DNA of 64,000 nt from Pontederia crassipes. Taxonomy: Eukaryota; Streptophyta; Magnoliopsida; Commelinales; Pontederiaceae. Both the position numbers and the translations under genes were made by a program. Position 1 is the stretch's first letter; the number at the start of each line of letters is the position of its first letter. A model generated the notes under the pieces. The model ran no database searches. It was not told the origin of the DNA and saw nothing but the letters and a program-made list of their open reading frames with translations. Positions 1-64,000 of the stretch are shown here, one piece after another. The stretch spans positions 21,960,501 to 22,024,500 of the forward strand of contig CM060197.1 of NCBI GenBank assembly GCA_030549335.1. The letters are read 5' to 3'.

Positions 1-179
1 ACATGTACACTGTAGCAGGAAGGTTGAATCAATGGACAAACAATTTACAATGCTATTCTTAGAAAAGAACCCAATTGACGAAAAAATCACGAGCGACAAA
101 AGGAGGTAGTTCTGATCACTTTTTCTCAAGAGCAGCAGCGGAGAATATTCGTCATTATGAGCAGGAATTGCATGGCAGG

Positions 180-3100
180 TTAAGAGATCGAGTGCCTCCT
201 GTCCTTCGGTGGTTTCGTGCGGCCTTTGGTGGCACCGTCGGAGCGCATGAAAGGGGAGAGGAGCTTCTTGGATAAAGAACTGATCACGGACTTCTTCGGC
301 AATGGAGGCTTCCCAGCAGGCGCCGCGTAGTCCGAAGGCTTCTGGACCTCGTTTTGCTGCACTTTCATCCTCATTAGCTCCAGCTTGAGATCATCGTTCT
401 CTCTCTGCAAGCGGGACAGTTCGTCTGGCGGCGTGGCTTGGTATCTGCTCCCGTATCGACCGGACTTGAAGGAAATGGCAGGGGATTCTTCGCCCGAGAG
501 TGCGCCGCCGATCGTTGCGCCTCGATAGCGCTGCTGCTCGTAGTGAAGAACCTGAACCACTATCTGCGCTGGAAGCCTGCTGTTCTGAGCTGCATGCGCG
601 CAAGCCTGTCTTGACAGCTTCTGGTAATCCATTATGCTGCACACTTTCTTCCTCTCGGCTTCGGTCAGAGATGAATGAGCCTGTGGATTGTGTCAGAAAG
701 AACTCTGTCACTGGAAGTGGAATTTAAGCTAGTTGGAGGAGAGGGAGTGTCAAATTCTAGATCACATCTTCTGCAGTCCATCTAGCAAAAGAAAAAATGA
801 GAACGCTGCACTGGAAGTTCTAAGGATGGCTCTAATTTGGAGGTGGAGGATTAGAGTTCAAGTGTTGCAAGTAATGTCTAACAATTGTATCCTCAGGAGC
901 TACCTTTCATCAGCCTTTTGTCTCTCAAACTGCATTGGACTTGCACCACTTTGGGTCAGGAATATTAGAACCGAAAGACAACAATGAGTTGTAAACTTTT
1001 AATATTTACATGCTATTCCAAGAATTAGTGATGCTTGAATAATTTCAATTGTACATGTTTTGTTGATGAAAGGTGAAAGCCACTAAACTCCTGTGTGCAT
1101 GCAAGAAAGAAGAAGCATCTATGTAAATGAACAGAAAGAGCGTGACGAGTTTTATGTGCTACATACAATCTGATTGGAGCAGAAAGGGTGAGCAATGAAG
1201 TAATGAACAACACTGGCCAACGAAAGTATGAAATTACCTTGAGATATATATCAGTTGCTCTATACATGGCATCATCGTTCACCCTTGCTTGTTCTGGGAT
1301 CAGTTCTGCAAGGCTAAGAAAATTGGCGATTGTCAAGTTTGGATCGGATGCTATTTCAGAAAGATAACTCTCCATTAGACTTCTGACTTGCTCTAAATTG
1401 CTGGATATCGGGGAGACAAAGTCGCCATCGATGACATTGTAACCAAAACAGCTTGCTTCAACTTCATGTTCAAGGTAGTTAAGTAAGATCCTCTTAACTG
1501 TTTCAACATCAAAGGTCGTGTCATCATTGGCAGAAAATGTAGGGATCAATAGATCATCCAGCACAGCCTGGCCTAGCTGCAAGCTTATTCTCTTCTCAAG
1601 ATCGAGTCTGCAAGCTATGGTTGTCTCAAGATATATTGCTGCCCTTAAAAGCAATGATAGAAAACTGACTGACATTGCATTCCTCGCGGTCGGCAAAAGG
1701 CTGACGACTGTTTCCAGCACCACCCTCTTCTCATGCTGTTGTTTCGGCTCAATTTTCATTGACCTTCGTCTTCCAAATATGTCCTACATCAAGCTATCAG
1801 GTTTAATTAATTGTAAAGTGCTCATCAGCAACTAACATTAGCTCTTTTTCTGTAATATAGAAGTTATTCAGTATATTTTCTTGACTGCAAATTCTTCTAT
1901 TAGTATGAAGATTACATAGACTATGGAAAGTCCAATATAAAGCTTGAATTGAATGAGGAGAATTTCCTAGGACCAAGGAGCAACATAATTGTATCCTTCT
2001 CCTCGAATGGGTTTATAGCATTACTTTCAGGCAACTAATCATGAACTTGTAAGCATCATGCATTGAAGGATAGAGAGCTTACCAATCCTTGGAGAGATTT
2101 CTGCGCATACAACATGATTATTGGTCCAATAGCATGCTGTTCAAAACCCCTGCCCTTCATTGCCATGAGAACCCTCTGAAATGTATCAATTCTGAGTACT
2201 GTTAATTTCTCCACCCACCAGTCAACTTCTTTCGACTGTTGGAGTGAAGATCTCAACTTTTCCTGAGAGTTGCTAGACAATTGGTGCAGGCGGTCCTTGC
2301 AGGCCAAGTATGCAATTGCGTCAATGCACCTGCTTACCAATTTTATCTCCTCAGACATGGGAAAGAGGTCCTCTGATTTGTGCAACACAGCGATCGCACC
2401 TGACAGGTTCATCAATACCACTTGTTCCAAGTAGGCTTCCAATCTGTTTATGAGATTTCCGGTCGCACAGTCGTCGGTCATCTCAAGGTACTCCGCAGCA
2501 CATCGTAGAACAGCTACGTTCTCCAAATTGATCTCAAAATTAACTCCATAACAGAATTTACTCACAAGCTCAAATGCCTCGGCACCACCAGGGATGTTAG
2601 GAATTTGGATGAACGAGATGCTTGGGTCATTGATCTCTGATATCACCCTTCTTATGTATCCGCATTTTGAGATCAATGGGAACTGTAAGGAGACATTGCA
2701 TAAACTGATATCAGCAAATTGTATGTTTGTGTTGATTACAGTTAATCACAAAGGACTGATAAGTTAAAATCCAGGATAATAGACTTATTCTTCAACATGC
2801 ATTAGTAATTTAGTGTAAAAGAACTGTTACCAACAAAGCAACGAAATTGATTGCTGCACCGAAAATCTGATCTACTTGAATCCATGACTTATGCTGAGAG
2901 CAAATTTTGGTGCTGATACGAGAATCAGATTATGGTTACCGTAAACATAGTTAATGTTTTTGTTACAGCAACATGAAGATCTCGTTAGGATCAAGGATCT
3001 TTTGAAACACTTGGAGACAAGAAAAAAGTAACACCATGTGGCATAGATTGAGCTAGGATTTGGGATTTTTTGAGACAATCTGAGACAGGAAATATGTAAC

Positions 3101-3544
3101 AGTATGTGACATGGATTGACTGCCACATTAGCATGAATAAGGAGAATGTAATATTTCAAAGAAGTTGCAATATGCAAGGCTTGATCTGCATACACAGCTG
3201 TGTATTACCTTGTGCAAGGAGAAACTTGCTTCCCCAACCTGAACAGTGACATCTGTTGGGACCTCCTGGGACGAGATCCTGCACAGGAAAAGGAGCACCT
3301 CCATTAAAGAATAGGGAAAGGATACTGTGGTACAGGAAGCATGAAGAAAGACTCTGAGGTTTTGTCCCCAAGAAAAGATTAAGAACAACATGGATAACAA
3401 AACTAGAGCCCAAGTTATGCATTATCAGAAGAGCAGATTGAAAAAAAACCATTCACTAGTCCTCTTCATAGCAGCAGAGAGCAGCAGCTTCCTTTTAACA
3501 AAGGCTGCAGATTGTGCTTCAGCCTCCGGATGAACCCCCAGCAT
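180..3544 (-). CDS. NPH3/RPT2-like (NRL) BTB protein, five exons
   Basis: Exons on the minus strand, all with GT-AG borders: 3450-3544, 3209-3278, 2083-2682, 1238-1783 and 180-680. They join to 603 residues. Phase checks: exon 1 ends TG and exon 2 starts G, rebuilding the family's MKRTSEW-I-SSQE start region. An N-terminal BTB domain lies at about residues 40-140. The NPH3 domain runs from DWWVEKL (about 209) to the conserved LSRQACAHAAQNSRLP block (about 459-475). A coiled coil follows at about 523-548. The protein ends RRHSIS, with a serine in the antepenultimate position. Family members are plasma-membrane-associated signalling proteins that act with phototropins or PIN polarity, and BTB-NPH3 proteins can be CUL3 adaptors. 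The Met at residue 26 could be an alternative start. The exact orthologue is not resolved. Confidence 0.93.
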
Positions 3545-5531
3545 TCCTGTGGCTGCTAACCTTTATACCTTCCTTATCTTCTCAAAGTATGCTCTTTTCT
3601 CCTCTTCCTCTGCCTTGTTCTTATCACATCCATGCCTCCATCAGGCATCAGCTGAGGAGGATTGAGGGGCAACTTCGCTGGAAAAAGAAGTGAGGAGGCA
3701 AGTAGCCTGGAGGGATTCAAACTTTGATGCTACTACTGCTACTGGAAGATGTGGTGAAGATTTAAGGCATCATTCAATGCACAAATCATCTATTTTCTTG
3801 TCCCTGATGTGTCTGTTTCCATGTTTTGTCTCGCCCTGTAGTTGCATTCATTTTCAAAGGCCTGACCGCCCCAGATCCCAAACAATGTGAGTTGTTCAGG
3901 TCCACCCATGGGAAGCATTCCAGTTTTAACCTCTATACTTGCACTATAGCCTTGATTTGACTCGCAAATTATGGCAAAAAATGACATAATAAACTTTGTC
4001 TGGTATGAACAGAAGCATGCAGAGGAAAGAGAAGATTTGACACTACTAAAAAAAAGAATTTTTTTTGGGTGATGAAAGAATTCTTTTTTTTGTTGGAATC
4101 ATCCAGGAATTCTCTCTCTTATACTTTTGTTACTCGTATTTGAACTTTGCAAGTGAGCATTCCACTTGTTCCATGGTGTCGATGCTTCAAAGACTGTGTC
4201 GTCTCTGTCTCCGAAGCCATTTGCTTACAGGGCAGCCCTCGCAGAACGCGCACCATCTAACAGAACCAAAGATCCATCTCTCTCTCACTCCATCAAACAG
4301 AAGTTAGAACCAAACATGTCCCTGGTTGGATCCACGTGTCAGTGATTGCGAAGGACCACCCATGATCCAACCAGCGAATCTATAGAGACAAAATCAAATT
4401 CAGAAACAGCCATGGAACTTTGGAATCAAATTCAGGGATCGGTTCAGACAAGGCAGAAAGTGACACAACTGTCCGGATAAACATGGAAGCATTTGCTTGC
4501 TGTGGCCCTTCATTATTCTTCCATTCTGTTTGCTTCTTAAAGATAAATAAACAGAAGTAAAGCTTCATGCATTTTGATCCACGCCGACGAGTTCATCACC
4601 GATGACTGAGATAGCATAGACTACGAGTAAGATTTTGTATCAATTTAGGCAGATAGAGAAATCAGTTCTTTCCTATGATTGGCCATCAGAAGGAAAAATA
4701 TCACACATTCGCCGTAATGTTCTATTTTTACTTTACTTATCATATGTAGTTTAGAATATAAAAGTACATGTCGTTTGATCAATGTGGATAATGAACTATT
4801 TTTAGTTTTTTAAAACTTTGTAGAATATAAAGTAACCATCTTTTTATAAATCCAAGTAATTAATTGATTTTCATTTATTTGTGAAGTCAGCTCAAACCTG
4901 ATAAAAGTCGTATAATTTTATCATTTTTTGGGTGGGACATTGCTATAACATCTTTAAAAAAACATGCTTGGCGGTCAAAACAATTGAAACTATTCTTACA
5001 CAAACTGTTCAGTGCCAAATCCAAACCATTCAGACCGAGGTTCAAGCAACCAGGGGAGAAAAAAAATTCTGGGAGATGAACAAGCGAAAAGAACCAAGTG
5101 ATGAAAGCTGTTAAATTTTCAATTGGAAGTACTTTAAGCCTGCAATTCAGCACACTACACGCGAAATTTCAACCCATACATCATTTCTGAACAGCCTTCC
5201 ACAGACATGATCAATTTTCCTTTAGGAGCTATGAAACTCCCAGACATCCAAATTTCAGATCACATGAGTTTGTAACTATATAAAGATGTTTTTGCAAAAT
5301 TAGAATGCACTGCAAGAAAATATATACAGATCGTAGTTTGATATCACCATATTTGATACTCGGTTGATATTTCTCCTGTATTAACAGCAGAACTGTGACA
5401 CTTTTTTTTTCTGAAGGCAAGAATTGTGACTTTTTAACTTTCTACTATACCCTTCTAGTCTTAAAGCAAAAGTTTATAGATTCCCACTATTTTGTACTCT
5501 GCAGTGCTCAAAGAGGTTGAAAGTGTTGCAT
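3545..5531. other. Intergenic spacer between two minus-strand genes
   Basis: No coding region, RNA gene or clear transposon end was recognised here. The left end is the upstream region of the NPH3-like gene. A TATA-like GTATAAAGG on the minus strand near 3570 lies very close to the chosen start and may belong to a shorter transcript. Short open frames here lack codon structure or family resemblance. Confidence 0.6.
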
Positions 5532-7825
5532 TCAACAACCAAAATCGTAGGGGACTAGTCCTTGAAGCTCTGGCCCATTGAGTCTGCTGTTGTTTTCAAA
5601 ACTGGAAAGGCAAAGAATGAAAACGATTCAGATAACAACTCATCCACTACAGAATATTTGGATCCAGGTGAAATACTTAAGCATAAATTGTGCGATCAAA
5701 GTAGACCAGGATTTGTTAATCATACTTTAACTCGACCAGGAAGTAAGATGAGGCAGATCCATCAAGGTAACCCCTTTAAAAGCATCGATCCCAATAATAG
5801 CTTCAGAGGCCTTGTTTTGTTGTTCTAACAAGAAATTAACCATCTATATAGATTATTAAAATTAAGCGCAACCAACACAGGAATACTTGTCAATGAATCG
5901 CAGAGATTTAGTTTGGTTTCAAACTAGTAAACCTGATGTCATTCTGGCTTAGTGCAATACATTTACAAGCATTCAAACAGAGTACAATGTCATCAGGATG
6001 TATTTTCCATCTAAATTTTCACTACTCTATTGTTTTCTTTTCCTTTTTTTTTTCTCCGGAGGGGCATCCTTCTAGAATTCTACCAAGAACTGTGAAGACA
6101 AATTTACGAGTTTAATGACATCCTGTGTTTGGAATCTAAGTAGAAAATGTCTGCAGTCCAAAGAGTAGTTTGTTTGTTCTGCATAAATCACAGTCAAAAC
6201 TTTGATCCACTTGTGATGTACCACATGTAATCTCAGCAGAAAAAAGTCACCCTTCAGTTGTTTCAATCTCTTAATGATTATGACAACCGACAGATATTTT
6301 TGCATATTCTAAGACAAGATCCTTCTAATTATTTTGCCATTCAAAAAGAAATAATCAAAATCATTGCAAGTTAAATGCACAAGATTGGACAGGATTGTGT
6401 GAAAGAGATTGGTAAACACATTGACAAAACTCACATCGTCCCTGTCCGTGCATACTAGCTATGTGCATGTAGCTGATAGCTGGATCTGGTGATAAGCTAA
6501 TAATGAGGTCAAGAAGAACTATTTATTTTCTCGCTAATACCCATATTCCCTAGAGGTAACCTCAAGGAGTAAAAGAATTTACACAAACTGGCAAGGGATT
6601 ATCATATTCAGAGGTAAACAGTTTAAATTGGCTCTTATGGTTCCTCAAACATAAATATAACAGGAATATGGCCTACCTCTCCATGGGAAAACCTGAGAAA
6701 GGGCCGTCAATTGGAATAGTTCCACAAAGATCATTGTTTGAAAGATTACTGCATCAATCGAACAAAGAGTTATTGCTACCGAATCCATTGCCTCTTTTAT
6801 GCAGTTAAAATTAAATGAGTTAACTATAAATGTAATCCTTACAGGATTTTCAGATTTGAGAGCATTGTTAAATCTCTGGGTATTGATCCAGAAAGCTTAT
6901 TCTTGTTGAGACGTCTGTGCAGAACATTTCAGAGGAATCAGAAGGAAAAAATAACTTTCTTTTCCATATAATACAGTAAATACATTAAATTACACAAAAG
7001 AAATATTCACGTCCTGGTCAATGAGGAAAATGTAGAAACTTACAAGAATCTAAGGGACTTCAGTTTGCGAAATGACTTGGGAATATTCCCCACGAGCCTG
7101 TTCCCGTACAAATCCATGCTGATGAGGTTCTTCAAATTTCCCAGTTCCTCAGGGATCTCGCCTTCAAAGTTGTTACTGTATAGCTCCCTGCAACGCCAGG
7201 CAACCAACCCACTCATTAGACTACTACCCTTTGTTCATTTCAAGATACATTGTTACGTATCGAGAAAATGGGGAGCTCACAGGTATCGCAGGTGCTCCAG
7301 ACGGCCGAGCTCAGAGCCGAGAGTGCCGGAGATGTTAGAATTCCCCAAGTCCCTAACACAAGCATGGGAAAGATTACTCTTTTACGACAGAAGGAGCCCA
7401 AATGTGAGATCTTTGAAACGGTAAGAGAAAGAACGAGTTGCAGCGGTGTTTTTTTTTTCTTACAGGCGTATGACGTGGTTGTGATCGTCGCAGGTGACAT
7501 GGAACCAGGTGCAGGGGTTGACGAGAGTGGGATCCCAGCTCTGGAGCACACGGGTGGGATCAGAGAACCGCGATCTCAGCGCGTGAAGCGAGGCTCCTGT
7601 CGCAACCGACTTTTTTTTTCTTACGAAGCGAAAGGAACAAAAGATCCTTCTTTTTTGCAGGAAGAAACAGAAAAGTACAGCAGCAGCTGCCGCAGCAGCA
7701 GCAAAAACAAAAAGATGGAGCATGTTACCTTCTGAGTTGGTAGAGGTGACTGGCGAAGTTGCGAGGAGGAGGAGGAGGAGGAAGGAGACGAGGGGGAGTG
7801 CCGCAACAAGAGTAGTAGAAGCCAT
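5532..7825 (-). CDS. LRR1: Small secreted leucine-rich repeat protein, LRR1/SERK-ectodomain type
   Basis: Seven minus-strand exons with GT-AG borders: 7729-7825, 7464-7596, 7281-7352, 7044-7187, 6843-6914, 6677-6748 and 5532-5601. They give 219 residues. Residues 1-28 are a hydrophobic signal peptide with a run of leucines. An LRR N-cap with the [16 protein letters not shown] signature follows, then five LRRs. The LRR exons are 72 or 144 nt and share one phase, the classic SERK-like LRR exon structure. The C-terminus after [10 protein letters not shown] ends [14 protein letters not shown]. There is no membrane segment or kinase, so it is a short apoplastic or membrane-peripheral LRR protein of about the usual family length. 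Rice and pepper relatives are implicated in defence through partner proteins. That role is family knowledge, not visible here. Confidence 0.93.
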
Positions 7826-8492
7826 TGAGGACGATGGAGGGGGAGGGAGCTGCACTGCAGGGAGGAGAAATGGAACTGGAGGTGGGGGGCTAAAGAAAGC
7901 AGTCCAAGGGAGAATTGCTTTGAGTGGAAGGTCACGAGTCAAAAGGGGGAGACAGAGAAAAAGCACGCCATTGACGTTGGGGAGTGGAGCTGAGTGCGGT
8001 GGGGTTTGATTTGGTTTGGCGTGTGCCGTGTGGTGTGGGCGGCTTCTCCATTATCGCCCGAATGCGAAATCATCCAAAACTTAATGTTTCCTAAGTTATC
8101 AGTAAATACTTAAATTGATAAATTAGTTTGTATTTAGATAAAATAAATGTCATAAAAAAATTAAATATGATGAATTAATTTTTAGTAGATATTTGAATTG
8201 ACAATTATTATTATTATTATTATTATTAAAAAATACAAATAAAAATTTTATATGAAAAAGTTTTTAGGAAAATATATTATTTAAATATAAAAATTCATTT
8301 TAAAATTAATTTTATTTAATGAAATATTATTTTTTAATAAAATAATAAATAATATTATATTAGATCTTTATTATAAATATTTTATATTTAATAAACAAAT
8401 TGTTTTATAGAAGAAAGGTAAAAATGAAAAAAAATGAAAAAACAAAAAAAAGAAAGGTCAAATAAAAAAAGAAAACAAAAAAAAAAGAGGAC
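7826..8492. other. LRR1 upstream region and AT-rich spacer
   Basis: About 250 GC-mixed bases upstream of the LRR1 start, then 400 bases of very AT-rich DNA. A short (TTA)n run lies near 8205-8226 and A-rich tracts end just before the copia LTR. No gene is seen. Confidence 0.6.
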
Positions 8493-9626
8493 GGTTGATT
8501 CCACAAAATTCTCATGTTTTGATGATAACAAACACAATTGGCTGACAAATGTTACTAATGAGTTTGTCAAGTGACCTATACACAAGAATAAGTTTAACAG
8601 AAAAATAATCGACGAAGAAACGATGAAGAAAGCAAAGACCGATTGAAGGACCGAACGATCGAACACAATAGAAACTTGAAAAACTATTAAAGTGATAAGA
8701 CCGGTCGAAGAATCGGTCGACCGGATGAATGATCGAAGAAAACAAAGGCATGAAAGATATTAAAGTTATGAAACCGGTCACTAGACCTGTCCACCAAAAT
8801 AAACACAACACATAGACGTTGAAGAAATCAACAATCGGTCGACCGGATGCACGCCCGAAATGAACAAAAGGTTAAAATAGGTGAAAATGAGGAACCGGTC
8901 GAACCGATCAAACGACCAAAATAAATAGTGATGTCAAATGTAGTGGAAAATATCTAACCGATCGACTGACCATGTCAATTGGTCGACCGATTTAGCGTGA
9001 TCTGATGCAATAATAACTATATTTCATATCAAATCTTTTGATTACCTTCCAAATATGAAAGATCTCGTCAAGTAAGATATAAAAGAAGTTGAGAATGCAA
9101 GAGAAACTAAGGGGAATAGAGTACAAGCAATCAAACGAAGATTATTTTTATCATTTTTCTCTTAAAAAGCCATAGATCCATTTCTTCTCACCAATTTCTA
9201 CTCTGTAATCCCTCTGGTGATCATTTGTGAAAAAGAGAGATTGAGAGATCTACAAAATTATATTCCTGAAAGCTCTCATGTGAAAAGAGGATCACGCGCC
9301 TTTCCTCTTGAGCGGAGAAGGAAGGTGGTGTACATGTAAAAGGATTTCCTTCTCCCTTTTACAAAAGGAGGACAATAGTGAATCTCTGACAGTCTCAAAG
9401 TCGAGGAGTCGATGTAGGCCAAGGAGTTGTGTCGAACCTCGTCAACAAATCATGTGTTTACTCTCTATTTCATTTCTGTTATCCTTTTGCATTAACTACG
9501 TTGCATTTAGCATTTTCACGAAAACCTTTTAAAAGGAAAAGTTTGAAATCTCAAAATTAAAAAAATATTATATAGCAATTCATCCCCCCCCCCCCCCTCC
9601 TCCTCTTGGTACCCTATGATCCTACA
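8493..9626 (+). repeat. 5' LTR of the copia element
   Basis: It starts near TTGATTCCACAAAATTC and ends CCTACA just before the primer binding site. Several palindromic CGGTCGACCG-like motifs lie at 8700-9000. A run of about 15 C lies near the 3' end (9583-9597). The exact 5' edge is uncertain because the 3' LTR partner is truncated. Confidence 0.75.
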
Positions 9627-9628
9627 AG

Positions 9629-9640
9629 TAGTATCAGAGC
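9629..9640 (+). promoter_or_regulatory. Primer binding site (initiator tRNA-Met type)
   Basis: TAGTATCAGAGC differs by one base from the usual copia site TGGTATCAGAGC and lies two bases after the LTR end. Confidence 0.75.
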
Positions 9641-9684
9641 CTAATTTTACTCTTGTGATAAAGATTTAATTATCTTTAAGAGTC

Positions 9685-12600
9685 ATGACATCAAACAACT
9701 TTATTCTTAGTGAAGATCAATCCACCGATCGTCCTTCACTTTTTAATGCATCTAACTTTGCATAATGGAAAATAAGGATGCAGGAGTATGTATGTTCCAT
9801 TGATATTGATATTTGGGATGTAACTGAAAATTGTTCTAATTTGCATGAAAAATTACCAGCATAATACACTGATGGAGAAAGACTTTTAGTTAAACTGGAT
9901 TGAAAAACAAAAAATATTTTTTATTGTGCCTTAGATACCACTGAATTTAATCGCATTTTTATCTGTCTAAATGCAAATGAAATTTGGAAAAAAAAAACTT
10001 ATTATTACTCATGAAGGACTGAGAAAGTTAAGAAGTCTAGATTAAATCATGAATATGATTCTTTTAAAATGCATGAAAATGAAACTAAAGTAATATGTTT
10101 GTATGCTTCAAAGATGAGCCAAGGACTAATGCTAAAAAAAGTGAAAAATTTTCTCAGTTACTCTCCTCGAAATGGCACATCAAAAGAACTATAATTGAGG
10201 AAAAGGATATTAACAAGTTGGACTTTGATGATTTCATAGGATCAATATTAAACTATGAGACAGGAATGAAAGAAGATGAGGATGCAAATGTCACAAAGAA
10301 AAAAGATCTAGTCTTAAAGGCAAAAATTGATGAAAAAGAAACAAGTGAAGATGAAGAGGATGTTGATGAAAGAAAATTGACACTCTATGCAAAGAAACTA
10401 TACCAATACTTGAAGTTTGCCAAACAAAGAAAGAAAAATGAATCTTTTAGAAGAAAGTCAACAAGTAATAATCAAATTACTTTCTTTGAATGCAAAAAGA
10501 CAACACTCTTGTGAGAAAGGACAAAAATGTTGAAACTTCAAAGAAAAAGAAGGTGTTTCAAATAACTTGGGATGAAAGTGAGGAGGAAAAAGACGGTTCT
10601 TTCTCAAGTGATGAAAATGAGGCTTACCTTTGTATCATGGAAAATGAAGAAGTATATTCTAACTCATCAAGTGATGAATTGAGTGCATTTGATATGAATG
10701 ATGAATTTAGAAAACTGATAAGGAAATATGAAGCATTAAAAAAGAAGCATGATAAATTGAAAAGCAGAATTTGATATTGTTAAAATAAAAAAACGGAAGT
10801 AGTATGATACATGTGAAAATTGCATCTCTTTAGATGATGAGAACACATGTTTACAATTTCTAATTGATGAACTAAAAATGAAAAATAATAGTCTAAACGC
10901 ATGAGTCAGTTCACAAATAAGTGAAATAGAAATATTAAACACAAAAGTAAATGTATTAGAAGAAAAAGTTCAAAAGTTTTCAAATAGTAGAAAAATGTTA
11001 GATGCTATGTTCAGTGGCTCCAGAATATCTACTAATAAAAAAAGGTCTTAGCTATAACTCCTTTGAGAAAAGATATGATTCAAGAATTCTATTTGTGAGA
11101 GTTGCAAATGTGCATAATTCAAGATTGACTTATTTTCATTGTGGTGAACATGGTCATTACTCTTCTTCTGAATGCAACATTAGAAAAGGAAAAAAATATT
11201 GGAATGAAGAAGATCTGAGTTCCTAAAAGAACCAATGCTAATCAAGATGGATCCAAACAAGTTTGATACCAAAAAGATAAATTTTTGTGTCTATTTTTTT
11301 AGAAGCATCAAGAAAGAAGAAGAAAAGCAAATGGTATTTTGACAGTGGCTGCTCAAGCACATGACATCGATGCATCAAAGGCACATGACAGTGGCTTAAG
11401 GAACTATGGCTTTCAGAGACAATGCAAAAAGAAAGATTATCAGTATAGGTAACATTGGTAAGAATGATAAAATATTTTTTGAAAATGTATGGTTAATAGA
11501 TAATTTGAAGGATAACCTAATTAGTATTAGTCAACTTTACGATAAAAACTTTCAAGTAAAATTTGAAAAAGAAAATGTCTAATACTAGATGAAAATGAAA
11601 ATTTGTTGCATATTAGCTTTGGACACAACAACATATATAAAATTGATTTTGAAAATTTGGAAAATGAAAAGTGTTTGAGTGCATTGCATAAAAGACTTGG
11701 TCATGTGAATTTTAAATTATTAAAGAAGCTCTCTAAAAATGAATTAGTAAGAGGACTATCAAAAATAAAAATTGAGAAAATATTGTATGTGATTCTTATT
11801 TAAAAGGAAAACAAACAAAAAGTTCTTTTAAATTCAAAGACCTTATTAGCACTAGTATAATTCTAGAACTATTACATTTAGATTTATTTGGTCCCATTTA
11901 TGTTACAAGCCTAGGTGGAAAAAGATATGTTTTGTGTTGGTAGATGATTACTCGCGTTTTACATAGACTTTATTTCTTACTCACAAAGATGAAGTTTTTC
12001 ATACTTTTCTGAAATTTGTAAAAAGAATACAAAATGAATTTTATAAAAAAAATCTAAAAAATTAGAAGTAAGCATGGTGGAGAATTAAAAAAAAATAAGT
12101 TTTAATTGTTTTATGAAGAAAATAGGATTTCACATAATTTTTCTACACTTAGAACACCTCAACAAAATAGAGTGGTTGAAAGAAAAAATAGGACTATACA
12201 AGAAATGGCAAGAACCATTCTAAATGAAAATACTCTTCCTAAATACTTTTAAGTAGAAGCTGTGAACACCTATTAAATAGGATTTTAATAAGACCCTTAA
12301 CAAAGAAAATTTGTTTTGAACTTATTTATGGAAAAATACCAATTATTTCGTATTTCAAAGTTTTTTGTTGCAAGTGTTTTGTGATAAATAATAAGGACAA
12401 GTTAGGAAACTTTGATGCTAAGTGTGATGATACTATTTTTGTTGACTATTCTAGTACAAGCAAGACATATAGAGTATATAATAAAACAACTTTTTTTATT
12501 GAAGAATCCATGCATGTTAAATTTAATGAGACTAATGATTTTATTTTGAGTAAACATGTTGATGAAGATGAGATACAGGAGCTTGAAGTGACAGAAAAAT

Positions 12601-15000
12601 TAGAACAAGCTAAATTGAAAGAAAGCTGAAACAAGCTAAATTAGAACAAAGATGAAGTTTTTCATACTTTTCTTAAAGAAAGCTAAATTAGAACAAGATA
12701 AATTAGAAGATGGTGAAAAAGAAAAGGAAAATCAAAATGAAAAACCAACAGAAAATCTTGAAAGAATAGATGATCATCAACTTGACACAACCCAATTGAT
12801 ATCCAAGAATTGAAAAAATGCTTCATCACATACAATTGAGCAAATAATTGGGAATATAGGTGATGGAATCCAAACTCGAAGCTCTTTTAAATTTTTTTTG
12901 TCTTTTCTACTTTTCTCTCTCAAGTTGAACCTTCCTGTATAGATGATGCATTAAGGGTCTCTTTGGATTGAGGGTTATGAAAGGGTGGGGTGAAATATTA
13001 GGGAATGAAATTAATTACACCATGTTTGGTTACATTTTTTATTTAAGTTAAGAGGGATGGGTGGAATAGCTAAGCCCTTCAAACACCACATTTTTCATTC
13101 CATCAAATTGATGAAATGAGGAGGAATAGATTATTTCAGACCATTAACCTCTTTCATTTTTTTATTACCAAATTAAATTATTTCTCTTCTTACCAAATTA
13201 AACCATCTCTCTCATTAACTCTCTCTCACACACACATTCATTGATATATTATCTTTTTCTAATATGAATACATATTTATTTATCATTTTTTATTAAATAA
13301 ATTTTTTTAGTAAATATAAAATTTTATTCAAAATAAACATAAATATACTATTTAAAAATATTTATTTAATACTAATATAATATATTCAATCGAATCGGGA
13401 CGTAAAACTCGGATTCAGTCCCGACCCAACCCGGCCGGATGTCAAAGAAATGAGACTCGCTCCTGACTCAATTATCCATGGGGTCGGAAAAAATCAAAGA
13501 ATCTGGGCCGGTGCGGGCGAGGGTGAATAGGCGTCCCGCTCACCCCTAATTAACGATTATAAATACTTCAAATATATAATGAAGGATAAAAAAGACTTTT
13601 ACACAAATAAAACTTTCATTATCCCACCCACATCTTATATAATTTATTATCCAAATATGGATTTCTAATGACACATCATGTCACCCCACCCCATCACTCA
13701 TCATGCTACCCCATCCATTCCTCCATTAGTTATTTGCTAAACAAATCCTAAGAGATTCAAACTAGATAAATACTATGCATGAGGAGTTAAATAACTTTGA
13801 GAGAAATCAAGTTTGCAAGCTTGTAGAGAGACCTTTGATCATCCAATTGTTGGAATCAAATGGGTATTTCGAAATAAGCTAAATGAAAATGATGTTATTG
13901 TGATAAATAAGGCTACATTAGTGGCAAAGAGTACTCACAAGTTGAAAGAATTGATTTTGATGAAACATTTTCTCTTGTTGCACGACTTGAAGCTATTCAC
14001 ATGCTTTTAGCTTTCACTTGTTTTAAAGGTTTTAAACTTTTTCAAATAGATGTACAATCGACATTTTTAAATGGTTTCATAAATGAAGAAGTTTATGTTG
14101 AACAACTCGAAGATTTTAAAATTCTTGATTTTTAGAACTATCTTTTCAAACTCTCAAAAGCTCTTTATGGACTAAATCAAGCTCCAAGAGCTTAGTATGA
14201 ATGACTAAGTAGTTTTTTTATTGAAAATAAATTTCAAAAAGGGACAATTGTCACCACACTAATTTTAATGCATTTTAAAAATAATATTTTAATAGTGCAT
14301 ATTTATATTAATGATATAGTTTACGATGCTACTAACGAAATCCTATGCAAAGAGTTTGAATCTCTTATGCAGAAGAAATTTGAAATGAGTCTTCTAGGTG
14401 AGCTTACAATTTTTTTTAGGACTGCAAGTGAAGCAAACAAAGGACATAATTTTTGTAACTCAAGAAAAATACACAAAAGAATTGCTCAAGAGATTTGGAA
14501 TGAATGATTGCAAACCAAACTCAACTCTAATGAGCACGACAACTAAACTTGATAACGATGAAGATGCAAATGCAATTGACCAAAAAAGGTATAGAGATGT
14601 GATTGGTATATTACTTTATTTAACATCATCAAGACTAGGCATTACATTTAGTGTGTGACTGTGTGCTAGATTCCAATATGCATCCAAAGAATCCCATTTA
14701 GTGACTGCTAAAAGAATCATGTGATATCTCAAAAATACTTATAGTCTAGGCATTTGATGTGATAAGAACTCAACTTTTGATCTTCATGACTATACTGATG
14801 CCAACTTTGCTGTGTGCAAAGATGATAGGAAAAGCACAAGTGGGATGTGTTATTTTTTGGGAGTATCTTCATTTCATGGGCCAGTAAGAAATAAAATTTC
14901 ATTGCCCTCTCTACTGCCGAAGCAGAATATATTACCATTGCAGCTGTTGTGCATAAATTTTGCGGGTCAAACAATAGTTACTTGACTATGGGGTAACTTG
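9685..15000 (+). pseudogene. Copia gag-pol polyprotein, broken
   Basis: The gag of UBN2/DUF4219 type starts at the ATG at 9685 and meets a stop within about 30 codons. A zinc knuckle at 11131-11175 has its first Cys changed to Tyr (YFHCGEHGHY). The protease motif FDSGCS lies near 11335. The GAG-pre-integrase segment (LHKRLGHVNF) is near 11690, and the integrase core (LDLFGP, VDDYSRF) at 11880-12230. Reverse transcriptase runs from about 13770 to 14650, with YINDIV in place of the YVDD motif and FALYGL-like ALYGLNQAPRA. The RNase H segment YTDANFA is near 14790. Stops and frameshifts occur throughout, and the frame is interrupted by an insertion at 12955-13748. Confidence 0.87.
12955..13748. 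mobile_element. Harbinger/Tourist-like insertion inside the copia pol
   Basis: The insert begins GGGTCTCTTTGG and ends AACAAATCC, an imperfect terminal inverted repeat. TAA flanks it on both sides (12952-12954 and 13749-13751). Removing the insert plus one TAA restores the copia reading IDDALRDSN across the site, so the borders are well supported. The interior includes a GC-richer patch at about 13385-13548 that ends CTCACCCCTA and resembles the ends of the hAT MITEs found elsewhere in the window. No transposase is seen. Confidence 0.75.
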
Positions 15001-16401
15001 TACTAGTGTACCCATGAAATGTGATAATACAAGTGTCATAGAGATGACAAAAAAAATCAATAAATCACTCAAGAACTTAGCATATTGACATAAGATATCA
15101 TTTCATTAGAGATCATGTGAATCACAAAAATATTGCAATTGACCATTGAAATCCAATTAGCTAACATCTTCACCAAACCCTTAAGTGAAGATAAATTTTG
15201 CATGCTTCGAAGAGAAAGTGAAAGGAAAATAAAAGTGTTGTAATATATTATAATTTGTGAGGCAAAATGACACTTAACTATTTAGAGTACTATATGTTGA
15301 GCAGCATATGAAATAGGAATGATAATATGTGAATTATATGCTCTATATCTTTTGATTAATATTTGATCAATTGTATTTGTTATTTGTATTAATAGGTGAC
15401 GTCATAGAATAAAAGAGGAGATTTCGCCAAATTTATTTTAAAATAATTAAATAAGATTAAGACTTACAATAATTAGGACTAAAACTTAGTCATAGAGTTG
15501 GGTGTGACAGAATTTGATATCAGAATGATGGAACATTAATAGGGATATCAATTCTAAGTAAAGGTGATTTTCTTGTGCAAACTCATGTTTGATCGGAATT
15601 GAACATCAAAGATGTTGCACAACATCTATATTATCCACTCAATTGAAAATTTCTTCAATTAAGCACGTTTCATCAATCGACCAGCTAGATAAATCGGTCG
15701 ACTAGCCGTGTTCAAATCGGTCGACCGACTCCATATTTCGGTCGCTCGCCTGTACGTGAGATTGGGCATTTAAAACTAAGAGATATTCGATCGGACCACA
15801 TTCATTTGTTCAGCCGACCCTAGTGTGTCTCGCGACCGATCCTCCTACTTCAAGTGCACCCTCTTCCTCTGACGCACTCGACCTGACTACTCTTATTCGT
15901 GAGGTGCGCGCCCTGTAGAGGGACGTTCGACGACAAGGTCGTGACTTGCATTATCTTACCGGAGTAACACTTGAATACTACGCGGCATAGGGATTCGCCT
16001 CCACGAGAATCTGAAAGGATGATAGTCCCGATGATAATTAAGCATCCTTTTATGTACCCCCTTTGATGATGTCAAAATGGGGAGAAGTATGTAGTATGTA
16101 TGTTAGGATGACGTTGGTATGGAACCCGTGTTATGAATGTAAACATTATGTTTTGGTCATGTGTTGATTATGTCTGATATGCTATGTAATCTGAACAAAG
16201 CACCTTTTGACAATATGAAAATGAAGAACGGTCATGTTATTTTGGTAAATTGTATAATCTTGAACATTGTGTATCAATTGATTATCGTAATATATGTGAA
16301 AACAATATGCATGTATTTAGGAGGAGCATGAACCTTCTTTATTAAATATTTGTATTTTTCTCTTCATCGACCAATATGTTTGTCATCATAAAAAGAGAGA
16401 T
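15001..16401 (+). other. Post-pol region of the SIRE-type copia element
   Basis: Sequence after RNase H. It carries CGGTCGACCG-type motifs near 15695-15735 and a stretch near 15890-16130 that reads in broken frames like the extra ORF of SIRE elements (LTGVTLEYYA). It ends in the purine tract AAAAGAGAGA (16391-16400) that would serve as polypurine tract. No intact ORF remains. Confidence 0.55.
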
Positions 16402-18324
16402 TGTTGAATCGCGTACTATTCTCATATTTTGATAATAACAAACACAATTGGTCGGCAAATGTTACTAATGAGTTTGTCATCCGGTCGCCCACGTTCGCTC
16501 CACTAGCGACATTCATTCCGGCTGTCGCTGCAATCGCGTCGCTGCGCCGCCGCCTTCCATTGCAAGTTGCACATCATCGGTCGCCCCTGTCGCCTAGTCC
16601 GAAGGTCTGCCGCTGCAGCCGCTCCGCTCCGCCGCTGCAATCGTACCGGTCCACCACCGCCCCGTCACTGCAATCGTTCAGCTCCGCTATCGTCCTGAAG
16701 CTGCAACCGCCCCACCATCGGCCATGTGCGTTCGACCACCCTCTTCCCCCCGCTCCCCTGCGCCCTTCCTCATGGCCCCGTTCGATCCGGCCAGAACCGA
16801 CCGTGGCGGCCGCTCGCGGCTAGATCCGACCGCGGCGGCCGCATCCGACCGCGATGGCCGCATCCGGCCGCTCGCGGATAGATCTAGCCACACTGGTCGC
16901 ATCCGGCCGGTGGCTTGTGGCTAGATCCGATCGCTGGTGTCAAATTCAGCCGCTGTGTCCAGATCCGACCGCCGCTTCCACATCCAGCCATATAGAATGT
17001 TTAGTTTAAATTTTTTTGTTAATTAGTAGCAATGTCTCATTTTAATACTTATATGCAGGTTATCGAAATTCTCACTTTATCTCTGTCAGTGTTGTGTGTC
17101 ATTCCAAAAGATGTAAGTTATTTATTTTTGAGTAATTATTATTTTAACGATTTGGTTGGCAAATATTATTTGGATTATCTATTTTATTTTTTGTTAATTA
17201 GTATCAATATCTCATTTCAGATTGCAAATGTTTAAGATGATTTTTTAATATTTTATTTAGAACATTTATTATTCACAAAGTTTTTTAGCAATACTTGTGA
17301 TAGCGATATTTAATTTTTATTTTCAATTTTGATGTCTGAAATACATGTCTGTCAACGATATGAAATTTAATAGTTATCGTTTGTTTATTCGAGTTTATTT
17401 GTCTAGAAACTGAGTTAATTGAAGACGTACGAGATTCAGAATAGTTATTTAAAAACTTTGATAATACTGAGGTACAAAATGATGATGATAGCGAGGAGGA
17501 ATATGAATTTCAAACTACTTCATCTTCAGAGGACGATGATGATGAATATCAGTAACGTAGTAATTCAAATGATGATGAGTGATGTTATTACTATCCACTG
17601 TTATCGATTGTAATATGAATCATGTCATTACTATCCGATGTTACAATTTAGTTATCTTTTATTCAAATGCTTGCATAAGAGTTTTATTTAATATTTAAAC
17701 ATAGTTCGTGATGCATGCTGACGATCATTCGGATCGAGAATGCCTGACGAGGATGATACATTTTCATATTCTATTCCTTCTTGTGAGTGTTTAAAATAAT
17801 GACCACATATTTTACGAATTAAAGAGAACGTGAATGAATTTGTTTACATTTCAAAAGCGCTTTCGGATATTAGGAATTGTTCTCGAGTTATACCTACAAT
17901 TCAATTCATGAAGATGCGACACAAGATGTAGCCGAACACAGGTTATTATGATGTTGTTAAAGTAATTGTTGTATGAAATGTAAATTTATTGTGAATTAAA
18001 TTTTATTTCATGTAGATGTTCTATTTTGGGAAAGGAAAAAACAAGGGAAAGAGAAGGACATTCTTAAAGATACTTCTTCAGACAGGACGCCTAGACCACC
18101 CACGGGCATTCGCATAGTTGAATGGCAGTCCATACCATCAGCTCCTTCCTCCTCCGACGATGATTCACAAGAGCTCGTTCGAGTTCCCGATATTGCAGAT
18201 GTGTAGGCACAATTACCGAAAGGCTCATCAAATCATGGGTATAAAGCATAAATACAACCATATGGTAATTTAGGGTAAGTGTTATTTTATATTTTTTCAC
18301 TACGTAATTTATAACTTTATGTTC

Positions 18325-19430
18325 TTAAAGGTTTGTACCATCGAAACCTACAATTGCTGTTGTTACCAAGGTATTACGCCATACGTATACTGAAGCGTGG
18401 CTAACATGGAAGGAAGTTCCATATGCCATAAGACAGATGTTATTTAGATAATCTCAGGTATCCTCGAAAGCCAATTTGGTTAATTTTAATTTATTGTCGT
18501 ATTAATTGAATTATTTTTATGTATGCGAAGGCTGATGTGTGGTGGGATCCCGAGCACATGGAACGAATGTGAAAGACTTTTAATTCTCGGTGCTCAAAGA
18601 GATTGTCCTCGATGCTTTCGGAAGCACGAGCTGTAGGAGAACAACCCAATTGGGTCCCTGAAGTCGTTTGGGCCGAATTACTAAGGAAGTGGTCTACCCA
18701 AAGGTCTAATTGCGAAAAAATAAAGACAAATCGGGAGTTTGACTAGGGAGCCTGCTTGCATTCGGGTACAACCACGAGCACGATTGTGAAAAGAATGGTA
18801 ATAATTTTTTAATAAATACTTTATATGATTGCACGAGCACATTGAAATGTAAGAATACTTTATATGAAATTTTTAACTGTAGAAGAAAGTGACGGATAGA
18901 GAACCTACTCAGGATAAGATATTTCTCAGAACCCATCAGAAAAAATAAAGAATGGGTTTCATCATTTGCTCGTGAAACATGGGTAAGAAAATAGTTCATA
19001 ACATAAGATATTAAAATCGTAATGTGAAAATAGCTGATATTTTTTTAATTTTCAGGCGGGTTACAATACAAGAGAAGCCGAGTATATTACGTAGACCACG
19101 CATGAGGGGACGACACCGCTGACCCCTCGACAACTTTAGGTAGATTATGTCGGCGTCAAGAAGGGTCACATTTACGATCTTGAATCATCTATTAGTAGTG
19201 CAGATATTGGATATGGCCATAAATCAATATCTGATTTCCCGAGTCAAGATATGCAATGAATGTTTGACAATATGTGGGAACAATATTTATCTGATATCAA
19301 ACATGAGGTTAGACAAGAGGTCACTCAAGAGATCAGAAAGGAGTTCGAACAACGCGAGCGACGCATGGTCAGAGATCAGAAAAAAGAGATGAAGAAGATG
19401 ATGCATGGTGAGCTCGACGACGATGAGTGA
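18325..19430 (+). pseudogene. Plant transposase (Ptta/En/Spm, Transposase_24 family) remnant
   Basis: Broken frames with apparent intron gaps read successively VTKVLRHTYTEAWLTWKEVP (about 18360-18420), then WWDPEHMERM and a SKRLSSMLSEARA block near 18540-18630. EVVWAELLRKWST and a later HEVRQEVTQEIRKEFEQRER acidic/coiled tail follow, ending ELDDDE-stop at 19430. This order matches the plant CACTA-associated protein family. Stops inside the blocks show decay. An acidic segment (SSSEDDDDEYQ) near 17520-17555 may be an upstream exon. Confidence 0.75.
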
Positions 19431-19559
19431 AATAAATTCATAATGATGTTGTAATGAATTTCATTTAATTTGCAATGAATTTCATTTAATTATTATTTAA
19501 TTTAATTTGCAATGAATATATTATTTGAAATGATATTTTTGGGTATTTTTTTTTCTTTT

Positions 19560-20036
19560 TTTAATTATTCCGACGGCTCAGACCATCGAAACATTGAAAT
19601 GTGATAGGTCGAGCCATCGAATGTTTTAGACAACTCAAACCATCGATACACGTCGATGGTTCAAACCATCGATACGCATCAACGACTTAGACTGTCGATA
19701 TTTATAGACGGCTAGCATCGTCCATAAATTTCGACGGCTTGGACCGTCGACATTTATGGACGACTCGAACCGTTGATACATATCGACGGCTCAAACCATC
19801 TTAAGTCTCGACGGTTAGAGCCGCCGCTTTTCGACGATTAGCACCGTCGATTATTCGAAGGCTCTGACTGCCACACTGATCATCAAAGGTTACGATGGTC
19901 CTTATGTAAGCATCGAAAATAATTTGCGATGCCAAGTTTTCGTGTGGATGTCATCTGTCAAAAAACCTATCAAAAATACCCATTTTCGATGGTTTTTGTC
20001 AGTTTACAGAAGGCCGTGACCGTCGATAAATAAGGA
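19560..20036. repeat. CACTA subterminal repeat region
   Basis: Clustered short units of the form CGACGGCTCAGACCATCGA occur in both orientations about every 20-30 bases up to the terminal repeat. Such subterminal arrays are transposase binding sites in En/Spm elements. The same motif family fills the ends of the 34766-37003 element. Confidence 0.75.
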
Positions 20037-20049
20037 TTTTCTTGTAGTG

Positions 20050-20885
20050 AAAGTTGTCATATTCTTTAGAAGAAGTAAAAAAGGAAAATACTATTTTGAA
20101 AAATTCACAAAATAATGATAAGGCTAGTTCTTACACAAAGAAAAGTAATTCTAGGAAATACTTTGGACATGAAAATTCTTATTGGAAATCTAATCATTCT
20201 TATGACAAATCCTTGAAATGTCACATATTATTTGTTTTGCATGTGGATTTCATGGTCATTATGTATATCAATTCATAGTAGGAAAATCATTTCAACATGG
20301 AATGATATGAGTTGCAAAAGAAACATTGACTAACAAAATTGGATCAGAAGAAGTTTGGATACCAAAAGCTAAATGATTATTTTTCAGGTGTGCCTCACAT
20401 ATAAAGCAAAGGACAAGTGAATTTAAAAAAGTATCATTATGCGAAGGCACGAAAGTCATTGTAAAAGTATCATTTACAAATAAAATTTGAAATATTTTTC
20501 ATGAGCATGAACCTACATTTTTGTAGAGTTGCTATCTTCATGTTATGAAAATTAAGCTATGACCCATCATAATGTTATCATTTCTCTTTGGAAGAAAAGG
20601 GAAATAAATAAAGGACTAAAGAGAAAGATAAAGAAAGTTGGTCATAATAATAGAGGGAGTTTATTTTAAAAAATGGAAATATTATTTCATCCACCCACTT
20701 TGAATATGATTTTATTATCCTTATTATCAAAATTCGTTATTATTTTACAAAACTCAATTTTTGACATATCATTGTTGTCTCAAAGTTTTTATGCAATGTT
20801 TTTCCTTTATGATATGAGACACGGTATACATTTGATTTTATATTTTGCCATTATAAATCGGTCATGAATTTAGGGGGAGCTATTT
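20050..20885 (+). mobile_element. Second Ty1/copia fragment (gag to pre-protease region)
   Basis: The region reads LEEVKKENTILKNS and then a degraded zinc knuckle region (FGHENSYWKS, then a FHGHYVYQF-like frame) and the linker VWIPKA typical of copia elements ahead of the protease. A purine tract TTTAGGGGGAG near 20871-20880 may be a polypurine tract. It begins exactly at the CACTA right end, so the CACTA element apparently inserted into this copia copy. Confidence 0.6.
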
Positions 20886-21059
20886 TTTTAACTACCGCAT
20901 ATATTATGTCCCCCCACCTGAAATGTGATACTTTCATATTGGATATAATGGTGTCCCCCCACCTGAAATGGGGAGACACTCCCCCCATTTATCGGCTCCC
21001 GTCCGATCCGGATCGGACGGGCGCTGATAAAAAATGGGTTCTTTTCTCCTTGAACCGGC

Positions 21060-23810
21060 GATCGCGATCTTATCATGGCGAAAAAAATCGGGGCCAAAGT
21101 CTTCCCGGTTCAGACAGGGCTAGCGAGTACAAAAACCCGGGGTAAAAAAATTTATCCCTTTTGCTCGGCCTCGTTCTCTCTCCCACCTCTCTCGCTCTCT
21201 CGTTCTCTGCGTTCAACGAATGTCGTTCGACTGCGGGCGAGATCAACGACCGCTCTCTCGCTCTCGACATTGATGACTGCAGCCGACCATCCCAGATCTG
21301 CGCGAGAGTGCGATCTTCGGAGAGATCTCCGCATCCCCGACAACGTCCAACCAGATTTGACGGACAAACAGCGGGATCTGACGGACGCCGACCAGATCTG
21401 ATCCTCGACGGCCTCGTTCGACCAGAACTGATGGATGACGGCCTCGTCCGCCCAGATTCACACGGAGCCGATGAGATCTAAGCCTCGGCGATCAAAACCG
21501 TCGACATCTGCGACCTCCGAGAGCAAGTCGGTTCCAGATCCGTCCACATCTGCCTCCGCTACCGATGAAATCTACAATCTCGAAGGTGCTTTCCCCCTCT
21601 TCTTTCACCTCGTTTCCACTTTTGTACTCGGTCTGACCTTTTGCCCTCGCCTCCAGGATCTCTTCGCCTCCAGGAAGCCATCGGAGGTCGCCGCCCACCC
21701 GCCATGTCGCTCTTACATGTCGTCGCCTGCCTGCCCTGCCGCTCTCGCACGCCACCACCCGCCCGCATGCCCTGTCGCTCTCGCACACCGCCGCCCGCCC
21801 GCCCTACCGCTCCCGGCGAGGACCCTGCCTCGATCCCGCCGAGCGCCGCCGACCTCCTATCACCTCCGCCGTGGTGCTTTCGACCTTCGCGATGACCTCT
21901 CGCGACCCCGCACCACCGCCGACCCCGCACACCGAGCGCCGCCCCATTGCCGCCGAGTTTGACCGCGTCACCGCCGACCCCACACGCCGCAGCATTTGTT
22001 GTATTGTTTAGGACTAAGCATATAAACTGGCTACAACCATTTTAGTAGTTAGTTTGTGCTCTCTAATATTATGAAGCAACTGCCAGCCAATTCTAATTAC
22101 TTGTTCTATTCCTTGATAAGATGCAAAACTGGGATGAAGTTGTGATAGCTCATGCAGCACTCTCTGGCGTTGAACATTGGTATACTAAACTATATGCAAC
22201 ACACCTCAGCTGATTTGCTTGTTGAACCCTCATTAACTTCTCATCATTTATTTGGATAATTCAGGATGTAAAATTCTTGAAAACTGAGGTGTGGTTCATT
22301 CTTTTTCAAATTATAAGCCACAAAGAAGGCATAATGCAACTTCACAAAATGTTATCTACTTACCACGAAGTAGTTGTACAAGATAACACCCCTCATGTCG
22401 TGCCCTAAGAAGTCCACGAGTTCATTCTTTCTTTCCAATTCCATGCGACATGTTGTAGATTCCATGCCCCTGTGCACCAAAAATGGATGCATGGTGGCAC
22501 TTTGTGGCAATTATGCACTTTGTCCTCATCGAGTGATACAAAACTTACAATGCAACTTGGAGTCAGGTGAACAATAGTGATGAAGATTGTGTTGTTGACA
22601 ATCACTTATCTATACCAGCGGGAAGTCCGAATACATCTAAAACAAATAATGGGCAAGAATGAACAATTACATATTCCAACTTCTCAATTACAGATTCCAC
22701 ATACATCAATGAACAAGCTCATTGGAATTTGAGGGGGAAAAATCAACAAAATAAGCAAATCTAAAGAAGTTAATCTATACACAAGAATGTGAATGCAGTG
22801 TGTGCGCGGGGTTGCATCATGGCATGACGGAGGTCGGCGGGGGTCGCGGCATGGAGGGTCAGCGGTGGAGCTCGAAGGTGGCGCTTGACGGTGTAGCTCA
22901 GAGGCGGGCATGGCGACACACAGAGCATGGCGGAGGTCGCGGTGTGAGGAGGGTCGACGGTGGAGCTCGGAGGCATGCTCGAGGTCGGCGGCGCTCGTCG
23001 TGCTCGAGGTCACCGTTGCGCGAGGTTGGCGGGGTGGTCACCGCTGCACGCAGATCTGGCCGCGGAGTCGCCGCTACACGCAGATCTGCTGGCCGGAGAG
23101 TCGCCGCTACACGCAGATCTGGCCGGGGAGTCGCCAATGCAAATCTCGCTGCTGTTGGCCGGGGTGTCATGAATCTGATGTGGCCGGGGGGCGACGGGTG
23201 TTGCGGATTTGAGCGCGGGCGACTGGTCAGTCGCGGCAGGGGTGCTCGTCGACGGGGGTGCTCGCGGCGGGGTTGCTTGTCATCGATGGGTGTTGTGGAT
23301 CCCGGCGAGAGGACGCGTAGATCTAGTTAGTCGCGGGGGTGCTCATCGACGGGGTGCTCATAGGCGGGCAGATCTGCCGGGATGAGGTCGCGCGGGGGTC
23401 GCAAGCGGTCATTGAAGCGCAGATCTCATTGGCGACGGGCCGATCTGGTCGGACGCGGTCGTCAAGGCGTAGATCTCGTCGATGGCGGGCCGATCTGGAC
23501 GGACGCGATCGCTAAGGCGCAAATCCCGGTGGCAGCAGGCTGAGTTCACTGCATAGAGAGGAGGAAAGGGGAAAAAGCTCGTAGGTGCATATCTATCGGC
23601 GGCAGGCCGATCTTCGGTGGCATCCATAGAGGAAAGGGGCAGACGTCGGCGCGGTCTCCATTGCCGAGTCGCCGCGAGAGAGAGTGAAAGAGGTGAGAGA
23701 TGTGAGAGAAAGAGTAAGAGTAGAAGGGGAGAAATTTTTTACCCCGTGCCTTTTTTGTACGACGAAATGAGACCGGCCCGCCCACCTTTTTTACCCCTTT
23801 AAATAATAAT
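21060..23810. mobile_element. Candidate Mutator-like (Pack-MULE-like) element with GC-rich arms
   Basis: Two arms in inverted orientation share GTACAAAAA, CGGGGTAAAAAA and then a CT-rich stretch (left from about 21127, right ending about 23765). Between them are two GC-rich blocks (21230-21990 and 22800-23640) and a central AT-richer part. The GC-rich blocks contain recurring AGATCTG/CGACGG-type words and give long overlapping frames on both strands, which I take as composition, not genes. No transposase or clear target duplication was found, so the class is a guess. Confidence 0.35.
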
Positions 23811-23946
23811 AGTAGAAGCACGAAGGATGGAGGTTGGGCTTGGGAAAGTACAAGGAATGGTAGCGAAACGTGAAAATGGATGGATGGGAATGGGGGTTTG
23901 GAGTAAGCATGCACTTGCACCCAAATGTCTTAAAATTCACAAAAAT

Positions 23947-26900
23947 TGTAACACCCCACGATTTTATCAAGGGTAATATAGTAATTTTATAATTCAATTA
24001 GAGTGTTTGATGGATTGAAGAAAAATTTAAATCCCATTTAGAGTGGAAATCATAATTAGATCGAGATTAGGAATTTTAATTTGATTTGAGATCTAAAAGA
24101 TATATTAATGGATATAGGATTTCCACGTAGGATAGGATTGAGAATTTTATGGCTTAAAATATTTTAATCATTAAAATAATATTTATTATTATTTTAATTT
24201 GAAAATTAGATGATAAAATATTATAAAATTAAATAATTCCGAAAATATAAAGGAAAATTGGAGAGGAATTTGATTAATGATGGGATATTTAAATAATTTC
24301 GGAATTTACTTAAATTAGGATAAATCTCTCTTAGTTAAAGAGATAAAAAAGAGGATTAAATTTGAGAGAAATTAGATATTATAGTTAAAGTTAAACTAAT
24401 GATTTATAAATCTTATAAATAAGAAGTTGGCCGACTAAACTTAAAGAGGGAGAGAAATTATTTGTTTGTGTGTGGCGCTCTTCGACGACCGACGTAATTT
24501 TCTCGGCGGCGAAGGCGGGATTTCAGGCGTTAGCAAGGGTAAGGAGGGGTCCTTTGGATTTTATTTTATTATCAAATTCTGTTTACGGCTGTGTTAGCGA
24601 TTGTAACCAAAGAGATTTAAAAAAAAGAAGAAGAAAGAGTTTTACACCCCTAAAGAGAAAGAGAGAAGGTGGAAAAAAAATGAGGGCGTAACAAAATAGG
24701 AGAGAGAAAGGGATTGAGAGAAAAGAAAAAAAAAAGAGATTGGAGCAGACATTTTTGCGGGCGTAAATGAATTGAGAGAGAAGAGATTAAGAAGGAGAGA
24801 GAGAAAGTAGAGAGAGAAGAAATTGGTGGCCAAGCCGTAATAAAAGAATAGAGAGAGAGGGGAATTGAAAGAAAAAAAAAAGAAAAGATTGGTTCATGCC
24901 CGCAAAAGAAGTAGAAAGAGAAAGATAGAGGAGTAAAATCAAAAGGGAGAGAAAAGGGGAAGATTTGAAGGGGAAATATGGTGGCTGTAACATTAGGGAA
25001 AAACAAAAGAAATGATGATGGGATGATTTGGTGGCCAACGAATGATTGGCCGTAATAGAAGATTAGAGAGATTGGAGGGAGAAATAGCAGAACATAAAAA
25101 GAAAATATGTGCGTGCAGTTGATAGGAGAGAGAAGTTGAGAAAGAAAAGTAGATAAAAGAAAATAAGGAGAAAAGAGATTTGCGGTCGATAAGCAGAAGA
25201 AATTAAAAAAAATTCCTTTTAGTTTTTTTCAATTTGATTTGAAATTTTCTGACAATGAAATTCTTCGTTTTATTTCTCGGTCAGGAAAAAAAAATAGAAT
25301 GTATAGAGAAAAATGATTAAAAGTAATTGTTGGTCAAAATTCGGCATTGGTGCAACCAATTGACGATCGAGAATAGAGTTAATTTTTCAACAAATTTGAG
25401 GTACGTAGGGGGATCCCCATGGCGTCGGTTTTCCGCGACATGGACCCCAAAACTCTTTTTCGTTATACATAAATTATATATTATTTTGCATCGATTGAAT
25501 ATTGAATGACATAGATATGACCTTCGAAAATTATGTTGAAAACACAATTCTTGATGGTGACAGAATTTGGTAGGGGTTCTGTCTGACACGACTTGGATTC
25601 CATTTAGCACGATCCGGGTAATGATCAACGCGGATTGGGTTCTGGAATAGAAAACATGTTTTTATGAATTGATTTATAGTTTATTGGATTGTTAATATCG
25701 TTATTCATTGTCGATCATTTGATTAACATCTCTGATTTTATTATGCTCATATCAGATCATATTGTCATCATATTGATTATTGTTGACATTACACCCAATC
25801 ATGATATTGATTATGGTATTGATCCATTGACCTCATTATTGATCGATCCTGATCAAATTGTTATCGTATCCGATTTATCATCATCCCATCTGATCATATC
25901 ATTGATTAATAGTGATTTTCTGATTGGGTCATATTTAACCTAAGATAATTGTTAAAGATAGACATCTTAGGTAATTGAGATAAAAGTTGAAAATGTATTG
26001 GGCCCATGTCTACTGTTTGCCACTGGGACTGATTGGACCTTCGGGCTAACTACGCCTACGGGCTGATAGGGCCTTCGGGCTAATATTGCGCCTTCGGGCT
26101 GATTGGGCCTTCGGGTTGATTGGGCCTTCGGGCTAATATTGCACCTTCGGGCTAACTACGCCTTCGGGTTGATAGGGCCTTCGGGCTAACTATTTCGGTG
26201 TGATCCTTCGTCCCCCATCATACCCAAACTTATTGATTGAAGTGACATGGTGTCCCCTAATAATAATAGAAAGCTCTCTTATTGCGCCCGAAAGGGTTGA
26301 TCATAACTCCAAAGATGGAATTGATAATTGAATTGATGATCGAATTGTTAATTGAATTGCACCCTAGTGGCTGATGGATAATTGATTTCGTCCTAGTGGT
26401 TGATAAACTATCGATTTCACACTTATGGCTGATGAAAAAATTAAATTGCGCCTTTAAGACTGATGGATAATAAATTATGGTCTTTGTGCCTGATAGATGA
26501 ATTGATAAATTATTAATAGAATTGAATTAATAATTATTATTGTGGCCTTCATCGACTTTTGGCCAATTGAACATTGATCAATTGTTAATTATTAATTGAA
26601 TTATTTATTGTTGAATTGTAGTCTTCATTGACCTCTGATCAATTATATATTGTTATGAATAATTATTTATTGATAGTATTGATATTGATATTGACCATGG
26701 TTCATATAAATATTATGGGTGACCCTACGTACTGAGTTATCTCATTGGGCTTTGCCTCTGTATTTGGATCCATACAGGTGATGGTGATGGCGATGATGAG
26801 ACGGTTGGTGATTCCTCTGACGGGTGACATGCACATGGATATATGGTCCATTACTGTATAGACGTGGGCCCTAACCCGCAAGTTATTAGATATGGTATAA

Positions 26901-27054
26901 TAGCTTCCGCATATTGTAATAAAATATTGTAAATTAGTCTTCCGCTTATGTAAGTCAGTTCGTTGATTGGTCAAAGTCAAGGTATAGAATTGAGTGACGT
27001 TGCCGAAATAGCCTTCTGGGCAGGCAAAAGAAAAAAAAATCTTGGAGCGTTACA
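23947..27054 (+). repeat. Solo LTR, probably Ty3/gypsy (Tekay/Del-like)
   Basis: It starts TGTAACACCCC and ends GGAGCGTTACA, giving matching TGTAAC/GTTACA ends. Flanks are AAAAT and AAAAC, a four-of-five match to a 5-bp target duplication. A TATA box TTATAAATA lies at 24413-24421, followed by a long purine-rich stretch. A tandem block of GCCTTCGGGCT units occurs at 26024-26195. No internal retrotransposon region adjoins either end. Confidence 0.6.
26024..26195 (+). repeat. Short tandem repeat of GCCTTCGGGCT units
   Basis: About ten imperfect units of 15-20 bases, each with CCTTCGGGYT followed by GATTGGG, GATAGGG, AACTACG or AATATTGC spacers. It lies within the solo LTR. Confidence 0.8.
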
Positions 27055-27682
27055 AAAACCAATTAAATGCAACCCGAAATAAAATCTGATCAATGCCAAA
27101 CCACTAATTACATACGTACGATCTCCATTCAGGTCCAGCGGTAACTCTTTGTGGAGTACGTACTGATCATTACTTGATTGATTAGCTAGCTAGCTAGCTA
27201 ATTAGTTAATTAATTAAGATCTCCCAATTAATTAATTGAGATTATTGTATGAATAATGATCTGTGAGGGCGAGGAGATGTACGTAGCAATCAATCCCAAC
27301 TGCATGCTGAAAGAGTTGTTGCAAATCAAACACTACGTAAATATCAATTAATCAATCAATCCCAACTCCATGCTCAAAGAGTTGCAAGCACTACATATCA
27401 GTCAATCAATCCAACTAAATATCCAACCACTGGAGAAAGAGAAACGGAGGAGGAGTACAACAAAGTTATTGCTGGCGTCCATGCTTTTGTAATTGTTTGC
27501 TGTCGTCGTCGTCAGGAAACTCCTCCTCCTTAATTAATGTCAATTGTGCGGGTTTTTCTCTCTATTTAAGAGCGGCTTAATTCCATGCATGCTTTCCAGT
27601 AAGATCGATTGCCCCAACCAAAATTAATTAAGCAACTTAAAGCTACTCTACGAGTGTAATTAACTTCCTAAGAGATATATCC
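27055..27682 (+). promoter_or_regulatory. Upstream region of the type III PKS gene
   Basis: A TATA-like CTATTTAAGA at 27562-27571 lies about 115 bases before the start codon. A (CTAG)n/(TTAA)n microsatellite lies at about 27180-27225. A motif CAATCCCAACT-CATGCT with AAAGAGTTG is repeated (near 27290 and 27355). No upstream gene is present. Confidence 0.5.
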
Positions 27683-28979
27683 ATGGGGTCGACTTCTGCC
27701 CAAACAGTCGGCGTTGTTGCTTGCAAGGCCGCCGGGACCGCCGCCATACTCGCCATGGGCACCGCCAACCCCTCCGGCCTCCTGCATCAGACAGATTTCC
27801 CGGACTACTACTTCGACATCTCCAACAGCAATCACATGGTCGCCCTCAAGGAGAAATTCCAACGAATCTGTACTTAAGTTTTCTCTCTACATTTTGCTTA
27901 TTCTAAATTATATTCTACTGTAAATGCTTTTCTGATCACTGCTAATTTCGCCACCTTTAATTTCTGACAATATATATATTGCAGGTGAGAAGACCATGAT
28001 CGAGAAGCGCCACCGATTCCTCACCGACGAGGTAATCAAGGAGAACCCCAACATCGTCACCTACCTCGGCTCGTCGGTAAATGTCCGCCAAGAGATGTGC
28101 GACGTCGAGATCCCTCTTCTCGGCTCCGAGGCCGCCATGAAGGCCGTGAAGGACTGGGGACGCCCTGTCTCCGACATCACCCACCTCATCGTGTGCAACA
28201 GCGGCGCTGCCTCCATGCCCGGAGCCGACTTCGATATCGTCAGGCTGCTGGGCCTCCCAAACTCCACCAGGCGGTTCATGCTCTATCAGACAGGCTGCTT
28301 CGGCGGCGGTACGGTCCTCCGCCTCGCCAAGGACCTCGCCGAGAACAACCCCGGGGCGCGCGTTCTCGCGATATGCTGCGAGATCACGTCCATCGGCTTC
28401 CGCGGCCCCAACGAGGCCGACCTGGAAAACCTCATCAGCCAGGCCTTGTTCGGCGACGGCGCGGGAGCGGTGATCGTGGGAGCCGACGCGCATGCCGGCG
28501 TCGAGCGTCCGATCTTCGAGATTGCTTCGGCGTCTCAAAGGATCCTCCCAGGATCTGATGGCGGGATCGTCGGAAAACTGCGGGAGGCAGGGCTGATGGT
28601 CACCTTGCAGCCGCAGGTGCCGACGCACATATCAGAAAATATAGAGAGCATCTTGACGGAGACTCTGAAGCCACTGGGGATCAAGGACCTGGAACAACTA
28701 TTCTGGGTGGTGCACCCCGGCGGGGCGGCCATACTGGACAAGACGGAGCAGAAACTTGGACTGAAGGACAGTAACAAGTTCTGGGCGTCGAGGGAGGTGT
28801 TGAGGCAGTTCGGCAACATGTCGAGCCCTTCTGTAATCTTTGTCATGGAAGTGATGAAGAAGAGGTCGGAGGAGCAAGGGATGATCACCGCCGGCGAAGG
28901 TCTCGAGTGGGGCGTGCTCTTAGGATTTGGTCCCGGGATCACTGTGGAAACAGTTGTCCTCCATTGCCCAAAGGCTTGA
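27683..28979 (+). CDS. Type III polyketide synthase (chalcone synthase superfamily), non-canonical
   Basis: Exons 27683-27869 and 27985-28979 give 393 residues. The single intron splits a Cys codon (T/GT) at the position conserved in chalcone synthases. The catalytic residues are present: Cys167 (YQTGCFGGG), His306 (VVHPGG) and Asn340 (FGNMSS), plus gatekeeper Phe218 and the GFGPG loop. Compared with alfalfa CHS2, cavity residues differ: Thr132 to Ser, Ser133 to Gly, Thr197 to Gly, Asp255 to Val and Phe265 to Val, while Gly256 and Ser338 are kept. Such enzymes condense a CoA starter with malonyl-CoA units in the cytosol. Loss of Thr197 and Phe265 bulk suggests a different starter or chain length, so I do not call it chalcone synthase. 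Curcuminoid-type or pyrone/long-chain products are possible. Confidence 0.95.
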
Positions 28980-29310
28980 CGTAGCCGGCGGCAGTGGATG
29001 AGATCAGGACGTCGTACGATCCATGTAATAATCGAAATCCATCATAATTCATAAAAGTTAAATGGTCGGAAGACTTTAATATTTTAATAAAAATCATAAT
29101 TAATAAAAAAATTATAATAATCATATGATATATTTTTCAACTAATAATTTATAAGACCTCTAGCATCTAAATACTTCGTTACATCACTTAGCATCAATTT
29201 TCAATATTAGACTTGAAATAGACTTGAAATACTTATATGATCTTAAGCATGAACATCACTAGAGCAGTTATTATCTATTCTTGATTACCTGATTCAGAGT
29301 GTAGATTTTT
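28980..29310. other. PKS 3' flank
   Basis: AT-rich DNA with likely PKS 3' UTR signals. AATAAAAATC and AATAAAAAAAT tracts near 29084-29110 could serve polyadenylation. No gene is seen. Confidence 0.5.
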
Positions 29311-29748
29311 TAGGAGCGTTCAATGGATCCGGTGAATCCGATTATTCAACTCGACCCAAATTGGTTCGGATCGGATTGATGGTTGATCCGACCATGGGTC
29401 TAGTTAGGTATACCTAACTCGAACCACTCGAATATTTTTTAAAATTTTTATTTAGTTTTCAACTTTTATGTTATATAAAAAAATGAAAAAATCAAAATAA
29501 AATATTTTATTAAATATGTAAAATAATATTTAAATACTTAACAAATTGTTTTATGCTTTTAAAATAAATATAGTATAATATTTTTACATTGAATAATATA
29601 AAATGTAAGAAAAAATTAAAAGAAAATTGATGGTCAAGAAACTTGACCACCCGACAAAGAGGAGTGACCCAATTCGACCCCATCAAAATTGGATAGGTCG
29701 AGTCGGGGTTTGGAGGGGAGGTCAAGCTGGACCTGTGAACACCTCTAA
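29311..29748. mobile_element. hAT-type MITE
   Basis: Imperfect terminal repeats: TAGGAGCGTTCA at the left, TGAACACCTCTA(A) at the right. An 8-bp target duplication AGATTTTT flanks it on both sides (29303-29310 and 29749-29756). The GC-rich ends are rich in GGGTCGAGT/ACTCGACCC words and an AT-rich centre lies between. No coding capacity. The ends match those of the element at 46457-46938. Confidence 0.78.
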
Positions 29749-30169
29749 AGATTTTTCAGTTAAAGTACGTATCATATTACATGCGATGCATGTGTCATCA
29801 TCATAATATTTTTAAACATGCATGTCATAAACTATAACATAATCTTTACCTAACATTACATCATACTTGACATAAAATTTGTTAGAACATTAATTAGTTA
29901 ACATACTTTCTTGACTTCAGCACCATCATCTCCTACAACATGAGCATACATGGCATATAACTTATCCTTACATTTCTTCTTACTTACCATGAATATTTTA
30001 GAAGTTTCTTTATAACTCCTTTATCCTTGCTTAACATCTTCTCTTTCTTTCTATTAAATCTTTACTTTTTATTTTCTTGGGATCGCTTTATAACCCTTTG
30101 GACATTCCTTTTCCTTTCTTTCTTTCTTTCATTATCATATTATATCATCGAGCTACATTATGACATCAC

Positions 30170-30790
30170 TTTCATTTACTTTATTATATGACATTTTTCA
30201 TATTTACATTGGAAAAACCTCAAATGCCTTTTGGGTATTGGAATTGTTTTTCAGGAAGTCTCAATCATCATAAAGTGAAAGAAATTTACTTATCATCTTT
30301 ACTTTAGTGAGTACTTTCATTAATTTCACCACATGACATCTTTCATCTTTATATTAGAAAATCTCAAACATCTTTTATGCGATGACATTAATTTTCAAGA
30401 GGTCTCAATCTTCATAAGGCAAAAGACATTTACTTCTCATATTTAACATAATGAATACTTTCATTATCTTTATCACATCTTTCATCTTTACTTAATTGAA
30501 GGCTCAGCGTAACATATTATTACAAGTAGGTCATGGGCCCCTGTGAAATCTTAAATACCTTTTAGGTAAAAAGCATTTACTTCTCATTTTTAATTTTAAT
30601 GAGTATTTTTGTTACTTTTATCATCTGACATTTTTCATCTTACTTAATTGAAGGCTCACGACAACATCATTACAACTATGTATGGCCCTTGAAAAATCTC
30701 AAACACTTTTTGGGTGATGACATTATTTTTCAAAAAATCTCAATCAATATAAGGTGAAAGACATTTACTTCTTAATTTTATTAATAAATA
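30170..30790. repeat. Imperfect tandem repeats of about 150 bp
   Basis: Four successive diverged units share CATCTTTA, AAATCTCAAA, TTTTTCA, TCTCAATC and GACATTTACTTCT in the same order. Confidence 0.65.
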
Positions 30791-33129
30791 TCCTCATGAA
30801 AAATAAATAAAATAATTAACCATATACATTTGGGAATTAAAATGTAATTCAATTTACAACTAAAAGAAATCAATATTTGTCATATAAAAAAGATATAACA
30901 AAATGCTTAAAAAGAGAGAAACTAAAATGATCAATTGTTATGAATTAATTGGGTGTAACATACATACATACATACAAGGTTGTCAAGTTCGAGTTTCTAC
31001 CTAAGTTCCGTTTGAGGGAGGGGAGAGATGAACTCATATCGTAAATTCGATACGTAAATACGTAGTATTTAGATATAATATTAATTTAATATTTTTTATT
31101 TTTTAAACCACATAAAAAATATTAATAAATACATAAAATTTTAAAATAACATGAATAATTAGAGAATAAAATTTCACAAATTATAAACTTGTAGAAAATC
31201 TATTTTAAAATTATCAAGATAAGTATATATATAAATTCAATTGAAGTATCATAAATTCATATAATGAAATTAATAAATTTATATACAATCACATAAATGT
31301 AAGGAAAATTATTATAGTCTAAATTTTTTGTCTAAAATATTATTTTCTTTTCATTATTATCATAATCACTATATAATTTTTTCAATGTATGATTAGATTT
31401 TTATTTAAGCATTATGTCCAAGGAATGAAATAATAAACATAATTAATTGGAATTATTTATAATAAATTACATATTTTTATCCGATTTTCTATCTTAATTT
31501 TAATTTGTTATAAAATTTTAAATAAATTTAGTATTATTATAAAATAATAGCAAAAAAATAATAAATATAGAATTTATGTATAGTAAACTAACAAATGTTG
31601 TCAAAAAAACTTTGGCATTGAGGTTGAACCTCCTGTAACGGGATCATCATGCCTACCAGACAAGCTACAACACACATGTGATTGAAAACGAAGTACGAAC
31701 TACTTAATCGTTCATATGCACGTATTCATACGCTTTTATCGTGTTAAAACATAAGTATATCCGATTTTAATCCATTTTACGTTTTTAACTCGACTCAACT
31801 CTTTTTTGAACCCTAGATACGTAACTTCATAAGTTTTTAAGTATTAAAACTAGTTTTTAACAATCTTGCATGCATACATATATACATACATACATATGAT
31901 TAATTGGGGCGTAACATCCGTTATGTGTAACCTGGTGCAACGTCCTATATTTTACATCTACAGTCCAAATGGAACACCCAACATTCGCTCTCTTTTCTCT
32001 CTCAATGATTGATGGCATTGACCTTCTCTTCTCACTCTTGACGATCCATGTTGGCGGGATCTGGTTTGATGCCAAGCTTGACGACGGTGGTGGGATTTGG
32101 TTCGATGCAGCAAGGCATGGCTTGATGGAGGGGGCGAGCACTCGCAGAGTCGGGGGCGACGATCGCAAAAGTTAGGAGCGTCGATCGCAAAGGTTGGGAC
32201 TCGTGGGGGTGACGATCGGTGTGTCAGTTTGGCATAGCTTAGCCTAGTTTGGCTTGGTGACTTTCTAATTGAGAACAGAATTTATAAGAAAGTTTTATTT
32301 ATTTAAATAGGCTAAACTTATTTATAAGCGATGTGGCCTATTATCTTATAAGACCAACATACTAATTAACATATTGTTATAATAAGTTAGATTAGTTATT
32401 GTAAAGTTAATAAATAACATAAGCCCACACTTTCTTTTCAAGTCTACTATAAGTCACATGCCAGAGGTTTTTAGTATTCTATTTTTTTCGATTGCTCCAC
32501 CAGTAACCAATGTTTGAAAAGTGGCACTCATCATTAAACTCATACGACATTAAGACTTATGTGCACTCATCACATGTTGGAGTCTCCATCTGAGTATGAC
32601 TAATATGGTGTTGTTCCGAGGGCTATGGCGGGTGAGGCTCATCGTGAAAAATTTCTAGGTACCAAGAGGAATCCAATTAAAACGTGATAGGAGGATAAAT
32701 TTTGGAGCGTTATAGAACATCTGCGTCCACTTATGTGCTGCAATAGATCACCACCTTAATTTTGTCTTTCCTTCCTTCCCTTCCTTCCCTTCGCCAATAA
32801 CAAAAACAAGTAGAACCAAATATCTTACCAAGTGAAGCGAGAGGGTAGTAGACCTCAAGAGCATCTTTCTTACCTGCAATCGCGACCATAATCACCACCA
32901 TCATGCAGTAGCAGGACAAGGAGGAGGAACCATGAGAAAATGCTAAAGATTGGCAGCTTTGTCCCCTCATCTCCTCTCGAAGGCTCACTTAGGGGAACGC
33001 ATCTAAGGGAGGCCTTCGTCTGCTATGCATCAATTGAAGGGCAATAGTCTTATATTTATATAAAGCTATGCATCAAATCCTCTTCTCTCCATTATTATTT
33101 CTATCTTCTTTGTGATTTTTTTATTTATA

Positions 33130-33960
33130 TCTTTTATAATTATATTCCAATACATATTAATTAATTCCATCATTTATTTTTTATGTCAACACTTGATATT
33201 CTCATTATTAATTTGTGTATTAAAATTTTAAGTTTAAAAAATCTTTATATTCCATTATTTTTTATTTATAATAACAAATAATCATATATAAATGAATCAT
33301 TAATTAATGTGTATTAGATTTAACATCGTCATTAAATTATATACATATCATGCATGAACATTTCTTTTATTTTTACTATTTTTTTATTTTTTGTTTATAT
33401 TTTCTTTATAATTATTATCTTAATATCATGTTAATTTATTACCTCGTTTAATTTATTATATTTCCACTTGCTATTCTCATTATTAACTATCATATTAACT
33501 AAATTGCATCATTTAATGTTTGATATCAACACTTGATATTCTCATCATTAATTTGCATATTAAAATTTTAACATTACAAATTACATATTTACACTTTATA
33601 TTCCATTAAATTTTTTATGTGTAATAACAAATAATCATATAAAAATTCATTGTTAATTAATGTGTGTTAAATTCAACATCATGATTAAATTTCGTTATGA
33701 TCTCAATACATATTAATTTGTTACATTATTTCGTTCTTTGTATTGTCACTTGGTATTCTCAGTATTAAATATCATATTAATTATTTATATCATTTAATCT
33801 TTTATATCAACACTTGATATTCTTATTATTAATTTGTGTAATAAAATTTTAACTTTACAAACTCTTTATATTCAATTATATTTTGTTATTTATAATTACA
33901 AATAATCATATATAAATGCATGCTTAATTGATGTGTATTAAATTTAAATAATGATATTTT
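33130..33960. repeat. Imperfect tandem repeats of about 300 bp
   Basis: Three units share ATCAACACTTGATATTCT, TTAATTTGTGTA, TAACAAATAATCATATA and TTAATTGATGTGTATTAAAT in order, beginning near 33180, 33510 and 33800. Confidence 0.7.
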
Positions 33961-34194
33961 TTCATAAATATTATACACATGTGTGTGTATTTATGTATGT
34001 ATATACTTTCATACATGGAGAGAGAGAGAGAGAGAGCAATTTTAATATGCTTGTAGTCAAAGTTAATTGTTAAAGGATAAAGTTGCCTAAAAAAATGACA
34101 TTAAAATGTTTGGAGTGGCAATATGGGGATCCTATTATTATGTAAAATTATTGTTTTTTTCATTTTCATTTAATCATGATATATTATGACTTAC

Positions 34195-34765
34195 TTTTGC
34201 ATTTGTTTCCGAGTTGATTGAATGATATTAGCTTCCCTAACATTTTTAACATTGCCCACCCAAAAGATCGTTGTTCTCACAACAAATATTGCTTCTTGAT
34301 TTGAGCATACACAATATTTTTATATGATCTCCTTTATTGTAAGATTGGAGAGGTCAGAACTTGAAGCTTCACTCATAAGCCTTGTAGAGCATGACACAAT
34401 GTTAAAATTATAAAATAAGTGTTACTATATTCGAAAAATCGATAACACATCTTCACGTGGTATTAAAGTCAAATGTTCTGGGTTCAAACCTCTTCCCACC
34501 ATTCGTGCTTCTCTTTAACGTCCTCGGTCCTTTCATCTATTTTTCACAAAGGCTCACTCAATTGCCGTTGCACTTCTCGTCTCCCTTTCGATCTTCCCCG
34601 TTCTTTACTAGTAAGGGGATAACAACTTAATTTTTTATACATATTATATTATTAATTAATTCTTAATATTTAATATGCTACAATGATGATATATAATTGT
34701 GAAAACAGATCTCGCATGTCAAAAGGATCTTAATTTAAATAAGTTATTAATTGGAAAGTCACATA
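34195..34765. other. Spacer with one copy of a direct repeat and a Pol III B-box-like site
   Basis: The part at about 34205-34350 is repeated in the same direction at about 37025-37165 on the other side of the CACTA element. Near 34480, GGGTTCAAACC resembles a tRNA/SINE B box, preceded by TGGTATTAAAG. A SINE remnant is possible but no A box or tail was confirmed. Confidence 0.4.
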
Positions 34766-35907
34766 CACTACAAGAAAAAATGCTTGTTACAGACGGTCCA
34801 AACCGTCGGTAAAACGGTCAGATCCATCGAAAATGACATTTTTCGACGGTTCTTTCGACGGACAATGTCCGTGCGAAAAAGGGTCGTCGCAAATAATTTG
34901 CGACGATTTTTTATAAACCGTCGGTATTACAGACGGTTTAGGGGGCGGGCGCGACAGTCGAACGAAAAATATCGACGGCACGAATCGCCGATAATATCGA
35001 TAGTTGAAGCCGCCGATATATATCGACGGTCAAAACCGTCGATAGTATCGACGGCTCATGCCGTCGATAAATATCGACGGCACGAACCGTCGATAAAACC
35101 ATCGATATATATCGGCGGTTTCAACCGTCGATATTATCGATGGTTTAAACCGTCGACACACTTGGTTAGACGGTTTCACCCGTCGACCCCACAATTAATT
35201 TTCGACGACTTTAACCGTCGATAATGTTGCACGGATGGTTTTAAACGTCGGTAAGTATAAAAAATCCATTGTCGACATTGCCATAATTCAGCTATTTTCG
35301 ACGGTCAGGACCGGCGGAAACAAAAAATAAAAATAAAAAATGCTGAATTTTAAATGTCCGAACAGATAATACAATATTTCAAACAAAATGTAACTATCTC
35401 AGATAACATCACAGATCACATAAAATAAATCAAACATGAAAGAGTTGAAGTCATTCCATAATTCAAACATCACATAATTCAAACAAAATGTAACTATCAA
35501 AACAATACATAATTCAAAGTTATTCCAAACAAAATTGAATTCTTGGTGAAGCCAATCCAAGAATGAAGAAGGAAGAGCTGAAGTTATGAGCCATTCCAAA
35601 TGCTAGAAAAAAGGAAATGATATACTGCGTATCAGCTTATACTTAACGAAAAAAGAATCTATATAACAACTAGTAACATAGGTGGTAAGAGTAATATTTT
35701 CAAATTCGGACCGACAAGAACTCATCAGGCAAAAGAGAAGCTAGATCTTGTTGTTCCAAGACTATTACTCTTCCCTAGAATTATGTACTGATCTGCAAAA
35801 CACAAGCCAGAAATAGGAAATTAGAAAACTCATGTTTGATAGAGGTCTCATGGAAGGAAGGAATCCGGCCGCCCTCTGCGCGTCGCGGTCAGATCCCGCC
35901 GTTCGAC

Positions 35908-36170
35908 GGAGGGCGGCCGGATCTGGCCGCCGCACGAGGATCGGAGGGCGGCCGGATCTGGCCGCCCCACGAAGGGCGGCCGGATGTGGCCGCCGCGCGC
36001 GGAGGGCGGCCGGATCTGGCCGCCGCGCGCGGAGGGCGGTCGGATCTAGCCGCCGTGTGCGGAGGGTGGCCGGATTTGGCCGCCGCGAGCGAATGGCGAC
36101 CGGATATGGCCGCCGCGCGTGAATGGCGGCCGGATATGGCCGCCGCACGGGAGGCGGCCGGATCTGGCCG
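35908..36170. repeat. 30-bp tandem array, each unit a palindrome
   Basis: About nine units of 29-34 bp. The core GGCGGCCGGATCTGGCCGCC is a near-perfect palindrome, and units at 36001, 36031, 36061, 36091 and 36121 are spaced exactly 30 bp. Since 30 is a multiple of three, both strands stay open over the array, which explains the overlapping frames here (ten-residue repeats such as GRPDLAAARG). Confidence 0.9.
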
Positions 36171-36354
36171 TCGGAGAGAGCAAGGAGGGCGGGGATCGGA
36201 CCTACCTGCGCCGGAGATTTCAGTCGGCGGCGAAAGCTTCGGGCGGCGGCGAACGCGGGAGGTGGCTGACGGCCGAATGAATTGCAGACGAAACGGCGGT
36301 CGGACGTATCAGCAGACGAACGTTGAAAACGAAGAAAGTGAGAGTGGGGTCGGG

Positions 36355-36364
36355 TATTTATATA
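36355..36364 (-). promoter_or_regulatory. TATA box of the CACTA element
   Basis: On the minus strand the sequence is TATATAAATA, followed by a CT-rich leader and, near 36205, a CAG-GTAGGT splice-donor-like site. This is the usual position of the CACTA transposase promoter next to the subterminal array. Confidence 0.55.
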
Positions 36365-37003
36365 GCCACTTTTCGACGATCGAAACTATCGCAACATAGG
36401 CAAATATAATATTATATTAATTCGAGTTTCGATGGCTCGAATCCGTTGGAAAAACCGTCGAAAGTTTCGATGGTTCTTCAAACCGTCAAAATATCGACGG
36501 TTTTAGCCGTCGATATATATAATAATAAATTTCCAAGATAACCGTAAATTATAAATTTATAAATTTCCATTTTCGACGGTTGAGACCGTCGAAAACAATT
36601 AAGCTAGAATATTTTATTTAATAGAGTTTCGACGGGTATGACCGCCGAAATATCGACGGTTGCGTCGAACGTCGCAAATTTCGACGGTCAAAACCGTCGA
36701 TAAGTTCAATAATTGTACGGGGCCAACATTGAAATATTGCGACAGTTCAAACCGCTGAAAGTTTCGAAGGTTAGGTAAACCGTCAAAACTTTCGATGGTC
36801 TGAACCGTCGAAGTGCCAATATTTTCGACGGAAGCTTTCGACGAATTCTTAACCGTCGAAAGTTTAGACGGCTAAAACCGTCGAAAAATACCCGACGATA
36901 ATTTCGACGATTTAGAAGATCTGCCGGAAAAACCGTCGGTATTTCAGACGGATGTCTGACCGTCGAAAATGAACCGTCGAAAATTCGACTTTTTCTTGTA
37001 GTG

Positions 37004-37660
37004 ATAATTATATATAGCTAGTTAATTGAATGCTTATGAGATTCCCTAACATTTTTAACGTTGCCTCCCAAAAGACTCTTATTCTCATAACAAAATCCTG
37101 CTTCTCATTTCTAGCATACGTGATATTTTTATATGGTCTCCTTTATTTTAAGATTGGGTCCTACAAAGCTATTAATAATCTTTTTACTAATTTTTTTATG
37201 CATACTATTTGTTCTAGTATATATTCAAGTTCAGATTTTTTTTAGAATAAAAGAAGTTAATAAATTTATATATACGTAAAAAATAGGCATATTGTACCAC
37301 AATTTTGTGCAAACAGCATGAATAATTGTTCTAATTTACTCTTTTATGTTCATGACTACATAAAAATAAGTAAAGAAATAGATTTCTTTAATGTTTCTTT
37401 AATTATAATAAAATGTGGACATAATGAATCTCCAAGTTCTACTTGTTGCCAACGCCAATATATATTAGTAATTTTATTTTTCATGTAACCCTAGAAAAAG
37501 TTAATTATGAATCAAACGAAATTTTTAGTTTCGAAATTCTTTTGTTTTAAAACTTGAAATAATAAAAGTGACGAAAAGGAAATGAAAAATTCAATCTACC
37601 ATTAAGAAGAAGGCCCACATCTGTCAGTGGAGATTAAAATCCTACCATTTGAACAATCGA
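37004..37660. other. AT-rich spacer with second copy of the direct repeat
   Basis: Bases 37025-37165 repeat 34205-34350 (shared CCCTAACATTTTTAAC, ATATTTTTATATG, TCTCCTTTATT). The rest is AT-rich with no gene. Confidence 0.5.
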
Positions 37661-37701
37661 AAACGTATCATAGGCTTGCGGTAGTGAAGGTGGTCACTTT
37701 A

Positions 37702-37752
37702 GTCCCACATGCAGCAACTAGGGAACCGTCGCAGGCCGAGTCACTTTATAAG
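37702..37752 (+). promoter_or_regulatory. snRNA-type promoter of U5 copy 1 (USE + TATA)
   Basis: GTCCCACATGC at 37702-37712 matches the plant snRNA upstream sequence element (RTCCCACATCG) at nine of eleven bases. TTTATAA starts at 37745, leaving 32 bp between them. That spacing is the Pol II class (U1, U2, U4, U5) and not the shorter Pol III class (U6). Confidence 0.82.
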
Positions 37753-37777
37753 GCGTTGGGCTTGGACTTTGAAGAGG

Positions 37778-37902
37778 CACGCAGCTGCGTGGTGAGCACA
37801 AAGCGAACTATTCTTTCGCCTTTTACTAAAGAATACCGTGTGCACGTCACTCAAAGCAGCATACCCTATTTTTAGAGGGCGTCCTTTCTCTTCAGATTGG
37901 GC
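37778..37902 (+). ncRNA. U5: U5 spliceosomal snRNA, copy 1
   Basis: The invariant loop I sequence CGCCTTTTACTA lies in a stem TTCTTT/AAAGAA at 37810-37833. Outward, GCACA pairs with TGTGC, GTG with CAC and GCTGC (37784-37788) with GCAGC (37856-37860), rebuilding U5 stem I. An Sm-like site CTATTTTTAGAG follows, then a GGGC...GCCC 3' stem. The start is set about 32 bases after the TATA box. Both ends are estimates. Compared with the other copies one G is missing just before the Sm site (ATACCCTATT against ATACGCCTATT). U5 aligns the two exons in the spliceosome. Confidence 0.85.
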
Positions 37903-40389
37903 CCCAACAAATCTAATAATAATAATTTTTTATTGATCTGTATAGTTAAAATTTGTCTCAATAAGACGTTTTATATTAAGGGGCTAGTAATAATACTATT
38001 ATATAATATATTGAACAAAGTTATAATATTAATTTAACCATTTAAATATATTTTAAAAAATATGTTTATGATAATAAAAATTAATTTAGAAGAAGTTTTA
38101 TTTTGAAGTAATTTGGTTTAAGATTTAATGAAATATGAATCAGTGAGGTGTAACTTAATATTTAAGTGTAAAAAATTTATCGAGAAAATATTTATTATTT
38201 TTTTAAAAATAGTTTTTTTTACATCATTGATCGGGTTGTTTGTACTTCGTACTTAATTCACATCCATCAGGTGTAATAACTGGAACAAAAAACTAAGAAC
38301 AATAAATAGTATTTAAATGAGAAGGCAAATGACCATTTGATATTTAGGACGTCGGAAATAGTATTTAAATGAGAACGTAAAATTTGTTGCTAAACAAAAC
38401 TAAGCCCATGGGCCTTCAGTTGCGGAGTCCGCTTAATGAGCCCAACAGGCTTATGAAAAATGCAAGAAAGGAAACGGGCTTGAAAAGGAAAGCCCAAGAT
38501 CTTTCACAGTGATTTTTTATGAAATAAATTTCTCGGGTAACTATATCACGAGCATGTGCTCCCAATAAAAGGGAATAAGATTTTACTAAAAGGAGGCTAA
38601 AACAAAACAAAACAAACGGGATATAAAGCTTTTTTTTCTTTTAAACTGTGGAGTTATTTTCTAATGATAATAAAAGTTTTAGGAGGTAGCTGTATAAATA
38701 TATTAGACGAAAATTCGATAAAAATGGAGAAAATAAAAATGTCTAAAAAACATTTGGATGGGAACTTTTAAGTTATCGAAAATTAATATATTAGATAAAA
38801 AAGTTTAGATTTGACATTTGGATGAAAAATGTAATAATGAAAAATTTTAAAAATTAATTTGATAGATAAGTTTTAGTAGGTGTTTGGATAAAAAGTAAGA
38901 ACTAAAAATATAATTTATTATTTTTTGAGGTATAAAATTACAATAAATTAAAATATTATGTAATTATTTAGTTAAAATAATAATAATAGCATATAAAAAA
39001 TATTATACATAATTATGAATTTAAAATTGATTAAATAATAAGGTGCTTTGTAATATATTAATATTAATTTTGATTAATTTTTTCCATATGTTAATTAATA
39101 TTATAATTTACCAAAAATATTTATATTAAGTTAAAGAATTTATATTATAACATGAATGATAATATATATTAATAATATATTATAATTAATTATTACTTAA
39201 GGTAATATAAAAATAGTTTATAAATAATATTAACATTAAATTATAATTAATAATATTTTACTAATCAAAATATAATAAAGAATTGAAGAAAAAAGTAAAA
39301 AAAAGTCCTGTTAAAAGTTCTCGTCGAAATCAAGAAGTTGTGAGAACTAAAGTTCTCACTGTGTCATGTGATCGAAATCCAAGTTCTCGTCAGTTCGAGT
39401 GTTTGCCAGAATTTATGGAAACAACCAAGTTTTGGGTCTTAGTTCCATGCCTAACATTGCCTTAGTGAATATGTGACAACTCAAATTTTGAAGTAAGGAC
39501 GTTTAAGTCATTGTAGAAAATCATATGAAACTTTAAACTAAAGTCTATAAAAGGTCTACAAACTTCTTTTTTATTCTCTCTTTTTTTTTTTATTTCTCTC
39601 CTTCCATATGATAGCTACAATCATAAAACTTAAGGATGAAGAAATAGAAGAATAAGGAGGAAGATAAGAACAAAGGAGAAGATGATCAACAAAGAAGAAA
39701 GAGACCAAAGCCTTAGATACGTAAAGGAGATCCAAACCTTTCTTTCTTATCTAATGGATTTTATGTTTGAGTTGAGAGATCTAATAACACCTTAGTTCTT
39801 AATTAAGATTGCGATCAATGGTGCATTGATCATGTGCTTAGATCTACATATTTTTATACTTAGATCTATATGTTTATGTGCTTTGCAAATGATATTCATG
39901 CTCTCTAAATCCAATGTTGTATATATTTTGGGGAAGAATCCTAGAAATTTAATTGATGTTATGATTTACATATTTTCATCCATGTTAAACACTCTATAAA
40001 ATGTCCTTAGAAATTATTTATGATTAATACTAAAAATATATATAATTTTAATGATGAAATAGAACTTCTCTACGTCGGCATGAGCAAAGTAATTGATCGT
40101 TGTCATATTCATTGAACAAATAACGATTTATTGTTTGTTATTGTCATCTAATCATCTGATCCATTGATGTTATTTGTTGACTAAAGTTATATGTATTGAA
40201 TAAAGTAAAGATTGATTGTAATTATTGTCGAATGATTGAATGTTATTCAATCTCGAAGTGTACCTCAATGACCATCTCTCATATTATCATTGGCCTTTAT
40301 CATTATCTAGCGAAAGTATTAAAGCTTCATTATGATTTACATGTTTATTTTATTGGAAAAATTTATCTATGATTATTTATAATGTCTAC

Positions 40390-41115
40390 TCACATATGAA
40401 CCGAAAAGCTCATAGAAGAATTGTCTTCCTTCATCTTATTTCTACCGGAAGAGGCTAATGATAGAATTTGCAGTGATAATGCTCGGATGGCTGACATGCA
40501 CATGGAATTTGATGTAATAAAAATGGTACTTTTCCTGAAGCATATTTGAGACTTTGTATTAATTCTTTTATTTTCATGCTTAATCAATGTTTTATCCTGA
40601 TATTGCATCATTTTACATATATTTATAATGTTATCCTTTTTAGAGTTTGTCTTCTCTATGGTTGTTACCAACCCTGTGGCCTGAATCTCTGCAGAATTTT
40701 CAGATGCCCTATGCCGAAGTTCACGAGTATGAAGACTCGATCTTACTTTTTCTAGAGTAATTGTGTCTCTTCCGATGATAACAGACTGAACGAAATTTTC
40801 GTATGACAGAGGAAGAGACATCAACAGAAGTAGGACAGCATCTTCACCCTCAATCTTAACATCGATATTTCTCATTTCCATCAACAAAGAATTTAACTGA
40901 TCAAGATGATCTTTCATAGGGGTACCTTCTTGCATGCAGAGAGAAAACAAACGTTGCTTCAACAACAACTTGTTGGTGAAAGACTTCGTCATATATAAAC
41001 TCTCGAGTCTCAACCACAGACCAACCGTCGTTTCTTGATCGGTGACTTCGATAATCACATCGTCCGTCAAACACAACAAGATAATTGAGTGCGCCTTTTC
41101 TTCCTGTGCCGCCAA
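40390..41115 (-). pseudogene. Truncated Ty1/copia gag (UBN2 type)
   Basis: A 241-codon frame carries gag motifs of the copia type: WLRLESLYMTKSFTNKLLLK, the LNSLLMEMRNIDVKI segment and LLMSLPLSYENFV. The N-terminal part of gag is absent, replaced at about 41120-41130 by U5-related sequence. The zinc knuckle and everything downstream are also missing. The frame's last 80 residues lie inside the left inverted-repeat arm, and a matching fragment occurs at 56400-56634 on the plus strand. No LTR is seen, so it is a remnant. Confidence 0.78.
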
Positions 41116-41192
41116 ACTTGCGATGCCGCAACTAACAAACTATCGCAGGCCGAGTCTCTTTATAAGGCGTTGGGCTTCGACCTTGTTGTGGC

Positions 41193-41320
41193 ACGCAGCT
41201 GCGTGGTGAGCACAAAGCGAACTATTCTTTCTCCTTTTACTAAAGAATGCCGTGTGAACGCCACTCAAAGCAGCATACGCCTATTTTTAGAGGGCGTCCT
41301 TTCTTAATTGATTGGGCCCC
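41193..41320 (+). pseudogene. U5: U5 snRNA copy 2, probably inactive
   Basis: Similar to copies 1 and 3 from the TATA region (TTTATAA at 41158-41164) to the 3' stem. Loop I reads CTCCTTTTACT instead of CGCCTTTTACT, changing an otherwise invariant base. The stem sequence after it also differs (GTGTGAACGCCAC). The upstream element is gone: similarity starts at TGCCGCAACTA near 41123, and GTCCCACA is replaced by gag-related DNA. It is probably not transcribed from a normal snRNA promoter. Confidence 0.8.
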
Positions 41321-41795
41321 AACAAAATAAATTAATAAAATTTATACTTTGTCGGGGGAGGTGTGATATTTATACTAGAGATTATAGTGATTAATGAGTA
41401 TGCATCTCCTTGATTACTATTTATAATTCAATAAATTATATATTTCAAAATAATACAATATATATATACACATAGTGTAGAGCTAATTGTACTTATTAAA
41501 TTAATAAGTATATGTTAAATAGTAAAAATGATTAAAAATAAGATTATGAATGGTCGTGATCAAACTATATTAATAAAAAATATATGATTATACAACGATT
41601 ATAATTTATTTAGATACATTTTTATTATCAAATTACTCAAATAGATATACATTTAAAAAATATATAATCATTTTAATTATAAATTATAATCATTAAATTA
41701 ATTAATAGAACGGTTCTTATTAATCTCTGAAAAATATTATTTAAGACTTATAATGATTGAGCTAGTCTTATAATTAGATCACAACATATACTTCA
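41321..41795. other. AT-rich spacer
   Basis: No gene, RNA or repeat boundary was recognised between the U5 copy 2 and the next LTR. Confidence 0.5.
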
Positions 41796-44166
41796 TATAA
41801 CGCCCCCAAAATTGCTCCTCTTGTCACGTAGGCAGTCAGGTTGATCCTGGGAACGCTACACTGTCTACTACACTATTGACCATGACAATTCAACAAAATA
41901 GCATACGTGGCATCAATATAATAAGAAAGGAAAAAAAACTTTAATGCGGAAGTTCAAAAGGTGGAATGTCAAGAGACATCATTAATTCATGTAGTAGTGA
42001 GCAAGTAAGAAAGAGCCATAGCTTTAACAAATTCGACAGAAAGAAAGATTCAATATGCGAAAGAGCATGATGTTTTCAATAGAAGAGAACATGCTGAAAC
42101 ATAATAAAATTTCAAGGGTCTGTGACAATAATTTATGTCATGTGCAGCATTCTCTAAGCTCTGTGCCCTCCATCACCTCCTCAGTTAGGATTCTCATTTG
42201 GAAAATCCCAATGCAGGGGAATCGAATACCCATGAGCAAAAAGTCCAGTACAATAGCAATGTAGACGATGAAATAAGGATCAATGATAATCAAATATAAA
42301 TGTGTCAATGATGAATATTGATATATTATGCCTTCTATGCATTCACTATGATGGGTCAGATATCATGCTTTAACTATAACAATAACTGTACTTTGTTCCT
42401 TACCATGACTGTACATTATCTTTACAGTACTCTGCGTTGTCTATATCATACTATGTTTCATATTTTATAATACTATGTTCTATGCTTTACTTTATAATAC
42501 TCTACTTTACATTATTTTACTATGAGTTGTACTACGACTTTTACAATACTATAATGTCCTTAATGTTAGTTGTCCTATGCGAGCTCGACTTTATTATATT
42601 AGGATGTCAAAGGCGCCTCTCTGAATCTGTAAAGCCAATAGGCCCGTAAAGAGAAAGGGGTGGGACAATGCGTCACCCAATTCGAAATGCAGGAACAGTG
42701 GTCATTTAAGAACCTGTAGGTTCACTGTCTCCTCAGCTAGCTACCTGTCCCTCTGGCTCAATACTATGTTCTTTGGGAGAAGGAGTATGACCAATGCACC
42801 ACCCTTCTTCGAGACACAGGTAGGAGAGGACCTGTAGTCTCAGGAACAGTGGTCATTAAAGACCAATATGTTCGCTGTCTCCTCAGCTAACTACCTCTCC
42901 CTCTCTATACCATACCATGATCTTTGTTCCGTACAATGGGACAGCACATAGCAATTCCGCAGCTTTATCTTTACTTTTCTTATCTCTGATTATCATGATG
43001 TCTATGAATCAGACCCCAGTGGGCAATAATGTCTGTACAATAGGACTTGATCGGTTACAGACGGACTGGTTAGAGTCTCCGGTTAGGATTCATGAGTCGG
43101 ACTCAGATCGGGTAAAAATCCGATTCGAACTATGTCAATATCAAAAATAATTCAATGTCGATCTAGGGTTTGAGGGGTTTGAACCGATTGATTTGGACCG
43201 ATGGTTTGATTGAACTGGACACCTTATTCGATTGTCGAGCGTCTGTCGGATCGGTCGACCATGCACATGGGCCGGTCGTTCGGTGACTCTACCGATCTCA
43301 GGGTCGGTCGACCGCTCTGGTGATCGGTCGACCGACCGTAAAATCATAAGGACGCGACTGTGCATCGGATCGGTCGACCGCTCGGAAGACCGGTCGGCCG
43401 ATTGTGCAGACGAATCTATCAGATGACAGATAGATCGGTCGATCACTTTGGTGAAGCCAGTCGACCGCTCGTCGGGAACTTGTGAAAGTTCTTCGCATGG
43501 ATCGGTCGATCGTTCCTAAAAATCGGTCGATCGGTCCCTGCGATAAAATAGGGCCGCCAGATTATTCCTCATTTCCGGCGGCCTTTCGACCATCAAACAA
43601 TGACGATCACAATACAAAAAATATAGATAACAATATCAAGATCATGATGGACTATTCCTATGCATTAAACGATCAACATTTCGTCGTCTAGGGATTTAAA
43701 ATGCTAGGATACCTTTGTTCGTCATTTTTTTGGATTCGTCGGATCGCTGTCGTCGTCCGGTCGGTCACCGGTCGTTCCTGACCGGAGAGAAAGGTGCATC
43801 GGGTCCTTGTGAATGTCGAAAAAGTGCGGCCGTGCGTCAGAGGGTCGTCGTCGCGTGCGTCGCCCCTGTTCTGATCCGCCGTGCGTCGTTCGTCGGAGCA
43901 GAAGAAGGAGAGGAAGACAAGGGGAGAGCAGCGGCCGGGCAGGAGTCCAAAGGGTGCGAGGCGCCCCTCTCTTGTCCCCTTTATAGTCCTGGCCGGCCGA
44001 ATTCGAAAACGGCTGCCATTAGGGGAGGAATCTCCTCCCCTGTCCGTCGTTTCTTTTCGATCCGTTTCCCTTTTTTTATTCGAATTTCTTTCCATAAATG
44101 CCCATAAATGTGATTAAATTTTGATTTTCGAATTTATTTCCTTCTTTGAGAATTGCATGCGCTACA
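41796..44166 (-). repeat. Solo LTR on the minus strand, probably Ty3/gypsy
   Basis: Read on the minus strand it starts TGTAGCGCATGC and ends GGGGGCGTTATA. Flanks CTTCA (41791-41795) and CTTTA (44167-44171) match four of five. A minus-strand TATA box (ACTATAAAGGGG, near 43978-43989) precedes a CT-rich leader, as expected for U3/R. Inside lie a cluster of CGGTCGACCG palindromes (43190-43540) and a duplicated segment with CAGGAACAGTGGTCATT and CTGTCTCCTCAGCTA (42690-42900). No internal region adjoins it. Confidence 0.6.
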
Positions 44167-45620
44167 CTTTAAATTAATATGCAATTATTGTTTAAATTTA
44201 ATAAGTAAAATTAGCATATATATATATATATATATATATTCCTTAAATTAAAATGTAAAATCAAATAAACATTTCTTTCTAAACAAAATGAAGCCCATGG
44301 GCCTCCAGATAGGCAACTGTCAACCAATGTCAATTATGAGGTTTGCCTTGATGTAAGACGAGTAATGGGCTTGAAAAGGATAGCCCAAGATCATCACAAC
44401 TTTGTCTTATGCATTTTTGCTCAAGTGAAAAGCCATAATTGCGTTTTTTTTTGTTCTGGAAACAAATATTCTAGAGATTTAATTTATAGAATTATTTTCC
44501 TGTTATTTCCTCAGTCTACTATTTATTTTTAGTTGATCTTTTTCTTACGAAAAAAAAAACTAAACGGTCAATTAAATATCTTTTAAACATGTGATATTAT
44601 GCTTTGGATAGAGGAGAAGTTTAAGCTAATCTTAGTTAAGAGAGAAAAGATATCAAAATTTACATTTGTTTTCAAAAAAAAAAGAAAAAAGAAAAATAGC
44701 TTCGTATCCAAACAAGATTCAGTTCATAGCTTCCATGAAAGGAACTAAATCGTGATATTAAAAGTACAAACTTTTTAATCGACGAAAACATTATCTTGTT
44801 GACCATTTTTTTTTCCAAATGCCGAATAAAAACTAAAAAGGTTAATAATGATTAATTACTTTAAAAAGAAACAAAGAAATAAATATACGATATCTCAACT
44901 TGTTTTTCTCGGATCAAAGTTGTCATTTGTGATAACAATAATTCCGTGCCATCTTTTTCTGCATGGGCAAGAAGAGAAGAACACGGCAGCTGATCCATCC
45001 ACTAAGGGGTCCCTTTCCGATACCCGTGGCAGTTTCAACTTTCAACCAATGCATGACAGAATTAATTCAATGGGGTTGGCCTCTCCATAATTATCCCTTT
45101 ATAAATCAAAGATTTCGAATTCAACATGAAGAAAAAAATATTTGCCGACTAATAACAAAACTGGATCCATCTAATTGAGATATTTCATGTTATTTCTACC
45201 AAATATTTCATCTAATTGTACATATGATCGAAAGTAAAATAATTGATGTTACTTTTCTTAACGATTTGAATTTTCAAAAAATGATTGGCTCGTCAATAAT
45301 TTTATATTGTATCTTTATTTTTGTTCTTTCTCAAATTTATCATCCATTAATACATTCCAAGTTATGTTTAATAACAAATGGTAGCGTTATTTTTTTGTAG
45401 GTTACTAAATATGTTTTTATTGTGGCATGTTGTCATGCCAACTTTTTTTTGTAAGAAAATAGATAACTTTTAAAACAAAATAAGTATGGTACTTTATAAT
45501 AAACTGGCAACCTTTTACTTAGCTATTTGACATGATATATTTTCATATATAACCTATTTGCACACAAGCGATAATTACAAAAGATTATCACTGGGTGTAA
45601 TTATTCTTTTCTAAAACAAA
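44167..45620. other. AT-rich spacer with a fragment shared with the inverted arms
   Basis: 44275-44400 resembles 38385-38505 and its mirror at 58530-58640: AAGCCCATGGGCC, then GGGCTTGAAAAGGA and AGCCCAAGATC. A (TA)n run lies at 44218-44239. No gene was recognised in the rest. Confidence 0.5.
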
Positions 45621-46274
45621 TTAAAAATAAATTATCATCTTCTTCGATTGACACTTGAACGCGATCTCTGCAAAAAGTTCCTTAATTTCTTCGCTTACCG
45701 CCTGCACAAATAGCGTTTGAAGTTGAAGTAGAGGCGCAACACCCTGTTCTAGAACATGCATTTGAAGCCCTTCTTCGCGGAGACCAAGCGTTATTGGCGA
45801 TCCGAAAGGCCACGTCTTCTTAGGAAGGTTTTGACACAAAAAAGAAAGTGATCCATGACGCTGCCAAGTACCTGACACTATGGACAATGCATAACGTGAA
45901 TGGAACAAAAGTATCTTGCACAACGAAATATAATGAACAATCACATCTAATCTATATGAAAATATAACTAAAGCAATTAAACATATGGCAATAAGCTCAA
46001 ATGACATCAAAGTATACTCTAGCAAATAACTCAAATACATAACATGACTCGAAGTTTGAAAAGGATAACTCACTTCATAATTTTCTTCATGAGAGAAGAC
46101 ATATAACATGAACCCACACAATCCATAATAAAGCCCATATGGTGACAAATACATAACCAATGCTAAAAGATAATAAGGCTCGACATAGGACTGACATCGT
46201 GTGCCAACCGTCGCCATGAGTGTTCGTCGAAAGGAACAAATGAAGGCGAAATCTATTTGAATGAATTTACCCAA
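45621..46274 (-). CDS. Unidentified open reading frame of 217 codons
   Basis: An uninterrupted frame from ATG at 46274 to a stop at 45621. The first 130 residues are rich in Tyr, Leu and Ile and look partly membrane-like. The last 80 (from GTWQRHGSLS to EEIKELFAEIAFKCQ) look more like a globular or amphipathic helix segment. I do not recognise the family. It lies among LTR remnants with no promoter or splice context, so it may be a chance frame or part of a decayed element. Confidence 0.2.
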   Translation of the reverse strand: MGKFIQIDFAFICSFRRTLMATVGTRCQSYVEPYYLLALVMYLSPYGLYYGLCGFMLYVFSHEENYEVSYPFQTSSHVMYLSYLLEYTLMSFELIAICLIALVIFSYRLDVIVHYISLCKILLFHSRYALSIVSGTWQRHGSLSFLCQNLPKKTWPFGSPITLGLREEGLQMHVLEQGVAPLLQLQTLFVQAVSEEIKELFAEIAFKCQSKKMIIYF

Positions 46275-46456
46275 TTGCTCACCACCGACCTCATCTCACT
46301 CTTTCGTACATACATAAACCAGATGCAAAGGAGGCACACATCTCATTAGTTGTATGTAATGATCATAAAACTAGGCAATACAATGATCCATATAGCACTT
46401 CAATTAAGCCAATATTGATAAAATCAATAAGGATTTCATCAAACATTGAGAAAAAT

Positions 46457-46938
46457 TAGGGGTCTTCACGGTCGGGCCGAGAACAAACCCGACCGACCCG
46501 ACCAAATTTGGCCGGGTCGGATCGATTCGGGTCAAGAGGTCTGGGAGGTCGAATCCGACCCAATCTGACCCGGTTCGGGTCGGGTTACCCGACCACCCAT
46601 TTTTTTAAAAAAAAATTTGCTTACTATTTTTTATATTTTTCTTTAATATAAAAATATTATTCTAAAAGTATAAAATAAATTTTCTAACTGTTTAATATAC
46701 TTTTGGCACTTAAAATATTTTATTTCAATTTTTAAAATTTTTAAATTAAATATAAGCTTAAATTTGAATTAAAAAAATAAAAAAAATAAAAAACTCGGGT
46801 TGATCGAGTCGGGTCGGGTCGACTCGGGTTGGAAAAATCCATCCCGTACCCGACCCGACCCATGGTCAAGTCGAGTTCGCGTCGGGTCGGGTCGGGTCAT
46901 CGGGTTCACGGGTCGACCCGACCTGATGAACACCCCTA
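46457..46938. mobile_element. hAT-type MITE with perfect 8-bp target duplication
   Basis: The left end TAGGGGTCTTCA and right end TGAACACCCCTA form terminal inverted repeats. AGAAAAAT flanks both sides (46449-46456 and 46939-46946). Both ends are dense in CGGGTCGGGTCG and complement words, enclosing a 170-bp AT-rich centre. It has no coding capacity and belongs to the same family as 29311-29748. Confidence 0.88.
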
Positions 46939-46946
46939 AGAAAAAT

Positions 46947-49287
46947 TCTCAATTTCAAATTCCAACTCAATATGTCTATTGGATTAAATCTTTTAATGCA
47001 AAATTATCCATGCCCATAGTGACGAAAAAACATCCAATTGCATTCATCCTTTAATGCACAATAATTTCACGATACCAATATGTTCTTGCCACTTAATCAA
47101 TTATGTTGATTAGGTTCTCAAATAATCTTTATAAATCATTATCCATCCATTGATACTACTTGGTTGTCCTTATGCCATTGTCTGGCCAAGTCAGAGTCGC
47201 ACTTGCACCTAAAATGTCATCCTGAAAGCATGTCACAACAATTACCCTCTTCGTACGGGCACACACGACGATAATGAATCAAGCAAGGGCCAAGTACCTC
47301 AAGGTGTCGATGTTCATTTTAATCCTATGACTTAACATGTAATTCAGATTCTAGTTGTGTCAACTAGTCATGCATAGCATAGTACAATCATATCGCATCA
47401 TAGTAGTACATGTCATGGCATAATATGATACAACAACATCAATTGATAACAATAAACAATGTAATATATGAAAATTCAAGCAAAACATTACTTGATGGGC
47501 TGCTACAATTCAAAGGGGAACAATATGGTTGGATTGTCTCAGCTATGGTTCGTCCGTAGCTCAAGGACAACACTCCCCATTTCAAACCCCCTGCGTTGTA
47601 GTTAACATGTGTGTGCTATGGTCTCTATGTCATGGCTATGTCCTGACCCTAGCCTTCAAGCATATCACTCCTTTCATGAGTGTTGCCTTACGATTGTAGC
47701 TGGCACACTATGATTGTGACGTTCTCACTATGATCTGCCATAGTGAAGCAGTATATCATGGAAAACTCAATTTGCCGAGATTTTTTCTCTCTTCTTCTAC
47801 AATCTATTAATTATCACACGAAGATTTATATCATCTATTTTCTAGAGCATGGATTCTTAGTTTTTTTATCTACATAACATCATGATAGCAAGAGTTCATC
47901 ACATTGAAGGAAAAGAGTGTAAAATCGATTGAACCACCTAACTTGGGAATATAGGCTGGATCATCGCGCTTGAACGCCGAACGAAATGCCCAAACAAAAC
48001 TTTTCCTACTCTACTTCAGAACCTGCGTTGGGTCGTAATCCAAAAACATCTATTCAAACTCTAGAATGAAACTCGAGTTGGGTTACATGAAAACTAGACC
48101 GAGTTTACATCGAATTCAGGTCGAATTCAATGTTGGCAAAAATATGTCAGAAAAATATTCTCGAACAGGCAAAACTCGAGTGATTTTTCGTCAACTTTAG
48201 CCGAGATTTTGAATAAAATGACATGATCTTGAACAATTATGAACTTATTTATGGTTCATAGAAGAACAAAAAAAATATATTTTAATCTTTCTTAACTTCA
48301 TTATTCTATTAAGAAAACACATCCAAAAGTGAACTTGAAATATGTACGTACTTATCCAAACAAAACTATTTGAAACTCAAAATTTTAGGCAAGTTTTCCG
48401 ATGACCATGCTTGTTTTCTGGCAATGACTCCGGCGTTCCTTAGCGGAGGGATGTTCCATGAAGAGATGATCGAATGTTTCAGCCATGCACATGCACCAAG
48501 GAGGGAGAAAACATAAGACAAAGTTGAAGGAAAAATACAAACGTGAAGAAAAAAAAGATGATTTGGAAGAGACCTTTAGGATCTTTTTTATAAAAAAAGT
48601 TTCTAGTTCTAATCTAATTAGAACTCCTAATAATAATTTGTCTCCATAATTCATCTTTTATTTTTCACAAATTTTTTAATAAATAATTAATTAAAATTTC
48701 TATTTCTTGATTTTCTTAATTAAAATAATAATTTATTATTATTTTATTTCTAGATATTTTTGTCTTTAGAAAAATCAAAATTTCAGCATTCTTAGGAGTC
48801 CTAATTCAATCCTACATTAAATTTCATCCCTTATCTTCTTTATATTATCTTTTCATTATTCTATCTCTCTTAAATATAATTATTCCTGAATTTTAAAAAT
48901 TAGATAATTAACTAATATTCTAATCTTTTAAATTTCGGAATAAAATAATATTATTTTATCTTCTAGATATGTTTAAACATAAAACTTTTATTTTAACTCT
49001 CATTTGATGTCCTTTATATCCTACACTTTTAATTAGATTAAAATTGAATTTTGAATTCATAATCTTATTATAATCTGCAACTCCTAATCTAATTAGGAAT
49101 TATCTTTTCCTATCTCTCATCTAATAATATTTTTATTTTCATTGAAACTTTTTTATCTTATCTTTTTCTCTTCTTTTATTATTTATCTAACTATACTTTT
49201 ATTTATTTTCAATCTTATCATTCTTTAACAAATCTTAAATTTTTAATTATGAAAACTAATTTTTAATTAAAAAAATTTTGGGATGTT
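46947..49287 (-). repeat. Probable decayed Ty3/gypsy LTR, minus strand, left edge unknown
   Basis: Read on the minus strand, 49287 starts TATAACATCCCAAAA, close to the TGTAACACCCC-type LTR start. About 600 bases of AT-rich U3-like sequence follow, like the start of the solo LTR at 23947. GC-mixed sequence continues to about 47000. I found no clear LTR end or target duplication, and the hAT MITE at 46457 may lie inside it. Confidence 0.35.
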
Positions 49288-50879
49288 ATAATTTTTTGGC
49301 TCAAAACCGTCACACTAAGATTCAAGAAATGGAAGAAGAAAACATCATCCTCGTTATAGGAATGTTTAGAATGGGATTAGAAATGATTTCACCCTATTAC
49401 ATATCTTAATTCATAAGTTCTTAAAAATCTCTTCTTCTTCTAACCTTCCTCCCAAATGGACATCTTCTCTAACTGGTCCTTGCTCTTTTTTTTTTTTCCT
49501 CCTCAAGCTCTCTATGGCAAGGAAAAAGTGACTTCCGAATGGAAGAGGAAAATGGAAAGGGTTTTGAGGTTTAGCAGTATTTTCTACCACTTTTTGTCAA
49601 AGACAGAAATGCCTGAACCTCAACTATTGAGGATATTTTTGTCACATCCAAAAGCTGAATGTTATAGTGAGTTCGGTTGGGGTCATGCTTGGACACAATA
49701 TCACGTGTGACGATTAAGCGAAGGGACACCTAGTCTAACATGATTGGGAAACATGATTATGCCGAGAGTTATTTTTATAAACTTTCATTCAAGAACATGA
49801 TAAGAGTGTTTAATGAGATATCTGGATTGTGGCATTAGTGCGTTAATGCACTGATAGATTAGCGCTTAATGTCCGAAAGGACACTCGAGAATTCATGGGA
49901 CATTTACTCCATGTTCAAGGTCAGATATTAGAATTAGAAAAATTTAATTGTATTATATATCTAAAAACATAAAATACATATGGGGTTAGAAATACACTAG
50001 TGAACTCCTAATTAGTGTACCCTAACTAAAAGAATTTCAATACAAAACTGAAAATGTTAAAGATGTGTTCTACAAATAACTTGATCTTTTGATGATCTTA
50101 AAAGATTTGCCACAAAGATGAATAATTTGATACTCCGTAATATTTTACAGTAGAAGACCGCTGCATATGAGTGTAGTGAGATTTTGCACGTCTGGAAAAC
50201 GCCGCGAGAGTTGGACACCCTGTTGAAGTATTTGGGTTTCCATGGCACAAGTATTGGGGTTTCCATATCATTCGTACTTCAATTCTAATTGTTTTTTTCG
50301 TTCCTGCACGAATTGAACGTTTTGAGTTCGAATTGATTCTTTTAAATCCTGCTCTGATTCGGCCTCTCAATGAGTATTTTTTTTTTCGAATTTTCAACAT
50401 GTGATTTCGCAATTATTTACCACATGAACTTGGAACAGAGTAGACACGAGCGTTCGACAAGGGGCGGCACCTAACCCCGCGTAGTGGTCTCGGCCATCCG
50501 TCCAACATTTTTCGTCATCCCAACACAATGCTCGCCCACAGATTCAGTGACCTCGATTCCCTACGCTCCTCCATTGTCTCCTCTCCTCCACCTCCAAGGT
50601 CCCATTTTGCATGTGATTACAGTGACATACTGCTGTGCTTCCCTCTTCCATCTAATGCGCCTACCACAAAGATCTTTTCTTTTTCTTTTTCTCAACCATA
50701 AATAATAATAATAGTAACTCATCAAGTGTTGATCCATTACGGCGTACATGTTAAGAGGTACGACAACCATATAAAGTAAGTGGAATCAGAAGAAGAAAGA
50801 GTCAACGCCGTATTGTCATCGTCTTCTTTCTCTGAATTAGAAGTAAGACGGGGGAAGGGCGAAGGAGGCGGCTACGGGC
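49288..50879. other. Spacer and upstream region of KAI2
   Basis: No gene was recognised. The last 400 bases before the KAI2 start become GC-richer, with CCTCC runs, and probably hold its promoter and 5' UTR. No convincing TATA box was identified. Confidence 0.5.
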
Positions 50880-53800
50880 ATGGGGCTACTGGAGGAGGCG
50901 CACAACGTGAGGGTGGTGGGGAGGGGGGAGCGGGTGATCGTGCTGGCGCACGGCTTCGGGACGGACCAGTCGGTGTGGAAGCACCTGGTGCCGCACCTGC
51001 TCGACGACCACCGCGTCGTGCTCTTCGACAACATGGGCGCCGGCCCGACCAACCCGGACTACTTCGACTTCGACCGCTACGCCACCCTCGAGGGCTACGC
51101 CCTCGACCTCCTCGCCATCCTCGAGGAGCTCCGCCTCGGCCCCTGTGTCTTCGTCGGCCACTCCGTCTCCGCCGTCGTCGGCGCCATCGCCTCCATCCAC
51201 CGCCCCGACCTCTTCAGCAAGATCGTCATGCTCTCCGCCTCCCCGAGGTCCGTTCTCTCTTCCCCCCTTGGTCCCTTGAATCCTTCAGGAAAAACGTCTT
51301 TCTTTCTTCCTTTCTCACATCTGTTGCTCTTTTGTCCTTCTGCGCGCATGTCCTGTTGTTAGATGTAATCAAGTTTTTGTCGAAATAACTTAAAAATTAG
51401 AGAACTGCGACTTGTTTTTGGCTTCCTCTCTGCTCTGGACAAACACAGGAAAAGCAAAAATTATGAGCAAATTTGGGGTTCCTGCCGCAATCTTTCGCGA
51501 ACAGTTTATGTTGGTGGGAGCTGAAGTGGATCTCGACAATTGGCACGACGACTTGAACGCTTTAGATTTGAGTCAGGCAAAGGGAATTTCGTGCTCTAAA
51601 TCTCCTGTGGACGAGCGTTCTCTGTGGGGAAAGAAACTGTTGGGATTAGGTATTAGGGGTTGGGATTAGCAACCATCCCCTCTATTGCCAAGGGTTCAAT
51701 TGCCTACCTGTTCATCTTCGTATCTCCCATGTTGGGATAATAATCTCATAATTCGAGCACTACTTTTATTACCATGCTGTCAAAAATTCCCCAACCAGGT
51801 AATTAAGTGGTTGGTACTTTGGCCGAACTGGTAGAAGGCTTCATAATACACCACTAAGAAAGAAAAGAAAGACCAAGAACAGTTTCTTACAGGTCATAGG
51901 ATATTTGCATGATGTCAAATATACCTGATAGCCAATTTCCACTTCTCTTAACTATGCATCACCCATCTTTCAGCGTGTCTTACATGTCCAGGTATGTGAG
52001 GAGCTTGTTGCCACGTTAATTTGAATGTTCGCACATCTTTGTCTTCATCGTCGGGCCCCTGATCTGTCATGATGCTGCAGTGAGAAAATCATGTATCTTC
52101 TTCCCTTTTTCTTTTGCATTTCAGGCTGTCACTCGAGGTCAATTTTGCTGTTATCATCTCAGTGTATCTTTGTCCGTCATCTTGTTATCTTGTGTTTCCT
52201 CTAATATGTCACTTGATCATTTACCTTTGTTGTCTGCAAACAAGTTCACCTTCCTCTCTTCATTTTGGGCTCACCCTTTTTTACCTTATTTACCTCTTAT
52301 TGCAGTATTCTACGCTATCTTCGTCTTTGTAAACATAGGCCATCATAAGTTGCTGCCATGTCATAAATTCCATCTCATACTTTTAATCACAATAACTTCT
52401 ATTAATTTCCTTTAGTTCCTATAGCCATGAACCAGTGGTTTTGAAAGTGAAAAACACTAAAGGATCAAGGACGCAAGGAGTAAACAGTAATGCCAGATTT
52501 ATGTGTATACATATGCATGAAATATATTCGTAGCCAATACATATGGACGAAGGAAAATTCAGTGCTAAAAAGCTCCTTGGCTGTCAAGAATCTGAGAGGC
52601 ATTCTGTAGCCATGTTTTGTAATATATATGTAATACTTTTAACAAGTTAAAGACTTTTCTTCAGTTTAATTTTTAAAGATTCATTATGGTAGGGAGTAAA
52701 TTAAAGATGAATTTAGTATGAATTTTAAATGAAGGAAACCACATGCCTTAACTAGAAGAGTGTGTGGGTAGGGAGGAAAAAGCTTATTTTTGTAAACATT
52801 ATTTAGAAGCCGCGTCACCACTACCATATGTGACAAAAGAACCAAAATATTCACAAAACTACTAGTGATTTATGTATGCCTGTATTAACAAATCTTGAAA
52901 CAGCTTATGCTTAACTGAATGTTCATTGCCCACATTTGCTAGGTGGTTGAATTAATTTGAACGGGTTTTCAAGTTGGTAAAGTACAATGCTGCTATTGGT
53001 TAAAAGCTCTTCTGGTGTCATATATATTATGACATCTTTGAAATTGTAGGAACTTATAAATAATCAAATATATTTGGCCAAGAAATTGTATGCATGCATG
53101 AATGCTCAAGTTTGGCCGTCAACTGCATGATGCCCACATCCTGTGAACATTTAATTTTTGGCTTCTCTTGCCAAAGTACGATCCGTGAGTATGCTTGAAT
53201 GTCCCTAATACGTTGATAGGTTGACCACTTGCTATTTAAACTTGATGTTTCTTATATCACAGTGAACTTGGTTAGATATACAATAATGATGGGTTCAGTT
53301 TCTCTTGACGCTGATTAGTGAGAAAGCTTATCTGGTGTGTTACAATCTGATTGTTTACGGAATTTTCATCACTCATCGGCTATATTTTCTTGTTAGATCC
53401 ATGATTTGATGATTGTGTGAGATGTCATACTCAGTATATAAACATTAACAAAATATATGATTGGTCGTTGTTTGTTTTTGATACTCTATGGCACAGCTTG
53501 ATCTTATTATTTTCGAGGTTCATTTTACTGACTTTTAGAGCAAACATTGTGCATCAGATAACATGGTTTATTGTTGCGCTTTAACAGGTATTTAAATGAT
53601 GTGGACTACTTAGGGGGGTTCGAACAAGAAGAGTTGGACCAGCTCTTTGATGCTATGTCATCAAACTACAAGGCGTGGATTTCTGGATTTGCACCATTAT
53701 GTGTGGGAGGGGATATGGATTCCATTGCAGTTCAGGAGTTCAGGAGGACTCTTTTCAACATCCGTCCTGACATCGCTCTGACTGTAGCCCAGACCATATT

Positions 53801-54125
53801 CCAGAGCGACGTGAGGCATCTTCTGGGACTTGTTACAGTCCCTTGTCACTTTCTCCAGAGCACCAAGGATCTCGCGGTCCCAGTCGTAGTTTCTGAGTAC
53901 CTGCATAAACATCTCGGCGGCGAGTCCATCGTGGAGGTGATGTCTTCGGAGGGCCATCTACCACAGCTGAGCTCTCCAGACATTGTCATTCCTGTCCTAC
54001 TTCGCCATATTCGCTATGACATTGCAGTTGGAGAATTGAAGCGTTATTTGGCAAGGATTGAAGATAACCTGGCTATGTACTCACGAGTCCTTTTATCTCA
54101 TCTGTGGTGTAAAAAAACATTATAG
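50880..54125 (+). CDS. KAI2: KAI2 (D14-LIKE) karrikin receptor, alpha/beta hydrolase
   Basis: Exons 50880-51247 and 53588-54125 join as CCGAG/G inside the SASPR-YLND motif, the intron position of KAI2 genes. The intron is 2340 bp. The catalytic triad is Ser95 (GHSVSA), Asp217 (KDLAVPV) and His246 (EGHLPQ), and Phe134 is kept. Family words include [41 protein letters not shown] and [15 protein letters not shown]2 binds karrikins and an unknown endogenous ligand and, with MAX2 and SMAX1, controls germination, seedling light response and mycorrhiza. Usual length is about 270 residues; this frame runs to 301, adding about 31 residues after the normal end at RHIRYDIAV. Exon 1 is very GC-rich, exon 2 much less so. 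Confidence 0.95.
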
Positions 54126-54974
54126 ACTACGTGGAAGGATGTTGATCTAGAGGACCTTAACCTGACGAATTAAATGATGTGCAGTTTCTTAATTGATTAT
54201 GGCATCCTGATTTGTTTCAGGAGACTTTCTTGTTTCTAACTGCTGCATGCACCCACATCCACATGGCAATATGCTCTTATGTTTCTCTATTGTCATCTGT
54301 CATCTGCACCCCAACTCATCCGTCTTGAAAGTTCTTTTTTTAATCAGGTTTTGTACAAATGTTCTTTGATGAGCTTGTGCAGATTTCGTGTGAACCCCTG
54401 CATAATACATTTAATTTAGTCCAGACTATTATTGAGGGCTTAAAATCTTGAGATAATTAATATTTCATTTAATCTAACATGATGTAATGAACTATGCGAG
54501 AGCAGAGTTGCCTAACAGTTCACATAAGGGAGAAAAGTGTTCAGATAGTAAATATAAAGATGTTACTAAATGCGATAGGTGGATAGGAAAATCAAATGTA
54601 AAGTTGACTCAAATTATCAAGAGATAAGTAGTCAACAATAATGATAAGAAGAAGAAGAAGAAGAAGAAATCTATTATATAAAAAAAACTGAAGAAGAGAG
54701 GAAAAAAAAAGTTCATATATAATCGTTTCGCCAGAACAGAAATGGGCACATCAAATATCGTGGTCCACTAAATTACCAGTGCGCAATGGCAGACTAAGAA
54801 ACGTCTCTTCCATTGGAACATTGCTGATGAGGCAGGCAGCCATCTTCTGCTTGATTTGGACCGAAGATGATGCCACTCAGGACGTCGATGTCATGCCACT
54901 GTACACCATGACTCAGTTCATGAGATCAAACAGCAGGTAAAAACTTTAATGGTTTTAGAATGAGGCTCTCTCTC
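54126..54974. other. Spacer between KAI2 and the zinc-finger gene
   Basis: KAI2 3' flank followed by AT-rich DNA with a (GAA)n run at about 54647-54668. No gene was recognised. Confidence 0.5.
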
Positions 54975-54985
54975 TATATATATAG
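54975..54985 (+). promoter_or_regulatory. TATA box of the C2H2 zinc-finger gene
   Basis: TATATATATAG lies about 70 bases before the start codon chosen at 55047, leaving room for a leader of about 40 bases. Confidence 0.55.
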
Positions 54986-55046
54986 TTCCATTTTCAGAAC
55001 TAAATTTGTCCACCAAGTTTTTGAAGCTCCTGCTACTAAATTGCAT

Positions 55047-55472
55047 ATGGAATGTAATGATGCCGACCTCGCCCTCTGCCTCGTCCTGCTGTCGCATGGC
55101 GGCGACCACAGCCGGGTCGGAACGGCGGTGCCACAGCGATGGGGCCGCCCGTCGGAGCCCCTCCGCCACAGGTGCTCGGTCTGCGGCAAGGCGTTCACCT
55201 CCTACCAAGCGCTCGGAGGGCACAAGTCCAGCCACCGGAGGCCCGCGGCGTGGACCGACTCGACGTCGACGTCAAGCTGCGGCGCCAGGGGGCAGCACCG
55301 GTGCACGATCTGCGAGAGAAGCTTCGCGACGGGGCAGGCGCTGGGCGGGCACAAGAGGTGCCACTATGTAGAAGGCTCGTGGGGGAATCGGCATTTCGAT
55401 CTCAACCTGCCGCCATTGCTGATGGCTGCCGACGACGAAAAAGAGACGAGCCCCCGCTCTTATCGCTGTTAA
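55047..55472 (+). CDS. C2H2 zinc-finger repressor, ZAT type (two QALGGH fingers, EAR motif)
   Basis: An intronless gene of 141 residues. The start at 55047 is chosen because it gives the [19 protein letters not shown] opening, an L-box-like segment of the C1-2i class. An upstream in-frame start at 54960 would place the TATA box inside the coding region. Finger 1 is [20 protein letters not shown] (43-63, ending H) and finger 2 [20 protein letters not shown] (86-106, ending H), both with the plant QALGGH motif. An EAR repression motif FDLNLPP is at 117-123. Such proteins are nuclear repressors, often induced by drought, cold, salt or wounding. The exact orthologue cannot be named. Confidence 0.93.
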
Positions 55473-56392
55473 GAGGCCAAAATTTTATTTGTTTTCGTGA
55501 CTTCTTTTTTTTCCTTTTTCTTCTTTTTCGTTATTTATATTATTTCCAGTTGGAAAAAAAAAGGTTCACAAGTAAAAGTTGCTCGATTCATAATTCATAA
55601 TTAATATATTATTTCGTTATTTTTTACGCCTTCTGCTCTGTTTTTGATGTTGATGATTATTGTGTGAAAAAAAAGGTCATATGCATGAAAATCCAAACTT
55701 CCACTGTTTTCCATTTTTGATGTCATGCAATTTCGACACCTTGTCCCAACACCTCGTGCAATCAGAAAACAATATTTTTTGCTAATTAAAAAAAATATAA
55801 AGAAAATAACATAAGTATTTTGCACTCATTTTTTTCACAAGTATTCTAATTAAATATTTTATTTTGTTTTAAAAAAAATGTTTGTAATAGTGAAAAGATG
55901 ATAGACATGTCAATAGGCCACATTAATAACTTATTCAGTAACCTACAACACTAGAAAAATACAAGTAATTTGAAGATATTTTCAAAGGATAAATTTGAGA
56001 AAGGACGAAAAATTGAAATATTCATCTAAATTCGTTTTTATAATTTTGAGAGCTTGGAGTAACCATGTAACCAATGCAACTAGAATGAATGATTAATGAT
56101 TGCACCCTACTTCCTTCCTGCTAAAGGCATTGAAATTTTAATTTAATATAATTTTTAATAGATTCTATCATCACTTGATCACACTGCAAAATTAGCATAA
56201 TGATGTGCATGCATTATGCATCCCATGAGTCATCCAAGAAAACATTTCTGAACTTATCATATTCAAATATATTTTTGTTTATTGATGATAGAAATATAGT
56301 GCCTACAAAAGTAGTTTATGTTACGTCATAAAGATCAATCTATAAAAATGCTAGATTTTCACTCGTCAATAAAAATGACACATCAACTAGAC
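55473..56392. other. Zinc-finger gene 3' flank and AT-rich spacer
   Basis: T-rich 3' flank, then AT-rich DNA up to the right inverted-repeat arm. No gene was recognised. Confidence 0.5.
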
Positions 56393-59155
56393 TATTAAAT
56401 ATATGCAAAATGATGCAATACCAGGATAAAATATTGATTAAGCATGAAAATAAAAGAGTTAATATAAAGTCTCAAATATGCTTCATGGAAAATACCATTT
56501 TTATTACATCAAATTCCATGTGCATGTCAGCCATCCGAGCATCATCATCGCAAATTCTATCATTGGCTTCTTCCGGTAGAAATAAGATGAAGGAAGACAA
56601 TTTTTCTATGAGCTTTTCGGTTCATATGTGGTAAACATTATAAATAATCATAGATAAATTTTTCCAATAAAATAAACATGTAAATCATAATGAAGCTTTA
56701 ATACTTTCACGAGATAATGATAAAGACCAACGATAACATGAGAGATAGTCATTGAGGTACACTTTGAGATTCAATAACATTCAATCGTTCAATGATAATT
56801 ACAATCAATCTTTACTTTATTCAATACATATAACTTTAGTCAACAAATAACATCAATGGATCAGATGATTAGATGACAATAACAAATAATCAATCGTTAT
56901 TTGTTCAATGAATATGAAAATGATCAATTACTTTTCAATGTCGCATCCCTTCCTTAATTTAGATTAGTTACTTATTAAGTTATAAAATGTATCGATATAG
57001 CGCCATGCCAATGATTGGTGATATATCACAACAACTGTCTATCTCTTAAGGACCAATCACGCTCATGGCGACGTATAGAAGTTCTATTTCATCATTGAAA
57101 TTATATATTTTTTAGTAGAAATCATAAATAATTTCTAAGGACTTTTTATAGACATTCATAGAGTGTTTAACATGAATGAAAACATGTAAATCTTAACATC
57201 AATTAAATTTCTAGGATTCTTCTCCAAAATATATACAACATTGGATTTAGAGCATGTATATCATTTGCAAAGCACATAAACATATAGATCTAAGTATAAA
57301 ATATGTAGATCTAAGCACATGATCAATGCACCATTGATCGCAATCTTAATTAAGAACTAAGGTGTTATAAGATCTCTCAATCCAAGCATAAAATTCATTA
57401 GAGAAGAGAGAAAAGTTTGGATCTCCTTTACGTATCGAAGGCTTTGCTCTCTTTCTTCTTTGTTGATCATCTTCTCCTTTGTTCTTATCTTCCTCTTAAT
57501 TCTTCTATTTCTTCATCCTTAAGTTTTATGATTGTAGCTATCGTATGGAAGGAGAGAAATAAAAAAAAGAGATAATAAAAAAGAAGTTTGTAGACCTTTT
57601 ACAGACTTTAGTTTAAACTTTCATATGATTTTCTACAATGACACGTCCTTACTTCAAAATTTGGATTTGTTACATATTCACTAAGGCAGTGTTAGGTATG
57701 GAACTAAGACCCATAAATTTTGTACGAGAACTTGGATTTTTATCATGTGACACAAATTGAGAACTTTAGTTCTCATAACTTCTCGCTTTTGGCAAGAACT
57801 TTTTTTACTTTTTTCTTCAATTCTTTAATATATTTTTGAATTAGTAAAATATTATTAATTATAATTTAATATTAATATTATTTATTAACTATTTTTATAT
57901 TATCTTAAAAAATATCTATTATAATATTTTATTTATTAATTATCATTCATGTTATAAAATAAATTCTTTAACTTAATATAAATATTTTTGGTAAATTATA
58001 ATATTAATTAACATATGAAAAAATTAATCAAAATCAATATTAATATATTATGAAGCACCTTGTTTTTTAATAAATTTTAAATTCGTAATTACATTTTTTA
58101 TACTAATAATTATTATTTTAACTAAATAAATACATAATATTTTAATTTATTATAATTTTATACCTCAGAAAATAATAAATTATATGTTTAGTTTTTATTT
58201 TTTATCCAAATACCTACTAATATTTATATAAATTTCTATTATTACATTTTCTATCCAAACGTCAAACCTAAAATTTTTTATTTAATCGATTAATTTTCAT
58301 AACTAACGAGAAAAAAAGTTTCCATCCAAACTCATCCTAAATGTTTTTGAGACATTTTTATTTTCTCCATTTTTATCAAATTTTCTTTTATTATATTTAT
58401 ACAGCTACCTCCTAAAACTTTTATTATCATTAGAAAATAACTCCACAGTTTAAAAGAAAAAAAAAAGGTTTATATCCCGTTTGTTTTGTTTCCTTTTTTA
58501 GAAATTTATTTCATAAAAATTCACTGTGAAAGATCTTGGGCTTTCCTTTTCAAGCCCGCTTCTTTTCTTGCATAAGCCTGTTGGGCTCATTAAGCGGACT
58601 CCGCAACTGAAAGCCCATGGGCTTAGTTTTGCTTAGCAACAAATTTTACGTTCTCATTTAAATACTATTTCCGACGTCCTAAATATCAAATGGTCAATTG
58701 CCTTCTCAATTATGTTATATTATATTTATTGTTATTAGTTTTTTGTTCCAGTTATTACACTTAATGGATGTGAATTAAGTACGAAGTACAAACAACCCGA
58801 TCAATGGTATAATATAGGTCTTATTATCAAGGTTGTCAATATCCAAGGATCGATCTATCTACTAATAAAAAATAGTTTTTAAAAATATAACAAATATTTT
58901 CTTGATAAATTTTTTACACTTAAATATTAAGTTACACCTCACTAATTCATATTTTATTAAATCTTAACCAAATTACTTCAAAAATAAAACTTCATCTAAA
59001 TTAATTTTTATTATCATAAACATATTTTTCAAAATATATTTAAATGATTAAATTAATATTATAACTTTGTTCAATATATTATTATTACTAGCCCCTTATT
59101 GAGACAAATTTTAACTATACAGATTAAGAAAAAACTTATTATTATTAGATTTGTT

Positions 59156-59283
59156 GGGGCCCAATCTGAAGAGAAAGGACGCCCTCTAAAAATAGGCGTA
59201 TGCTGCTTTGAGTGGCGTGCACACGGTATTCTTTAGTAAAAGGCGAAAGAATAGTTCGCTTTGTGCTCACCACGCAGCTGCGT
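59156..59283 (-). ncRNA. U5: U5 spliceosomal snRNA, copy 3 (most intact)
   Basis: On the minus strand it carries the invariant CGCCTTTTACT loop in the TTCTTT/AAAGAA stem and the GCACA/TGTGC and GCTGC/GCAGC outer stems. The Sm-like site ATTTTTAG and a 3' stem follow. Compared with copy 1 it keeps the G before the Sm site, so CGCC...GGGCG can flank that site. This is the copy most likely to be functional. The ends are estimated from promoter spacing and copy conservation. Confidence 0.86.
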
Positions 59284-59310
59284 GCCTCTTCAATATTGAA
59301 GCCCAACGCC

Positions 59311-59360
59311 TTATAAAGGGACTCGGCCTGCGATAGTTTGCTAGTTGCGGCATGTGGGAC
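59311..59360 (-). promoter_or_regulatory. snRNA-type promoter of U5 copy 3 (USE + TATA)
   Basis: On the minus strand GTCCCACATGC (59350-59360) is followed by TTTATAA (59311-59317), with 32 bp between, exactly as in copy 1. Confidence 0.82.
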
Positions 59361-59422
59361 TAAAATGACCAGAAGGAGACCGTTCTCTTCACTACTTTAC
59401 TGCCGTAAGCCTATGACACATT

Positions 59423-60480
59423 TCCTATTCAGAGACTTCGGTAAAGCAAATGCTTCCTCCACAGCCTTTTGTATTTTTGTTTCGAGTCGTCGACATGTAA
59501 ATGGAGTTCGATTGTTCAAAAGCATTGGTTCTTTACAAAACACAGATATTATGTGCGCGGGGAGAGACGTGCGATTCTTTTCGGTCTCACTCGCAGTGGC
59601 TTTAGTTTCCAGTTTCATTGTGCATTTTGAGTTTTTTGATTCACGCAGTTGAATGAACAACAGCGGCTTAGCGCAGCTGGAAGCTAAAGAAAATGTTACA
59701 CAGTTGCTCAAAAAGAAATGCACTGGCATGAAAGTAGATTGCATTGTCAGTTTGTCACTGCTGCTGTCCATTTTTTTATTATAAAGCCCAATGCATTCGG
59801 ATCTTCGTTTTGGAAGAAGGCTAAACCCTTTTATTTAAGGATTTAATGCTGCTGCTCCCCCCTTTAGGGGGAGCATTTTGCTCCCTACTCCCCTGGACGC
59901 ACGATCGTAGATCGACGGTGGAGTGTTTTTGCGCGGTTCAGCGGGCCGGTTCAACTCAATTTGAAACGGTCCATGCTCTGAATCAGCGGTTCGATGACAA
60001 TGGGGTTAGGGGAGCAGACGTCTCTTCGTTTTTGTCAAACGCGTTAGGGCAGCACCTCCGCACCTCTACTTCTGACGAAAGAACTCCGTCGCACCTCTCC
60101 GATCTTCCTTGCCTCCTTGCCCTATTCCTCGCCTGTGCTGACGAAGGACCTCTCTGCCTTGTGTATTCGATGTATGCGCCGACGAACGATCTCTCCGCCT
60201 TGCCGATGAACTACTTATCCGCTTTGTAGCCATGCGGTCGAACGACCTCTCTGCCTCGCCGCATTCCTCGTCTGCTCTGATGAACTACTTCTCCGCTTTG
60301 TAGCCGTGCGGTCGAACGACCTCTTTGCCTCGTGCATTCCTCGTCTGCTCTGATTAATGACCTCTTCGCCTTGCAGCCACGTTGTCGAATGACCTCTCCG
60401 CCTTGCCGCCGAAGCACATGATGTTGTATAACGCTAGTTTCATCTGTATTGTTATGTTCCACAGAAGCAGAGCATATCAT
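59423..60480. other. Spacer with GC-rich tandem repeat
   Basis: A minus-strand frame of 124 codons (59397-59771) lies just upstream of U5 copy 3 but matches no family I know. TGCTCCCCCCTTTAGGGGGA near 59852-59871 forms an inverted repeat. From 60206 a 73-bp unit containing CCGCTTTGTAGCC and GGTCGAACGACCTCT is repeated twice, with a third diverged copy to about 60410. Confidence 0.45.
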
Positions 60481-60659
60481 TCCTTAATCAACTCATATTA
60501 CAATGAACAGTGAGGTCCCTCTTGGAATGTGGCTACCGGGCATCCTCGAATGTTGTCACTGAAAGTCGAAGTCGACACTATCCTACTGCCCATTTCGGCA
60601 AGAGATTCAACATCAAGGCGATCGTATTGCTCTCAGGTAAGGAATTAAGTTATCTCGTG

Positions 60660-61500
60660 CATTATTACTTTAACTTGCATGATTTCAAGGGTGCCAATGC
60701 ACATAATGAATTTGTTAATTGATAGTGCATGCTACAATTTTCTATATACTTCCAGCTGCTCCTCTTTCATTAGGATAAGTAATTTGTTAATTGATAGTGC
60801 ATGCTACAAATTTGAACAAGAAGGAATTCTTTGTACTCATATTCTAACTATTCTCCATAAGAAAGGTGTGGGATTTTTATCCAAGGAATATGTTCTTCAC
60901 CGTTGGACAGTGAATGCACGATATGCAAATAGTCGTTTGATATATGATGCAACATCATGTTCTATTGATTCTATTACTTCATTTCAGAAACTAGCTTGGA
61001 AAAGCAATCTTTGGCGAATCGAATAAATGGGCTTAATTTCTGTAGAGCATTTGCAATTTGGGGCTCCATTAATAGATGAAGTTATGAGTAAATTTAGAGA
61101 ATTTCACAATGCAAATACACCGGCATATTCAAGTCAACCATGTACTAGTGGAATACTTTCAACTCAAGCAAGTCAAACAAGTGTTGTCAACGTGCAAGAA
61201 ACTCAATTCGTCATACGCGACCCGACACGTGTAAAGGCTAAGGTAGACCATGAAATGTTTCAAGAATTAAATCCGGGATTGAAATCTCGATACAAAAAAA
61301 GATTTCAAGAGTAGAAGTTGCGGACATTTGTGGAAAGAGCGGGCATGATAAAAGAAAAAGTCCGGCGCTTAAGGTAAACCTCATTATTTTGTCAAGAAAA
61401 TGTCTTATACAATTCTTCCCCATAATTATCTACTATGCTTCTAATTTTGAATTAAATCTTACAGATTATTGAATGTCTTCGCAATGAAGAGGAAGATCTC
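60660..61500 (+). pseudogene. FAR1/FHY3-like (Mutator-type) transposase remnant, C-terminal part
   Basis: Frame pieces carry a degraded SWIM zinc finger: SACYKFEQEGILCTH, with the first Cys of the CxC pair replaced. KEYVLHRWTVNARYANSR follows, the segment after SWIM in FAR1 proteins. After a TAA at 61024 the frame continues (VMSKFREFHNA, VIRDPTRVKAK), and in another frame ICGKSGHDKRK near 61330 resembles the CCHC knuckle of this family. A 29-bp segment at 60709-60737 is repeated at 60780-60808, which breaks the reading. No MULE or zinc-finger N-terminal part is present. Confidence 0.65.
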
Positions 61501-63172
61501 AACAACTCAAACCTTACGTAACTGTAGGTGTAGGTAGGAAGATCTCAACAATTAATTTTTCCGTTAAACATGAATTCATTATGTGATAGCTGCATAATTG
61601 TAGGTAGTTCTATTGCCCTGAAGACAACATCCGGGGCTTTGCTCCCCTTCACACGTTCTACTCAGTGTATTTTGCAAGAGCTTTGTTCCCCTTGACATTA
61701 TGGTAATTATTCAGTGGCTCCATTATGGTCCACTTTTCATATCAGCATTATATGATTACCTAATATGTTTTGTCGTCCCTTATTTCACCAGGCCGTGTGG
61801 ATGATTGAAGAAGCTGTTCGTAAATGAATCCTGGTTGAAGAAGCTGCAAAGGCCCCACTGCTTAGATATTTTTTTGAACTGTATATATGAATCTTGGGAG
61901 CACTATGTTCACTATGTATGACTGAATCTTAAATATTTCTGCTCATGCTATTGTATGACTGAAGTCACTGTTTTCACTATGTTCTATTAAATTTTTGGCT
62001 GGGCAAAAAGAACAGATAGAAGCAACATGTATGTAAAGAACTTTCTTGCTGGTTTCTATCACCTTCTTGCCAATTGTCATGCATGTAAAGTTTGAGCACA
62101 CACTTCAAGTGGTTGCATCTCTTTTCTATGCCAGAATTCTCACTGAAGATAACAGCACTGGGGATGTATGAAGATGTTGTGCATGACCTGCGACATCACA
62201 ACTTCTTGAGCAAAATTTGATGTGTTTTCCTTCTCTATCTACATTGGAGCTTTTCATAGCTGCCTAGAGATTTTTGCACTCATTCCCTGGGTGTGCATTC
62301 AATCCAAGTTGAAAGCAGATAGCACGAAGTACTTTTCTTCACACACTGAATGAGACAACACAACAAAATATTTCTTTTTATTTTGTACAAATATTTATCT
62401 ACAAGCAAGTTTATGTAGGCCAAAAAGATTTCAAATGAATGATGCAGCTGTTGTTTTTGTACACTTGACTTGCAGCTGATAGCTCAGACCATATATATAG
62501 AGAGAAAACTGATGTACAGTTTAGGCAACACAAATTGCAGTCCTTTTATTGCACTGAAGTAAATAACTGGCTTCCAAGAGTGACAGTTGTGGTTCCTTCG
62601 CCCATGATTGTAGTCAAGCTCATCTCTTTTTCGTAAGTACCTCGGTCATACTAGCCATACCTCCAATCACATAAAATTTTCCATCCATGAATACGCCTGA
62701 GCACATTTTTCGTGCTCTATTCATGCTAGGTAAGGTCTCCCATGTCTGTCTGAGTTCTATACCTCAATACAATATGGGAGTTCACCTCCTTCCCAAACAC
62801 AAGTAACTCAGTGCCCACACAAGTAAGCCAGCAACCACGATAAGGATCATAGGCCTCCCATTCAAGGATGTTGCAACATTTTGTTCTGTCACCATAAAAT
62901 AGAAAATAATTTTATGGACATGGAGATTATTTTTGTTCTGTCACAAATCAAGGCATGGAGAAAGATGGTGAAAGATCATGGATAAAGATCTAATCTTCGA
63001 GATACATTCTACTAGTACATATAAGAAAAAAATAACATTGTAGCTTAGTACATATAAGAGAATTCTACAAGTACAAGTACTGGGATAATCCATACCACGA
63101 TATCATATAAAAAAGAACAACATGGCTATAACAACAACTATTACAAAAAACATTTTACAACATAATTTATTG
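61501..63172. other. Spacer without recognisable genes
   Basis: Moderately AT-rich DNA. Short frames only; no splice-consistent gene was found on either strand. Confidence 0.45.
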
Positions 63173-63495
63173 TCATTTTTTATTAATCCTAACTCTGTCG
63201 TCGACTTCATTGTTAACTTCTTCCATCCTATCAATTTTTTGTAATAATCCATTTATCACTTGTACAGATCTTGGCTCAAAAGACAAATCCATCCATTCGA
63301 AGTAGTCACATGCTCTTGATTGCTGCAAGATAAGTGAATGATAATTAAGATATCATAATGAACTTTTCTATTGAGATGGTAAAGCAAACTCACACCGTAA
63401 AATCGGCAACTATAAAATCTTCGACCAGGATTTCGATGAGTCCAAGATGTCTTAATCACCACTTCTTGATGGCAATAACATTTAGGTAATTTCAT
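63173..63495 (-). CDS. Small GRF-type zinc-finger protein, two exons
   Basis: Exons 63396-63495 and 63173-63312 join to 79 residues. The GRF finger is visible as C6-Y-C8, then NPGRRFYSC (Cys30) and, across the intron, ACDYFEW (Cys35). A short tail QVINGLLQKIDRMEEVNNEV looks like a helix or coiled coil. The splice TTTTACG/GTGTGAG to AAGAG/CATGTG was chosen because it is the only joint I found that keeps both halves of the finger in frame. GRF fingers bind single-stranded nucleic acid in larger nucleases. Small plant copies are common, often near transposons, and their role is unknown. It may be an element passenger. Confidence 0.7.
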
Positions 63496-64000
63496 TGTAT
63501 ATTTGCATAAAAGTATAAAAATTTTGATGGCAATAACAATTTCAATAACAATTAGATAATTGATGGCAATAACAATTTCAATAACACGAACATATTGTCA
63601 TCTGATACAATTAGAACCTCCATTTATACACTTAGAACCTCTATTTCAATAACACGAACAATTTCACTTCAGATATGCAGAAAGGTGCACATACGAGTCA
63701 TGATAGGTCATTGTGCATATTATGTGTAAAAGCTAATAGGTCATGAACATAGTAATGATATGGCTATGAGCAAAGGGGGAACGAAAATGAACATAGTGGG
63801 GAACGACAACGTTAACTATGAGCAAAAGGTCGAGATCCTTTTACCAGACTCTGAGGTCATTCAGTGGCGGCGACGACTTCGATCGAGCGGCGACAACTGG
63901 AGCGACTGCGGTGACAACTACGAGCGTTTGCGAGCAAGGGGCCGAGCTCCTTTTACTAGAATCTGAGGTCATTCAACAACGGCGCCGAGCGACGACAACT
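63496..64000. other. Window end with a GC-rich direct repeat
   Basis: TCTGAGGTCATTCA with flanking CCTTTTAC-AGA occurs at about 63837-63866 and again near 63949-63976. The repeat apparently continues past the window edge. A short plus-strand frame (63760-63966) over it has no known match. Confidence 0.45.

Follow-up and report, generated by a model that had tools for sequence, protein, structure and literature searches.

Three U5 matches in one locus

A 64,000-nt stretch of Pontederia crassipes DNA (C15:21960501-22024500, here called the window) raises the question of whether three dispersed, U5-like blocks hidden under short protein-like reading frames are genuine snRNA genes, and how they came to share one locus. 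The frames exist (for example 82 aa at 37627-37875 and 72 aa at 41089-41307), with no sign of their being genes. For context, ten frames of the window were compared with Pfam, and five of the ten had no match at E 0.01.

Scanning the window with cmscan and Rfam 15 returned three matches to the U5 model (RF00020, gathering score 40). Copy 1 (37783..37902, + strand, 81.0 bits) and copy 3 (59167..59279, - strand, 83.3 bits) are apparently intact, while copy 2 (41197..41313, + strand, 72.8 bits) is a probable pseudogene. All three matches are full length (model positions 1-117), with E-values of 2.1e-10 to 8.6e-13. Since they lie well over the gathering score along the whole model, the original prediction of three U5 loci was right and far from chance: the Infernal run it had proposed gave significant matches at all three places, with 5' ends within a few bases of those first proposed. 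No family other than U5 exceeded its own gathering score in the window, and within 37000-60000 no non-U5 family reached E 0.1.

The invariant loop I of U5 is GCCUUUUAC on its stem. It is exact in copies 1 and 3, as is the loop-I word TTTCGCCTTTTACTAAAG; copy 2 has a single change in the word (G to T), which puts U for the first G and costs it the feature. The mutated member of the three, recognised from the start, is thus copy 2. An ATTTTT Sm-like run followed by a hairpin is found in each copy (the run at 37868..37873, +, in copy 1 and 59188..59193, -, in copy 3), in keeping with the Sm-like site claimed. Folding z-scores against 200 shuffles per copy are -2.84, -3.00 and -3.38, with 1, 1 and 2 of 200 shuffles folding equally well.

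Promoter elements of copies 1 and 3

The exact USE, TTAGTCCCACATG, occurs at two sites only in the window, those of copy 1 (37699..37711, +) and copy 3 (59351..59363, -). Each is followed by a TATA-like element, TTTATAAGG (37745..37753, +, and 59309..59317, -, respectively). Both elements had been predicted here and both are exact, although the spacing is 33 nt rather than 32; we take it to be the spacing of Pol II snRNA genes. The sequence elements support the assignment of a Pol II type USE/TATA promoter to copies 1 and 3. The broader proposal of U5 genes with Pol II promoters holds for these two and fails for copy 2, which is without a USE. Copies 1 and 3 look like intact, ordinary plant U5 snRNA genes of the Pol II type, and their transcription and function may be inferred from the known U5 family.

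The U5 family across the genome

At least 35 U5 loci exceed the RF00020 gathering score in the 1.13-Gb genome (43 contigs); the number is a minimum, because scoring covered 46 candidates. One partial U5 fragment outside those 46 (L048) also exceeds the gathering score, at 43.7 bits. U5 scores in the genome go up to 95.4 bits; among the 35, the window copies are placed 18th, 25th and 28th. This count and a 35-row alignment supply the genome-wide comparison that had been suggested. The exact loop-I 18-mer occurs 34 times in the genome, 31 of them inside the 35 loci; L044, L045 and L046, exact matches outside the list, proved partial or chimeric, and cmscan found no U5 match at E 0.01 in L044 or L045. 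Mismatched loop-I words were rejected as evidence, as allowing up to two mismatches gave 87 matches against 168 for a reversed control.

Allowing up to two mismatches, 31 of the 35 loci are preceded by a USE, which is exact at 24; it is missing at copy 2, L038, L040 and L043. A TATA-like word follows 31-34 nt behind the USE at 30 loci, by a loose test allowing up to three substitutions. USE, exact loop-I word and Sm-like run occur together at 29/35. The plant snRNA 3' box, given in an excerpt of PMC5079582 as CA(N)3-10AGTNNAA, is present in exact form at one of the 35 loci against 2.2 in shuffles, which is not above chance; with one mismatch it is found at 27/35, compared with 22.5 in shuffles (at most 28).

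Among the 31 promoter-bearing copies, mean conservation is 0.88 for the USE (ten columns of its 3' part), 0.79 for the TATA box and 0.84-1.0 for the RNA from +2 to +91, and drops to 0.46-0.59 between these elements. Standard pairing is seen in 94.1% of the cells of the 35-row alignment; shuffles give 92.4% (0/500 reaching the observed value) and slid versions of the alignment 25-52%. Cells changed on both sides number 12, compared with 5.1 in shuffles (0/500 as high); the number of pairs changed on both sides is four, which 53/500 shuffles reach. Pair 13-62 appears as GC, AU, GU, CG or UA across loci and reads A-A, a mismatch, in the window copies; in 16 of 34 distinct rows the two positions do not pair. 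The hairpin after the Sm run is found in most loci, with a sequence that varies by type.

These data bear on the possibility that all three copies are inert pseudogenes or passengers of a repeat. The copies do lie in a duplicated segment that adjoins retrotransposon sequence (see below); against this, the USE and TATA box are exact at copies 1 and 3, the RNA is more conserved than its flanks, and both promoters have counterparts on a second contig, C16. We regard such a general inertness as very unlikely. The passenger idea itself was rejected: by the genome-wide loci, the USE scan and the tree, the U5 family is not bound up with one transposon, and the repeated sequence here is only the filler beside copy 2. 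The outcome in which the conserved block is found only as part of a transposon thus did not occur.

The original prediction had also taken the window copies to be divergent outside loop I and had suggested a variant U5 class. A distinct class with a function of its own would be in line with their differences from the Rfam consensus, their middling rank by score and the changed loop I of one copy. The changed loop, however, sits in the copy without a USE. Copies 1 and 3 have the commonest stem type, GTGTGCACG, found in 15/35 loci (GTGCGCCCG is found in 12/35, and neither word in 8/35). Over the first 92 nt, copy 3 is at a distance of 0-3 from 13 of the other 34 loci, copy 2 apart, and differs at one position only from each of six (L016, L018, L022, L027, L028 and L030), so the divergence is not unusual. 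The tree unites the window copies with copies on C9, C10, C15 and C16 in one clade, some forks being weak. On the distances and the tree, which place the window copies among ordinary loci, the variant class was rejected, and we consider it highly improbable.

In the same tree (16 of 32 inner branches weak, seven well supported), the copies of C1 and C2, C3 and C4, C5 and C6, C7 and C8, C9 and C10, and C11 and C12 group together, as do those of C15 with C16. This paired grouping suggests that the genome contains related pairs of chromosomes.

Copy 2 as a probable pseudogene

No USE is present before copy 2, either in the exact TTAGTCCCACATG scan of the window or in the USE scan of the 35 loci. 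Retrotransposon sequence stands in its place, with the breakpoint inside the USE. What follows is a promoter remnant of the copy-3 type (41119..41196, +), which begins with the last letters of the USE and retains a TATA-like element, TTTATAAGG (41159-41167, +).

Copy 2 also has three changes of its own, at +36 (41232, loop I), +53 (41249) and +61 (41257), which are seen in 0 of the other 34 aligned rows. Position +36 is the first base of the GCC of loop I; +36 and +53 are invariant in the other 34 rows, and +61 is C or T there. The change at +61 breaks a pair and that at +53 gives a wobble. With loop I mutated and the USE lost, copy 2 is most likely a U5 pseudogene. As the USE is missing, it is probably silent and decaying. 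It is barely conceivable that the leftover TATA element still drives transcription of a U5 with an altered loop I, and that the resulting variant snRNP changes which exons are chosen in some tissue. Expression of copy 2, should it occur, would make it a naturally arisen U5 mutant in loop I.

Inverted duplication and comparison with C16

An inverted duplication, about 3 kb in extent, contains copies 1 and 3, with one arm at 37691..40625 (+) and its partner, the presumed source, at 56396..59371 (-). Aligned with each other, the arms show 149 differences over 2530 sites, besides 409 gap columns. The original view of the locus, correct as to the presence of U5 genes, missed both this duplication and the loss of the USE in the copy with the mutated loop. 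Site types indicate that the copy-3-derived part of the copy-1 arm begins inside the U5 promoter or gene, and that the arm upstream of it is older local sequence.

Within the RNA (+1 to +124), a single substitution separates copies 1 and 3, a C-to-T change at +65 in copy 1 that gives a G-U wobble; copy 1 has also lost one nucleotide ahead of the Sm site. At the divergence of the arms, 7.3 substitutions would be expected (P = 0.006 for at most one and 0.024 for at most two), which points to constraint on the RNA. Conversion between the two copies could be another way for them to stay alike.

Between the copy-3-derived arm and copy 2, which stands 3414 bp on from copy 1, lies a filler of about 0.5 kb of copia-type gag sequence (40626..41119, -; PF14223, E 2.1e-31). 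Its ends, located against five repeat copies, are approximate to a few bases, and relatives about 85-87% alike are found at many places in the genome. At the right end, filler and copy 3's promoter sequence join within the USE and have about one base in common.

The region of C16 that matches the window in blocks contains two inverted U5 genes, L027 and L032, about 33 kb apart. It was covered in two stretches 3.1 kb apart, 34366000-34385900 and 34389000-34408900, and these contain no counterpart of the filler. Upstream, L027 resembles copy 3 (504/541 ungapped sites) and L032 resembles copy 1 (647/708); downstream, L032 resembles copy 2 (233/270) and copy 1 resembles copy 3 (825/873). Copy 1 resembles L032 at -69, -59, -55 and -54 and, from about -11 onwards, copy 3; copy 2 follows copy 3 at -69 to -54, and from +131 onwards its sites are mostly of the L032 type, indicating that two flanks were exchanged reciprocally around a U5 gene. 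In the distal flank, 50 sites unite copies 1 and 3 against C16, compared with 6 and 17 for the other groupings, which places the event after the split of C15 and C16. For the promoter of copy 2 there is modest evidence of an origin from copy 3: over 74 nt, six sites favour it, against four and three for the other groupings. Sites -17 and -15 of copy 2 are not copy-3-like and the switch points of copies 1 and 2 are not exactly coincident, which calls for either a conversion tract or mutations that arose later in copy 3.

Proposed history of the locus

The simplest reading of these patterns is the insertion, through U5 homology, of a molecule derived from copy 3 and closed by filler. The ancestor would have had two inverted U5 genes. 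After the split from C16, about 3.4 kb, copied mainly from copy 3, would have been inserted on the window's chromosome. The inserted molecule would have consisted of the U5 of copy 3 with its downstream flank, about 0.5 kb of copia-gag filler and the copy 3 promoter, the filler closing the molecule onto that promoter just inside the USE. A single homologous exchange, by U5-U5 homology, would then have placed it at the other U5 gene, leaving copy 1 with the old promoter and a copy-3 downstream flank, and copy 2 with a truncated copy-3 promoter and the old downstream flank. A template switch in the course of repair explains the data equally well, as its product would be identical.

Alternatively, the tandem of copies 1 and 2 may be ancestral, C16 having lost the segment by recombination between its U5 genes. 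Such a loss would leave one gene with the upstream flank of copy 1 and the downstream flank of copy 2, and these are the flanks of L032. This is nevertheless unlikely: the downstream arm of copy 1 groups with copy 3 against C16 at the 50 sites described above, and three promoter letters (-59 to -54) are common to copies 2 and 3 and missing from L027, L032 and copy 1, which together argue for an event after the split. An ancestral tandem could be rescued only by later gene conversion over nearly 3 kb. We put the joint reading, in which copies 1 and 3 are ordinary U5 genes, copy 2 is a pseudogene and the locus arose by the insertion history, at a probability of roughly 0.85.

Relation to known U5 families

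Multi-copy U5 genes and snRNA pseudogenes are already known; what is new is a further set of members of such a family, whose local history can be read. Our search found few papers on plant U5, and none on Solanum U2-U5 clusters. Excerpts of PMC545797 describe 14 U5 genes in Arabidopsis, all with a USE and TATA box, as well as local snRNA clusters. As far as those excerpts go, the present family is similar in its covariance-model match, loop I, Sm run, 3' hairpin, USE and TATA box, and in being multi-copy and locally clustered. It differs in having 35 loci, about 29 of them looking intact, in the pairing of the large contigs, and in including a copy without a USE.

In fly and mouse, according to extracts from PMC4291461, U5 paralogues vary mainly at the 3' end, keep the 3' hairpin and undergo concerted evolution. 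Most loci here likewise have a 3' hairpin with a varying sequence; what sets the present locus apart from the fly and mouse families as portrayed there is that its reciprocal flanks allow one exchange event to be traced. Insertion-type duplication through circular DNA has been described in human (PMC7188851, in excerpt). The history proposed here would resemble it in that a copied segment is closed by end joining and re-inserted elsewhere, and would differ in that insertion proceeds via U5-U5 homology and not by a cut of the circle.

The locus matters mostly for annotation, as a search for protein genes would overlook its two probable U5 genes and its probable pseudogene. It also offers a readable example of snRNA family turnover, in which an exchange between inverted paralogues plausibly gained one gene and stripped another of its promoter.

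A U6/U5 chimera and a truncated U5 locus

Locus L046, which carries an exact loop I word of U5 and lies outside the list of 35 U5 loci in the genome, contains a chimera of two spliceosomal RNAs. At positions 388-530 of this locus (C14:3647475-3648492), a U6 snRNA match of 81.2 bits passes straight into a partial U5 match, which at 37.9 bits is under the gathering score. In a genome search the only full-length match of the chimera was to itself; it is surrounded by copies of a dispersed repeat, with at least 142 matches.

Adjoining this repeat, at positions 726-780 of the same locus, are a USE-like element, ttagtcccacatg, and a TATA-like element, tatata. No recognised snRNA lies behind this pair, and the repeat with its promoter-like pair is presumably of a kind common in plants.

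U5 locus L041 (C15:34241825-34241934) retains the USE and TATA box and lacks the Sm run and the 3' end, the sequence changing abruptly past +77. It is probably a further U5 pseudogene.

Ribozyme-like matches and open frames

Two matches to the Twister-P1 ribozyme fall slightly below its gathering score of 67.2: one of 54.9 bits at L040 (430-489, minus strand), immediately downstream of a U5 pseudogene without a USE, and one of 63.5 bits at L045 (62-121, plus strand), which like L046 has an exact loop I word and lies outside the list of 35.

In the window, an open frame of 347 aa (27936-28976, plus strand) matches the N- and C-terminal domains of chalcone/stilbene synthase, one frame (54924-55469, plus strand) has two C2H2 zinc fingers, and frames at 1028-2745 (minus strand) match the NPH3 family.
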